The position numbers and the translations under genes are program-made. Of a DNA stretch of 52,216 nucleotides, positions 1 to 52,216 are shown piece after piece; position 1 is the stretch's first letter; each line of letters begins with the position of its first letter. Under the pieces are notes generated by a model, which saw nothing but the letters and a program-made list of their open reading frames with translations, made no database searches and had not been told where the DNA came from. The stretch is from Terriglobia bacterium (lineage in GTDB: Bacteria > Acidobacteriota > Terriglobia > Acidiferrales > UBA7541): the NCBI GenBank assembly GCA_020073705.1, contig JAIQES010000030.1, forward strand, positions 1-52,216, in the 5' to 3' direction.

Positions 1-90
1 GCCTGAATCGCGGCGTTCCCCATCATCAGCGTGACGCGACTGGAGTACGAGCCAAGGTCAACCAGCGTCAAATCCGTCTCGCCCCATGAA
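1..90 (-). pseudogene. Fragment of a second hcrA-like molybdenum hydroxylase large subunit
   Basis: Bases 1-59 are identical to 17281-17339 inside hcrA, and similarity continues with scattered mismatches to about base 85. On the minus strand the fragment reads GETDLTLVDLGSYSSRV, matching GDTDLTPVDLGSYSSRV of HcrA, and then runs off the left edge. On the upstream side (bases 90-230) no HcrA-like frame continues, so the 5' half of this copy is missing. It is a truncated duplicate, or the broken end of a second gene lying left of the window. The exact 59-base identity at the very edge could also mark a repeat at which an assembly ended. Confidence 0.6.
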
Positions 91-230
91 CCGATACTTG
101 AAAAATGAACGTCTGTTCTCGTATTCGGGAGACCATTTGTGAATCAGTAATATAATCACGTCAAAGTCCAGGTAGGCAGTGCCCGGCTGGAATATCTTTG
201 TATTGCAGAAGGAAGTGGAGGCGTTAACCG

Positions 231-518
231 TCAGACGGTTTTCTTGCGGGTATAAATCGTCTTGAACGTCGAGATGACCTGGGAGTGACACCCTTCGCAT
301 TCGCCCGTGAATTGCTCTGGCAGCAACGATTCTGCTCGCACCTCGTATCCCAACTGGGTGTAGAGTTCGATGGCCTCCTGGGCCCGCTGGGCGTCGGCGG
401 TAAAGCGCCTCTCCCATCCTTCGGCAACCAAAGCAGGGTCTGGCTGAAGCTGAGCATCGGAAAGCACTCGTTCGGTAGAGCGCTCGAACAAGGTTTCGAT
501 CTTGATGATTTTCGTCAT
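231..518 (-). CDS. Small conserved bcr-linked protein of unknown function
   Basis: A 95-residue protein that I do not recognise as a named family. It starts 12 bases after the bcrD stop and is the last gene of the bcr operon. It has no membrane segment or signal peptide. Its C-terminal half contains a LYTQLGYEVRAESLLPE stretch followed by GECEGC, a C-x-x-C pair that could bind metal or act in redox chemistry, and the tail is basic. It is not a ferredoxin. A decayed second copy lies at 36207-36347, also next to a bcr-like fragment, which supports both its reality and its linkage to benzoyl-CoA reductase. An accessory role in reductase maturation or activity is inference from position only. Confidence 0.7.
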   Translation of the reverse strand: MTKIIKIETLFERSTERVLSDAQLQPDPALVAEGWERRFTADAQRAQEAIELYTQLGYEVRAESLLPEQFTGECEGCHSQVISTFKTIYTRKKTV

Positions 519-530
519 CGCCTTTGGCGG

Positions 531-1373
531 TCAGTCGTGTGCCCGGACCTCCGCGCTAGTGCGGCTGTCATCGGCCGCCGCATTCAGTTTTTGCAGCCGG
601 CGATGCGCCAGGATGGCCGCGCCCAGGGCGCCAACGAACTGAACGAGGTTTTCAGGAGGAACATTTACTTCCGCCATGAGATGTTCACGCACGACATGCG
701 CCATCGTCTCGAAGCGCAGGATGCCTCCGATCAAGGTAAACTGGGGTTCCAGCTGGACGCGCTTCATCAACTGTACTGCGCGGTCCACCAGTGATGCCAT
801 AGCGCCATGCATGATGTCCGCCGGGGCGCTCCCCAGCGACAATTGGTTGATTACTTCAGATTCCGCAAAGACGGCGCATACGCCGGAAATCGCGACTTGC
901 TGTTTGGAGGTCGCTACCAACGGACCGATCTCTGTCGTCCCATAACCCATATAACGCGCCGTCTTTTCCAGGAAAGCGCCCGTTCCGGCGGCACACTTGT
1001 CATTGAGACGGAAGGACTTGACCCTGGCCGACTCATCGATCCGAGTGGCTTTCATCGTCTGCCCCCCGACGTCGAGAATCGTGCGTGTTTTCGGGAAGAA
1101 ATAGGTTGCACCTCGCGCACTGGCTGTTAGATCCGTCACTTGAGCATCGCTGAACGACACCATGTGACGTCCGAACCCCGTGGCCACGACGTAGGAAATG
1201 TCGGATTCCGTCAGACCTGCATTCTCCAATGCACACTCATAGACCTGCCGGGACATCTCGGCCAGCTTGAAACCCGTGTTGTTCAAGGCTTGGCCCAGAA
1301 TTACATGGTTCTCGTTCAGAATTACAGCCTTGGTATAAGTGGATCCTACGTCGATTCCGGCAACAAAACTCAT
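531..1373 (-). CDS. bcrD: Benzoyl-CoA reductase subunit D (ATPase/activator-type)
   Basis: A 280-residue ASKHA-fold subunit of class I benzoyl-CoA reductase, which couples ATP hydrolysis to low-potential electron transfer into the ring-reducing BC module. The N-terminal phosphate loop reads [12 protein letters not shown] and the second nucleotide motif is [11 protein letters not shown]. Two cysteines, in [12 protein letters not shown] and in [12 protein letters not shown], are the expected ligands of the [4Fe-4S] cluster shared with the partner ATPase subunit. The start codon overlaps the bcrA stop (ATGA), indicating translational coupling. The length agrees with known BcrD/BzdQ-type proteins. 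A and D are paralogues, and the D assignment rests mainly on gene order C-B-A-D. Confidence 0.9.
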
Positions 1374-2185
1374 GACGATCTCCCTATGGTAGCCGACGTT
1401 CGCCCGGCTAAGACATGGTCCAGAGCGAATAAGGCGGCTCCGAGTGCGCCCACGAAGTGCGAATCATCACTAACATTCAGTTTGGCGCCCAGACCATTCT
1501 GCAGCGCTTCGATCATTCCGATATTACGCGTCACACCACCCGTGAACGTGATCTCCTCTTCAACTCCTACCCGTCGAAGTAACCCGATGGAGCGCGCGGC
1601 TATCGATTGATGAACACCCTGGAGAATGTCTTCGATCTTCTTGCCTTTGCCCAGCCACGAGAGCACTTCGGACTCTGCGAACACCGTACAGGTGGTGCTG
1701 ATGCGTACGGGCCTTTCGGCCCGCAGAGCTGTCGGACCCAATTGGTCCAAGGGGATATCGAGAGCGCTCGCTGCCGCCCCCAAGAATCTTCCCGTACCGG
1801 CAGCACACTTGTCGTTCATACAAAAATCCACGATCTCGCCCGACGAGCGGACTCGGATGGCCTTGGTGTCCTGGCCTCCCATGTCGAGCACGGTGCGTGT
1901 GCCAGGAAACATGTGTACCGCACCGCGGCCATGGCAGCTGATCTCGGTCACCTGCGTGTTTCCGAAGGTCACACGGTAGCGGCCATATCCTGTGCCGACC
2001 ACATACTCGACTTCTTCTTCCCGTACGTTCGCGTCTCTTAGCGCCTCCGCGAAAGCCTGTTCGGCAGCAACGATTACGTTCGCTCCCGTATCAATCAGAG
2101 ACCGTCCGACGATGCTCTTCGTTTCATTAATCACGACAGCCTTGGTCTGCGTAGACCCGACATCCACTCCGGAGGCATAAGCCAT
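1370..2185 (-). CDS. bcrA: Benzoyl-CoA reductase subunit A (ATPase/activator-type)
   Basis: A 271-residue ASKHA ATPase subunit of class I benzoyl-CoA reductase. Motifs seen are [23 protein letters not shown] and the cluster cysteines in [12 protein letters not shown] and [11 protein letters not shown]. The ATG at 2185 is chosen because a strong ribosome-binding site (GGAAGGAA) sits just before it; an upstream in-frame start at 2278 would run into bcrB and lacks this signal. The protein is much shorter than the roughly 440-residue A subunit of the Thauera type and close in size to its partner D, as in the Azoarcus (Bzd) subclass. It lies 34 bases after bcrB and overlaps bcrD by four bases. Confidence 0.9.
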
Positions 2186-2219
2186 TTTTAGTTCCTTCCC
2201 TGTGCAGAATTCTTCCGCC

Positions 2220-3518
2220 TTAACGGGCGGCAGCCTCTTGCTGCCTGCGCGACGCCAAACCTTCAAAGAAAGCATCAATTCGGTTTTTCATCTGCGCTTC
2301 CGACACTACACGGCGGTCCATCATGTCCGACTCAATGAACAGGCTCGCGATGTCGCGCGAGGCCATCAGCGAACGCCGGTTGTCGGCCATTCCGGCCGAA
2401 GTTGTCCGGCAGCTCTTGATGGGATGGTAGACCACGCCGTCCAGGTGGTACGAGTCGATCAGTTCGAGGATCGCGCGATCCTGGTAGAACATGCTGTCCA
2501 TCGCGTTGCGGACGCTGATCAACACGCCTTCAGCAAGGCTTTCCATCGGCCGGGCCAGGTCGTACTGGAAGCCCAGATTGGCGCCACCGGACGCGAACCA
2601 GAGGTAAGTGGAATGGACGAACGTGCCACCCCATTCGGTAAAAAGCTCGTTAAATCTCCGGAAAATGGGATAGCAGGGCACTCCGACGAAAAACAGCCGA
2701 TACTTTTCTTCGCTCATCGTGCCTATGCCGTGAGCGGCCTTGTAGGCCATCTCTTCCACCAGGTTTGTGAAATATCGGCCACCCTCGGGCGCGCCGCGGA
2801 AGCTATTCGCGACGCCCAGGTAAATGGTTGCATCCGTTAGCGCGTTGAATAACGAAGGCCGGGTCTTGTTGAACTCCAGTACCTGCTTCCATCCCCGGGA
2901 CATTTCATTGGCGTAGCCCATCACCTCCCGCAGGCGGTCGATATCGAACTTGATGCCGGTCACCTTCTCACACAGCCCGATGAGTTCGGTGAGCTGAGCT
3001 TGCACATACCGCCGGTCATTCTCGAAGTCCGGGTCGCCCGCCCAGGTCTGTGTCCCGGCCGCGCGCGTGCCGGGCACATCGAGCGTGAAGATCGGAATGT
3101 TGTACATCCGCTCCCAGATCTCCCCCCACTTGATGTACGTATTGCAGGCGTTCGTAAGAACCGCGAGCGCGGGTTTCGGGATGAGCCCCATAGGATGCTC
3201 TCCGCCACGCATTTGTATGGCCACGTCGGCTTTCACATAGGCGCAGATGTCCGGCGAATAGCCGTAGTCTTCGGCTTCGTTGAGATATTCATGGGCCACG
3301 CGTCGCACCGCCAGTTGTAGTGAATTGATCTCCGGGAAAACGACCGGCAGGTTGAAGGTACGCAGGATCTCGTTGATGCTACCCATCACGAAGACGTATG
3401 CTGCCGGGCTGCCTTCCTTCGCCGTGCGGTTTAAGTCCGCAAACCACTGGCGAAAAAGATCGGATCCTTCGCGATTTCCACGTCCAATAATTCCGTCTTC
3501 TCGTTGCCGCTCACCCAT
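2220..3518 (-). CDS. bcrB: Benzoyl-CoA reductase subunit B
   Basis: A 432-residue member of the 2-hydroxyglutaryl-CoA dehydratase D-component family, one half of the BC module that binds benzoyl-CoA and carries [4Fe-4S] clusters. Cysteines at family positions are seen in [35 protein letters not shown] and [10 protein letters not shown]. The ATG at 3518 is preferred over the TTG at 3524 because an AGGAGG lies 8 bases before the ATG. It follows bcrC by about 20 bases and precedes bcrA. Full length for the family with no interruption. Confidence 0.93.
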
Positions 3519-3538
3519 CGCCAAACCCTCCTGATTCC

Positions 3539-4705
3539 CTAACTGAAGAGAATGTTCTCCACAAAAGTTTCGAGTTGAATCTCCATGTGTTCGAATGTAG
3601 TCATCTTCTCTTCAAATTCGCTGATGAAATACGGAATGCCTTCTTTGTCCAGCGCATGCAGGTAGGCCACCTGTTCCTCCAGGCCCGGCTCGCACATTTT
3701 CGCGGCGCTCACGATCGCCGCCTCCGCCCGTGAATTCTTGATCCGCTCGATCAGCATTTTCTCCTTAGGCTTGCGGAGATCATGCTGCACGGGGCTGTAC
3801 GAGCTCTTCTCGAGGTATGCAAAAGCAAGGTTGAACAGCGGGTCCCCATCCAGGGGCACATCTTCCAGAATCCATCGCAGCCCGATCATAAAGTCATCAT
3901 CGACGACATAGCAGGAGCGGGCGATCGCGCGGATCAGGTCCAGCGGCGGCTGCTCGCAGAATCCACCTTCGAAAACCAGGCGTATCTTGTCCTGCTTCTT
4001 GTTGGGCCTGGCCGCGATCTGCGGCAGCACCGCTTCGAGCAGTTCGTTGTGTTCCTCTCGCGGAATCAGTCCGCCGATGGCGACCAAGACGTACGCTTCG
4101 TCCGCGGAAACTAACCATGGCGTCTCACGCTTAATTGCATACAACTCCCGAAGCAGAGCGCGGTTCCGGTTATAGATACCCAGAGAGCGACGGAGGTCGT
4201 CCTCCTTCACGGGCTTTCCTGCGATTACCTCGACGGCCCGCTGCAGCCGTGCGTATTCGTTTCGCAGATAGGTGACGGCGGCTGGGGAATTCGCGTTTTG
4301 GGGAAGATATAAAATCTGGCAGGAATAGGGAAAGTTGCGGCCCCATACGGCGCCCAGGTTGCGGGCCGCATCGCAGATGGGGTGCGTAACAAACATATCG
4401 AGCTCAACGCGTTTGCTCAAGGCGAGCTCAAGAGAGGTCTTCAGGATCGAACAAAGATAAGAACCAAATCGCGAGTCGGCCTGCACAGCCTCGATTTGGG
4501 CGCCGCAGACTTTGAAAGGCAGGATACCCGCGGCGTGAACGATCTCTTCCGGGAAGTAGACTTGGAAATGCCCGACTACCTTTCCGCCGGATTCACGCCA
4601 GCGGCGAACCGTCGGGAAACTCGTATCTTCAAGCAATTCACGGCATTCATACAAAACTTCATCGAGGGGCTTATCGCGCCAAGCCTCGAATATTTTAACC
4701 TTCAT
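3539..4705 (-). CDS. bcrC: Benzoyl-CoA reductase subunit C
   Basis: A 388-residue partner of BcrB in the ring-reducing BC module, also of the 2-hydroxyglutaryl-CoA dehydratase D-component family. Recognisable features are [19 protein letters not shown], the cysteine-containing [17 protein letters not shown] and [16 protein letters not shown], and a conserved C-terminal [20 protein letters not shown]. Length matches BcrC/BadD/BzdN. A ribosome-binding site AGGAAGG lies 8 bases before the ATG. It is the first of the four reductase genes, 105 bases after the BadH-like dehydrogenase, in the order C-B-A-D known from characterised clusters. Confidence 0.93.
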
Positions 4706-4810
4706 GGTAGCAACCTTCCTGTTTCAGCGCCTTTGCAACGGATCTCGTGTTATGTAGGACGGCCAAAAAGTGCAATGACTTCCGGGAAGCTGGACCAAGC
4801 GACGCGGTCA

Positions 4811-5584
4811 TTAACCCGCCATCGTCAAGCCCCCATTTATGCTGGTTACCTGTCCCGTAATATACGACGCGGCGTCCGAAGCCAGAAACGCCACCATGGG
4901 CGCAATGTCTTCCGGCTTGGCAAAACGTTTCAGAGGAATGTAATTCATGATCGAGCCCAGAATTTTCTGGCCGAATTCCTCGTGCTGGATTTCCTGAAGC
5001 AAAGGCGTGTCCACCAGCCCTGGACAAATCACATTCACGCGGATGTTGTCACGCGCGTGCTCGCGCGCGATGGTCTTTGAGAATGCGATCACTGCTGCTT
5101 TGGCGCCGGAATAGACGGCTTCTCCCAGGGAACCGACGCGGGCCGAATCCGAACTGATGTTGATGATCGCTCCTTGCTTGCGACTTACCATGTGAGGGAG
5201 TACCGCGTAACACGTGTTCAAGACGCCCCGGTAGTTGATTCCGATCACCCGGTCCCATAGATCGGGAGTTGTCTTGAGAAACGGCATCAAACGGTCCCAC
5301 CCAGCGTTGTTCACTAGGATGTCGATGGCTCCGAAATCGCGTAACGTTGCGTCTCTCACCTTTTCCATGTCTTGCAGGTTCGTGACATCAGCGCCAACCG
5401 CCAAAATGCGTGAACCCAGTTCTTTCTGGATCTCTGCTGCAGTAGCTTGGGCGTCTACCTCCCGCGCGTCTGCGATCACCACGTTTGCGCCTGCAACGGC
5501 GAGAGCGGTCACGATGGCACGCCCGATCCCGCGGGCGCCACCGGTCACGATCGAAGTCTTGCCTTTGAGTCCGCTCGGATTCAT
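4811..5584 (-). CDS. badH: BadH-like short-chain dehydrogenase (hydroxyacyl-CoA)
   Basis: A 257-residue classical SDR with cofactor loop TGGARGIGRA, NNAGW, catalytic Ser in NISSDSARVG and the YSGAK Tyr-Lys pair. The segment around NISSDSARVGSLGEAVYSGAK and the ending YITGQVTSINGGLTM resemble 2-hydroxycyclohexanecarboxyl-CoA dehydrogenase (BadH) of Rhodopseudomonas. Such an enzyme oxidises the hydroxyl left after hydration of the reduced ring. Its start overlaps the stop of the upstream amidohydrolase (ATGA), and bcrC follows, so it is probably co-transcribed with the reductase. A second BadH-like SDR is at 40750-41496. The substrate could instead be 6-hydroxycyclohexene-carbonyl-CoA; sequence alone does not decide. 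Confidence 0.7.
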   Translation of the reverse strand: MNPSGLKGKTSIVTGGARGIGRAIVTALAVAGANVVIADAREVDAQATAAEIQKELGSRILAVGADVTNLQDMEKVRDATLRDFGAIDILVNNAGWDRLMPFLKTTPDLWDRVIGINYRGVLNTCYAVLPHMVSRKQGAIINISSDSARVGSLGEAVYSGAKAAVIAFSKTIAREHARDNIRVNVICPGLVDTPLLQEIQHEEFGQKILGSIMNYIPLKRFAKPEDIAPMVAFLASDAASYITGQVTSINGGLTMAG

Positions 5585-6471
5585 GATTTTGCCGCCTGCA
5601 CACGTGGTTCGCTCGCGGTCTTTTCAAGACCGAACAACTCGACTGCGTTGTCTCGAAGCAATCGTTTGCCGCCGTCCTTCAGTCCCAATTCCTGGATCTG
5701 CCGCAGGCTTTCTTTCCAGGGAAGTCCATTTGTGCCCCAGAGACACCGGTCCTGACCAAACCGGCTATTAATGAACTGAATGATTTGCGGCGAGAGGTAT
5801 TTCGGCATCCAGGCATCGACGCCAAGCCAAACGTTATCCCACTTGTAACAAACTGATATCAACTCATCGACCCAGGGCCAGCCGGTGTGTGCACCGATCA
5901 GTTTCAGCCCCGGGAAATCGCAGGCCACGCGGTCCAGATAGATGGGCCGGCCGCCTTCGCTTGGCATTCCCTCAAGTACGTGGCCCACCTGCAGCGAAAC
6001 GGGAACGTTCAATTCCTCGCACTTCGCGTAGAGTGGATACATTTTTCGGTCGTCCAGCGGAATATCGAACCCATAGATATGGACATAGACGCCCTTGAAT
6101 CCGTGCTTGGTGACGGCGGTCTCGATTTCGGCAAGACTCTCCTTAATGTGGAACGGATCATATCCGGCCAGTCCCACGAAGCGATTCGGATACTTTTCCG
6201 TGTATTGAAGAACCTCCTCCAACTTTGTATCCATATACATCCATTTGCGCCGGTAGGACCACATCTTGCACTGGACAATGAAGGTCTTCTCGACTCCTGC
6301 CTCGTCCATCTTTCCGAGCATTGTTTCGATAGAATCGAACTTGGGCAATCCCCCTATGGCCTTCTCCATGCGGCACAGTAGCTCGCCTTGCTTGGCCTGG
6401 CTCCATTTGTCTATAAACTCTGGTGTTGCAACGTAGTACATGAAATCAATGGCTTTTATGGTTTCTGGCAT
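5581..6471 (-). CDS. Amidohydrolase-fold protein lacking most metal ligands
   Basis: A 296-residue TIM-barrel protein of the amidohydrolase-2 (ACMSD-like) family, the first gene of the bcr operon. Layout is typical: an N-terminal IDF strand, a central barrel with RPIYLDRVACDFPGLKLI, then GAHTGWPWVDELI and a C-terminal RLLRDNAVELFGL. Four ligand positions are altered: the N-terminal HxH is MYY (IDFMYYV), the strand-5 His is Gln (VSLQVGH), and the Asp of the usual GTDYP is Asn (WGTNGLP). Only the His in GAHTG remains. Metal-dependent hydrolysis is therefore unlikely; a binding or non-hydrolytic role is inferred. An alternative start at 6501 adds ten residues; neither start has a strong ribosome-binding site. 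Confidence 0.75.
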   Translation of the reverse strand: MPETIKAIDFMYYVATPEFIDKWSQAKQGELLCRMEKAIGGLPKFDSIETMLGKMDEAGVEKTFIVQCKMWSYRRKWMYMDTKLEEVLQYTEKYPNRFVGLAGYDPFHIKESLAEIETAVTKHGFKGVYVHIYGFDIPLDDRKMYPLYAKCEELNVPVSLQVGHVLEGMPSEGGRPIYLDRVACDFPGLKLIGAHTGWPWVDELISVCYKWDNVWLGVDAWMPKYLSPQIIQFINSRFGQDRCLWGTNGLPWKESLRQIQELGLKDGGKRLLRDNAVELFGLEKTASEPRVQAAKS

Positions 6472-6559
6472 TATGGCTCGCTTCCAGGCGATTTTGACCA
6501 TTCAGCCACATTTCGGGCCTCATTTTTCAGGAGGTAAGGCTCCCAATGTGGTCAAGACC

Positions 6560-6640
6560 TGCACTATATAGCATCGCGCCATCAGTGCATAGGCACTATA
6601 TTACCTGTTGATATTCATCTAAAAGTTGCCCTGATGTCAA
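6560..6640 (-). promoter_or_regulatory. Promoter of the bcr operon with two BoxR-like operator motifs
   Basis: On the minus strand, TTTAGA (6623-6618) and TATAGT (6600-6595) are 17 bases apart and form a plausible sigma-70 promoter; a perfect TTGACA at 6640-6635 offers an overlapping alternative with a weaker -10. Two copies of the motif GCACTATAT (plus strand, 6561-6569 and 6593-6601) are 32 bases apart, about three helical turns. One covers the -10, the other lies just downstream. The first sits in a longer near-palindrome, TGCACTATATAGCA (6560-6573). The same TGCACTATA is found over the boxR promoter. BzdR/BoxR operators are known to be built on TGCA; assignment to this BoxR is inference. 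Confidence 0.5.
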
Positions 6641-6711
6641 GGATTTTGTAAGTCTTAGGACTGCGCAAGACCAATCACAAGTCTGCACGGACTGCGCGGG
6701 CTGCCCGGGCT

Positions 6712-7884
6712 TTAGAAATAGGCCGGAATGCCCGTAATGCGCTCTCCGATGACCAGGCGATGGATGTCATGCGTGCCCTCGTATGTGTAAACCGATTCGA
6801 GATTATTCATGTGGCGCATGACGCAGTAATCGTCCACAATTCCGTTGGCGCCCAGGATGTCGCGGGCCTTGCGCGCCGTTTCCATTGCCATCCACACATT
6901 ATTCATCTTCAGCATGGAGACGTGCGTGGGATCCAGGCGGTTCTGGTCTTTTAACCGGCCCACGTGCAGCCCGAGCAATTGCGCTTTCGAAATCTCCGTA
7001 ATCATGAACACCAGCTTGTCCTGCACGAGTTGGTGTGAAGCAATCGGCTTGTTCTGAAATTGTTTGCGCGTCTTTGCGTATTGCAGGGCCGTATCGTAGC
7101 AAGCCATCGCCGCCCCGATCGCGCCCCAGCCGATGCCGTAGCGCGCCTGCGTCAGGCAGGACAGCGGGCCTTTCAATCCGGCCACACCGGGCAGCACGTT
7201 TTCAGCGGGGATTTCGCAGTCGTTCATCGCCAGGCCCGAGGTGACTGAAGCGCGCAGCGACAACTTGCCATGCACATCCCAGGCCTTGAAACCTTTCGTC
7301 CCCTTTTCGACCAGGAAGCCGCGGATGCGATCGTCCTCACACTTTGCCCAGATGACGGCGACGTCCGCGAGCGAACCATTGGTGATCCACATTTTTTCGC
7401 CGTTGAGCACGTAACGGTCCCCGCGGCGCACGGCGCGCGTTAGCATCCCGCCCGGGTTCGAGCCGAATTGCGGCTCGGTCAGGCCAAAACAGCCGAGGGC
7501 TTTCCCGCTTTGCAAACGGACCAGCCACTTATCCTTTTGCTCTGTTGATCCATACGTGTGGATGGGATACATCACCAGGGCGCTCTGCACGGAAACGAAG
7601 CTCCGCAAGCCCGAGTCGCCGCGCTCGAGTTCCTGCATTACCAAGCCGTAGGCGATGTTGGACATCTCCGCGCAGCCGTAGCCTTTCAGATTTGCGCCGA
7701 AGAATCCCAGCTCGCCCAATTGCGGCACCAGATGCATCGGAAACGTTGCTTCGCGATTGTGCTTCTCAATGATGGGAATCACTTGCTCATCGACGAACTG
7801 CCGCGCGGTCCTCCGCGCCAGTAGCTCTTCGTCGTTCAGCAGCGAATCGAAGTCCAGGAAATCCACACCGGGAAATGCGGCCAT
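6712..7884 (-). CDS. gcdH: Glutaryl-CoA dehydrogenase
   Basis: A 390-residue acyl-CoA dehydrogenase with the glutaryl-CoA dehydrogenase signature. It contains FGLTEPQFGSNPGGM, MWITNGSLADV and, near the C-terminus, ESVYTYEGTHDIHRL carrying the catalytic Glu, followed by ITGIPAYF. The enzyme oxidises and decarboxylates glutaryl-CoA to crotonyl-CoA, the step that joins the benzoyl-CoA lower pathway to central metabolism. The ATG at 7884 is chosen because AGGAGA lies 5 bases upstream; the longer frame from 7908 has no such signal. It is the last gene of the box-side operon and is separated from the bcr operon by the 6560-6640 promoter region. Confidence 0.9.
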   Translation of the reverse strand: MAAFPGVDFLDFDSLLNDEELLARRTARQFVDEQVIPIIEKHNREATFPMHLVPQLGELGFFGANLKGYGCAEMSNIAYGLVMQELERGDSGLRSFVSVQSALVMYPIHTYGSTEQKDKWLVRLQSGKALGCFGLTEPQFGSNPGGMLTRAVRRGDRYVLNGEKMWITNGSLADVAVIWAKCEDDRIRGFLVEKGTKGFKAWDVHGKLSLRASVTSGLAMNDCEIPAENVLPGVAGLKGPLSCLTQARYGIGWGAIGAAMACYDTALQYAKTRKQFQNKPIASHQLVQDKLVFMITEISKAQLLGLHVGRLKDQNRLDPTHVSMLKMNNVWMAMETARKARDILGANGIVDDYCVMRHMNNLESVYTYEGTHDIHRLVIGERITGIPAYF

Positions 7885-8083
7885 TAAGCTCTCCTTGTAA
7901 TCTTCCACATGGCAGAAAAGGCTGGCGAGGCAAACCGCGTTGAGAATGGAACGGCCGGGCCCGTCTCGCGAATTATTCTAGCGTGCTCGCTTCCGCAGCA
8001 GCAAGCGACTTGTGCTTGCCCCCGCTCGCGCACTGGCTTTAGAGCACAGCGTATGTGAGGTGCGACCCTCCAACTCACGTTCA

Positions 8084-8300
8084 TTATTTTCCCTGGAATG
8101 ACGGCGGGCGCTTTTCAATATACGCAGCCAGGCCTTCCCTCGCATCTTCGCTCTGAAAAAAAGCTCCTGACTTTCACGCTCAACGGCAAGGGCTGCGTCC
8201 AACGGAATTTCCCAGCCCGTTTGCATCACAAGCTGGAATTCCTTGCTGAGATTTCGTTCTTGCCGCTTAACCGGCCGTTACGTGCTACGGTTCTGCGTAG
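8084..8300 (-). pseudogene. C-terminal relic of an enoyl-CoA hydratase, frameshifted
   Basis: The minus strand reads KEFQLVMQTGWEIPLDAALA and continues in the same frame to a run of seven T (plus-strand A at 8156-8162). Adding one base there restores FFQSEDAREGLAAYIEKRPP and then a TAA at 8086-8084. That is the normal C-terminus of a crotonase-family hydratase (EDxxEGxxAxxEKRxP). The preceding roughly 200 codons are absent: the sequence upstream belongs to the neighbouring hydroxyacyl-CoA dehydrogenase, whose last codons overlap the relic in another frame. This is a deletion remnant of a hydratase gene, with a homopolymer frameshift that could also be a sequencing error. Confidence 0.75.
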
Positions 8301-9788
8301 GAGCGAAGATGGGCGGTATCGATCTTCGCCGTACGTGTTCATCAGCGATTCGAGTACGCGCAGGATAAACCACGGCCCTACCCGATCGGCCCACGCCAGA
8401 GGTCCCAGGGGATAGTTGGTACCCTTGCACATTGCAGTGTCAATCGCTTCGGGCGCTGCCACCCCGTGCAAGACGGTCTCGGCGGCCTCATTCACCAGCA
8501 TAGCGACGGTGCGAAGCACAATCAGACCTGGAAGATCTTGCAGGACGGAAACGGATTTGCCCAGCGCTTGGAAAAAGCCGCAGGCCGCCGCAAGCGCAAC
8601 CGGTGAACTCGTCTCAGACGCCGCGATGGCAATGCGCGGCGTTTTCAAAAAATCCAGCGCGAGGTCGAAGACGACGAGATCTTTGCATTGCGTCTGGGCT
8701 GCCCGCTCGGTGGCGCTCCTGCCATCAGAAAGCGTGAGCCGAATTTCCCCATCAAGAAGGAAGTAACTTTCCTCTCCGGAACTATCCCGTTTTTCGGTCC
8801 TCAACCCCGTTCGTTCCAAAAGAAGAATCACCGCTTGCGCAGCCCCGAGTGTTCCGTGGGATGAGATCGTTCGGGGAGCAGGACAGGGGGATGCAGTTGC
8901 AGGCTCTGCACGCGTCGCACCGGGCGTGTAATCGTAGAATCCCTTCCCGGTCTTGCGGCCCAGCCATCCCGCCTCGACCATTTCCTGTTGAAGGACCGAC
9001 GGTGCAAAACGGGGATCGCCAAAATAGGCGGCGTGCACCGACCGGGTCACAGCAAAATTCACATCATGGCCGATCAGGTCCATCAATTCGAACGGCCCCA
9101 TGCGAAATCCACCGCAATCGCGCATAACCGCATCGAGCGTTGCCGGATCACCAGCCCCTTCTTGTAAAACGCGCAACGCTTCAGCGTAAAACGGACGGGC
9201 TACTCGATTGACAACGAAGCCCGGAGTGGATCGGACCATAACAGGTGTCTTCCCCCAGGCTGCGGCGGTGTCGAAGACCGTTTGTGCGACTGCCCGGGAG
9301 GTTTCCAAGCCCGATACCACTTCGACCAGTGGCATTAATGGGGCCGGGTTGAAGAAGTGCATGCCGCAGATTCGTTCAGGATGTTCGATCCCGGACGCGA
9401 GCGCAGTAATCGAAAGCGAGGACGTATTGCTTGCGAGAATGGCGTTTGTCCCGAGACATTTTACAAGTTCTTTGAACACCGCGCGCTTGGTTTCCAGGTC
9501 TTCGACAATCGCCTCGACGGCAATTCCCGCATTCGCCAGTTCTTCGAACCTCTCCACAGGAGTAAGGACAGCCAGCAGCTTCTCGCGATCCCCTGCCTGC
9601 ATGCGAGCTTTCTGGACCAACTTTGCGGTGGTTTCGGAAATCTTTTCGACGGAAACTCGAGCGGCTCGCTCCCGCGAATCGTATAACAACACGGGATGCC
9701 CTGCAGCCGCCGCGAGCTGTGCGATGCCGGTGCCCATGGCTCCGCATCCGATGATGGCTACAGGCGTTTCTTGCGGAATGGGCGGCAT
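8226..9788 (-). CDS. 3-hydroxyacyl-CoA dehydrogenase, PaaH type
   Basis: A 520-residue NAD-dependent 3-hydroxyacyl-CoA dehydrogenase. The N-terminal Rossmann fold has GCGAMGTGIAQ, followed by ILASNTSSLSITALA, the catalytic-His segment GMHFFNPAPLMPLVEV and GFVVNRV, and the C-terminal half repeats the 3HCDH domain (LRTVAMLVNEAAETVLHG, GTNYPLGPLAW). It would oxidise a 3-hydroxydicarboxyl-CoA such as 3-hydroxypimeloyl- or 3-hydroxyadipyl-CoA from ring cleavage. The natural family end is near YGEDRYRPSSLLRR; the last 18 or so residues read into a deleted enoyl-CoA hydratase gene and look foreign, so the C-terminus appears to have been reshaped by a deletion. GGAG lies 8 bases before the ATG. Confidence 0.85.
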   Translation of the reverse strand: MPPIPQETPVAIIGCGAMGTGIAQLAAAAGHPVLLYDSRERAARVSVEKISETTAKLVQKARMQAGDREKLLAVLTPVERFEELANAGIAVEAIVEDLETKRAVFKELVKCLGTNAILASNTSSLSITALASGIEHPERICGMHFFNPAPLMPLVEVVSGLETSRAVAQTVFDTAAAWGKTPVMVRSTPGFVVNRVARPFYAEALRVLQEGAGDPATLDAVMRDCGGFRMGPFELMDLIGHDVNFAVTRSVHAAYFGDPRFAPSVLQQEMVEAGWLGRKTGKGFYDYTPGATRAEPATASPCPAPRTISSHGTLGAAQAVILLLERTGLRTEKRDSSGEESYFLLDGEIRLTLSDGRSATERAAQTQCKDLVVFDLALDFLKTPRIAIAASETSSPVALAAACGFFQALGKSVSVLQDLPGLIVLRTVAMLVNEAAETVLHGVAAPEAIDTAMCKGTNYPLGPLAWADRVGPWFILRVLESLMNTYGEDRYRPSSLLRRTVARNGRLSGKNEISARNSSL

Positions 9789-9791
9789 GTC

Positions 9792-9965
9792 TTAGTCTCC
9801 AATCGCAGCGAGGAACCCGGCTATGGCGTCAAGCCGTTTCACGCAATCCTGCCCAGCGCGTTTTCGATCTAAATTCAGCGTGGAAATAGCCGCGCCGCAT
9901 AGGATCGGTTGCACAGGTATGCACTTTCCGCAGGCCAGGAATGATTCGCCTAATGTCTTCGCCAT
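9792..9965 (-). CDS. Possible 57-residue small ORF
   Basis: This frame overlaps the last 16 bases of the upstream hydratase and ends 3 bases before the start of the hydroxyacyl-CoA dehydrogenase, filling an otherwise 160-base gap. It reads MAKTLGESFLACGKC and so on, with three cysteines in the first 25 residues. No good ribosome-binding site is visible and I know no homologue. It may be only untranslated spacer. Confidence 0.2.
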   Translation of the reverse strand: MAKTLGESFLACGKCIPVQPILCGAAISTLNLDRKRAGQDCVKRLDAIAGFLAAIGD

Positions 9966-10720
9966 ACCGGAGCGCGCTTTTCCATAAACGCCCGCACGCC
10001 TTCGCAAGCGTCCTCAGTTCGCATCAATTGATCGAAGTAAATGTGCTCGATTTCGTCCAACTGCCGCTCGAATTCATCCGTGTGCAATTTCAAAAGAGTC
10101 CGCCGCGTCAAGCGCAGCACATCCGGGCTTAAGCCCTGCAACTCTTGTATCAGCTTACGAGCCCCTTGTTGCACTTCCCCGTTCTTCTCAATGCGCGAAA
10201 CAATCCCCAGCTGCCGGGATTCCTCCGCCGAGATTGTCCTGCCCGTCAAGATCAGGTCCGTCGCCGCCCTTAACCCGCACAGAAGCGGGAGCATAATCGT
10301 CGCGATCGGTGGAAAGCACGCCAGCTTTATCTCCGGCTGGCCGAATTTCGCCGATTCGTCTGCAAGGACAAAATCGCAGAAAATCGCAAGCTCCATTCCG
10401 CCGCCCAGGCAGTGCCCGTGGACGGCGGCAATCGTTACGCAATCTGCTCGAGCCAGCCGGCGAAACACCGCGTGAAAGGCAGTGAGCATCTCGTGGACGC
10501 GCTCCGGCACGTGATCGCTGACCTCGGCGCCCGCCGAAAATGCCTTCGGACCGTTGCCCTGAAAGACGACAAAATCGCACTGCGGCAGAACACTGCCGAG
10601 CACTTCATTCAGCTCGTGCATCATCGAGATGTTGAGGACATTGAGCGGCGGGCGATCCAACGTGATCCAAGCGGTGCGCCCTTCGATTCGAGTCTGCACG
10701 GTACTGTTGTCTTTTGCCAT
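9950..10720 (-). CDS. dch: Probable cyclohexa-1,5-diene-1-carbonyl-CoA hydratase
   Basis: A 256-residue crotonase-fold enzyme. The oxyanion-hole segment GPKAFSAGAEVSDHVPE, the HCLGGGMELAIFCDF segment and SAKFGQPEIKLACFPP resemble dienoyl-CoA hydratases (Dch/BzdW/BamR), which add water to the dienoyl-CoA made by benzoyl-CoA reductase. The usual C-terminal EDACEGVRAFMEKR is present. It lies between boxB and the hydroxyacyl-CoA dehydrogenase on the same strand, so a gene needed for the anaerobic route sits in the aerobic operon. A role as a general enoyl-CoA hydratase for either route is possible. Confidence 0.65.
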   Translation of the reverse strand: MAKDNSTVQTRIEGRTAWITLDRPPLNVLNISMMHELNEVLGSVLPQCDFVVFQGNGPKAFSAGAEVSDHVPERVHEMLTAFHAVFRRLARADCVTIAAVHGHCLGGGMELAIFCDFVLADESAKFGQPEIKLACFPPIATIMLPLLCGLRAATDLILTGRTISAEESRQLGIVSRIEKNGEVQQGARKLIQELQGLSPDVLRLTRRTLLKLHTDEFERQLDEIEHIYFDQLMRTEDACEGVRAFMEKRAPVWRRH

Positions 10721-10874
10721 TTAGTTCCCGCTCCTTTGAAGCGATCAGGCCGACCGAAATCATCGTCACGGCCATTTGATCTTAGCAGCGCAAAGTGCAT
10801 TCGACTTCGCACGCGCTCAGATCCACTCACGCATGGGCCACTGCAGACGGGCTATTTCTCTCTCCCTGCCTCGA

Positions 10875-12299
10875 TCAATTGAACCGAACGTACTGAAAAT
10901 TTAAAGGCTGATTATTAATGCCCCGGCGAGGCGGGGCGATCCAATTTGCGAATTTGCCCGGCTCGACCACCGGGCCGCTCATGAGGGACTGCACATAGGC
11001 GTGGTCCTGGGGACTCGCAAGCCACTCAAACTCGCGCTTCTTCCACGCCTCCTGGCTCAAGACTTCTCCTTGCGGGCTGATGTAGTGTCCGGCAAAATTG
11101 CCGATCTGGCGGTGAAATCCCTTGTGTGGCAAATCCAGCCGGAAGGGAATGCCCGCGCTTTCAATAATCCGGTTCCAACGCCTCAGCCCGGCTTCAATCT
11201 CATGAATATAATCGTCGCGCAACCGTTCGTTTAATGCTGTCAACGCAGGAACATTCTTGCTAACAATCTTATTCCCGATTACCTCCGAAACCGGGTATTC
11301 GGCGTCGCTCAACAAATGATCGTCGCCGATCTTGGTTTCCTCATAGCGTCCCTTAAGGCCGCTCGTGTAGTAATTCGCCGCGTTCGAAGAGACATCTGAG
11401 CCGTAAAGGTCAAGGGTGACGCTATAGTGAAAGTTCAAATACCTCTGAATCGTCTGAAGGTCGATCACGCCCATCGCGCGAACATCGGATGGGTCATCGA
11501 TTTTGTCTTCCTTCATCACCTCGCAGGTCCGCTGAATGATGCGGCCTACCCCTGTCTCTCCAACGAACATGTGATGTGCTTCCTCTGTCAGCATAAACCT
11601 GCAGGTTCGCGCGAGTGGATCGAACCCCGACTCCGCCAGGGCGCACAGCTGAAATTTGCCGTCGCGGTCCGTAAAGAACGTAAACATGAAGAACGCGAGC
11701 CAATCCGGCGTGGGCTCGTTGAACGCGCCTAGAATACGCGGGTTGTCGGCATCGCCAGACCGCCGCTCGAGCAGCGCCTCGGCTTCTTCACGGCCATCAC
11801 GCCCAAAATACCGGTGCAGCAGATATACCATGGCCCAAAGATGACGGCCCTCCTCGACGTTCACTTGGAAGATGTTCCGCAGATCGTACAGGGAAGGAGA
11901 AGACATCCCCAGCATTTTTTGCTGCTCAACCGAGGCTGGTTCCGTATCTCCCTGGGTCACAATGATGCGCCGTAGGGCGGAACGCAGTTCGCCCGGCACT
12001 TCCTGCCAGGCTGGCTGGCCTTTGCGGACTCCGAAGTTGATGGCGCGGATCTCGTCCCGAGGCTGAAGAAAAATTCCCCATCGGTATTCCGGCATCCGCA
12101 CATATCCGAACTGAGCCCAACCGTCCGGCTCCACGCTGGTCGCCGTGCGAAGATAAACTTCCAGAGCGCTGGTATCGCGCGGCCCCGTTTCATACCACCA
12201 GTTGAGGTAACCGGGCTGCCAGTGCTCCAACGCTCGCTGGAGAACGCGATCTCTCCCCAAATCGACGTTATTAGGAATCCTCTCTGTGTAATCAATCAT
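10875..12299 (-). CDS. boxB: Benzoyl-CoA 2,3-epoxidase, oxygenase component BoxB
   Basis: A 474-residue diiron oxygenase that converts benzoyl-CoA to 2,3-epoxybenzoyl-CoA with O2. Two iron-ligand clusters of the carboxylate-bridged diiron type are visible: FQVNVEEGRHLWAM around residues 149-162 and RFMLTEEAHHMFVGE around 235-249. The length equals that of characterised BoxB proteins. Full-length and uninterrupted, it follows boxC by 36 bases, with AGAAGAG before the ATG. The reductase component BoxA, which feeds electrons from NADPH, is not in the window, so another ferredoxin reductase must serve or it is encoded elsewhere. Confidence 0.95.
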   Translation of the reverse strand: MIDYTERIPNNVDLGRDRVLQRALEHWQPGYLNWWYETGPRDTSALEVYLRTATSVEPDGWAQFGYVRMPEYRWGIFLQPRDEIRAINFGVRKGQPAWQEVPGELRSALRRIIVTQGDTEPASVEQQKMLGMSSPSLYDLRNIFQVNVEEGRHLWAMVYLLHRYFGRDGREEAEALLERRSGDADNPRILGAFNEPTPDWLAFFMFTFFTDRDGKFQLCALAESGFDPLARTCRFMLTEEAHHMFVGETGVGRIIQRTCEVMKEDKIDDPSDVRAMGVIDLQTIQRYLNFHYSVTLDLYGSDVSSNAANYYTSGLKGRYEETKIGDDHLLSDAEYPVSEVIGNKIVSKNVPALTALNERLRDDYIHEIEAGLRRWNRIIESAGIPFRLDLPHKGFHRQIGNFAGHYISPQGEVLSQEAWKKREFEWLASPQDHAYVQSLMSGPVVEPGKFANWIAPPRRGINNQPLNFQYVRFN

Positions 12300-12335
12300 G
12301 GCAATCTCTTCTAGGACCAGAAGAACCGGGCGCCC

Positions 12336-14006
12336 TTAGATTCTCTCCCAGTCGAATTTCACGGGCGCGCCCGTGCCATACACCTTCAATGCCCCATTCT
12401 CCCCAACAGCATTCGGGCGAATGAAGATCCAGTTCTGCCACGCCGAAAGGCGGCCAAAAATTCGCGTTTCGAGAGTCTCATGGACGCCGAAGCGCAGATT
12501 CGCCTCGAGTCCGGTTAGAGCGTCAGGCGAAAGCGCGGTGCGGGATTCAACGGCCTGCCGAATTTCATCTCCCCAATCGAGATCATCCGGTGCTGCCGTA
12601 ACAAGCCCTGCCTCCAGGGCTTCGTGAGCCGAAAGTTTTTGCGCAATCTTTCCGCGCAGCATTTCGACTTGCTGAACATCCTCGTAGAAACGTGCCGCCA
12701 CGCGCGAAAGATGATTCACCATGGGCAGGGCTCCGAAGTTCATTCGTGAGAGCGTTACGGCGGCGGCGTTACCTTCCTGGGCGCCATACATGAATGTGCG
12801 GTCTGCGGCCAGAGCGAGTTCCAGCAGGGTGCCCGCGAAGCAAGATCCGGGCTCGATCATTGCGTAAATGGAGCGCGAAGAGACGTCGATCCGCGCGAAT
12901 GCTCGCCGCATCATTCCGAGAACTTCGCGCACAAACCAGTCATCCTGATGGCTGAGGATAAAATCATCGATCGCCAGGACCGCGCCGGGATTCCCGGCTG
13001 TTCTGACAATCCACAATCCCAGATCGAGTTCAGTGGTCCGCAGGCTCAGGATGGCATCATCCAACTCTCGTGCCATCTGCAGCGGCCACCACTTGGCGCC
13101 TGCCGCATAAACCTTTTCTACCGTATCATCGGAAACGGATTCCGGCGCGCGTACGGTAAGAGTTGCTGTGCGCGCATCGCGATTCACCCGGACATCAACA
13201 TATTCGTAATGAAGCCCCGACTCATCGAACGTCCGCTGCAGCGGCGTCAGAGCGATCCCCTTCGCGCGGGCCGGGCGGGTGCTTTGTTCAGCCAGCTTTA
13301 AAGCGCGCTGTTTGACATACTCCGTAAACTGTTGTGGCTTCACCACCTCATCGACAAGTCGCCAGTCTTTTGCCCGCTGACCTCGTACTCCGTCCGGGTT
13401 GGTGCAAAACATATCTGCATGATCTCGGCGCACCTTTCTCTTATCCGTTACCCGAGTCAGACCGCCCGTGCCGGGCAGAACTCCCAGCAGTGGGAGTTCT
13501 GGCAAACTCACCGCAGAGGAACGATCGTCCACGAGGACAATTTCGTCGCACGCGAGTGCCAGCTCATAACCGCCGCCCGCCGTCGTTCCATTGCAAGCAG
13601 CGAGAAATTTGAGCCCAGAATGCACACTTGAGTCCTCGATCCCGTTGCGCGTCTCATTCGTAAATTTGCAGAAGTTCACTTTCCAGGCGTGCGAGGAAAG
13701 CCCGAGCATATAAATATTCGCCCCGGAGCAAAAAATGCGGTTCTTTGCGCTGGTCAGGACCACCGAGCGAATTTCCGGGTGCTCAAACCGGATTCGCTGC
13801 AAGGCGTCCTGCAATTCAATGTCAACCCCGAGATCGTAAGAGTTCAACTTCAGCTTGTAGCCCGGCCGTATTCCGCCGTCTTCGGCGACATCCATCGTCA
13901 AAGTCGCTACGGGGCTGTCGAAGGAAAGCCGCCAGTGCCGGTACCGGGATGGATCCGTCTGAAAATCCACGCCATTCAATTTTGCCTCGGCCCCTTGACG
14001 GACCAC
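12336..14006 (-). CDS. boxC: 2,3-epoxybenzoyl-CoA dihydrolase BoxC
   Basis: A 556-residue fused crotonase-like protein matching BoxC, which opens the epoxide ring by hydrolysis to 3,4-dehydroadipyl-CoA semialdehyde and formate. Recognisable segments are VVLTSAKNRIFCSGANIYML, FLAACNGTTAGGGYELALAC and the C-terminal LSAWQNWIFIRPNAVGENGA. The start is GTG at 14006, with AGGAGG 5 bases upstream; it begins 9 bases after the boxR stop. Length and both crotonase halves agree with known BoxC. The next enzyme, the semialdehyde dehydrogenase BoxD, is not seen here. Confidence 0.95.
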   Translation of the reverse strand: MVRQGAEAKLNGVDFQTDPSRYRHWRLSFDSPVATLTMDVAEDGGIRPGYKLKLNSYDLGVDIELQDALQRIRFEHPEIRSVVLTSAKNRIFCSGANIYMLGLSSHAWKVNFCKFTNETRNGIEDSSVHSGLKFLAACNGTTAGGGYELALACDEIVLVDDRSSAVSLPELPLLGVLPGTGGLTRVTDKRKVRRDHADMFCTNPDGVRGQRAKDWRLVDEVVKPQQFTEYVKQRALKLAEQSTRPARAKGIALTPLQRTFDESGLHYEYVDVRVNRDARTATLTVRAPESVSDDTVEKVYAAGAKWWPLQMARELDDAILSLRTTELDLGLWIVRTAGNPGAVLAIDDFILSHQDDWFVREVLGMMRRAFARIDVSSRSIYAMIEPGSCFAGTLLELALAADRTFMYGAQEGNAAAVTLSRMNFGALPMVNHLSRVAARFYEDVQQVEMLRGKIAQKLSAHEALEAGLVTAAPDDLDWGDEIRQAVESRTALSPDALTGLEANLRFGVHETLETRIFGRLSAWQNWIFIRPNAVGENGALKVYGTGAPVKFDWERI

Positions 14007-14015
14007 AGCGTCCTC

Positions 14016-14945
14016 CTACTCGAAATTCGCTTGCAACGCTACCTTCAACTTGGTAAAACTCTCTTCCACAGAATCGCCCGAAGTATCGAGGCACATATCC
14101 GCTTTCCGGTACAATGGCTCTCGGGCCTCCATAATCCGGCGCAAATCTTCCATGGCCTGATCATTCCCGGCCATGGCACGTAAATCGCCTTGCGCGATCA
14201 CGCGGGACATGTGCTCGTCGGGCTGTGCCTTGACCCAAACGGTGTAGCAGTTGGAAAGAAGATAATCGTACGTCTCTTTTTCCGACACGACGCCGCCGCC
14301 GACCGAAAGGACCGCGCGCTTATTTTCGTGAAGCACCCTTTCCAGGGTCCGCCTCTCGATGCCCCGGTAACCGGACTGCCCGTAAAGCGAGATGATCTCT
14401 GCAAGAGGCATTCCCGTATCCTTCTCGATCTCGCGATCCAGCTCAACGAAGGGAATGTGCATCTCTTCTGCGCTTAGGCGCGATCCCAGTGTTGACTTGC
14501 CCGCGCCTCGCAGGCCAATGAGCGCAATGCGCATTCGCCGCGCCTTTTCTTGATGGCCAAAATCGCGCATGAGGCGAAACACCACATCTTCCAGGCGGTG
14601 GGCCGGCAGACGTTCGAGGAAACGCCGAATCAATCGCATTTCCACAGACTCTTCAGCGTCACGGGAAAATAGTTCGGCGAGGGACACGTTGACCGCGGCG
14701 GCGATCCTTCGGAGCAAAACGATCGAGATATTTCCTTCCCCAGCCTCAAGCTGCGCAAGATGGCGCTCAGACAGGTCTGCTTCATGCGCCATCATCTTGC
14801 GAGTCATACCGCGGCGGTTGCGTAACTCCCGAACGCGTTTGCCAAGAGAAAGCAAGAAATCTTCTTCCGAGACCAGGATGGCTCGGTCTGCGGCAGCGAC
14901 TTTAGGATCCGTGACGGCCCGATGAATGTTTTCGTGTAGCGCCAT
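14016..14945 (-). CDS. boxR: BoxR/BzdR-type regulator (HTH plus shikimate-kinase-like domain)
   Basis: A 309-residue regulator with two domains. An XRE-type helix-turn-helix lies at about residues 30-90 (LGKRVRELRNRRGMTRKMMA, LSERHLAQLEAGEGNIS). A shikimate-kinase-like domain follows from about residue 140, with a P-loop GLRGAGKST and GGGVV. In Azoarcus this family binds benzoyl-CoA and releases repression of box and bzd genes. The ATG at 14945 is preferred: an in-frame GTG at 14972 would lie inside the -35 box. No ribosome-binding site precedes the ATG, and the -10 box ends 7 bases before it, so the transcript is probably leaderless. It is the first gene of the box operon. Confidence 0.92.
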   Translation of the reverse strand: MALHENIHRAVTDPKVAAADRAILVSEEDFLLSLGKRVRELRNRRGMTRKMMAHEADLSERHLAQLEAGEGNISIVLLRRIAAAVNVSLAELFSRDAEESVEMRLIRRFLERLPAHRLEDVVFRLMRDFGHQEKARRMRIALIGLRGAGKSTLGSRLSAEEMHIPFVELDREIEKDTGMPLAEIISLYGQSGYRGIERRTLERVLHENKRAVLSVGGGVVSEKETYDYLLSNCYTVWVKAQPDEHMSRVIAQGDLRAMAGNDQAMEDLRRIMEAREPLYRKADMCLDTSGDSVEESFTKLKVALQANFE

Positions 14946-14979
14946 TGCACTATAGTACGTAAATGCTGGCACCAGTCAA
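14946..14979 (-). promoter_or_regulatory. boxR promoter, leaderless, with overlapping operator
   Basis: On the minus strand TTGACT (14979-14974), a 16-base spacer and TACTAT (14957-14952) form a good promoter. The expected start of transcription falls on the A of the boxR ATG at 14945. The motif TGCACTATAGTA (plus strand, 14946-14957) covers the -10 and the start point, so a protein bound here would block transcription. The same TGCACTATA occurs twice at the bcr promoter. Autoregulation by BoxR is inferred. Confidence 0.55.
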
Positions 14980-15381
14980 GATGCCAGTTATATTTTACTG
15001 CATCTTCTGCGAATCCATGCGAGGCACCCAGGTCTATATCTCATCATCATCATTTGAAATGACTTGCCAGATTACCGTGGAGATGTTCATTGGAAAAGGT
15101 ATGACTTAGCCCGGAGTGACATGCACTATTATGCCTTTATTATTTCAGAACTGCGGCACATCCAGAGCTCACGCAGGCACGGCAAACCGGAGCCGGTAGG
15201 TGGCTTGCGCAGCCGAGAAGGAGCAGTGAAATTGCCTAATTATAGTTGGTGGTCAGTGGCAGGAAGGCACTGGTGCAGGAGAACCGATCGCCAGGGCGCA
15301 GGGAAGATTGGGCAGCTTAAGCAGTGGATCACCCTTTATCTACCGCTCAAACTATGTCCGGATATTTCCAGACCAAATCGG
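14980..15381. other. Intergenic region without a supported gene
   Basis: About 400 bases between the boxR promoter and the end of hcrB. A plus-strand open frame covers most of it but has no family resemblance or ribosome-binding site and overlaps hcrB. It holds one more partial operator-like motif, TGCACTATT at 15122-15130, and a short ATC/TCA-rich stretch near 15040. I see nothing else. Confidence 0.4.
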
Positions 15382-16404
15382 CTAGACCAACTGCCGAGCC
15401 ACTGATAGCCGCAGCTTGCTCATGTCGTCGCCGCGCAGCTCGCGCAGTGCGTAGGTCACGAAATCGCGCGTGACGTGTTTCCGCCATGCTAACGTAAAAT
15501 CCGTATTGTCCATCGGTCGAGCCGGCACTGCCGCCAGTTCACCGGCGCGGGCAATCGCCTCGTCTGTCAGACGCTCGCCGACCAGCGATGCGGCGGCCGC
15601 CGACGCCTCGATGGGCTGGGAGGCCACGGCGCCAAGAACAATGCGGGCTGCCTCGACCGAACCGTCGGGTGCCAGCTTGAGCGCAGCGGCGACCGACAGC
15701 ACCGGGAAATCGAACGAACCTCGCCGCCGCAACTTCCAGTACGTGCTGCGCCACCCGTCCAGACGGGGGACGTCAATGGCTGTGAGGACTTCTGTTGGCT
15801 GCCGCGTCAGATAATGGATGCCATCGTTGCGGTAGAGGTCGGCGAGCGCCATAGCGCGCGTCTTCTCGGCGCTCACCAGGGTGATCGTCGCCCCCAGCGC
15901 GAGCAGCGCCGGCGCTGTGTCGGTCGATGACACGGCGAGGCACTTCGGGCTTGACGTGGCCACCCAGCAGGTCTTGCCGTCCTTTTTCATGCAGAAGTCG
16001 ATCGCCTTGCGCCATTCGTAGTTCTGATCGTAGTAGTTGCAGCGTGTGTCCAGGCATAGGTTGCCGCCGAGCGTGCCCACATTGCGCAGATGCGGTGTGG
16101 CCACCTGTACGGCCGCCTGCCGCAAGGCGGCGTAGGGACCGGGAATTTTCAGGTACCCGACCAGTTCCGTAAGCGTAAGGCCGGCGCCAATGCAAAGACC
16201 GTCGCCATTGGTAATCCCCTTTAGTTCCGCGACCTGCCGAAGTCCCACCAGCGTACCCGGCACTTGCTGCCGCCGCTTCATGTTGGGCAATACGTCGGTT
16301 CCACCGGCGACCAGCATCGCATCGCGGGGATTTGCCGCCAGCATCTCGGCGGCTTCGCGGACGGTTCGCGGCGCCAGATACCGGAAATAGGGCAACCTCA
16401 TCAT
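15382..16404 (-). CDS. hcrB: 4-hydroxybenzoyl-CoA reductase beta subunit (FAD and extra [4Fe-4S])
   Basis: A 340-residue FAD-binding subunit of the molybdenum hydroxylase family. The FAD loop MLVAGGTDVLPNMK and the segment LRNVGTLGGNLCLDTRC are present. Between residues about 118 and 160 lies an insert with four cysteines (CLDTRCNYYDQ, DFCMKKDGKTCW, SPKCLAV). It corresponds to the additional [4Fe-4S] cluster found only in 4-hydroxybenzoyl-CoA reductases, and separates this enzyme from ordinary xanthine or CO dehydrogenases. The complex removes the para hydroxyl of 4-hydroxybenzoyl-CoA to give benzoyl-CoA. Its start overlaps the hcrA stop. Confidence 0.93.
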   Translation of the reverse strand: MMRLPYFRYLAPRTVREAAEMLAANPRDAMLVAGGTDVLPNMKRRQQVPGTLVGLRQVAELKGITNGDGLCIGAGLTLTELVGYLKIPGPYAALRQAAVQVATPHLRNVGTLGGNLCLDTRCNYYDQNYEWRKAIDFCMKKDGKTCWVATSSPKCLAVSSTDTAPALLALGATITLVSAEKTRAMALADLYRNDGIHYLTRQPTEVLTAIDVPRLDGWRSTYWKLRRRGSFDFPVLSVAAALKLAPDGSVEAARIVLGAVASQPIEASAAAASLVGERLTDEAIARAGELAAVPARPMDNTDFTLAWRKHVTRDFVTYALRELRGDDMSKLRLSVARQLV

Positions 16405-18878
16405 GATTGCACTACCTCTGGGGCGTGCGACTTGCGCGCCAACTCCTTGCTTGGTCTTGGCGGGGCGTTAATGGCTTTCCCATCGCCGCCTTCCCACGGC
16501 GGCGGCACCTGCAGGGTTTCGGGCCAGGGTACGTCGGGGAAATGTGCCGGGCCGTAGCGTGCGGGCTTGCCTGCCGCCTTCGCTTCCAGCGCTTTGATGA
16601 TCTTTTCTGGTGTGATGGGCACCTCGTCGATGCGCACGCCGATCGCGTCGTACACCGCGTTCGCCACGGCGGGCATCACCGGCAGCAGCGGGCCTTGCCC
16701 GACTTCTTTCGCACCAAAAGGCCCGCTAGGATCTGGGTGCTCGACCAGTTCCGTGATCACCTCTGGCATGTCGAGGGCCGTCGGGCTCTTGTACTCGAGG
16801 ATCGACGGGAACTTATGTACAAGCGCGTGCGATAACCGCTTCGGCAGCCGGCGAAATTCCTGCTCTTCCATCAGCGCCTCACCGAGGCCCATGTACACGC
16901 TGCCTTCGACCTGCCCGCGCGCCAGCGTCGGGTTGAGCGCGCGGCCAATATCATGCGCGATCCATACACGCGTCACCTGAATCCACCCGGTCGATGCGTT
17001 GACTTCGACCTCCACAACGGCGGCGGAGTACGAGTAGGTTGGGGATGGTCCAGCGCCACTTCCCTTAAACCGCGCCACCGCTTTCGGCGGTGTGTACGAG
17101 CCGGTGGTGCCCAGGGTGCCGAATATCGCCTCGGCGAGGCAGACCGCTTCGCTGAAGCTGACCCCCTTAGCTGGGTCCTCCGCATCGAACACGCGCCGTT
17201 CGGCGAACACCAAGCGGCCCTTCGGAACCTCCAGCTTGCGCGACACCCCTTCGGCGAGGAACTCACGCGCCCGCTCGGCAGCCTGAATCGCGGCGTTCCC
17301 CATCATCAGCGTGACGCGACTGGAGTACGAGCCAAGGTCCACCGGCGTCAAATCGGTGTCCCCAGTCACCGAGCGAATGTCCATCGGATCGATGCCGAGT
17401 ATTTCGGCTACGCATCCAACCAGGACATCATCGGAGCCTTGGCCGATTTCGGTCGCGCCGCAGAACGCCGCGACGCCGCCACTGCGATCCAGCTTCAGCT
17501 GAACGCCAGAATGCGGCATTTCGTTGTAATAGATCGGCAGCCCCGCACCCGACATATAGGACGAGCAGGCCAATCCAAGGCCGCGGCCCCGCGGCAGCTT
17601 GCGGAACCGGTTCCTCCAGTCCGAGGCCGCCACAACGCGACGAATGCACTCGGCCAGGCCGGTGGTGCTCACTTGCAAGTAGTTCGCCGTAAGCGTGTCG
17701 GGCTTTTCGACGATGCGCAGACGCAACTCCGCGGGATCGATCGCGAGCTTTTCCGCGATTTTGTCCAGCTGCACTTCCTGACCGAACCGGCCTTGCGGCG
17801 TGCCGTGGCCCCGCTTCGGACCGCACGGCGGCTTGTTTGTAAATACCCGGCAACCTTCAAATTTATACGTCGGGATGTGGTACGTCAGCGTCTGCAATGC
17901 GCCGGTGTAGAACGTGCTCACAACACCATACGATCCGTAGGCGCCACCGTCGAGCACGGTTTTCAGGTGGACCCCGGTGATCGTGCCGTCACGCTTCACG
18001 CCTGTCTTGAATCGCATCAGGACCGGATGGCGCCCGCGATGGCAGTAGAACACTTCTTCTCGTGTCAGGCAGATCTTGACCGGCCGATCCAACAGCAGTG
18101 CCGCCTTACACACAACGATTTCGTGGTTGAACGGATCGCACTTGCCGCCGAAGCCGCCGCCGTTGGGCATGGCGACGACGCGAATATGCGCGGCCCGCAT
18201 CTCCAGCGCTCTGGCAAGCGCGCGGTGCACGTAGTGCGGAACCTGCGTACTCGACCACAGTACGAGTTTCCCGTCGGGATCTTTGGCCGCCACGGCAGCG
18301 TGCTGCTCGATCGCCAAGTGCGTGTTGCCCTGATAGAAAAATGTGTCTTCGAACACCTCGTCGGCGCCAGCGAACGCTTTCTCCACATCCCCGAAACCAA
18401 GAGAAACGGCTTTGTGGATGTTGCCCTGGTTGCCGTATTCGTGGATGCGCGGATCCTCGTGTTCGAGACTTTCTTCCGGCGTGCTGAAGGTTCGCAGAGG
18501 CTCATATTCCACCTCGATTAAATCCAGCGCTTCGAACGCGGTCAGCTCGTCCCGGGCAATTACGGCCGCCACCGGATCGCCCACAAAACGCACGTGTGTC
18601 GGCTCCAGCGGGTACTCGTCCTGGCTGACCGGAAGAATGCCGTAGGGCACCTTGAAGTCCTTGCCGGTGAGCGCCAGATGCACGCCCGGATGCGCCAAAG
18701 CGCGGGTCGCATCGATCCGTACGATTCGCGCATGAGGCACGCTGGAACGTAGCAGCTTACAATGCAGCATGCGAGGCAGCATGATGTCGTCGGCAAACTT
18801 CGTCTGGCCAGTAACTTTTGCCCGCCCATCGACGCGACGGCGCGGCTTACCGATAAGGTGCAGCTTGGTATCGTTCAT
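16401..18878 (-). CDS. hcrA: 4-hydroxybenzoyl-CoA reductase alpha subunit (molybdopterin)
   Basis: An 825-residue molybdopterin-binding large subunit. Seen in order: IGKPRRRVDGRAKVTGQTKF, VRFVGDPVAAVIA, NGGGFGGKCDPFNHEIV, the cofactor-region ATEIGQGSDD and the catalytic Glu in GPFGAKEVGQGPLLPV. It is about 55 residues longer than typical HcrA, because of a Pro-rich C-terminal tail after PEKIIKALEAKA. It lies 2 bases after hcrC and overlaps hcrB. A 59-base segment (17281-17339) recurs exactly at the left edge of the window. Confidence 0.93.
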   Translation of the reverse strand: MNDTKLHLIGKPRRRVDGRAKVTGQTKFADDIMLPRMLHCKLLRSSVPHARIVRIDATRALAHPGVHLALTGKDFKVPYGILPVSQDEYPLEPTHVRFVGDPVAAVIARDELTAFEALDLIEVEYEPLRTFSTPEESLEHEDPRIHEYGNQGNIHKAVSLGFGDVEKAFAGADEVFEDTFFYQGNTHLAIEQHAAVAAKDPDGKLVLWSSTQVPHYVHRALARALEMRAAHIRVVAMPNGGGFGGKCDPFNHEIVVCKAALLLDRPVKICLTREEVFYCHRGRHPVLMRFKTGVKRDGTITGVHLKTVLDGGAYGSYGVVSTFYTGALQTLTYHIPTYKFEGCRVFTNKPPCGPKRGHGTPQGRFGQEVQLDKIAEKLAIDPAELRLRIVEKPDTLTANYLQVSTTGLAECIRRVVAASDWRNRFRKLPRGRGLGLACSSYMSGAGLPIYYNEMPHSGVQLKLDRSGGVAAFCGATEIGQGSDDVLVGCVAEILGIDPMDIRSVTGDTDLTPVDLGSYSSRVTLMMGNAAIQAAERAREFLAEGVSRKLEVPKGRLVFAERRVFDAEDPAKGVSFSEAVCLAEAIFGTLGTTGSYTPPKAVARFKGSGAGPSPTYSYSAAVVEVEVNASTGWIQVTRVWIAHDIGRALNPTLARGQVEGSVYMGLGEALMEEQEFRRLPKRLSHALVHKFPSILEYKSPTALDMPEVITELVEHPDPSGPFGAKEVGQGPLLPVMPAVANAVYDAIGVRIDEVPITPEKIIKALEAKAAGKPARYGPAHFPDVPWPETLQVPPPWEGGDGKAINAPPRPSKELARKSHAPEVVQS

Positions 18879-18880
18879 CG

Positions 18881-19405
18881 TTATGCTTCCTCTTGGCCTG
18901 CCGAGCGCGGACCACGTTCGACTTCGACACCTGCAGCGCCCGATTGAATCGCAGCCTCCACGGCCTCGAAGATTTGCTGATAACCGGTGCAGCGGCAGAG
19001 ATTTCCGGCGAGCGCCTCACGAATCTGATCGCGTGTGGGATGAGAATGCTCGTCCAGCAGAGCCTTCGCCGTTATCAGAAATCCGGGTGTGCAATATCCA
19101 CACTGTGCGGCGCCGAGATCCGCAAACGCCTCCTGCAATGGATGGAGACGCCCATCGGTCACCAGACCTTCGATCGTAGTGACACGGCGACCATCACATT
19201 CGACCGCCAGGACCAAACAGGACAACACCGGAAGATCGTCGAGCAGGACGGCACATGCGCCGCATTCGCCGAGTTCGCAGCCGTGCTTGGTCCCGCAAAG
19301 GTTTAAATCCTCGCGGAGAACCTCGAGCAGCGTCTTGTATGGCGCGAAGCTGACTTCGACCGGCTCGTTGTTTACCTTCAGTGTAATGTGCGCCTGCTCC
19401 GTCAT
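18881..19405 (-). CDS. hcrC: 4-hydroxybenzoyl-CoA reductase gamma subunit (two [2Fe-2S])
   Basis: A 174-residue iron-sulfur small subunit of the molybdenum hydroxylase family. The plant-type [2Fe-2S] motif CGTKHGCELGECGACAV with a later cysteine (LSCLVLAVE) is followed by the second cluster domain, CGYCTPGFLITAKALL and NLCRCTGYQQI. It passes electrons between the flavin subunit and the molybdenum centre. It overlaps the TetR gene by four bases (ATGA) and precedes hcrA by 2 bases, so all four genes are probably one transcript. Confidence 0.95.
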   Translation of the reverse strand: MTEQAHITLKVNNEPVEVSFAPYKTLLEVLREDLNLCGTKHGCELGECGACAVLLDDLPVLSCLVLAVECDGRRVTTIEGLVTDGRLHPLQEAFADLGAAQCGYCTPGFLITAKALLDEHSHPTRDQIREALAGNLCRCTGYQQIFEAVEAAIQSGAAGVEVERGPRSAGQEEA

Positions 19406-20067
19406 GTCTGACTCCCTTTAACCCGCCCATCGGGGCCGGTCAGGCCGCCCACTGCGTAATCAGCGACAATCTGTGCAACATGCGCCACCGATTCAGGCCC
19501 TTCGGGCCGGTACCAATGGGCGGTCCAATTGAGTGCGCCCAAAAACGCCCGCGTCATGACCATCGCGTCGCCGCGCCGCAACTCCCCGCGGCGCATTCCA
19601 GCGGCCACCAGCGCCCTCACACCGTGTTCGTAAGCATCGCGTTTCTTCACGATGGCCTTGCGCATGGCTCGCGGGAGCGCGTCCACCTCGATGTGCGCGG
19701 ATGCTCCTTCGACTTCGCTGATGACACACAACACATGCGCGGCCGCCAAGTCGCGCAGCCGCGCGCTGACCGGTCCGCGGGCCTTGCGCGCAATCGCCAA
19801 TGCTGCGCTCAGCCGGTCCAGCGCTCCATCCTGACAGAAGAAAAGAATCTCATCCTTGCTTTGGAAATAGTGGTACAGGTTTCCCGGCGAAAGGTCCGCA
19901 GCAAGGGCGATCTCGCGCATCCCGGAAGACGCATATCCCCGCTTGCGAAACACACTGGACGCCGCGCGCAGAATTTCCAGGCGTGTCTTTGCCCGCCGCC
20001 GAGCGCGCCTTTGTTCGCCGCGCACGCTATGTGAACGCCTATTCAATAATTGAACGATTGTTCTCAT
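19402..20067 (-). CDS. TetR-family transcriptional regulator
   Basis: A 221-residue TetR-type regulator. The N-terminal helix-turn-helix (SSVFRKRGYASSGMREIALA, SPGNLYHYFQSKDEIL) is typical; the C-terminal part is the variable ligand domain. The ATG at 20067 is preferred to the TTG at 20091, which lies in the promoter. It is the first gene of the hcr operon and coupled to hcrC, so it most likely senses 4-hydroxybenzoyl-CoA or a related thioester and controls its own operon; that ligand is inference. Confidence 0.85.
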   Translation of the reverse strand: MRTIVQLLNRRSHSVRGEQRRARRRAKTRLEILRAASSVFRKRGYASSGMREIALAADLSPGNLYHYFQSKDEILFFCQDGALDRLSAALAIARKARGPVSARLRDLAAAHVLCVISEVEGASAHIEVDALPRAMRKAIVKKRDAYEHGVRALVAAGMRRGELRRGDAMVMTRAFLGALNWTAHWYRPEGPESVAHVAQIVADYAVGGLTGPDGRVKGSQT

Positions 20068-20079
20068 TTTTGCGTTCCC

Positions 20080-20108
20080 ATTCTGACTCAACGGAATTTG
20101 TATGTCAA
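20080..20108 (-). promoter_or_regulatory. Promoter of the TetR-hcr operon
   Basis: On the minus strand a perfect TTGACA (20108-20103), a 17-base spacer and CAGAAT (20085-20080). The start of transcription would fall only a few bases before the ATG at 20067. No clear palindromic operator is visible. Confidence 0.5.
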
Positions 20109-20215
20109 GGTCACGCGGTGTGATACGATACGCGCCCTAGTTTAATTGTGTGATTTTCGGTATGCTGTGGAGCCGGCGGTGCCTGTTATGCGACCTGCTA
20201 CTTTAGGAGCCAACC

Positions 20216-20746
20216 ATGAAAACGCTGGGGAAAATTATCGTTGGAATATTGGTTTGCTTGGTCTTAGTGCTGCTGGTGCTGCGCATCACCGGCTTCGAAC
20301 CTCGAGGGTGTCCAAATATTTATGTCTCTTGGACGTGTAGATTACCCGGCTTGTGGTTGAAAGGGGATCTGGTTACCACGCCGGTCACCGACTGGTCGTT
20401 CACCGACAAAATTCCTACGGTCAAGCTTCAGACCCACACCTGGTATCTGCTTCCTCACTCGGTAACAATTGGCTGTGTTTACTATAACGGCCACCTCTAT
20501 CTAAGTTCCATTTATATGCGTCCCGGAGTTAAGTACCGCTGGAATGAGGATGTGATTCGTGATCCGCGCGTGCGACTGAAGATCGGGAATCAATTGTATG
20601 ATCGCACCTTATCCTATGTCACCGATCCGGCCGAAAAAGCAGCCGTGTTCCAGGCCAAGTTCAAAAAATACTCGGCCATTGAGCCGCTTTTCCACAATGT
20701 GTCGCCAGATACGACATCGAATGTCTTTCGCGTGCCGGATAACTAG
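20216..20746 (+). CDS. Membrane-anchored split-barrel-like protein, array copy 1 (type A)
   Basis: A 176-residue protein with one N-terminal membrane segment (about residues 5-24, IIVGILVCLVLVLLVL) and a periplasm- or cytoplasm-facing domain. The domain pattern PTVKLQTHTWYLLPHSVTI, YYNGHLYLSS and RDPRVRLKIGNQLYDRT recalls small flavin- or deazaflavin-binding split-barrel proteins (PNPOx/DUF385-like), but this is a resemblance, not an identification. It is longer than the other copies because of about 12 extra residues after the anchor (CPNIYVSWTC). Type A central part (YMRPGVKYRWNEDV) and C-terminus SNVFRVPDN, shared with copy 5. GGAGCC lies just before the ATG. Confidence 0.75.
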   Translation: MKTLGKIIVGILVCLVLVLLVLRITGFEPRGCPNIYVSWTCRLPGLWLKGDLVTTPVTDWSFTDKIPTVKLQTHTWYLLPHSVTIGCVYYNGHLYLSSIYMRPGVKYRWNEDVIRDPRVRLKIGNQLYDRTLSYVTDPAEKAAVFQAKFKKYSAIEPLFHNVSPDTTSNVFRVPDN

Positions 20747-20855
20747 GAGCGCGTTCTAGGAATCTGCTTTGGAATGAGTTACGCATGGAAAGTGTCCGTC
20801 TTTGTTGGCGGGTCATCGTTCGCAGAAGGGTCATCCTTACATGGAGGAGCCACCC

Positions 20856-21347
20856 ATGAAAACCCTGGGGAAAATTATCGTTGGAATACTGGTTTGCCTG
20901 GTCTTAGTGCTGCTTGTGCTGCGCATCACCGGCCTTGATCCTAAGGGACGCAGACCCGGTTTGTGGTTGAGGGGGAATGTGGTGACCACACCAGTCGCCG
21001 ACTGGTCGTTCACCGATAAGATTCCCACGATCATGATTCAGACCCGCACTTGGTATCTGCTTCCTCACTCAGTAACAATTGACTGTAGTACCTATAAGGG
21101 TCAGCTCTATCTGAGTACCATTTATCGTTCGGCAGTTGAGTACTCCCTCGGCAGAAACTGGAACACCAATTTGCTTCGTGATCCGCACGTGCGCATAAAG
21201 ATCGGAAACCAATTGTTCGATCGTACCGTGACCTTAGTTACCGATCCGGCCGAAAAAGCAGGTGCGCTGGAGGCCAAAGCGAAAAAATACCCGGAACTGA
21301 AAATTAATCCAAATATGCTGGCGACTGTATTTCACGTACTGGACTAG
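20856..21347 (+). CDS. Membrane-anchored split-barrel-like protein, array copy 2 (type B)
   Basis: A 163-residue paralogue. The N-terminal anchor is nearly identical to copy 1, then TGLDPKGRRPGLWLRGNVVT. The variable central part reads YKGQLYLSTIYRSAVEYSL before a conserved RDPHVRIKIGNQLFDRT and VTDPAEKAGALEAKAKKY. It ends in TVFHVLD, which groups it with copy 3. The ATG at 20856 is chosen because GGAGG precedes it and all copies begin with the same MKTL. Function unknown; a redox or binding role is suggested only by fold resemblance. Confidence 0.75.
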   Translation: MKTLGKIIVGILVCLVLVLLVLRITGLDPKGRRPGLWLRGNVVTTPVADWSFTDKIPTIMIQTRTWYLLPHSVTIDCSTYKGQLYLSTIYRSAVEYSLGRNWNTNLLRDPHVRIKIGNQLFDRTVTLVTDPAEKAGALEAKAKKYPELKINPNMLATVFHVLD

Positions 21348-21458
21348 GAGCGCGTCCGAGGAATCTGCTTTCGAGGAAGATACGCATGGAAATTTCCCAG
21401 GGCCATGTTGGTGGGTCATTATTCGCAGAGGGGTCATCCTTGTATGAAGGAGCCAGCC

Positions 21459-21953
21459 ATGAAAACGCTGGGGAAAATTATCGTTGGAATACTGGTTTGT
21501 TTGGTCTTAGCACTGCTGGTGCTGCGCGTCACCGGCCTCAATCCTAAGGGGCGCCGGCCCGGTTTGTGGCTAAGTGGGGATGTGGTGACCACGCCGGTCG
21601 CCGACTGGTCGTTCACTGACAAATATCCAAACATCATGATTCAGACCCGAACGTGGTATATGATTCCACATTCAGTAACGATTAATTGTCTTTCCGCTAA
21701 TGGCCAGCTTTATCTATCTACCGCTATTCCCGCGGGGCTTCAGTATCCCCACGACAGAAACTGGCACGCCAATGTGGCTCGTGATCCGCACGCGCGTCTG
21801 AAGATCGGAAATCAATTGTATGATCGGACCTTATCCGTTGTCACCGACCCGGCCGAAAAAGCAGCCGTGATGCAGGCCAGAGAGAAAAAATATCCTCAAC
21901 TGAAAGTGCCAGCAAATGGGACACTGGTTGTATTTCACGTACTGGATAATTAG
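21459..21953 (+). CDS. Membrane-anchored split-barrel-like protein, array copy 3 (type B)
   Basis: A 164-residue paralogue with the MKTLGK-type anchor. The central part is ANGQLYLSTAIPAGLQYPHD, unlike any other copy, followed by RDPHARLKIGNQLYDRTLS and an ending VVFHVLDN close to copy 2. In the otherwise invariant entry segment IPTIMIQTRTWYLLPHSV it has YPNIMIQTRTWYMIPHSV. AAGGAGCC precedes the ATG. No frameshift or stop, so it appears functional. Confidence 0.75.
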   Translation: MKTLGKIIVGILVCLVLALLVLRVTGLNPKGRRPGLWLSGDVVTTPVADWSFTDKYPNIMIQTRTWYMIPHSVTINCLSANGQLYLSTAIPAGLQYPHDRNWHANVARDPHARLKIGNQLYDRTLSVVTDPAEKAAVMQAREKKYPQLKVPANGTLVVFHVLDN

Positions 21954-22050
21954 GAGCGCGTCCGGGGAATCTGCTTTCGAGTGAGTTACGCATGGAAAGT
22001 TTCCGGGTCATTGTTGGCAGAAGGGTCGTCCTTACATTGAGGAGCCAGGC

Positions 22051-22545
22051 ATGAAAACGCTATTGAAAATTGTTGCAGCCACACTGGTTTGCCTGGTCTT
22101 AGTGCTGCTGGCGCTGCGCGTCACCGGCCTCGATCCTAAGGATCGCCGGCCCGGTTTGTGGCTGAGGGGGGATGTGGTGACCACGCCGGTCGCCGACTGG
22201 TCGTTCGCCGACAAATATCCAACGCTCCTGATTCAGACCCGCACCTGGTATCTGCTTCCTCACTCGGTAACAATTCGCTTTGTTTGCTATAAGGGCCAGC
22301 TCTATCTGCATACCGTTTCTCCTAAGGGAGCGCCATTTCCCAAGGACAAAAGCTGGACGACAAATCTGATCCGCGATCCGCACGTGCGCATAAAGATCGG
22401 AAACCAATTGTTCGATCGCACCGCGACCCTTGCTACCGACCCGGCGGAAATGGCAGGCCTGATGGATGCCAGAGCGAAAAAAACCCCCGGCGTGAAGCAC
22501 CCGAGTGATTCGATAACTTATTGGTTTCACGTGTTGCCCGAATAG
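22051..22545 (+). CDS. Membrane-anchored split-barrel-like protein, array copy 4 (type C)
   Basis: A 164-residue paralogue with a different anchor start, MKTLLKIVAATLVCLVL. The central part YKGQLYLHTVSPKGAPFPKD and the ending ITYWFHVLPE define type C, shared with copy 6. The conserved PVADWSFADKYPT and RDPHVRIKIGNQLFDRT are present. The spacer after it differs from most spacers but matches the sequence after copy 6, so gene type and downstream spacer travel together. Confidence 0.75.
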   Translation: MKTLLKIVAATLVCLVLVLLALRVTGLDPKDRRPGLWLRGDVVTTPVADWSFADKYPTLLIQTRTWYLLPHSVTIRFVCYKGQLYLHTVSPKGAPFPKDKSWTTNLIRDPHVRIKIGNQLFDRTATLATDPAEMAGLMDARAKKTPGVKHPSDSITYWFHVLPE

Positions 22546-22665
22546 GCGCGTGTCCGAGGAATGCGCTTATCAGCGATTTACGCATTGCAGGCCGTTGATT
22601 TTTCATGCGCGTTTGCTCAGCAGGGGGCAACACCCGCTATCTGACCTACAGTCAAGGAGCCGGTT

Positions 22666-23154
22666 ATGAAAACGCTGTTGAAGGTTGCTGGAGCCATTCT
22701 GGTGTGCTTGGTCCTACTGCTGCTGGTGCTGCGCATCACCGGTCTCGATCCTAAGGGTTTGCGACCCGGTTTGTGGCTGACAGGGAATGTGGTTACCACG
22801 CCGGTCGCCGACTGGTCGTTCGCCGACAAGATTATGACGGTCCAGCTTCAGACCCGAACCTGGTATCTACTTCCTCACTCGGTAAACATTGGCTGTGTTT
22901 ACTATAACGGCTATCTCTATGTGAGTTCCGTTCATATGCGTCCGGGAGTCAAGTACCGCTGGAACGACGATGTGCTTCGTGATCCGCGCGTGCGCCTGAA
23001 GATCGGAAACCAATTGTTCGATCGTACCGTGACCTTAGTCACCGATCCGGCCGAAAAAGAAGCCGTGCTGCAGGCCAAAGCGAAAAAATACTCGGACGCG
23101 AAAGTGTTGTCGCAGAATCTGACATCGAATGTGTTTCGGGTACCGGAAAATTAG
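22666..23154 (+). CDS. Membrane-anchored split-barrel-like protein, array copy 5 (type A)
   Basis: A 162-residue paralogue joining an MKTLLK-type anchor (MKTLLKVAGAILVCLVLLLL) to a type A domain: YYNGYLYVSSVHMRPGVKYR and ending SNVFRVPEN, as in copy 1. This combination of anchor and domain is the clearest sign of recombination within the array. It lacks the extra loop of copy 1. Its upstream spacer is unlike the others but still ends in AAGGAGCC before the ATG. Confidence 0.75.
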   Translation: MKTLLKVAGAILVCLVLLLLVLRITGLDPKGLRPGLWLTGNVVTTPVADWSFADKIMTVQLQTRTWYLLPHSVNIGCVYYNGYLYVSSVHMRPGVKYRWNDDVLRDPRVRLKIGNQLFDRTVTLVTDPAEKEAVLQAKAKKYSDAKVLSQNLTSNVFRVPEN

Positions 23155-23265
23155 GAGCGCGGCCGAGGAATTTGTTTTCGAGTGAGTTAGGCATGGAAAG
23201 TTTTCAGGTCTTTGCTGGCGGGTCGTTGTTCGCAGAAGGGTCATCGTTACATTGAGGAGCTAACC

Positions 23266-23760
23266 ATGAAAACGCTGGGGAAAATAATCGTGGGAATCCT
23301 GGTTTGCTTGGTCCTACTGCTGCTCGTGCTGCGCATCACCGGCCTCGATCCTAAGGATCGCCGGCCCGGTTTGTGGCTGAAAGGAGATGTGGTGACCACG
23401 CCGGTCTCCGACTGGTCGTTCACCGACAAGATTCCATCGATCATGATTCAGACCCGCACCCGGTATCTGCTTCCTCACTCAGTAACAATTTACTGTGTTA
23501 GTCATAACGGCCAGCTCTATCTGCACACCGTTTTTCTTAAGGGAGTGCCATTTCCCAACGGCAGAAGCTGGGTAGCAAGTCTGATCCGCGATCCGCACGT
23601 GCGCATTAAGGTCGGAAACCAATTGTTCGATCGTACCGCGACCGAGGCTACCGATCCGGCGGAAATAGAACCCCTGATGGATGCCTATAAGAACAAATAC
23701 CCCAAGTCGAAGTTCCCGAGTGATTCGACAACTTATTGGTTCCACGTATTGCCTGAATAA
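23266..23760 (+). CDS. Membrane-anchored split-barrel-like protein, array copy 6 (type C)
   Basis: A 164-residue paralogue with the MKTLGK anchor and a type C domain (HNGQLYLHTVFLKGVPFPNG, ending TTYWFHVLPE). In the invariant TRTWYLLPHSV segment the Trp is replaced by Arg (TRTRYLLPHSV), the only copy with this change. It is the last copy; the sequence after its stop still resembles the spacer after copy 4 for about 50 bases before the array ends. Confidence 0.75.
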   Translation: MKTLGKIIVGILVCLVLLLLVLRITGLDPKDRRPGLWLKGDVVTTPVSDWSFTDKIPSIMIQTRTRYLLPHSVTIYCVSHNGQLYLHTVFLKGVPFPNGRSWVASLIRDPHVRIKVGNQLFDRTATEATDPAEIEPLMDAYKNKYPKSKFPSDSTTYWFHVLPE

Positions 23761-23916
23761 GCGCGTGTCCGAGAAATTTGCTTGCCAGCGATTTACGCAC
23801 TGCAGATTGGCGATTCTTTACGGGTAGGAAGTTCGTTCTTACTTGATTTGGGCGCTCTTCTTCTCAAGGACACAAGTTGCGCGAGTTGTGCCAGCGATGG
23901 TTCGGGGTTACAAGGC

Positions 23917-24840
23917 ATGAAGGTAGTCATCACAGGCGCCAATAGCGCCGTCGGCCAGGCTATCCTGCGATGTGCAGCGGTACTCGAAGTGCCACAAGGG
24001 GCGACCCCAAACACGTTTGTGGCAGCGGTTCGCTCCGACCGTGCGCTCGAAGAGGTCCGGCGTCTGTTGGGCAGCGGGAACAGCGTGGCGCGAATCTCGT
24101 ACCAGGATCCCAGCAGTCTCAGCAAAGCTTTTGAGGGGGCCTCTGCGGTGATCCACCTCGCAGGGGTTCTCGTCGAACGGCCGGGTTCGACGTATGAGGA
24201 AGCAAATGTTGCACCGGCTCATAGCGTCGTGGAAGCCGCCAAGCGGAGCGGGGTGAAGAAACTCGTTTTGGTCAGTGCAATGGGAGCCGATGAGACATCT
24301 GCAAACCGCTACTACCGCAGCAAGGGGCAGGCAGAAGCTTTGGTGCGCGCGTCCGGTCTATGCTATACAGTGCTGCGGGCTCCGCTATTGCTAGGCCCCG
24401 GAACGGAAGGCGCGGCGGCATTGGAGCGTAACGCCAGCCTGAAGAAGGCCAAGCTAATCGGCGGCGGTCGCAATCTTCAGCAGCCTCTCTATGTGGACGA
24501 CCTGGCACGGGCTGCCATCCATGCTAGCGATCTTTCCGTTGCCAACAACCAAACTTTAGACTTAGTGGGACCCATCTCACTGCCGGACCGGGAAATCGTG
24601 GAGCGAGCTGCTCATCTGCTGGGGCGCCAAGTCCAGATCCAGTCGATTCCGAAAGGATTGGCACGGCTGGCGCTGGCAATTCGTCAACTCGCGGGGCGCC
24701 CAGGATTTTCGCTAGACGCTCTCGAGGTAATCACGGCCGATACGAATCTGGACCCGCGGCCGGCTGCGAGTGCACTCGGAATCCAGTTGACAGGAATCGA
24801 CGAAATGATCAAGAACACCTTACGGCGAGGACAAAAATGA
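23917..24840 (+). CDS. NAD(P)-binding atypical short-chain dehydrogenase
   Basis: A 307-residue Rossmann-fold protein. It has the N-terminal VVITGANSAVGQAIL motif, VIHLAGVLVERPGS and YYRSKGQAEALV with the Tyr-x-x-x-Lys pair. It belongs to the NAD-binding epimerase/NmrA-like or NDUFA9-like atypical SDRs, which act on sugar, isoprenoid or quinone-type substrates or as assembly factors; the substrate is unknown. The ATG at 23917 is chosen because the family's glycine-rich strand begins there; a longer frame from 23782 adds unrelated residues. Its stop overlaps the start of the next membrane-protein gene (ATGA). Confidence 0.75.
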   Translation: MKVVITGANSAVGQAILRCAAVLEVPQGATPNTFVAAVRSDRALEEVRRLLGSGNSVARISYQDPSSLSKAFEGASAVIHLAGVLVERPGSTYEEANVAPAHSVVEAAKRSGVKKLVLVSAMGADETSANRYYRSKGQAEALVRASGLCYTVLRAPLLLGPGTEGAAALERNASLKKAKLIGGGRNLQQPLYVDDLARAAIHASDLSVANNQTLDLVGPISLPDREIVERAAHLLGRQVQIQSIPKGLARLALAIRQLAGRPGFSLDALEVITADTNLDPRPAASALGIQLTGIDEMIKNTLRRGQK

Positions 24841-25829
24841 CGGAGACCAGCCAATCCACCAGCCTTCCCTCTACCACAGGCAGGAAAAAGTCCAAGCTGT
24901 GGCAGCGCCTGTTGCCATTTCTGATTACGGCAGCCTGCTTCGCCTATCTCTACACCCGTCTGGACCGCGGCGCTGCGGCGGAGGGCAGCCGGCTGCTTCC
25001 CTACCTGCTAAAAAGCTTTGAGAATGTCAGTTGGACTCGTTGGCTGGCCTTGATGATTCCGTACTGCGTCCTTTTTCTCCTGTTCGACAGCCTGGTTGTT
25101 TGGAGTGTGATCGACTGGTTCAACGCCAAAATCCGTTACGCCGATATCTTGCCTATTCGTGCCAGCGCTTACATCCTCTCTCTTGTGAACGAGCAGGTCA
25201 GTAAAGGCGCCATTGCACTCTATCTGAACCGGCGAGACGGGGTGCCCGGTTGGGAGATCGGTTCCAGCATGCTTTTCATCATGTTTTGCGAGTATTACAG
25301 CCTGATGCTGTGGGCCACGATCGGCGTGCTGTTGCGGTGGGGTAGTTTCCATCCGGCCTTTCACCTGATCCCCTGGATTGCCTTGGCCTCCGCTGCGTTC
25401 TTCGTGCTATTCCATCTATTCTTCAGCGGGAAAATCGGGTCGGGGATCGCGTTGCGCGACCGCCCTATCTTCCGGGCGTTCCGGCTGGCGAAAGTCTGGC
25501 AGTATGGGGCTGTAATTACGATGCGCGCGCCTCCGGTGATCGCTGGTGTGGTCGTATATACGCTGGCTTTGAGACTCTTTGGGGGCACGGTGAGCTTCGG
25601 TGAAATGCTGGGATATCTGCCGGTGATTTTCTTTGGAGCAGCCATGCCCGGACCGATGCACTCCGTGGCGATCCTTTTCTGGGTCCTGCTCTTTCCCGAA
25701 AAGCCGGGGCAGATGACTGCCTTCGGGTTCGTCATGCACAATTTCTTTATCTTCTTTAACGCCGCAATCGGCCTGCTATTTCTCCGGCGGGCGACTCGGG
25801 AGCTCTTTGAAGACCCTCCTAAACATTAG
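24837..25829 (+). CDS. Polytopic membrane protein, flippase-like (UPF0104/LPG-synthase type)
   Basis: A 330-residue integral membrane protein with about eight hydrophobic segments, starting at LLPFLITAACFAYLY. Overall size and the topology with charged loops (VNEQVSKGAIALYLNRRDG) resemble the membrane domain of lysylphosphatidylglycerol synthases and dolichol-mannose-type flippase-like proteins. Coupled to the preceding dehydrogenase by a four-base overlap, suggesting a shared lipid or glycan pathway. Its 3' end overlaps the convergent phosphatidyltransferase gene by 54 bases. Confidence 0.65.
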   Translation: MTETSQSTSLPSTTGRKKSKLWQRLLPFLITAACFAYLYTRLDRGAAAEGSRLLPYLLKSFENVSWTRWLALMIPYCVLFLLFDSLVVWSVIDWFNAKIRYADILPIRASAYILSLVNEQVSKGAIALYLNRRDGVPGWEIGSSMLFIMFCEYYSLMLWATIGVLLRWGSFHPAFHLIPWIALASAAFFVLFHLFFSGKIGSGIALRDRPIFRAFRLAKVWQYGAVITMRAPPVIAGVVVYTLALRLFGGTVSFGEMLGYLPVIFFGAAMPGPMHSVAILFWVLLFPEKPGQMTAFGFVMHNFFIFFNAAIGLLFLRRATRELFEDPPKH

Positions 25830-26321
25830 ACGCTGGCCCATGGATACCAGCGTGCTGAGAACCAATGTCCAGACAAGCAGAGTGAGCCAGGGATGTAGGA
25901 AGCGCAGTCCCATGCGAATGAGGATGTCCATGCAGAGCGGAACGAAGTAAAGGATGCCGTTGTAACGGCCGAGTTGGCTTTTGCGCAGACGGCTCTGCCC
26001 ATGAACCCAGTAGGAATCGATGACATACTGGGCAAAGGCCGCCGTGATCAGAATTGGCAGGATCCATGGGAACGCGCCGCGCAGGGCGCCGGCAAACAGT
26101 CCGCAGGTGACGAAGAGGAAGTCGGAAGCGTGATCGAAGGTCCCGCCAAGCGCGCTCACCCTACCTGTTCGACGTGCGATGGCCCCGTCTAGAAAATCCG
26201 TTGCCAGCGCCACCACCATCGCGAGCAAAGCAAAAACCGCATGGCGCAGATCTCCTCCGGCCATGAAGAACGCAAACGGAATCACTAGAAGCAGGCGAAT
26301 AGCCGTCAGTGCATTAGCCAT
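25776..26321 (-). CDS. CDP-alcohol phosphatidyltransferase
   Basis: A 181-residue membrane enzyme with the complete family motif in DFLDGAIARRTGRVSAL and GGTFDHASD, that is D-G-x2-A-R-x8-G-x3-D-x3-D. It joins a CDP-activated lipid to an alcohol head group or the reverse (phosphatidylglycerolphosphate or related synthesis). About six hydrophobic segments. Convergent with and overlapping the preceding flippase-like gene; both are lipid-related, so the overlap may be functional as well as spatial. Confidence 0.85.
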   Translation of the reverse strand: MANALTAIRLLLVIPFAFFMAGGDLRHAVFALLAMVVALATDFLDGAIARRTGRVSALGGTFDHASDFLFVTCGLFAGALRGAFPWILPILITAAFAQYVIDSYWVHGQSRLRKSQLGRYNGILYFVPLCMDILIRMGLRFLHPWLTLLVWTLVLSTLVSMGQRLMFRRVFKELPSRPPEK

Positions 26322-26447
26322 CGATGGTCCAAATGGGAGACGGGATCGCTTATGGAATCGAATGGAGCTACAGGATTCTGTTCCTTATCTTTCAACAGCC
26401 CCACATTGTACGCACATCGAACCGTTACCGTGCGCCATCTTCTACGG

Positions 26448-27827
26448 CTAGTCTTCCGGTTGAGGCTCTTGATCAGTCGCAGCGGCAGTTTCTTTTCTTG
26501 GTCGTTCAATTCGGCCTTGTCCGGCGGCCAGGCTTGTTCGCAGCGTTTCGCTGTCCACTTCTCTTTCCCAGAGGGCCACCACAAGCGTCGCCACGCCATT
26601 CCCGAGCATGTTGATCAGCGCGCGAAACATACTCATGAACCGGTCAATTCCGAGAAGCAAAGCCATGCCCGCCACCGGAATTGTCGGGATCACGGTCAGT
26701 GTCCCCACCAACGCGATAAAGGAGGCGCCTTGTACGCCGCTTGCTCCCTTCGAAGTCAGGACAGCCACTGCGAAAATAGTGAGCTGTTGCCCAAGCGTCA
26801 GATGCGTGTTTGTGGCCTGAGCAATGAAGAGAGCCGCCAACGTCATATACATGCTGCTCCCGTCGGTATTGAAGGTGTAGCCAGTCGGTACCACCAAGCC
26901 TACCAGCGACTTCGAGCAGCCGAGATTCTCCAGTTTGCGCATCAGGGTGGGCAGCGCCGGTTCGGACGAGCTCGTCGCGAGTGTCAGCAAGATCTCTTCC
27001 TTAATGTACAAAAGATATTTGAGGATGTTGAATCCCACAGCCCAGCAAACGAGGCCCAGGATGACGAGAACAAAAAAAATACATGTGGCATAAAACGTTA
27101 AGATCAGGTTCACCAACGGTTTGAGTGATGAGACGCCGTATTGCCCGACAGTAAATGCCATCGCCCCGAAGGCTCCAATGGGAGCGAGACGCATCACAAT
27201 ATTCACCACACCGAACACTGCGTGCGTCAGCGCATTGAACAGGTCCACCAGCGGCTTGCAGCGCGGCCCCACGGCGGACAGCGCGAAACCAAACAAAATG
27301 GCGACCAGAAGAACCTGCAGGATGTCCCCTCTCGTGAAGGCGTCAACGATCGTGTTGGGGATGATATGAAGAATAAAGTCGGGTACGGTTTGCGCCTTGG
27401 CTTGGCCCGCGTAACTGGAAACGGCCTTGGTATCAAGCAGTGCCGGGTTTACATTGAAACCTGCGCCGGGTTTCACGACGTTGCCCACTACGAGTCCGAG
27501 CAGAAGGGCCAGCGTGGAAACAACCTCGAAATAAAGCAGCGCCTTGCCCCCGACTCGGCCGACCTTCTTCATATCTTCCATGCCGGCAATGCCCGTGACG
27601 ACCGTACAGAAGATGATCACAGCGATAATCATCGTAATCAGGCGGATGAAGCCATCGCCGAGCGGCTTCATGGCAATCGCGGTCGCTGGACGGACCATGC
27701 CGAGAACTATCGCAACAGCGATCCCGAAAAGTACCTGCCACGAAAGACTCTTGTAGAAGGGTTTCTTTTTCGCATTCGATTTGGCAAGGCCAGGGGCAAC
27801 GGGTTGCGTACCGCCAGTTTCTACCAT
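26448..27827 (-). CDS. dctA: Dicarboxylate/amino acid:cation symporter (DctA-like)
   Basis: A 459-residue sodium/proton-coupled carrier of the SDF (DAACS) family. Signature segments are [19 protein letters not shown] (hairpin 1), [20 protein letters not shown] with the NTDG motif, and [17 protein letters not shown] (hairpin 2). The ATG at 27827 is preferred: GGAG lies 8 bases upstream, whereas the frame from 27857 adds ten residues without such a site. It is the last gene of the 2-oxoacid dehydrogenase operon and would import a C4-dicarboxylate or similar acid. Confidence 0.88.
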
Positions 27828-27863
27828 TGTGATTTCTCCTTTAGCGCGAGCATGCAAAGAGTA

Positions 27864-29030
27864 TCATGCGAGCCACTTCTCGGGTTCTCGTATAGCTTCG
27901 GCCAAGTCGTTCAGAAAGAGCGCCGCCCGGGCGCCATCCGCAACTCGATGGTCGCATGACAGCGTCATGGTCATTATGGGGCGAATACCAGGTTTGCCAT
28001 TGACGGGCACCACCGCATCGGCAATGTCGCCCACGGCAAGAACCGCGCACTGCGGTGGGGTAATGATCGCGCTGAAGGCGTTCACTTTGTACATGCCCAG
28101 GTTGCTCAGCGTGAAGGTCCCGCCCGTAATGTCCGCGGGCCGCAGGCGGCCGGCTCTCGCCCTTTCCGTCAACTCCCGCCGCAAAACCGAAATCGCCGCA
28201 ATGTTTTCTTTGTTCGCCTTCGGGATCACCGCGCCGACCACCCCGTCCTTCACCGCCATCGCCACGCTGATATTGATCTCCGCATGGGGGCGGATGCCGT
28301 TCCCGGCCCAGCTCGAATTCATCCGCGGGTGTTTCTCCAGGGCGCGCGCAAGAAGGCCGATCAGGAGATCCGTAATCGTAGGCGCGGAGCCCGCCGCGCT
28401 CCCCTGGCTCAATTTTTTCTGCGTATTGATGAGCCCGCCCGCATCTACGCTCTGCACCAAGTAAAAGTGCGGCACGCTCGTCCAGCTCTGCGTCGTGCGT
28501 TCGGCCATGAGCCGCGCCACCTGGCTGAGCGATTCCGGCGCTGCGGCACCCTTCGCGCTCGCCGCTGTCTTCACATCGTCGGAGGTAATTGTGCCATCCG
28601 GCCCCGTCCCTTGGATCTGGCCGATATCGACGCCGAGTTCTTTCGCGAGCCGGCGCGCCTTTGGCGAAATCTGGGCAGCAGCCGGTGCGGCCGCTTGTTT
28701 CTGTCGTGCTGGCGCCGTCCCGGCAGCCTGCGCCGCGCTCGTCGCGCGGGCCGTGGGCGCTGCGGTCACCGCCTTTGTCGGAGGCGGCTCGCCCGGAGCA
28801 ACGAGCCAGGCGATGGTTTCACCGACGGGAATTACCGCTCCCACTTCCGCCGTAATTCCTGCCAGAATGCCGTCGCCCGGAGATTCCACCTCGACCACCG
28901 CTTTGTCGGTCTCGATCTCGAGCAAGGGTTCGCCTTTGCTGACGTGTTCGCCCTCTTTCTTGCGCCATGCCAGCAGCTTGCCGTTTTCCTGCGCCATTTC
29001 GAGCGCGGGCATCACCACACTAATCGCCAT
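27864..29030 (-). CDS. 2-oxoacid dehydrogenase E2 (dihydrolipoyl acyltransferase)
   Basis: A 388-residue E2 component. An N-terminal lipoyl domain carries the lysine in LLEIETDKAVVEVESPGDG; then an Ala/Pro-rich linker, a peripheral-subunit-binding domain (ISPKARRLAKELGVDIGQIQ) and a catalytic domain ending in MTLSCDHRVADGARAALFL with the active-site His and Asp. One lipoyl domain only. It accepts the acyl group from the E1 encoded upstream and passes it to CoA. AGGAAAACT precedes the ATG. No E3 gene is in the cluster. Confidence 0.92.
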   Translation of the reverse strand: MAISVVMPALEMAQENGKLLAWRKKEGEHVSKGEPLLEIETDKAVVEVESPGDGILAGITAEVGAVIPVGETIAWLVAPGEPPPTKAVTAAPTARATSAAQAAGTAPARQKQAAAPAAAQISPKARRLAKELGVDIGQIQGTGPDGTITSDDVKTAASAKGAAAPESLSQVARLMAERTTQSWTSVPHFYLVQSVDAGGLINTQKKLSQGSAAGSAPTITDLLIGLLARALEKHPRMNSSWAGNGIRPHAEINISVAMAVKDGVVGAVIPKANKENIAAISVLRRELTERARAGRLRPADITGGTFTLSNLGMYKVNAFSAIITPPQCAVLAVGDIADAVVPVNGKPGIRPIMTMTLSCDHRVADGARAALFLNDLAEAIREPEKWLA

Positions 29031-29062
29031 AGTTTTCCTGAGCGCGGCGAACGACAGCGCCG

Positions 29063-30409
29063 CTATTTTGAAACTCCTACGCGTTCCGTCCTCGCGCTAG
29101 CTTCGACCATTTCGACCACGCTTTGGCTGGGCGGAGCCTCTTGCTCCCGCGTCGTGGGGAGCGGCCCATCCACGGTTACATAGTTCGCGCCGGCCACCAA
29201 GAGCTTCTCGGCCGGGAATCGAGTGATGACCTCGTGGCCGGTTTCGGTGACGACGATTTCCTCCTCGATGCGCGCGGCGCTCCAGCCGTCGGTGGCGGGC
29301 CAGAATGTCTCCAGCGCGAACACCATGCCCGGCTTGATCTCGTAAGAGTGCTCCAGCGATACGAGTCGGCTGATCACCGGCTTCTCCCAGATGGCGAGTC
29401 CGATCCCGTGGCCGAATTGGAGTGCGAAAGCCGCTTCTTCGTTCGCGAAACCGAACTCCTGCGCCTTCGGCCACACCGAAGCAATCTCACCGGTCGTGCG
29501 TCCCGGGCGCACCAGCGAGATGGCCGCGTCCAGGTAGTCCCGGCAGCGCTTGTAGGCATCGATCATCGCGCGGGATGCGTAGCCGATGGTGAAGCAGCGG
29601 TAGTAGCAGGTGCGGTAGCCCATGTAGGAGTGAAGAACATCGTAATAGACCGGGTCGCCGGGCCGCAAGACACGATCCGAGAACACGTGCGGATGAGGAT
29701 TGCAGCGCTCTCCCGAGATGGCATTGACCGCCTCGACGTACTCGGAGCCGAGATCATACAAGACTTTACTGACCAGTCCGACAGCCTCGTTCTCCCGCAT
29801 ACCTGGCTTCATGGCGCAATACAGGTCGTGGTATGCGGCGTCCACCATCATCGACGACATATTGAGCAGCGTGATTTCATCCTGCGTCTTGATCACGCGG
29901 GCATCGGACATGATCTGCTGGCCATCGACGACGGTGATCCCTTCACGCTGCAGCGCGAACAGGATCGGCGGCTCAATAATATCGACTCCAAGCGGCTCTT
30001 TGTGGAGGCCTCGCATCTCGAGTTCAACGCGGATTTTCTTTGCGACATTTTCCGCGCGCCCCATCTCTGGCGACATCGCGCCGCGCAGGAGCGGAATTCC
30101 TGCCCGCGAGCGCTCTCCCAGCCAGGGGCAATGCAGCTGATGATGCCGGGCGGCCGATCCGAAGTCCCAAAGGATCGGCTCATCATTTTGCGGCAAGAGC
30201 GTGAAGCGGCTCATCTTGTCTTGGGCCCATGTGCCAATGTGCGTGGCAGTCAGGTAGCGCACGTTGTTCATGTCAAAGCAGAGCAGAGCACCCATCTCCG
30301 ACTTGACGAGCAACGCCTTCGCCCGCGCCAGGCGTTCCCGGCGCAAACGATCGAAGTCTACCCGCTGTTCCCAATCCACTGCCATCGATCCGTACGTTGG
30401 AAGTGCCAT
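29063..30409 (-). CDS. M24-family (creatinase/aminopeptidase P-like) protein
   Basis: A 448-residue pita-bread-fold protein with an N-terminal creatinase-like domain and an M24 domain from about residue 190. Of the five metal ligands expected in metallopeptidases, Asp (VYYDVLHSYMGYR), His (FGHGIGLAIW) and both Glu (FALETFWPATDG, ARIEEEIVV) are present. The second Asp is replaced in YRTCYYRCF. It may therefore be a non-metal hydrolase like creatinase or the ectoine-hydrolase type. The ATG at 30409 is preceded by AGGAGG at 6 bases. It lies between the E1-beta and E2 genes, an unusual insertion. Confidence 0.75.
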   Translation of the reverse strand: MALPTYGSMAVDWEQRVDFDRLRRERLARAKALLVKSEMGALLCFDMNNVRYLTATHIGTWAQDKMSRFTLLPQNDEPILWDFGSAARHHQLHCPWLGERSRAGIPLLRGAMSPEMGRAENVAKKIRVELEMRGLHKEPLGVDIIEPPILFALQREGITVVDGQQIMSDARVIKTQDEITLLNMSSMMVDAAYHDLYCAMKPGMRENEAVGLVSKVLYDLGSEYVEAVNAISGERCNPHPHVFSDRVLRPGDPVYYDVLHSYMGYRTCYYRCFTIGYASRAMIDAYKRCRDYLDAAISLVRPGRTTGEIASVWPKAQEFGFANEEAAFALQFGHGIGLAIWEKPVISRLVSLEHSYEIKPGMVFALETFWPATDGWSAARIEEEIVVTETGHEVITRFPAEKLLVAGANYVTVDGPLPTTREQEAPPSQSVVEMVEASARTERVGVSK

Positions 30410-30432
30410 GACAAGCCTCCTGTCCTGAGATC

Positions 30433-31428
30433 TCAAGATCGTTTACACATGGCCCGTGCCGCTTCGAACACCGTGTGCTCGCTGGGAATTGTCGCATCTT
30501 CCAGAGGGGAAGAGAAGGGGATCGGCACGTGCATGGCCCCGATTCGTTTAACAGGCGCGTCCAGATCGTAGAAAGCGCCTGTGGCGATCACCGAAGCGAT
30601 CTCCGCTGTGACGCCGTATCTCTCGTAGCCCTCGTCCACGACGATGGCCCGCGAAGTCTTCTTCGCCGATTCGATCAGCGTCTTCTCATCCAGCGGCCAA
30701 GTTGTCCGCGGATCAATCACTTCGGCGCTGATCCCAATTCCTTCGAGCAAAGAAGCCGCTCCCAGCGCCACCTGGACCATGCTGCTAGTCGCAACGATGG
30801 TGATGTCGTCTCCTTCGCGCTTGATGTCCGCCACGCCGAACGGGATCGTGTACTCTTCGGTGGGCACTGGCCCTTTGAACGTGAACATCATCTTGTCTTC
30901 AAAAAAGATGACGGGATTGTCGTCCCGAATGGCTGTTTTCATCAATCCCTTCGCATCGTATGGCGTCGACGGCAACACGACTTTCAGGCCGGGAATATGG
31001 CTGAACCATGCGTGGAGCGATTGCGAATGTTGAGCACCCGAGCGGCGGCCGGCGCCAAGCGTCGCGCGCATCACCATCGGAACTTTCCATGCGCCTCCGG
31101 ACATGTAGTGCACTTTCGCCGCCTGGTTCACCATCTGGTCCATGGTCAGGGTGATGAAATCCCCGAACATGATATCGACCACGGGACGAAGGCCCGTCAT
31201 CGCGGCGCCGACCGCGATTCCGGTGAATCCGGCCTCGGAGATCGGCGTGTCGATGACGCGTGTTTTTCCGAACTCTTGCACCAGCCCCGATAACACTTTG
31301 AAGGGCGTGCCTGCCTCGGCCACATCTTCGCCGAGGATGCACACGCGGGGATCGCGACGCATCTCCTCTGCCAGCGCCTCTCGGACAGCCTCTCCGAGGG
31401 TCATTTCGCGAACGGTGACCTCAGGCAT
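30433..31428 (-). CDS. 2-oxoacid/acetoin dehydrogenase E1 beta subunit
   Basis: A 331-residue transketolase-like E1 beta subunit with MTLGEAVREALAEEMRRDP, ILGEDVAEAGTPFKV, DTPISEAGFTGIAVGAAMTG and MVMRATLGAGRRSGAQHSQS. It pairs with the E1 alpha encoded immediately upstream, the genes overlapping by 8 bases. The set most resembles acetoin-dehydrogenase-like (AcoAB) or pyruvate dehydrogenase E1 enzymes; the true substrate is not deducible from sequence. Confidence 0.9.
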   Translation of the reverse strand: MPEVTVREMTLGEAVREALAEEMRRDPRVCILGEDVAEAGTPFKVLSGLVQEFGKTRVIDTPISEAGFTGIAVGAAMTGLRPVVDIMFGDFITLTMDQMVNQAAKVHYMSGGAWKVPMVMRATLGAGRRSGAQHSQSLHAWFSHIPGLKVVLPSTPYDAKGLMKTAIRDDNPVIFFEDKMMFTFKGPVPTEEYTIPFGVADIKREGDDITIVATSSMVQVALGAASLLEGIGISAEVIDPRTTWPLDEKTLIESAKKTSRAIVVDEGYERYGVTAEIASVIATGAFYDLDAPVKRIGAMHVPIPFSSPLEDATIPSEHTVFEAARAMCKRS

Positions 31429-32419
31429 AAATGTTCTCCTCTACCTGATCCGTGCCGGGATAGGCGGCCTTGATGCCAAACTCGACGGCCGCCTCGATCT
31501 CGGATTTGACCTGCAAAAGAATCTCATCGAATTGAGCTTTGTTTGCGAGATTCTGTCCGATCAGCCAATCGCCAAACAACTTGATCGGGTCGCGCTCGGT
31601 CATCCAGCGCTGTTCCTCCTGCTTGGGCCGATAATATTCCCGATTCACATCGCCAACGTGATGGCCGCGATACCGGTACGTATTGCACAAAAGAAATGCT
31701 GGACCCTTCCCTGAACGCGCCGCGTCAACCAGGCGGCGCGCAGTTGCGTACACGGCCCTCACATCCTGTCCATCCACGCTCTCCGCAGGAATTCCGAAAG
31801 CCGCCGGCCGGGCCAGAATATCGCCCGCCGTCGTCTCAGAGAAGTGCGTGTACTCGTTGTAGAGATTGTTTTCACAAACGTAGATCACCGGCAGATCCCA
31901 CAGGCGCGCCAAATTCATGACTTCATATAGGAGACCCTGACCGAGGGCTCCCTCACCGAAGAAACAAACCGCGACCCGCTTCGTGCCAAGATTCTTTGCG
32001 GAAAACGCCGCGCCTGCGGCGATTCCCATGCTTCCGCCTACAATAGCATTCGCCCCTAGGTTCCCGCTTGTTGGATCAGCGATGTGCATCGATCCGCCCT
32101 TGCCGCGGCAGTATCCTGCTTCTTTGCCGAGCAACTCGGCAAACATGCGGTCTGGCGCCGCCCCTTTGGCAAGACAATGCCCATGGCCGCGGTGCGTGCT
32201 CGTGATGTAATCGTCGCGGTGGAGGGCCGCGCAGATCCCGACTGCAACAGCTTCTTCGCCGATGTACAGATGGGCCAGGCCCGGCATCAGCGCGCGCGTG
32301 TAGAGTTCGTTGACCTGCTCTTCGAACAGGCGGATGGTCACCATCTGCCTGTACATGGAAAGCAATTGTTCGGTTCCGAGTCCAGAGTGCGCTTTGGACT
32401 GATTGGTGACAGTTGTCAT
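31421..32419 (-). CDS. 2-oxoacid/acetoin dehydrogenase E1 alpha subunit
   Basis: A 332-residue thiamine-diphosphate-binding E1 alpha subunit. The cofactor motif runs from CFFGEGALGQGLLYEVMNLA to CENNLYNEY; YRGHHVGDVNREYY is the C-terminal phosphorylation-loop region. AGGAG lies 7 bases before the ATG. Its start overlaps the stop of the upstream dehydrogenase (ATGA). Acts with the E1 beta and E2 encoded downstream to decarboxylate a 2-oxo acid or cleave an acyloin. Confidence 0.9.
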   Translation of the reverse strand: MTTVTNQSKAHSGLGTEQLLSMYRQMVTIRLFEEQVNELYTRALMPGLAHLYIGEEAVAVGICAALHRDDYITSTHRGHGHCLAKGAAPDRMFAELLGKEAGYCRGKGGSMHIADPTSGNLGANAIVGGSMGIAAGAAFSAKNLGTKRVAVCFFGEGALGQGLLYEVMNLARLWDLPVIYVCENNLYNEYTHFSETTAGDILARPAAFGIPAESVDGQDVRAVYATARRLVDAARSGKGPAFLLCNTYRYRGHHVGDVNREYYRPKQEEQRWMTERDPIKLFGDWLIGQNLANKAQFDEILLQVKSEIEAAVEFGIKAAYPGTDQVEENIYA

Positions 32420-33297
32420 CTTGCAACTCCTGACATTCGAGCCAACACGTCGAACAGCACGGCAAAATCTTGGTTCGCCAAGCCCATGCCCCGGGCCGCC
32501 GTCAGAAACTCGTTGACGGTAGCTGTTGTTGGCAAGGGCACGTCGAGCTGGCGCCCCATCTCCAGCGCCAACATCATGTCCTTCTGCATCATGTTGACGT
32601 TGAACCAGACTTCGTCCGGCATCTTCAAGACGAACGGCCCCCGGTATTGGACCATCGGCGAACCGATCACGCTATGCGTCAGAACGTCAACCGCAATCTC
32701 GCGGGCGATACCACTTTTTTCCGCGAGCAAGACTCCTTCGGAAAACGCCAGCATTTGAACGGCGAGACTTAAGTTTGTCGCAATCTTCATGGAAAGCGCA
32801 AGGCCGTTGTCGCCCACGTAGGTGACTTTCGGCCCAATGTCCAGCAGCAAAGGTTTTATCTTTTCGAATGTTTCCTTGCGGCCGCCCACCATCACGGAGA
32901 GCTTGCCCTGCTGCAGTGTGATCACGCTCCCCGATACGGGCGCGTCCACCATGTCGCCGCCTTTTTCCCTGATTTTTCCGGCCATCTCCCGGCTGAAGGC
33001 CGGATTCACCGTGCTGATGTCGACGAATAGTTTTCCCGGCGACACGGCGGCAAGCATGCCATCCGGCCCGTTCATGATGGCGGCCAGTGCCGCCGAATTC
33101 GTGACCATCGAAAAAGTCACATCAGATTCGGCCGCCACGGCACGCGGCGAGTCGGCCCACTTCATCCCTTTCTTGACCAGCCATTCCGCCTTCGATCGCG
33201 TCCGATTATACCCCGTGACGCTGTGCCCCTTGCTGAGCAGCCGGTTCGCCATCTCGCTGCCCATCACTCCCAGTCCGACGAATCCTAATTTAGCCAT
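32416..33297 (-). CDS. 3-hydroxyisobutyrate dehydrogenase-family oxidoreductase
   Basis: A 293-residue beta-hydroxyacid dehydrogenase. It has the N-terminal GFVGLGVMGSEMANRLL nucleotide motif, the substrate motif VDAPVSGSVITLQQGKLS and the catalytic Lys in SMKIATNLSLA. It reduces a semialdehyde or oxidises a 3-hydroxyacid with NAD(P). First gene of the operon that continues with E1 alpha, E1 beta, M24, E2 and DctA. GAGGTGAGTTC precedes the ATG. Confidence 0.88.
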   Translation of the reverse strand: MAKLGFVGLGVMGSEMANRLLSKGHSVTGYNRTRSKAEWLVKKGMKWADSPRAVAAESDVTFSMVTNSAALAAIMNGPDGMLAAVSPGKLFVDISTVNPAFSREMAGKIREKGGDMVDAPVSGSVITLQQGKLSVMVGGRKETFEKIKPLLLDIGPKVTYVGDNGLALSMKIATNLSLAVQMLAFSEGVLLAEKSGIAREIAVDVLTHSVIGSPMVQYRGPFVLKMPDEVWFNVNMMQKDMMLALEMGRQLDVPLPTTATVNEFLTAARGMGLANQDFAVLFDVLARMSGVAR

Positions 33298-33601
33298 GAA
33301 CTCACCTCGATTGAATCACTCATGCTGCCTGCCTTTCTTCAGTCTTTTCCAGTGCGCTCTCATCGCTACGATTCCTCCACCTCTCGAGTTGTCAGAGTAA
33401 GTTACCACGCCCCTGCTTTCCCGCAAAATCCTTCCTACCCCTTGGGAGAGCCTACTCACATCGGCTTCGTGTCGTTGACAGCAAATGCGGGGCTTGGTAT
33501 GGTTCTACGTCCAACGCGCGCTCTTTACCGAAATTACCTTGGTAAGAGCCAGTTCGACAATTTGTACCTTCCGCCATTCGAATTCGCGAAAGAAGGGTCT
33601 A
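33298..33601. other. Divergent intergenic region
   Basis: About 300 bases between the divergent dehydrogenase operon and the amidohydrolase gene. On the plus strand it contains the promoter described at 33475-33503 and, downstream of it, a short perfect inverted repeat TTACCTTGGTAA (33534-33545) that could be an operator. No gene is supported here. Confidence 0.5.
33475..33503 (+). promoter_or_regulatory. Promoter of the decarboxylase-like amidohydrolase gene
   Basis: A perfect TTGACA (33475-33480), exactly 17 bases, then TATGGT (33498-33503). It would give a leader of about 90 bases before the ATG at 33602, with the inverted repeat TTACCTTGGTAA in the leader. Confidence 0.5.
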
Positions 33602-34609
33602 ATGAAAATTGATATCTTTTGCCATGTCTTTCCGCGGAGCTTCTTTGACCGCATGCTCAAGCTTCCGGAAAGCGGCATAAAAAAGCGGTCCGTTGAAGTC
33701 CCGGCGATGGTGGACCTGGATATTCGTTTCCGCATGATGGACCGGTTCGGCGACTATGTGCAGGTTGTGTGCCTGGCTTCCCCGCCGATGGAAGCTTTTG
33801 GTGATGCAAATCTTTCCCCGGAATTGGCTCGCCTCGCTAATGACGGCCTGGCGGAGCTCGTCGTGAAGCACCCGGACCGCTTTCCCGGCTTCATAGCCTC
33901 GTTACCAATGAACAATCCCGAAGCTGCGGTCCAGGAAATTGAGCGCGCCGTTATGAAGTTGGGAGCTACCGGAGTTCAGTTCTTCACCAATGTGAATGGC
34001 CGGCCGCTCGATGATCCTATGTTTTTGCCGATTTTCGAGAAAATGGCCGCAGTCAATCTTCCGATCTGGCTCCACCCGTCACGGCCTGCCAGCTTCCCAG
34101 ACTACCAAACGGAGAAGAAATCAAAATACGAAATGTGGTGGGTGTTCGGATGGCCGTACGAGACTTCGGTGGCCATGGCGCGCATCTTGTTTGCGGGGTA
34201 CTTTGACCGCTTCCCGGACCTCAAAATCATCACACACCACATGGGCGCCATGATTCCCTACTTTTCCGGGCGCACGGGTCCGGGATTGGACCAGTTGGGG
34301 GCGCGGACCGAAGATGAGGATTTGACCGTCTATTCCCGACGCCTCAAAAAACGCCCGCAGGAATACTTCAAAATGTTTTACGCCGACACCGCGACGTTTG
34401 GATCGCGTCCCGCGATGCAATGCGGCCTGGAGTTCTTCGGCGCCGATCAAGTTCTGTTTGCATCCGACTCGCCATTCGATCCGGAGAAGGGTCCCGGGTA
34501 CATTCGCGAGACCATTCGTTGCATCGAAGAGCTTTCCATCTCAGCCGAAGACCGTACAAAGATTTACGAGGGCAATGCCCGCAGGTTGTTGCGGCTAAAA
34601 CTGGCGTGA
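33602..34609 (+). CDS. Amidohydrolase-2 family (ACMSD/resorcylate decarboxylase-like) enzyme
   Basis: A 335-residue TIM-barrel enzyme. It has IWLHPSRPASFPDY, TSVAMARILFAGYFDRFPDL, KIITHHMGAMIPYFSGR and VLFASDSPFDPEKGPGY, the pattern of metal-dependent decarboxylases related to aminocarboxymuconate-semialdehyde and resorcylate decarboxylases. The strand-5 and strand-6 His and the C-terminal Asp are kept. The N-terminal motif reads IDIFCHVFP, so the first His of HxH is Phe. It could decarboxylate or hydrolyse an aromatic or unsaturated acid. The ATG at 33602 is chosen because the family's first strand begins there and GAAGGG precedes it. Divergent from the 2-oxoacid dehydrogenase operon. Confidence 0.8.
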   Translation: MKIDIFCHVFPRSFFDRMLKLPESGIKKRSVEVPAMVDLDIRFRMMDRFGDYVQVVCLASPPMEAFGDANLSPELARLANDGLAELVVKHPDRFPGFIASLPMNNPEAAVQEIERAVMKLGATGVQFFTNVNGRPLDDPMFLPIFEKMAAVNLPIWLHPSRPASFPDYQTEKKSKYEMWWVFGWPYETSVAMARILFAGYFDRFPDLKIITHHMGAMIPYFSGRTGPGLDQLGARTEDEDLTVYSRRLKKRPQEYFKMFYADTATFGSRPAMQCGLEFFGADQVLFASDSPFDPEKGPGYIRETIRCIEELSISAEDRTKIYEGNARRLLRLKLA

Positions 34610-34709
34610 AGCGCTACGCGCGAGGGCTATTGCCGGTCAAGTTGGCGTGGCGGCACACACAGGATGCCGCTCGCGGTGAACCCTCGCGGTGAACCGCAGC
34701 CAGGCAATC

Positions 34710-36059
34710 TCAGTCGTAGTCGGCAGCTACGTCTTGGCCTGGCTCGGGCAGCCAGAAGCTGGCAATAAAGCCGATGGCATAAGCCAGCAGGCCCACGATC
34801 CCTGCCGCGTACGCGAGTTGTCTCGTCGTTGTCCCCCCAGGCATATAGGCAACGATGCTCGTTGTGAGCAGGGCCGCGGATGTTCCGAGCATGCGTCCGC
34901 CGATGTTGGCCGCAAAGCTCTCTCCCGTGCCGCGCAGATGTACGGGATAAACCAAAGGCAAATAATTTCCCCAGAAGTTGAACTGTGCCACCGTTACCAA
35001 ACCCAATAGGAAAATCCCCAACCAGGACATATTCGCATCCCGCACGGCGGGGAAGAATACAACCAGCAGAATAAATAGCAAGCCCGGCACCTGAAATATG
35101 CGCAGCAGTTGCCGCCGGCTCATCAGGCGGACCGCCAGAAAGGCCATCAGAAAACGTCCTAGTAATCCGCCGATTTCTTGGGCAGCCTGCAAAACGCCCA
35201 CTCGTTGTTGCTGCGCTGCGTGCAATAGGATTCGGACCCCCGGTGTTCCCGGGATAATTCTGGCAAAATGTTGCAGCATGCCGAAAGACGCTGCGTAGGC
35301 GCACGCCATCATCAGGCAGGTTAGCAAAGCCGTTTTGCGAAACGCGGGATGAAACAGTTCGAGAACACTCGGCCGTTTCAGCGTTCCTTCCAGCTTCTTC
35401 TGCCTCCAGATCGGAGACTCGGGCAGGAAAGGAAGGACGAGGATCACGGGAATGGCGGGTAGGATTCCGAGCATCAAGGTGTAGCGCCACGCTTCGTGCC
35501 CGCCGTGGATTGCAGGAAACCGCTGGCTGAAAGTCACCGCTAGATAATACGCGCCGCTCATCACAATGCCGCCAGTGGACGAGAATCCTTGCGTGTATCC
35601 GAGAATAGCTTCGCGTCGTTCTCGCGCTGGAAAAAGCTCTGCCAGCCACGCTGTGGATGCGACGAATTCCACCGACACGCCGACAAAAGACAGCGAGCGC
35701 AAGACCAGAAGTTCAACGGGCGATGTTGCAAAAGCCGTAGCGAACGTGGCAAAAGCCGGCAGCACGATACTCCAGAGCAGCACTCGACGCCGTCCAAGAA
35801 GATCGATCAAGTATCCGCCGAGCAAACCAAAGATGCCCCCCGCCACTGCGGGGACGTAAAAAAGCATTCCGATCCAATGATTGAAAATAGCGCTGCCGGG
35901 CTTGGCTCCGAGCAACTCGGTCAAAGCGGGTTGAACGATGAGGGTCAGAACCAGAAGCACAAATGTGTCGAACAGGAATCCGATGCACGCAATCGCACAG
36001 ATGGCCCACTGGACCGGCGTCAGACGCGGGGACCCGTTTTCTGCCGTGGATTGGGACAC
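34710..36059 (-). CDS. MFS transporter
   Basis: A 449-residue major facilitator with about 12 hydrophobic segments. The family loop motif is GYLIDLLGRRRVLLW after segment 2, with an acidic-site-containing first segment (CIGFLFDTFVLLVLTLIV). Such carriers in aromatic-acid clusters often import aromatic or other carboxylic acids by proton symport; the substrate here is not determined. The start is GTG at 36059, with GGAGGAAGTGC upstream. Convergent with the amidohydrolase. Confidence 0.85.
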   Translation of the reverse strand: MSQSTAENGSPRLTPVQWAICAIACIGFLFDTFVLLVLTLIVQPALTELLGAKPGSAIFNHWIGMLFYVPAVAGGIFGLLGGYLIDLLGRRRVLLWSIVLPAFATFATAFATSPVELLVLRSLSFVGVSVEFVASTAWLAELFPARERREAILGYTQGFSSTGGIVMSGAYYLAVTFSQRFPAIHGGHEAWRYTLMLGILPAIPVILVLPFLPESPIWRQKKLEGTLKRPSVLELFHPAFRKTALLTCLMMACAYAASFGMLQHFARIIPGTPGVRILLHAAQQQRVGVLQAAQEIGGLLGRFLMAFLAVRLMSRRQLLRIFQVPGLLFILLVVFFPAVRDANMSWLGIFLLGLVTVAQFNFWGNYLPLVYPVHLRGTGESFAANIGGRMLGTSAALLTTSIVAYMPGGTTTRQLAYAAGIVGLLAYAIGFIASFWLPEPGQDVAADYD

Positions 36060-36146
36060 GCACTTCCTCCGAAATACCCTCTATATTCGCTACACGTATT
36101 TTCTTTACAGGAATGATCGTGTGTCGCGGGAGCGTATCAAAGATCG

Positions 36147-36347
36147 GATTTTACTGTCAACGTGGTCGAGGCGCTGCAGAAGAGCCTGGGCGCTAAACTG
36201 AATGTCAAGGAAGGTGTGGACCTTTACTCCCAGTTGGGCTGCCAGGTGCGGGCCGAATCGTTGCTTCCAGGAGAACTCTCGGGCGAGTGTGAAGGTTATC
36301 GTGCTCGGATCGTTTTGCAGTTCAAGACGATTTACATTCGCAAGTAA
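36147..36347 (+). pseudogene. Relic joining a bcrA/bcrD tail to the small bcr-linked protein
   Basis: The plus strand reads VVEALQKSLGAKLNV (36162-36206), matching [15 protein letters not shown] near the C-terminus of BcrA. It continues without a break into EGVDLYSQLGCQVRAESLLP, then GECEGYRARIVLQFKTIYIRK and a stop. That second part aligns with the C-terminal half of the 95-residue protein at 231-518. A deletion has fused the two neighbours, removing the end of the ATPase subunit and the start of the small protein. The second Cys of GECEGC is Tyr here. This is the remnant of a second benzoyl-CoA reductase cluster in opposite orientation. An open frame remains, but function is unlikely. Confidence 0.8.
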
Positions 36348-36357
36348 ACAAGCGGAC

Positions 36358-36380
36358 GGAAAAAGCTTCGGCTTTTCCTT
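36358..36380 (+). terminator. Hairpin with TTCG loop, probable terminator
   Basis: GGAAAA(A)GC-TTCG-GCTTTTCC forms an 8-bp stem with one bulged A and a stable TTCG tetraloop, 11 bases after the relic's stop codon. It also lies just past the 3' end of the convergent transglutaminase-like gene, so it may serve both directions. Confidence 0.5.
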
Positions 36381-36395
36381 GCCGGAGAAAAGGTC

Positions 36396-37052
36396 CTATG
36401 CTTCTCTCGCGAAGTCTCCGTGCTCGCCCGTAGCGAGCAGCGCCAGCCAGCGCGGGTACATCTTCTTGAAGTCGGCCATGATCATGTCGTATGGCACATC
36501 CGGGTAGTGACCTCGCTGCCTGACGTACTCCATGTGTCGGCGGCCTCCTTGGTCGTATTCGTGGAAGAGCGAATCGTTCCGCCCATCGAATTCCAGCGGA
36601 CGCACACCGAAACGTTTGCAGAGGCTCAGGTTGAAGGCGGGCGTAGCTTTCACCCACCGGCCTTCAAGATAAAGCTCGGTATAGCCGTGCCAGATGAAGA
36701 GGTCGCCACCAATCAACTCGATGAGCTTCTTTGTGGAAAGGTGGTTGCGCACATCGGCATAGCCGAGCCGCGCGGGGATGTCCACGGACCGGGCAGCCGT
36801 GGCGAGCAGGGCAGCCTTCGGAATGCAGAATCCTCGCTTGGCACGCAGGCAATCGCTGGCTCGAAAGTACGACCGATCCTCGCCCGCGCAGTAGGGGTCG
36901 TAATGAATGTCGTCACGGACCGCGTAGTATAGCTTCACCGCGCGCGAAACGGCATCGGCGGCGCCAGCCGTCGTCTTCTGCGCGAAGGCCCGCACCTCCG
37001 GATCACTGCTGTCGATAAATTCACCTGCTGCCAGATACGGTTCGAGATTCAT
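36396..37052 (-). CDS. Transglutaminase-like protein
   Basis: A 218-residue protein with a transglutaminase-like core. It has the Cys in RAKRGFCIPKAALLATAARS, a His in FIWHGYTELYLEGRWVKATP, and IPARLGYADVRNH between them. The third member of the usual Cys-His-Asp triad is not obvious, because the D-P-T position reads ATPAFN. Proteins of this kind can be proteases, amidases or inactive. The ATG at 37052 has AAGG upstream and begins at the conserved N-terminus; the frame from 37145 adds 31 unrelated residues. Function unknown. Confidence 0.65.
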   Translation of the reverse strand: MNLEPYLAAGEFIDSSDPEVRAFAQKTTAGAADAVSRAVKLYYAVRDDIHYDPYCAGEDRSYFRASDCLRAKRGFCIPKAALLATAARSVDIPARLGYADVRNHLSTKKLIELIGGDLFIWHGYTELYLEGRWVKATPAFNLSLCKRFGVRPLEFDGRNDSLFHEYDQGGRRHMEYVRQRGHYPDVPYDMIMADFKKMYPRWLALLATGEHGDFAREA

Positions 37053-37324
37053 GACACCTTTATAATCCCACGGATCATAGCTTTCGCGCCACCCGCGAGA
37101 GCAATGTAGCTTCTCTCCCTCATCGCGCGGAGCCGGCACAGTCACACGCCCGCGCTAGAAACGCCGAATTTATTCCCTGCGCTTGCTCTCGCGAGTGCTT
37201 GATCTTCCACCGCCACTGGCATAATCTTCAAATCGGCGAAGCCTTCTGTTTCTGCGTTTCTGATTTGAGCACCCGGACTACGGACGGCACGAACAAAAAT
37301 GCTCCTCGGCGTGGAAGAACAAGA

Positions 37325-37744
37325 ATGCTGACGAATCGCAGGACCATCGCTATCGAATGGGGAGATTGCGATCCCGCAGGTGTTGTTTATTACCCCCGCT
37401 ATTTCGCCTACTTCAGTGCTTGCATGGACGCTCTGTTCGAGCGTGGCGGTCTCCCGCGGGAGATGAGAGAGAACAAGTATCAGATTCTCGGCACGCCGAT
37501 GGTGGATGCACGAGCGCGATTTATTGCGCCGTTACGCTATGGCGAAACCGCGGTGATTGAATCCTGTGTGACAGAATTCCGCAAGAGCAGTTTCCAGGTC
37601 CGGCATAAGCTCTACAAGGGCAAGGACCTCGCAGTCGAGGCATTCGAGACTCGCGTCTGGGCCGTTCGATCCGCTGCCGATCCAAAAAAAATGGAAGGAA
37701 GACCAATCCCACTCGATGTGATCAAGAGATTTTCGAAGCCTTAG
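37325..37744 (+). CDS. Acyl-CoA thioesterase, 4-hydroxybenzoyl-CoA thioesterase type
   Basis: A 139-residue single hot-dog domain. The segment IEWGDCDPAGVVYYPRYFAY contains the catalytic Asp in the GDCDPAG motif of Pseudomonas-type 4-hydroxybenzoyl-CoA thioesterase. It hydrolyses aromatic or ring-derived CoA thioesters and may protect the CoA pool. The ATG at 37325 fits the family's N-terminus. It faces the adjacent SDR-ACAD-hydratase-ligase operon, in which related thioesterases are often found (2-aminobenzoyl-CoA/salicylyl-CoA clusters). Confidence 0.85.
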   Translation: MLTNRRTIAIEWGDCDPAGVVYYPRYFAYFSACMDALFERGGLPREMRENKYQILGTPMVDARARFIAPLRYGETAVIESCVTEFRKSSFQVRHKLYKGKDLAVEAFETRVWAVRSAADPKKMEGRPIPLDVIKRFSKP

Positions 37745-37860
37745 AGCAGCAAAACCTCTCGTACAGCGGTCTGGAAGGAAATCCTCATCGTGAATTTCAC
37801 CGATCAGGCTTCGCTCATTCCGTGCAGAGAAAACCACCGGCACCGCCTTACATTTCGAAT

Positions 37861-38658
37861 TCATGGCATAAGCTCGCCACCGGCGAGGACGATGCTCTGC
37901 CCGGTCACCGATGCGGCGCCGTCGCTGCACAGCCAAACTACGGCATCCGCTATCTCTGTTGGCTGGATGAGTCGCCTTTGCGGATTGTGTGCTACCAAGC
38001 TGGCGAGAGCCTCCTCGGAGCTGTGGCTGGTCTTGCTGGTGATGTTGGCGATGGTGCGGACAGTCATTTCGGTGTCGACGTAGCCGGGGCACACCGCGTT
38101 GACCGTGACGTTCGTGCGCGCCGTTTCAATTGCCAGAGCCCGGGTCAGGCCGATCATGGCGTGCTTGGCCGCACAATACGCGGTAATGTAAGGATACCCC
38201 GTTAGGCCGGCGACCGAAGCAATGTTGATGATCCGGCCCCATCCTGCTTCCAGCATGCCCGGTAAGACCGCCTGAGTGCAATAAACAGCGCCCATCAGGT
38301 CCACGTCGAGCAGCTTGCGCCACAACGCCGCGTCCGACTTGAGGAACGGCGCCGAGGCGGCAATCCCAGCGTTATTAACCATGATAGTCGGGGGGCCTAG
38401 TGCGTCTCTTAGGGTGGCGATAGCTTTGCGGGCCGCGGCTTCATCGGTTACGTCGACTGGCGCCGTCGCCACTTTGGCCCCGTGCTCTTTACTGAGGCGG
38501 GTCGCCTCTGCCTGCAAGACCTCTGCTTTCCGGCCAATGAGAGAGACGGAGGCGCCCAAGCGCGCCAGGGCCTCGGCCACGGCTGCGCCGATTCCGCGTC
38601 CTCCACCGGTGATCACTGCATGGCGGCCGGCTAGTGGCGGTTTGGTGTTTGCTTGCAT
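37861..38658 (-). CDS. Short-chain dehydrogenase of an aryl-CoA cluster
   Basis: A 265-residue classical SDR with AVITGGGRGIGAAVAEAL, VNNAGIAASAPFLK, catalytic Ser in NIASVAGLTGYPYI and Tyr-Lys in YCAAKHAMIGLTRAL, then VNAVCPGYVDTEM. Its sequence resembles the SDR that accompanies 2-aminobenzoyl-CoA/salicylyl-CoA monooxygenase genes, so oxidation of a cyclic or acyclic 3-hydroxyacyl-CoA is likely. The ATG at 38658 shares a base with the stop of the acyl-CoA dehydrogenase gene (a GTG at 38661 is the alternative). Last gene of the six-gene operon. Confidence 0.85.
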   Translation of the reverse strand: MQANTKPPLAGRHAVITGGGRGIGAAVAEALARLGASVSLIGRKAEVLQAEATRLSKEHGAKVATAPVDVTDEAAARKAIATLRDALGPPTIMVNNAGIAASAPFLKSDAALWRKLLDVDLMGAVYCTQAVLPGMLEAGWGRIINIASVAGLTGYPYITAYCAAKHAMIGLTRALAIETARTNVTVNAVCPGYVDTEMTVRTIANITSKTSHSSEEALASLVAHNPQRRLIQPTEIADAVVWLCSDGAASVTGQSIVLAGGELMP

Positions 38659-39884
38659 CACACGGTCCCGTGTTCCATGCTGACTCGATCTTTTTCCGCC
38701 ACCGCCGTTTCCAGCACCTTGGAGCCGATAATCAATTTCAGCACCTCACTGGCCCCCTCATAGATGCGCAGTGCCCGGATCTCACGGTAGAGCCGCTCCA
38801 CCGTCATACCACGAACGACACCCAGGCCGCCGAACATCTGTACCGCCTCGTCGATCACTTTTTGTGCCGATTCCGTAGCATACAGCTTGGCCATCGAGGC
38901 CTCCCGCGTGACGCGCCGGCCCAGAACATCTTTGGTCCAAGCAGATCGGTAAATCAGTAGCGCCGCAGCGTCGACCCATACCGCCATGTCCCCAAGCTTG
39001 ACTTGAGTCAACTGGAACTCGGCCTGCGTCTTGCCAAACATGCGGCGCTTGAGCGTCCGCGCAGTTGCCTCGTCCAGCGCCCGGCGGGCAAAGCCCAGGG
39101 CGGCAGCGCCAACCGAGGAGCGGAAGATATCCAGCGTGGCCATGGCGATCTTGAAACCCTCGCCCGGCAGCCCCAGCAAGCAATCGGCGGGAACGCGACA
39201 GTTAGTCAGACGAAGGGTGCCCAGAGGGTGAGGTGCAATCACTTCGATGCGCTCGGAGGTGTCCAAACCGGGAGTGCCGGCATCGAGGATAAAGGCGGAC
39301 AGGCCTTTGGTTCCCGGCCCTTCGCCCGTGCGGGCAAAGACGATATAGAAGGACGCGAGGCCGGCATTGGAGATCCACGTCTTCACTCCATCGAGGCGCC
39401 AGAAGCCGCCATCGCGGGTGGCCGTGGTAGCAATCGCACTGACGTCGGAGCCAGCGTCGGGTTCCGAGAGGGCAAAGGCGGCAATCGCGGTGCCCGCAGC
39501 CACCCGTGGGAGGATGGAGCGCTTCTGGTCCTCGCGGCCGTACAGCGTAATCGGGGCGCTGCCCAAGCCCTGCATCGCTAGAGCGAAATCGGCAAGCCCC
39601 GAGGCCCGCCCCAAGGTCTCGCGAGCGAGGCACAGGCTGCGCACATCGAGCTTCTCGCGCAACCCTCCGTAGGCGCCAGGGATGCAAGCGCGCAGCAGTC
39701 CCGCCTTGCCGAGTTCGCGCACCAGCCGGGCGACGCAAGCATAGACCGCATCTGAGTTATTCTCAGCCTCAGCACCTTCGAGCAGCGACGGGAGGGCCTC
39801 TCCCGCCCAGCGCTCCAATTCTTGGGCGAGATCACGATGGCCGTCGTCGAAGAACGGCCAGGCGAGGAAACTCTTGTCGGACAT
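38658..39884 (-). CDS. Acyl-CoA dehydrogenase family protein
   Basis: A 408-residue acyl-CoA dehydrogenase with [38 protein letters not shown] and the C-terminal [20 protein letters not shown] and [14 protein letters not shown], where Glu of YEGASE is the usual catalytic base position. It would desaturate a ring-derived acyl-CoA, in the manner of AliB-like or Abm-cluster dehydrogenases. Its ATG overlaps the hydratase stop by one base (TGATG), and the next gene's start overlaps its own stop, so translation is coupled. Confidence 0.87.
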
Positions 39885-40702
39885 CAATTGCCCTCGAAGA
39901 CAGGCTTCTGCTTGGCGACGAAGGCATTGTAGGCGCGTTCGAAGTCCTTGGTCTGCATGCAAATGGCCTGGGCTTGGGCCTCTGACTCGATACACTCGTC
40001 GAGGCCGTGGCTCCATTCCTGGACCAGCATCTTCTTGGTCATGCCGTGCCCAAAAGTCGGGCCATCGGCAAGACTGGCGGCCATGGCGGTGCTTTCCTCA
40101 AGCAGCTTCTCGGGTTCCACCAGGCGGTTGTAAAAGCCGTAGCGCTCCGCTTCCTCGCCACCCATCACACGCCCTGTGAACAGAAGGTCAGCGGCGCGTG
40201 ACATCCCGATTAGCCGCGGCAGCAGAGTGCACGCTCCCATATCGGCCCCCGCCAGCCCGACGCGCACGAACAGAAACGCGACCTTACTCCGCGCCGTGCC
40301 GAACCGCAGGTCGGAACCGCAAGCAATCATCGCTCCGGCTCCGGCGCAGACGCCGTCAATGGCGGCGATGATAGGTTGCGGACACGCGCGCATCGCCTTG
40401 ATCATATCGCCGGTCATCCGCGTGAACGCCAGTAACGCGGTCATGTCCATCTTCACCAGTTTTCCGATGATGTCGTGGACATCGCCCCCGGAGCAGAAAT
40501 TGCCGCCGGCGCCGGTGAACACCACCGTCTTGATGTCGGTGGCATAGACCAACTGGCGGAACAAATCCCGCAGCTCGGCGTAGGATTCCAGGGTCAATGG
40601 ATTCTTGCGCTCGGGACGATCGAGCGTAATGGTGCCCACCTTGCCGGCGACGGCCCACCCAAAATGGACGGCCTTGTAATTCGACATTTGAGTTTGTTTC
40701 AT
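39884..40702 (-). CDS. Enoyl-CoA hydratase family protein (aryl-CoA cluster type)
   Basis: A 272-residue crotonase-fold enzyme with [56 protein letters not shown] and [19 protein letters not shown]. These segments closely recall, from memory, the hydratase encoded in 2-aminobenzoyl-CoA/salicylyl-CoA clusters. The ATG at 40702 has AAAGGAG 3 bases upstream; a longer frame from 40735 is less likely. Which ring product it hydrates, or whether it cleaves a C-C bond like the ketohydrolase BadI, is unresolved. Confidence 0.85.
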
Positions 40703-40749
40703 GCGCTCCTTTCCTGTAGTCATTTCCTCTAGCAATTAAAAAAAACAGA

Positions 40750-41496
40750 TCAGCCAACCATCGTCAGGCCGCCGCTCACGCTCAGGACTTGGCCCGTGAT
40801 GTAGTCCGAACGCGAACTGGCGAAAAAGAGTATAGCATCGGCGATTTCCTGGGGTTTGGCGAAGCGCCGGAAGGGGATGGCCCGCTTGAAAGCCTCCAAA
40901 TGTTTCTCAGGCACTGCATGCAGGAGCGGCGTTTCGGTGGGACCCGGGCAGACGCAATTAACGTTGATGTTGTAGCGCGCCATTTCGCGCGCGAGCGACT
41001 TTGTAAAGGCAATGATGCCGCCCTTGGCGCCGGCATAGACGGTCTCCCCCATGCTGCCGACCCGCCCGGCGTCACTGCTGATGTTGACAATCTTGCCGGT
41101 GTTGCGTTCGATCATCCTGGGCAGGAAGGCCTTGACCAATTTCATCGGGCCGATGAAGTTGAGGTTGATGACCTTGTTCCAGAACTCGGGTGTGGTTTCC
41201 AAGAACGGCGTGATCTGACCCCATCCAGCGCCGTTGACGACGATATCGGCCGCGCCCGCCTTGCCAGCGAACGCTTCGGCACAGGCGGCGATGGAAGCGT
41301 CATCGGTGACGTCAAGGTGAATGTACTCGCCTTTGTGGCCTTTATTTCGAATGGCCGCAGCGGCAGCCTCGCCCTTGTCGCGCGCGATGTCGGCCAAAAA
41401 TACCCGCGCTCCCGCCTCGGCCAGGGTCTGGGCGGTGGCCAGGCCGATTCCGGAGGCGGCGCCAGTAACGATCGCACTCTTATCATTGAGCTTCAT
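40750..41496 (-). CDS. badH: BadH-like short-chain dehydrogenase, second copy
   Basis: A 248-residue SDR: AIVTGAASGIGLATAQTLAE, VNGAGWGQITPFLETTPEFW, NISSDAGRVGSMGETVYAGA with Ser, Tyr and Lys in place, and the ending ITGQVLSVSGGLTMVG. It resembles 2-hydroxycyclohexanecarboxyl-CoA dehydrogenase BadH and the SDR at 4811-5584. AGGAGAAACT precedes the ATG at 41496. It sits between two hydratase genes, fitting a hydration-oxidation pair acting on a reduced-ring CoA ester. Confidence 0.78.
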   Translation of the reverse strand: MKLNDKSAIVTGAASGIGLATAQTLAEAGARVFLADIARDKGEAAAAAIRNKGHKGEYIHLDVTDDASIAACAEAFAGKAGAADIVVNGAGWGQITPFLETTPEFWNKVINLNFIGPMKLVKAFLPRMIERNTGKIVNISSDAGRVGSMGETVYAGAKGGIIAFTKSLAREMARYNINVNCVCPGPTETPLLHAVPEKHLEAFKRAIPFRRFAKPQEIADAILFFASSRSDYITGQVLSVSGGLTMVG

Positions 41497-41551
41497 AGTT
41501 TCTCCTGAACCAAGTTGTACACAACGTGAAAGGGACTTCGCACACAGGACT

Positions 41552-42322
41552 CTAGGTTCCCTTCCGGCTAAGGAATTCGGAAACCCTGCGGCGAGTTTCC
41601 GGGTGGTCGTAAAGGCGCCGGCTACCGGCAAGCTCCTCGGCGTAGCCGTCCCGGCCCGGACCGTCTGCCGCGGCGATGCAGCGCTTATTCGCAGCCAGTG
41701 CTGCCCGGGGCGCGTTGGCGAAGTGCGCAGCCAGTTCGCGGGTCCACTCTGCCAACTGCTCCCGGGGTTGCGCCCATTGGACGATTCCCAGCCGTTCGGC
41801 CAGCGCACCATCGACTACCTCGCCCCCAAGGATCAGACGGCTGGCGATGCCGCGGCCGCACAACCGGGTCAGCCGCTGAGTGCCGCCAGCGCCCGGCACC
41901 AGACCCAGCCCCACTTCTGGCAGACCTAACTTTGCTTCCACTGCGGCGACGCGCACGTCGCAAGCCAGCGCTAATTCCAACCCGCCCCCCAGGGCTGCCC
42001 CGCCGATCTCGGCAACCGTAACCAAAGGTGCCGCCTCAATGCGCTCGAAAAGACGCTGCATGCGGCGCACGACCTCCACCATGACATCGGGGCCCTCGGG
42101 GGTAGCAAAGCAGGAGCGCATCAAAGCGAGGTCGGCGCCGGCGCAGAATGCCTTTTGATCGCTGCGGATGTGCAGCACCGATACTTCTTCGTCGGCTGCA
42201 ACCTCATTGAGCACGGAGTCGAGGCGGGCGAGCAACTCGTCATTCAGCGCGTTCACGGGAGGGCGCGAGAGCGTGGCCACGGCGACACGGCCGATACGTT
42301 CGACCGAAAGCATCTGTTCCAT
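41552..42322 (-). CDS. Enoyl-CoA hydratase/isomerase family protein
   Basis: A 256-residue crotonase with LSRPPVNALNDELLARLDSV, KAFCAGADLALMRSCFA, EIGGAALGGGLELALACDVR and LPEVGLGLVPGAGGTQRLTR, where Glu in LPEVG and in GGGLELAL are usual catalytic positions of hydratases. It follows the ligase gene by 13 bases. The ATG at 42322 is preceded by GGAGGGAGG; a second ATG at 42313 is equally placed. It is the BadK-like candidate for hydrating cyclohexene-carbonyl-CoA or its aryl analogue. Confidence 0.85.
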   Translation of the reverse strand: MEQMLSVERIGRVAVATLSRPPVNALNDELLARLDSVLNEVAADEEVSVLHIRSDQKAFCAGADLALMRSCFATPEGPDVMVEVVRRMQRLFERIEAAPLVTVAEIGGAALGGGLELALACDVRVAAVEAKLGLPEVGLGLVPGAGGTQRLTRLCGRGIASRLILGGEVVDGALAERLGIVQWAQPREQLAEWTRELAAHFANAPRAALAANKRCIAAADGPGRDGYAEELAGSRRLYDHPETRRRVSEFLSRKGT

Positions 42323-42335
42323 CCTCCCTCCTTGC

Positions 42336-43988
42336 TCAGCGGAGTCCCGCATTGTCTTTCAGGGCGCGCAGTTTGTACCGTTGAATTTTTCCAGTCGTGG
42401 TCTTCGGCAGTTCGTGGACAAAATTGATCCACTTGGGAAACTTGTAGGGAGCAAGCTTGCTCTTGCAGAAGACGCGGATCTCCTCGGCGGTCGGCTCGGA
42501 GGCAGAAGCAGGATTTTTCAGCACCACCCAGGCCTCGGCTTTCACAAGACCGTTTTCGTCGGCTCGGCCGACCACCGCTGCCTCCAGCACCTTGGGATGC
42601 TCGACCAGAGTGGATTCGATTTCGAATGGCGAGACCCATGTGCCGCTGACCCTAAGCATATCGTCGCGCCGCCCGCAATAAACGTAGAATCCGTCCTGGT
42701 CCCGGCGAAAGGTGTCGCCGGAATCAAACCAGCCGTCCACTAGGACCTTGGCCGTCCTTTCAGGATTGTTCCAATAGCGCTTCATCACCGACTGCCCCTT
42801 GACCAACAGCCGTCCGGACATTTCATCGGCGACATTGTTCCCGGCATCGTCAACGATCCTGACCTGGTAGCCGCGCACCGGCTTGCCGGACGCGCCCGGG
42901 CGGATATCACCGATTCGGTTTGAGATGTAAATGTATCCCACCTCGGTCGAACCGATTCCGTCCAGAATTGACACTCCAGTCGTTTCCAACCAGAGGCGAT
43001 ACAGTTCCGGGGGCAGCGGCTCGCCAGCCGAGAGGCACCGGCGCAACCGGGGGACATCATTCTTTGTCAGCACCCCTGCGGCTAGCATTCTGGCATAAAA
43101 AGTGGGCACGGCGGCGAACATGGTGGGCGCGTAGCGCCGAAACACCTCGATCACTGTCTGCGGCGTCTGGCGTCGGTCGTCGAGGATGCATGTGCCGCCG
43201 ACCCATAAGGAGGCTGCCATAGCAGCCCCCATCCCATAAGAAAAGAACAGCCGCGCTACGGAAAAGAAAACATCGTTTTCCTCTGCCCCCAGAACTCCCT
43301 CCGTGTAAAAGTGGCTGCAGACCGGGAGGTCGGCATGGGCGAGGATGACGCCTTTTGGTTTGCCGGTGGTGCCGGAGGAGTAAAGCCAAAAACAATCATC
43401 CTGGGCCCGCGTGGGGACCAGCCTTAACTCTGGAGAAGCGTCCCGCGCCCGCGCCGTCAGTGTGTCCTCGCCGCCCTGCATGCGGAGCACAACTCTCGGT
43501 CGCCACAAGCATGCACGAAGGGCGCCTTCGACCTCACCTGCGAACTCGGACGAGTACACGAGACCGGCACACTCGGAATCCTGGATGAGGAACGCAAAAT
43601 CGTTGGCCCGAAGCAATGCGTTCAGCGGAACGGGAATAATGCCTGCCTTAATAGCGCCCCAAAACAAAAAAAAGAACTCGGGGCAATCGTTGACCACCAT
43701 CAGGACCCGCCCACCGCGCCCGATGCCGAGGGCGGCAAGAGTGTTGCCAAACCGGTTGACGTTGTCGAGCAGTTCGGCGTAAGTCACCTCCCGCTTGAGT
43801 GTCTGCACGGCTATTTTGCTGCCGCGCCCTTCGGCGAGGTGACGATCGATGAAGTATTCGGCACAATTGAACGGCTCGGGAAACCGAAACTGTGGGATAC
43901 CTTCGTCGCTGAGTTCCTCAGATAAGTGGGGTTGCCCGGCCAGGTCGGCAAACGGGAATGAAGGACTATCAGAGCTGTGTATAGGCAT
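42336..43988 (-). CDS. Benzoate-CoA ligase family (AMP-forming)
   Basis: A 550-residue adenylate-forming ligase. It has FNCAEYFIDRHLAEGRGSKI, the P-loop FWLYSSGTTGKPKGVILAHA, GSTEVGYIYISNRIG, DGWFDSGDTFRRDQDGFYVY and the catalytic Lys in LPKTTTGKIQRYKL. The family activates benzoate, hydroxy- or aminobenzoates with ATP and CoA. The ATG at 43988 is chosen; the longer frame begins with TTG at 44039 and covers the promoter. First gene of the operon and the only recognisable aryl-CoA ligase in the window, so it may feed the bcr, box and hcr pathways as well. Confidence 0.9.
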   Translation of the reverse strand: MPIHSSDSPSFPFADLAGQPHLSEELSDEGIPQFRFPEPFNCAEYFIDRHLAEGRGSKIAVQTLKREVTYAELLDNVNRFGNTLAALGIGRGGRVLMVVNDCPEFFFLFWGAIKAGIIPVPLNALLRANDFAFLIQDSECAGLVYSSEFAGEVEGALRACLWRPRVVLRMQGGEDTLTARARDASPELRLVPTRAQDDCFWLYSSGTTGKPKGVILAHADLPVCSHFYTEGVLGAEENDVFFSVARLFFSYGMGAAMAASLWVGGTCILDDRRQTPQTVIEVFRRYAPTMFAAVPTFYARMLAAGVLTKNDVPRLRRCLSAGEPLPPELYRLWLETTGVSILDGIGSTEVGYIYISNRIGDIRPGASGKPVRGYQVRIVDDAGNNVADEMSGRLLVKGQSVMKRYWNNPERTAKVLVDGWFDSGDTFRRDQDGFYVYCGRRDDMLRVSGTWVSPFEIESTLVEHPKVLEAAVVGRADENGLVKAEAWVVLKNPASASEPTAEEIRVFCKSKLAPYKFPKWINFVHELPKTTTGKIQRYKLRALKDNAGLR

Positions 43989-44372
43989 AAAAACCAGAAA
44001 CTGCAAAATACGAGGTTGGCTCCCGGCCAAGCCGGCCAAATTCTATCATTCAAGTTACTCAGGCGCTCGTTCAAAAACTGTGACGCACGTCACATATCAA
44101 TGTTCATCGCAAACATACGGCCGCGCAGAATGCCGCTGTGCTACGCAAAAACTTCACCGTGCGATGCCGCGAATGAAAATCCAAGGCCCAGAATCAACAC
44201 AGCAAAAACTGCATGATCCTAACCAAAACATTCAAAACGACGACAAACTGAAACCTTTCCGCACTTTCCCAATCTCAATTGAGTGCAGAGTAGCCCATTG
44301 CGACTATGTTTCCGCCAAGGACCTCTCCTGCGGTGGGTGACGACAAGTGAGTTTCATGCCCGGCAGCTTCAC
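43989..44372. other. Intergenic region upstream of the ligase operon
   Basis: About 380 bases between the ligase start and the end of the acyl-CoA synthetase gene. It holds the CRP-type palindrome at 44079-44094 and a possible -10 (minus strand TAGAAT, 44045-44040). The rest is A/C-rich with no coding signal. Confidence 0.5.
44079..44094. promoter_or_regulatory. Perfect CRP-type palindrome
   Basis: TGTGACGCACGTCACA is an exact TGTGA-N6-TCACA palindrome, the consensus site of CRP/Vfr-type regulators. It is centred about 98 bases before the ligase ATG and some 50-55 bases before the likely transcription start, a position from which such regulators activate. FNR-type regulators prefer TTGAT-N4-ATCAA, so a cAMP-CRP-like protein is the better guess. 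Confidence 0.5.
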
Positions 44373-46547
44373 TTATTTCAAAACCATTCTGGCATCCACT
44401 ACCACGCACCCATCCGGATAGGCCAATACCGGATTAAAATCTAGCTCGGCGAGTTCCGGAACTTTATAGATCAAATTGCTCGCATTCACGATTAATTTGG
44501 TTAGGGCCTTCAGGTCGCTCGGGAGGGCGCCGCGGATCCCTTTCAACATTTCATATGCTTTTGTGTCCTTGATCTGTAGCAAGGCTTCTTCCTGATCCAA
44601 TGGCGCCATTCGGAAAGCAACGTCCTTAAAAACCTCAATCAGAATTCCTCCGGAGCCAAACATGATCATAGGACCAAACACTTCATCCTTCAGTCCCCCA
44701 ATAGCTACTTCGACCCCTTTTCGCATAGCTTTTTGGACCAAGACACCATCAATGACCACATCGCCGGCTTTTTCTTTGACATTGGCCAAGAGCTGGTCGT
44801 AAGCCCTCTTCAGATCGCCAGGCGTGGTAATGCCAACGATAACTCCGCCAACATCGGACTTATGAACAACCTGAGGAGAAACAATCTTCAAAACGACGGG
44901 GAACCCGAACTTCTTACTGGCCTTCTCTACCTCTTTCCAATCCTTGGCGATCTGAGTGGGGGGATAAGGAATGTTAAATGCCTTGCATATTTCATATGCC
45001 TCATGTTCCGGCAGAAGCTTTCTTCCTGCTGTCAGGGTCTTCTTGACGATTTCTTGGTAATACGTCTCTGCTTTCTCCGTTGGAATCGTCTCGGGCGCCA
45101 AAACCGATACCTTCTGCTTGCTGAACCGGGATTTATATTGGCTGTAGCGAACCATATTGATCATCACTTTTGCCGCAATGTCCGGATACTCAATCGTGGG
45201 CATCCCGGCCTCTTCCATGGTTTTCCGCAATTTGGGGACCGAATAACCAAAGCCAATCACAGAAATAACCGGTTTCCTCTCTTCTTGGGGAAAGGATTGA
45301 TAGGCTTCAACGATATTTTTAGCCAACGCTTTTTCATCTATGAAAATAGGGGGAGTGTTTAGATAGATCACCCCATCAACACCTGGATCTCGTAAAATGA
45401 TCTTGAATACTTCGTAGTGCTGTTCTTCGGTAAACGAAGGAGTTGTGTCGATGAGCCCTTCCGGCTTGCCGATATTGGCGGCTGGAATCAGGATTTCCCT
45501 CAGTTTTGATTTTGTTTCCTCTGAGAGTTTGGCCAAGTCAACGGCTCCAGAGGCAATCAGCTCGTCTATACACAGGGCCGCTGGTCCCCCCAAAACCGTC
45601 AATATACAAATCCGATTTCCTTTGGGCAAAGGCATTTTATCAAAGGCGGCTGCGGTGTGGTAAAACTCGCAAACGCTTGGAGTCAAAACAACACCTGCTT
45701 GCCGAAAAACCCCCTGATACGTTTCAAAGTTGCCGGCTATGGAACCGGTATGACTCGCAACGGCAGTAGAGCCAACTTTAGTCTTCCCCGCCTTGAGTGC
45801 AACCACGGGCTTTTTCTTGGACACCTCGGCGGCGACTTCGATTAGCGCTCGGCCTTGCCTTGTCCCTTCCAAGTAGAGAGCGATAACGTGGGTGCGCTCA
45901 TCCTCGCCGAAGTACTTAAGGAGATCGACGACGTCTACATCCGACATGTTTCCCAGAGAAGCAAATTTATTCAGCCCTACAAGACTTCCGGGGGTAGCCC
46001 ACTTTAGATAGGAACACGCAAACGCTCCGCTTTGGGTGATGATTGAAAGCCCCCCTTTTCTGTAGTGTCCTATATCAAAGTTAGTACTGATCCCATGATA
46101 CGTATCGATAATTCCTAAACAGTTTGGCCCGACGACCCGGATTCCTCTTGGAACGAGCTGGTCCAGTAAAGCCTTTTCTCTTGATCTGCCTTGGTCAGTC
46201 CCCAGTTCGCTAAACCCAGCGCTAACTACTATCACGGCCGCAACGTCACCCTTCTCGTCTTTTCGCCGGGCAATTGCCTTAGCCGCTTCAACACAATCAT
46301 TGGAAGCGAGGACCATCACCACAATATCGACCCGCCCTTGAATCTCTTCCAAGCTCTTGTAGCATTTAAAACCCAATATGGAATCAGCCGTGAGATTGAC
46401 AGGGTAAATATTCCCGGCAAAGCCCGCATCCTTTGTATTTTCAACAATTTGATAACCGGGCTTCCCCTTTTTCGTAGACGCGCCCAAAATCGCGATCCCT
46501 TCACCTCTAAACAAAACATCCAAAGATTGCTCCGCGGTTGTTTCCAA
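44373..46547 (-). CDS. Acyl-CoA synthetase, ADP-forming (acetate-CoA ligase type)
   Basis: A 724-residue fused alpha-beta NDP-forming acyl-CoA synthetase. A CoA-binding domain (GEGIAILGASTKKGKPGYQI), ligase domain with phospho-His segment VASHTGSIAGNFETY, and a C-terminal ATP-grasp domain (FPVVLKIVSPQVVHKSDVGG, ELDFNPVLAY) are in order. It interconverts an acyl-CoA and acid with ADP/ATP. TTG at 46547 is preferred as start because AAGGAG lies 6 bases upstream; a GTG at 46622 is possible. Base composition is visibly A/T-richer, with many AAA, ATA and TTT codons, than all neighbours, which suggests transfer from another lineage. Confidence 0.85.
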   Translation of the reverse strand: METTAEQSLDVLFRGEGIAILGASTKKGKPGYQIVENTKDAGFAGNIYPVNLTADSILGFKCYKSLEEIQGRVDIVVMVLASNDCVEAAKAIARRKDEKGDVAAVIVVSAGFSELGTDQGRSREKALLDQLVPRGIRVVGPNCLGIIDTYHGISTNFDIGHYRKGGLSIITQSGAFACSYLKWATPGSLVGLNKFASLGNMSDVDVVDLLKYFGEDERTHVIALYLEGTRQGRALIEVAAEVSKKKPVVALKAGKTKVGSTAVASHTGSIAGNFETYQGVFRQAGVVLTPSVCEFYHTAAAFDKMPLPKGNRICILTVLGGPAALCIDELIASGAVDLAKLSEETKSKLREILIPAANIGKPEGLIDTTPSFTEEQHYEVFKIILRDPGVDGVIYLNTPPIFIDEKALAKNIVEAYQSFPQEERKPVISVIGFGYSVPKLRKTMEEAGMPTIEYPDIAAKVMINMVRYSQYKSRFSKQKVSVLAPETIPTEKAETYYQEIVKKTLTAGRKLLPEHEAYEICKAFNIPYPPTQIAKDWKEVEKASKKFGFPVVLKIVSPQVVHKSDVGGVIVGITTPGDLKRAYDQLLANVKEKAGDVVIDGVLVQKAMRKGVEVAIGGLKDEVFGPMIMFGSGGILIEVFKDVAFRMAPLDQEEALLQIKDTKAYEMLKGIRGALPSDLKALTKLIVNASNLIYKVPELAELDFNPVLAYPDGCVVVDARMVLK

Positions 46548-46689
46548 TTTTCTCTCCTTGCTTCTTATGAGGCCTTTCTTATTTTGGAACCTAGACGTTT
46601 CAGAGATGTTCGTCTTCAGCACCTACGAGCCGGAATTCCCGTTTTGAGCTTTCCCTTCGCCCGAAAGCCTAGCCCGCCTGCCCAGTCGC

Positions 46690-47000
46690 GTCAACCCTAA
46701 GCTGCCCCTCGATCTTGGATTTTTTCCGAGCCGACCAGCCGGAAAGTTGGGTCGTGGCACAGCGCTCGGCATCGTTGGCGTCCTCGTAATCAGCGATGAT
46801 CTAGTAGAGGCGCTGGCGGAACAGCGAGAGGGCGGAGTGTCGTACACGCTCATCCTCGAGAGGGTCGTTCAGTCGCTCGACTAGATCGCGAGTGAGTCCA
46901 TGGCGATGATCAAAAGCGCGCAAGGACAATAGACCAGCATCACTGCTGATCTGCCCGCCAGAAAAGTCCGCGCGAATGGGTCGGTGCCGATAGATAGAAG
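46690..47000 (-). pseudogene. Remnant of an IS1380-type transposase (N-terminal part)
   Basis: The minus strand reads DFSGGQISSDAGLLSLRAFD, then HGLTRDLVERLNDP, RHSALSLFRQRLY, an in-frame TAG at about 46803, IIADYEDANDAER and, after a frameshift, HDPTFRLVGSEKIQD. This is the N-terminal pattern of IS1380-family transposases (SGG-ITSDAG, RHS-LLRQRVY, GYEDANDADRLRHDP). The stop, frameshift and missing C-terminus show it is dead. No terminal inverted repeats were found. It lies just upstream of the acyl-CoA synthetase with foreign composition. Confidence 0.75.
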
Positions 47001-47183
47001 GAGAAAAACAGTTGTGGTATATGCTCTGTCACTGTTGAATGCTCGGAAAGGAAGTGCTGGGTTCTGCAAACCCCAGTGGTCCTCAACCTTTTAGAGCATC
47101 CTTTCTTTTTTCACCACACAAACTGTGAACCAAATGGAAGCCAACTTGTCCGCGCTGCAACTTGTCCAGGAGAGACAATACCG

Positions 47184-47591
47184 CTAATTCGTGATGGAGT
47201 GCGACTCAGGTCTTGTATGCAACTCTTCTGTAGGTACGATGCGCCGATATGAAAGGATCGAGAAGAAGCGGTTGCGGCAGGGAGCACAACGATAGGCGGG
47301 GAAATGAATCAGCCGGAACAGCCAGGCAAACGTGCCTGCCCCGTGCTCGCGGGAAATGCGCTGGAGATCCATGTTGCCGCACACTCCGCAGTGCGCATAC
47401 CAAACATATGCGATGGGAACGGCCCACGCATAAAACCGCAGATCGCAAATCCTGCAGCGCCAGGGCCGCAGCATGGTGACCCCAACTAGATAATCCTTCA
47501 CACTCCGCCTGCGGGAACGGCGGGGACTGTCGCTATGACAGGCCGGACAAAGCAATTCTGTTTCTCCCCTGACACAACCTTCCGAGAGCAT
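47184..47591 (-). CDS. Two-zinc-ribbon protein of unknown function
   Basis: A 135-residue protein with four C-x-x-C pairs: LLCPACHSD, RPWRCRICDLRFYAW, AHCGVCGNMDLQRI and YRCAPCRNRFFSI, arranged as two zinc ribbons. The pattern of RPWRCxxC-RF repeated is coherent and not a shadow of another gene. No DNA-binding or enzymatic motif is recognised. Divergent from queF. Start placement is uncertain, as no clear ribosome-binding site precedes the ATG. Confidence 0.55.
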   Translation of the reverse strand: MLSEGCVRGETELLCPACHSDSPRRSRRRSVKDYLVGVTMLRPWRCRICDLRFYAWAVPIAYVWYAHCGVCGNMDLQRISREHGAGTFAWLFRLIHFPAYRCAPCRNRFFSILSYRRIVPTEELHTRPESHSITN

Positions 47592-47667
47592 ACGCGAAGG
47601 ATATCTCGCAAGGCAAGTTTCACTGTGCCACGTTGATACGCGTGTACAATAAAAGAAGAGGTGAGGT

Positions 47668-48093
47668 ATGGCGGATTACACGACCAAGCACGCACGCGCT
47701 GGTATCCAGGCGCGGTTGCCGCGTCTTGACACATGGCCCAATCAGTTTCCCGGCTATCGGATTGTGACACGCTTCCCCGAGTACACTTCAGTATGCCCTA
47801 AGACTGGATTGCCCGACTCCGGAACAATCACAATTGAGTACGAACCGCGAAAGCTGTGCCTGGAACTGAAAGCGCTGAAAATGTACTTGCTCGCTTACCG
47901 TGATCTCGGCATTTTTTATGAGAACGCAGTGAACCGCATGCTTCGCGACATCGTTGCCGCAACGCGCCCTGCTTGGTGCGTCGTGCGCGGCGAGTTTACT
48001 CCCCGGGGGGGCCTAACGACCACAGTCGAGGCTCGCTGGCCCAGGACCCGCGTGGTCGCAAGGCATAGACAACCAATGATGACTCAGCGATAA
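47668..48093 (+). CDS. queF: NADPH-dependent preQ0 reductase QueF
   Basis: A 141-residue type I (unimodular) QueF. FPEYTSVCPKTGLPDSGTI contains the catalytic Cys and Asp; IEYEPRKLCLELKALKMYL and YRDLGIFYENAVNRMLRD are characteristic. It reduces 7-cyano-7-deazaguanine to preQ1 for queuosine in tRNA. GAGGTGAGGT lies directly before the ATG. No preQ1 riboswitch could be recognised in the short upstream region. Confidence 0.93.
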   Translation: MADYTTKHARAGIQARLPRLDTWPNQFPGYRIVTRFPEYTSVCPKTGLPDSGTITIEYEPRKLCLELKALKMYLLAYRDLGIFYENAVNRMLRDIVAATRPAWCVVRGEFTPRGGLTTTVEARWPRTRVVARHRQPMMTQR

Positions 48094-48141
48094 TGAAGAC
48101 TTGCGAAAGGCGCTGCCAGCACTCCTGGCCGCCAAGGAGAG

Positions 48142-49011
48142 ATGATGAGTATTTCCCCGAGTGTTCCTGAACCAAGAGAACCCAACGTGTACGAGGCGCC
48201 TAGCACGCCGCGCTGGATCTTTGTGGTGTTTATCGCCGCCTTCGTGCTGATCGGATATCTGTTCTACGCCAGCAACGCCAGCAACGAAGCACGGACCAAG
48301 CTCGAAACCGAGTTCGCACAGGCCAATTTGAAGGAGCAGAGGCTAGCCGCGCAGGTCGACCAGACCAACTCGGTGGTCGCCGACCTGAGGGGCAAGCTGG
48401 AAGTCACGACACAAAAACTCGGGTTCACACAGGCCGAGCTGGCACAGGCGCGGTCGCTGGCACAGAACATTCGCCAGTCACAAAAGGAAAGCGATGAGAA
48501 ATTGACGGCGCAGATCGGCCAGGTTAAGCAGGAAACAGACACGAAAATCGGCCAGGTCAGCACCGACCTGACTGGCGCGAAAGGCGACATCAGTGCGACC
48601 AGGCAGGATCTGGAAGCGACCAAGGCGAAGCTCACCAGCACGGTCGGCGACCTCGGCGTGCAAAGCGGCCTGATCGCGCGCAATCAGCAAGAACTGGAAC
48701 AACTGAAGCATTCGGGTGATCGCAATATTATTGAATTGCATCTTACCAAGTCCAAGACTCCCACTCGCGTCGGCCCCATCCAGATCACACTGACAAAGAC
48801 CGACCCGAAGAAGTTCAAATACACGATGATGGTAGTCGTCGACGATAAGACGATCGAGAAGAAGGATAAGACGGCCGACGAGCCCGTGCAGTTCTACGCC
48901 AAGGGCGTGCCGCGCCCGTATGAAATCGTCGTCTTTGATGTGACGAAGGACAAGGTGAACGGCTATCTTTCCACGCCGAAGGACACCGGAAGCGCCGCTC
49001 GAGGCCAGTAA
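48142..49011 (+). CDS. Membrane-anchored coiled-coil protein
   Basis: A 289-residue protein with a Pro-rich N-terminus, one membrane segment (about 24-43, WIFVVFIAAFVLIGYLFYAS), a long Q/E/K/T-rich coiled coil (about 48-195, with repeats such as DLTGAKGDISATRQDLEATK) and a compact C-terminal domain of about 85 residues (HLTKSKTPTRVGPIQITLTK). The C-terminal domain is not recognised. AAGGAGAG precedes two adjacent ATG codons (48142 and 48145). Follows queF by about 50 bases. Function unknown; a structural or envelope role is a guess. Confidence 0.75.
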   Translation: MMSISPSVPEPREPNVYEAPSTPRWIFVVFIAAFVLIGYLFYASNASNEARTKLETEFAQANLKEQRLAAQVDQTNSVVADLRGKLEVTTQKLGFTQAELAQARSLAQNIRQSQKESDEKLTAQIGQVKQETDTKIGQVSTDLTGAKGDISATRQDLEATKAKLTSTVGDLGVQSGLIARNQQELEQLKHSGDRNIIELHLTKSKTPTRVGPIQITLTKTDPKKFKYTMMVVVDDKTIEKKDKTADEPVQFYAKGVPRPYEIVVFDVTKDKVNGYLSTPKDTGSAARGQ

Positions 49012-49120
49012 TCGCGGCGGCCGGTCATATTTTCCTGCATTGCGAATAACCTGAACTACAGGTCCGCGATGGAACGAGGTGGAAAGCACGCTTGCTGGCC
49101 CGGACAGAAACAAGGCTTCT

Positions 49121-51571
49121 CTACTCGAATGATTTGAGTGTCGTGGCCATTTCAAGGAGGCGGCGATCCGCGCGGCCGAAGACGCTGTCGGGCTCAAATG
49201 GGCCCTTCGGATCGTGGAGCCCGGCCTTTACTCCGGTGAGAATCTCGATGCCTTCTTCGACCGTGGAGATGGGGAGAACGCTAAATTTTCCGGAAGCGAC
49301 GGCGTCGATCACGTCATCGCGCAGCATAAGGTCTTCGATATTTTCGGCGGGAATCATTACGCCCTGGCGCCCCGTTAATCCTTTCACGCGGCAAACATCG
49401 TAGAAACCTTCGATCTTCTGATTGACCCCGCCAATCGGCTGGATGTCACCCTGCTGGCTGACCGATCCCGTCACGGCGATGTCCTGCCGGATGGGTAAAC
49501 CAGAAAGCGCTGAGAGCAGGGCGTAGATTTCGGTGGAGCTGGCGCTGTCGCCGTCGATGCCGCTGTAGGACTGTTCGAAGCAGATACTCGCGGCGAGCGA
49601 CAGCGGCTTATCCTGCGCGAACTTTGTGCGCAGGTACCCGGCAATGATCTGCATGCCCTTGTCGTGGAAGTTGCCGCTTAGATTGGATTCTCGTTCCACG
49701 TTGATCAACCCCGCCTTGCCCAGCGCCGCGGAAGCCGTGATCCGCACAGGTTTGCCGAAAGCATAGCCGCCGATTTCGAGAACGCTCAGACCGTTTACCT
49801 GTCCGACACGCGCGCCGTCGGTTTCAATCAAAAGTGTTCCCTCTTCAATCATTTCCCGAATCTTGGTCTCCGTCAGGTTATGACGCTCGATGCGCGCCTG
49901 GCGCGCGCGCTGAACGTGGGAGGCGCTCACCGGCGATGCGCCTTCCTGCCGCGCAATGTAAGCCGCTTCCCGGGCCAGGTCGGCCAGCTCCGGAAATCGT
50001 GCCGTCACCTTGTTTCGGCGTCCGGCTTGGCGGACCCCATATTCCAGCATGCCCGCCACGGCGGTGCGATCGAACGGGCCGATGCCTTCCTGCTCGGAAA
50101 GCTGGTGCAAACGGCCGCCATACTGCCGCACGACGGCGTCACTCATCACCATTTCTTCGTCGAATTCGACGCGCACCTTAAAAATCTTGCGAAAATCCTC
50201 CTCGTATTCATACAGGATCTCGTACATGTGGCGGTCGCCGATCAGAATGATCTTTACGTCGATATCAATCGGCTCGGGTTTCAGCGCCGATGTGCCAAAA
50301 GGGAAGAACATCTCAAGCGGCTGGATTTCAAGACGCGCGTGATTCAATGTGCGCTTGAGCGTGCGCCAGACGCCGGCTTCGGTGAGCGCATCGTAGGCGT
50401 ACATGACGAGGAAACCGCCATCGGCGCGAAGAATCGAACCCGCGCGCAAGTCCATGAAATCCGAGTTCCATCCGCCGCGCGCGTCATAGCTGCGCTGGAT
50501 CGTGCCGAACAGGTTCGTATAGGTCGGCGTGGTTTCAAAGATGACCGGCGAGACGTCTTCATCGCTGTGCGCGAGTAGAACGTTGACGCCGTACACGCGG
50601 AAAGGATCGCGCTCGGCCAAGGGCGGCCGCGAACTGCCGTCCAGAGGAGGCCCGCCGCTGGATTCTTCTTCGCCTTCGCGCTCCTTGAATGGTTCAAGGT
50701 TGTCGAGCAGGTTGTGACGCACCTCTTCCAGGTATTCGGACACGAGCGCACCCGAATATTTTTCCTTCAGCTCCTCGATGAAGCCATCGACGAGCACCGA
50801 AGCGGCCTCCTGCTCGAGATAACTCAGTTCGCTGGCCAGTTCGCGTGAGAGAGTCAGCGTCTTCCGGTAGACAACCGTAAATTCCTGGCGAAACTGTTCG
50901 TATTTTCGCTCCAGGTCTTCGGCGGCTACCGTTTCAAGCTTTCCTTCGTGGACAAGCTTTGGGATATCCTCGATCGGCACCATCTGGCCTTCGAGAACCG
51001 GAAAAATTTCCGGCAGCGCAACGGCGCCGACCTGCATGTGACCCAGTGCAAACTGTTCGCGCGCAATACGCCGCGTAAAATCATCCATCAACTCTTTTTC
51101 GCGGACGGTGAAGCGGTCCACGATGCGGCCCTTCTGCCGCTGGAAGGGTTCGCCCTCGAAAACTTGTGGAATCCGCCGGCGCAGAAACTCGATGCCACTC
51201 TCCATATCCTTCTTGAAGTTATTGGCTTGTCCTGGCGGCAGCGTAAGCAGGCGCGGGCGATCGGGACTCTTGAAGCTGTTGACGTAGCAGCGATCCAGGG
51301 AGGATTTCGCTGCCGGGTGAATCTGCCCGATTACGTGAGTGATCGTGCCCCCCCGGCTGGTTCCAGCAAGGCCGCAGACAAAAATGTTGTACCCCGGAGC
51401 GCTCAGTTCGACGCCCATTTTCAGGGCTCGGAAGGCCCGCTCCTGGCCGACCAGATCGGTTACCAGTTCGGCCTCATCTGTGGTTTCAAAAGGAATTCTT
51501 GCAGGGTCACAACGCCATCGCAGCTTTTCGGGAGGCAATCCAGCAAGCAACTTTGTGGGTTTGGTGGCCAT
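49121..51571 (-). CDS. Lon-like AAA protease (LonB/S16 family)
   Basis: An 816-residue ATP-dependent protease of the Lon-related type found in many bacteria. The N-terminal part carries a degenerate Walker A (FVCGLAGTSRGGTI), a long helical insert at about 200-300, and GGFLVMYAYDALTEAGVWR. The C-terminal S16 protease domain has the catalytic Ser in YSGIDGDSASSTEIYALLSA and Lys in GGVNQKIEGFYDVC. The Walker A lacks the usual GKT, as in others of this subfamily. Single gene, convergent with the coiled-coil protein gene. Confidence 0.88.
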   Translation of the reverse strand: MATKPTKLLAGLPPEKLRWRCDPARIPFETTDEAELVTDLVGQERAFRALKMGVELSAPGYNIFVCGLAGTSRGGTITHVIGQIHPAAKSSLDRCYVNSFKSPDRPRLLTLPPGQANNFKKDMESGIEFLRRRIPQVFEGEPFQRQKGRIVDRFTVREKELMDDFTRRIAREQFALGHMQVGAVALPEIFPVLEGQMVPIEDIPKLVHEGKLETVAAEDLERKYEQFRQEFTVVYRKTLTLSRELASELSYLEQEAASVLVDGFIEELKEKYSGALVSEYLEEVRHNLLDNLEPFKEREGEEESSGGPPLDGSSRPPLAERDPFRVYGVNVLLAHSDEDVSPVIFETTPTYTNLFGTIQRSYDARGGWNSDFMDLRAGSILRADGGFLVMYAYDALTEAGVWRTLKRTLNHARLEIQPLEMFFPFGTSALKPEPIDIDVKIILIGDRHMYEILYEYEEDFRKIFKVRVEFDEEMVMSDAVVRQYGGRLHQLSEQEGIGPFDRTAVAGMLEYGVRQAGRRNKVTARFPELADLAREAAYIARQEGASPVSASHVQRARQARIERHNLTETKIREMIEEGTLLIETDGARVGQVNGLSVLEIGGYAFGKPVRITASAALGKAGLINVERESNLSGNFHDKGMQIIAGYLRTKFAQDKPLSLAASICFEQSYSGIDGDSASSTEIYALLSALSGLPIRQDIAVTGSVSQQGDIQPIGGVNQKIEGFYDVCRVKGLTGRQGVMIPAENIEDLMLRDDVIDAVASGKFSVLPISTVEEGIEILTGVKAGLHDPKGPFEPDSVFGRADRRLLEMATTLKSFE

Positions 51572-51880
51572 TATGAAACCTTCCGCGGTCCCCGGCGCGA
51601 TACTCTAGCACAGGCATGACATCCGGTGCATCGGACCCGGCGAAACAATTTCCACCGATAGCATGAGATCAAAAAACAGATCCATCTCTTCAGATGCTGC
51701 TCGGAACACGATTGTTACATCACCATTCCGCGACGCCGGCAGCATCGCGCATTGTGCCTTTGCCGAAATACACATCCAGGATACCGACGGCAGTTGCAAC
51801 AACAATCAAAACTTCAACGGGGTATGTGATTACCGGATGCCGACCAGGCCGATGATGCTGGAAGCATTCCTATCCATCCG
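51572..51880. other. Intergenic region without a recognised gene
   Basis: About 310 bases between the Lon-like protease start and the aminotransferase stop. A minus-strand frame (51605-51805) has no family resemblance or ribosome-binding site. It should contain the protease promoter, but no convincing -35/-10 pair was identified. Confidence 0.35.
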
Positions 51881-52216
51881 CTACCTTCCCTGGCCTGTGG
51901 CTACAGGCGCCGCGCCCACAAAGGTGCTCGCGGCAGCCGCGATCCCGGCGCCGGCCGGCAACTTCATGCCTTGATCGAGCAGTATTTTCTCCAGCGCACC
52001 GAGAAACAGGAGCACATTCCCACGCTGGCTCGAATACCCCATCAGGCCAACACGCCAGATCTTGCCCTTCAATTCGCCCAATCCACCGGAGATTTCGATA
52101 CTAAATTCGTGGAGCAGGCGGCTGCTCACCTTCGCTCCATCCACGCCGTCGGGAATGTTGATGGCCGTGACGGTCGGCAGTCGATCGGCCGGGTCCCGGA
52201 CGAACAGACCGATCCC
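51881..52216 (-). CDS. Class V aminotransferase, C-terminal part (alanine-glyoxylate type)
   Basis: The frame is open to the right edge, so the N-terminal two thirds are outside. The 111 residues seen end the small domain: VRDPADRLPTVTAINIPDGV, GAKVSSRLLHEFSIEISGGL, GKIWRVGLMGYSSQRGNVLL and LEKILLDQG. This pattern belongs to alanine-glyoxylate/serine-pyruvate aminotransferases, PLP enzymes that move amino groups between serine or alanine and glyoxylate. The PLP lysine lies beyond the window. Confidence 0.85.
   Translation of the reverse strand, partial: GIGLFVRDPADRLPTVTAINIPDGVDGAKVSSRLLHEFSIEISGGLGELKGKIWRVGLMGYSSQRGNVLLFLGALEKILLDQGMKLPAGAGIAAAASTFVGAAPVATGQGR

Follow-up and report, generated by a model that had tools for sequence, protein, structure and literature searches.

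Six adjacent genes in an Acidobacteriota relative encode variants of one protein family, for which the best explanation, and one that we hold with moderate confidence, is a membrane-anchored, FDOR-A-like split-barrel protein that would work with F420, a rare deazaflavin redox cofactor. The genes lie side by side on the + strand at positions 20216-23760 of the window, by which we mean the whole stretch of DNA that was analysed (52,216 nucleotides); the genome to which it belongs comprises 3.79 Mb in 78 contigs. Open reading frames and their translations, together with the spacing of direct repeats, bear out the statement of a preliminary description of this DNA that six tandem paralogues are present and that all of them are open. 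The array is composed as follows:

20216..20746, + strand, array copy 1: type A, with a 10-residue insert before PGLWL (ORF, translation, alignment)
20747..20855, + strand, example of the repeated spacer of about 110 nt, which carries the ribosome-binding site of the next copy
20856..21347, + strand, array copy 2: type B, whose protein was used for the AlphaFold2 model
21459..21953, + strand, array copy 3: type B (ORF, alignment)
22051..22545, + strand, array copy 4: type C (ORF, alignment)
22666..23154, + strand, array copy 5: type A core on an LLK anchor
23266..23760, + strand, array copy 6: type C (ORF, alignment)

The encoded proteins have 162-176 residues and are 56-74% identical to copy 1, and direct-repeat families align every array copy at the spacing of the repeat unit (592-640 bp). 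The family has a conserved entry segment, PGLWLxG..TPVxDWSF; the core RDPxVRxKIGNQLxDRT reported previously is recognizable but not invariant, as copy 3 reads RDPHARLKIGNQL and copy 6 reads RIKVGNQL. No promoter-like site was detected on the + strand in the array region (3 in total versus 4.0 in shuffled sequences). Two further family copies are dispersed in the same genome (C28:93168 and C37:13846). Only the window's genome, among 299 examined, has more than two adjacent copies, and the idea that such an array is a general trait of Acidobacteriota was therefore rejected.

The array is mosaic in its anchor, core, loop and C-terminus. The two anchor types mentioned in the preliminary description proved real in the alignment (LGKIIVGI in copies 1, 2, 3 and 6; LLK in copies 4 and 5), and the phylogenetic tree largely agrees with its domain pattern A, B, B, C, A, C: the type C copies 4 and 6 cluster as a clade (support 100/99) and the type A copies 1 and 5 fall into one group (97/98) with a dispersed copy of the same genome and two genes from other species, but the "B" copies 2 and 3 do not constitute a clade. 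Spacers, which were described as following the gene type, do so only partly: the four behind copies 1, 2, 3 and 5 are 77-88% alike, and the ones that follow the C copies 4 and 6 differ. The view that the family has been shuffled is supported by a PHI-like test on the six copies, which rejected the absence of recombination (0.319 observed versus 0.390 ± 0.011 in shuffled data, p ≤ 0.0005). Nearest-relative windows reveal copy 5 as a patchwork whose anchor is closest to copy 4 or 6, its loop to copy 1, and its core and C-terminus to copy 2. Copies 2, 3, 4 and 6 form a clade that contains no gene of the sister species (98/81), whereas copy 1 groups with its orthologue in the sister-species genome G001 (99/93) and a different G001 gene is grouped with the dispersed C28 copy (98/93), indicating that part of the paralogy is older than the species split; a recent one-step expansion was thus rejected. 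The array probably expanded through tandem duplication of units of approximately 600 bp, and gene conversion reshuffled it.

Selective constraint is distributed unevenly along the protein. Among the six copies, pN/pS stays low in the anchor (0.33), the entry segment (0.35) and the core (0.46), and it reaches 1.00 in the loop (bootstrap 0.62-1.88) and 0.94 in the C-terminus, the two most variable parts of the array proteins; two orthologue pairs with the sister species give 0.84 for the loop and 0.67 for the C-terminus. Constraint acts on the frame; the loop and tail either escape it almost completely or undergo weak diversification. Positive selection on the loop is not supported, its ratio not exceeding 1. 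Values of dS between copies are mostly 0.35-0.6 (0.22 between copies 4 and 6), although their use for dating is unsafe because of gene conversion. These figures bear on two alternatives, both of which we regard as very unlikely. One is neutral amplification, by which unequal crossing-over would have left redundant copies of a gene with a single-copy function under relaxed constraint; the restriction of larger arrays to a single genome of the 299 and the near-unity ratios in loop and C-terminus would fit, but all six copies have remained open despite their synonymous divergence, and anchor, entry segment and core are conserved at pN/pS of 0.33-0.46. The other, put forward in the preliminary description, is an actively diversifying surface family with a loop specific for phage or other partners. 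Loop and C-terminus do vary most, the copies do recombine, and a location on the outer face is probable; nevertheless, active diversification is not borne out by the ratios among paralogues or orthologues, copy 1 has an orthologue in the sister species, and a metabolic cassette context is kept across species. A phage or defence role, including that of the loop as a phage specificity region, was also rejected, since PADLOC and PHROGs gave no match at E ≤ 0.1.

The preferred reading, an F420-linked membrane protein, draws on the predicted structure. The AlphaFold2 model of copy 2, built with 55 relatives, has a pLDDT of 90.5 and consists of a helix (residues 2-25) followed by a split beta-barrel with the six-stranded fold of the split-barrel superfamily; 111 chains matched it at Z ≥ 8, with split barrels in all top places. 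The best VIA-align match was Ddn (3r5p; Z 12.3, rmsd 2.3 over 105 residues, 20% identity), and Foldseek ranked the F420-bound structure 3r5y first (E 2.2e-5). A profile search of the PDB returned only five matches (three Ddn entries, Ddn-like 3r5z, and 8d4w; E 0.39-0.68), the last of which is MSMEG_2850, an FDOR-A1 enzyme (PMC8498797), and hhalign comparison with three acidobacterial FDOR-A proteins gave 96.6%. Ddn touches the phosphate and deazaflavin of F420 with its post-beta3 loop (76-85), the ribityl chain with W88 and the proximal glutamate with N91, and it holds the tail with R54, T56 and R60 of the beta1-beta2 hairpin (PMC3267046). The variable loop of the array aligns with this post-beta3 loop; the equivalent of W88, W102, is present in 55 of 55 members, position 105 (N91 in Ddn) is N or D in 46 of 55, and 52 of 55 have a basic residue no more than three positions from W102. 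The earlier hint of a flavin or F420 pocket thus gains support from a predicted split barrel that is closest to F420-binding Ddn/FDOR-A and has its variable loop where Ddn contacts F420.

The GRKSG-type beta1-beta2 tail hairpin was found in none of the 55 members, as against all three acidobacterial FDOR-A proteins. A single regular-expression match for it (TPGRGS in locus L029) falls in the entry segment. As this hairpin is one defining feature of FDOR-A, we describe the family as FDOR-A-like and do not file it as a member. Copy 4 alone exceeds the cut-off of the Pfam model F420H2_quin_red (PF04075; 24.9 versus 22 bits), the other five array copies being below it, and none of the six passes the TIGR00026 cut-off. 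The fold by itself cannot name the cofactor, because FMN, heme and NimA-type split barrels follow closely (Z up to 11.7 for 1vl7 and approximately 10-11 for heme proteins such as HutZ). It is conceivable, though we judge it unlikely, that these split barrels bind FMN, heme or nothing and that their tie to F420 is merely genetic; besides the closeness of such barrels and the missing hairpin, the conserved P-H-S and R-D-P motifs might suit a different ligand. However, this would leave the co-occurrence with cofG and the adjacency to cofG/cofH described below unexplained, and the sequence-profile matches in the PDB are of the Ddn/FDOR types.

No description of the array family was found in the literature searched, and several known systems resemble it in part. 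With Ddn (Rv3547; a mycobacterial F420H2-dependent menaquinone reductase of FDOR-A, PF04075, TIGR00026) it shares the predicted split-barrel fold, the ribityl-site tryptophan, N/D at the tail-proximal site and F420-producing hosts, and Ddn is likewise membrane-associated (PMC7032734). In contrast to Ddn, to which it is only about 20% identical, the array family lacks the GRKSG tail-binding hairpin, has a true (predicted) transmembrane helix, probably an outer-face domain and an added entry segment, and occurs in different hosts and a different gene context. Rv0132c/fHMAD sets a precedent for extracytosolic F420 in the cell envelope (PMC3478262), but it is luciferase-like instead of a split barrel, has a Tat signal instead of a membrane anchor, and is a dehydrogenase. 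Weak profile similarity to DUF2255 (PF10012) appears in 14 of 55 members; the array copies are below its cut-off, and its definition includes no membrane anchor.

Association with F420 genes extends across phyla, cofG being present in 28 of the 29 family-carrying genomes checked. In the class sample, all 15 family genomes (two of which are weak matches) have cofG, compared with 76 of 299 overall (hypergeometric 4e-10, relatedness ignored), and among 61 relatives cofG occurs in all seven genomes with the family versus 28 of 61 overall. Genomes with other family loci, including Gammaproteobacteria, Myxococcota and Rokubacteria, gave a cofG match in 18 of 19 cases (17 above the cut-off), and 14 of these 19 were new to the class sample, hence the total of 29; the one family genome lacking a match to cofG is from Planctomycetota (L050). 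Since 61 of the 76 cofG-bearing genomes of the class sample are devoid of the family, it is not a general F420 enzyme. In at least ten genomes, cofG and/or cofH lie near a family gene (2-10 kb). The distance to cofG on the same contig is approximately 6 kb or less in G001, G004, G011, G023, G054, G158, G265 and G283, and loci L025, L032 (which belongs to G283), L035 and L038 agree on the proximity of cofG/cofH, with cofG directly following the family gene in L038. Both cofG and cofH of the sister genome G001 were confirmed by NCBIfam. In the window's own genome these genes are away from the array, with cofG, cofH, cofD and an apparent cofC (identified by eye from its sequence) at C6 and cofE at C48; it appears to hold the full F420 gene set and, judged from its genes, the host would make F420.

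A conserved cassette lies downstream of the array:

23917..24840, + strand, NmrA-like NAD(P)-binding reductase (Pfam; start at ATG 23917 as in homologues)
24837..25829, + strand, 330-aa membrane protein with an MprF-flippase-like predicted fold, the cassette partner
25776..26321, - strand, CDP-alcohol phosphatidyltransferase, a convergent, conserved neighbour

All three genes accompany the family in about 15 loci of relatives, where the adjoining NmrA-like reductase is 58-74% identical, and the family, the NmrA-like and MprF-flippase-like genes and cofG/cofH are found together in about ten genomes, cofG/cofH taking part in this association in most relatives. Of the 61 relatives, the seven with the family, and no others, carry a close orthologue of the 330-residue membrane protein. 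Its AlphaFold2 model has a pLDDT of 82.9, and the top five Foldseek matches are all MprF (probability 1.00, TMq 0.60-0.65; best E only 0.012); PF03706 (LPG_synthase_TM) matches 5 of 18 orthologues. The predicted fold is thus like the MprF flippase domain, but the partner has no lysyl-transferase domain. The neighbourhood of the cassette in G001 is consistent with quinone chemistry, though this is one instance only: it includes MqnE, UbiX and a prenyltransferase of the UbiA family. The aromatic degradation locus of the preliminary description is indeed present, with 4-hydroxybenzoyl-CoA-reductase-like genes and TetR upstream of the array, but these genes do not accompany the family elsewhere, the sole match being a ferredoxin-type small subunit (45%) at L038, whereas the conserved partners are the downstream genes and cofG/cofH. 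A functional tie to this locus was rejected on these grounds.

Alternatively, the family might be a non-catalytic binder or carrier of F420 or FO at the membrane, which would, for example, store, export or deliver it together with the MprF-like protein. An invariant pocket-facing tryptophan beside a lost tail-binding hairpin, a partner with a flippase-like predicted fold and the adjacency of the FO-synthesis genes cofG/cofH are in line with such a role, but a carrier has no obvious need for six paralogues with variable loops, and the NmrA-like reductase suggests that chemistry takes place; we consider this quite improbable, more so than binding of another cofactor. Under the explanation that we prefer, F420-dependent redox catalysis, the groove would hold F420 or FO, and the acceptor of its hydride would be a compound soluble in the membrane, with a quinone or a lipid on which the cassette acts as the likeliest candidates. 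As the pocket would be shaped by the C-terminal segment and the loop after beta3, the paralogues would differ in their substrates or in their mode of cofactor binding.

The membrane anchor proposed earlier is supported by a single N-terminal transmembrane helix predicted ahead of the barrel. Its N-flank is more positive than its C-flank in 45 of 55 members, which favours a barrel outside, although the rule is uninformative for the array itself, whose copies, except copy 1, have a balanced or reversed flank charge. Some distant members begin like lipoproteins, with lipobox-like LVSC (L048) and LLSC (L057). Such sequence features make an outer-face position of the barrel probable. We know of no supply of reduced F420 for a reductase in this position, which counts against the best explanation. 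This gap might be resolved by a role as dehydrogenase or carrier, or by a barrel on the inner side; extracytosolic F420 has a precedent in Rv0132c/fHMAD, a Tat-exported dehydrogenase (PMC3478262, PMC8498797). A wider picture is offered only tentatively: an outer-face F420-dependent redox system found in Acidobacteriota and in several further phyla, built on a helix-anchored family that has a flippase-like partner and a cofactor-gene cassette to itself and that, in one lineage, forms a recombining six-copy array with differing pocket loops.

Acidobacteria are abundant soil bacteria. According to a 2021 FEMS review, their F420 genes were without experimental study, and the FDORs listed there come from Actinobacteria and Chloroflexi only (PMC8498797). 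The near confinement of the family to F420-capable bacteria points to an unstudied F420-linked membrane redox system. With this family, Acidobacteria would gain a first specific candidate for the role of F420, and Rv0132c would be joined by a possible second example of F420 activity at the cell envelope. As the array provides natural pocket-loop variants on a near-constant frame, substrate choice is directly testable.

Members of the array's predicted membrane-anchored split-barrel family extend to distant hosts. Both of two Gammaproteobacteria MAGs (L055, L056) carry a distant family member together with a full-length cofG, F420 biosynthesis genes being unusual in Gammaproteobacteria. Close to another distant member lies a luciferase-like reductase (L057:3203-4252), which by eye resembles LLM-class F420-dependent enzymes.

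Two further loci concern closer genomes:

L111:1381-1980 (G011:C125, relative genome), cassette-side family copy
L085:14299-17317 (G001, sister-species genome), MqnE, UbiA-family prenyltransferase and UbiX (menaquinone route)

In the relative, the copy next to the cassette (NmrA-like reductase and MprF-flippase-like membrane protein) no longer has a start or a complete anchor, the missing part lying behind an in-frame stop; this copy is apparently decaying. In the sister species, the menaquinone-route genes immediately adjoin the F420/cassette cluster.

Upstream of the array lie two groups of genes:

window 531-14972, -, box and benzoyl-CoA-reductase-like locus
window 15382-20091, -, 4-hydroxybenzoyl-CoA-reductase-like subunits and TetR regulator

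The latter subunits score 793 bits against TIGR03194, below its cut-off of 995, and the accompanying TetR regulator is oriented divergently from the array. In the former, BoxB (862 bits) and BoxC (928 bits) exceed their cut-offs and are accompanied by a BoxR-type HTH-shikimate kinase and by four genes like ATP-dependent class I benzoyl-CoA reductase subunits, which score below equivalog cut-offs. This locus thus places an aerobic (box) route next to an anaerobic one resembling that of class I benzoyl-CoA reductase.
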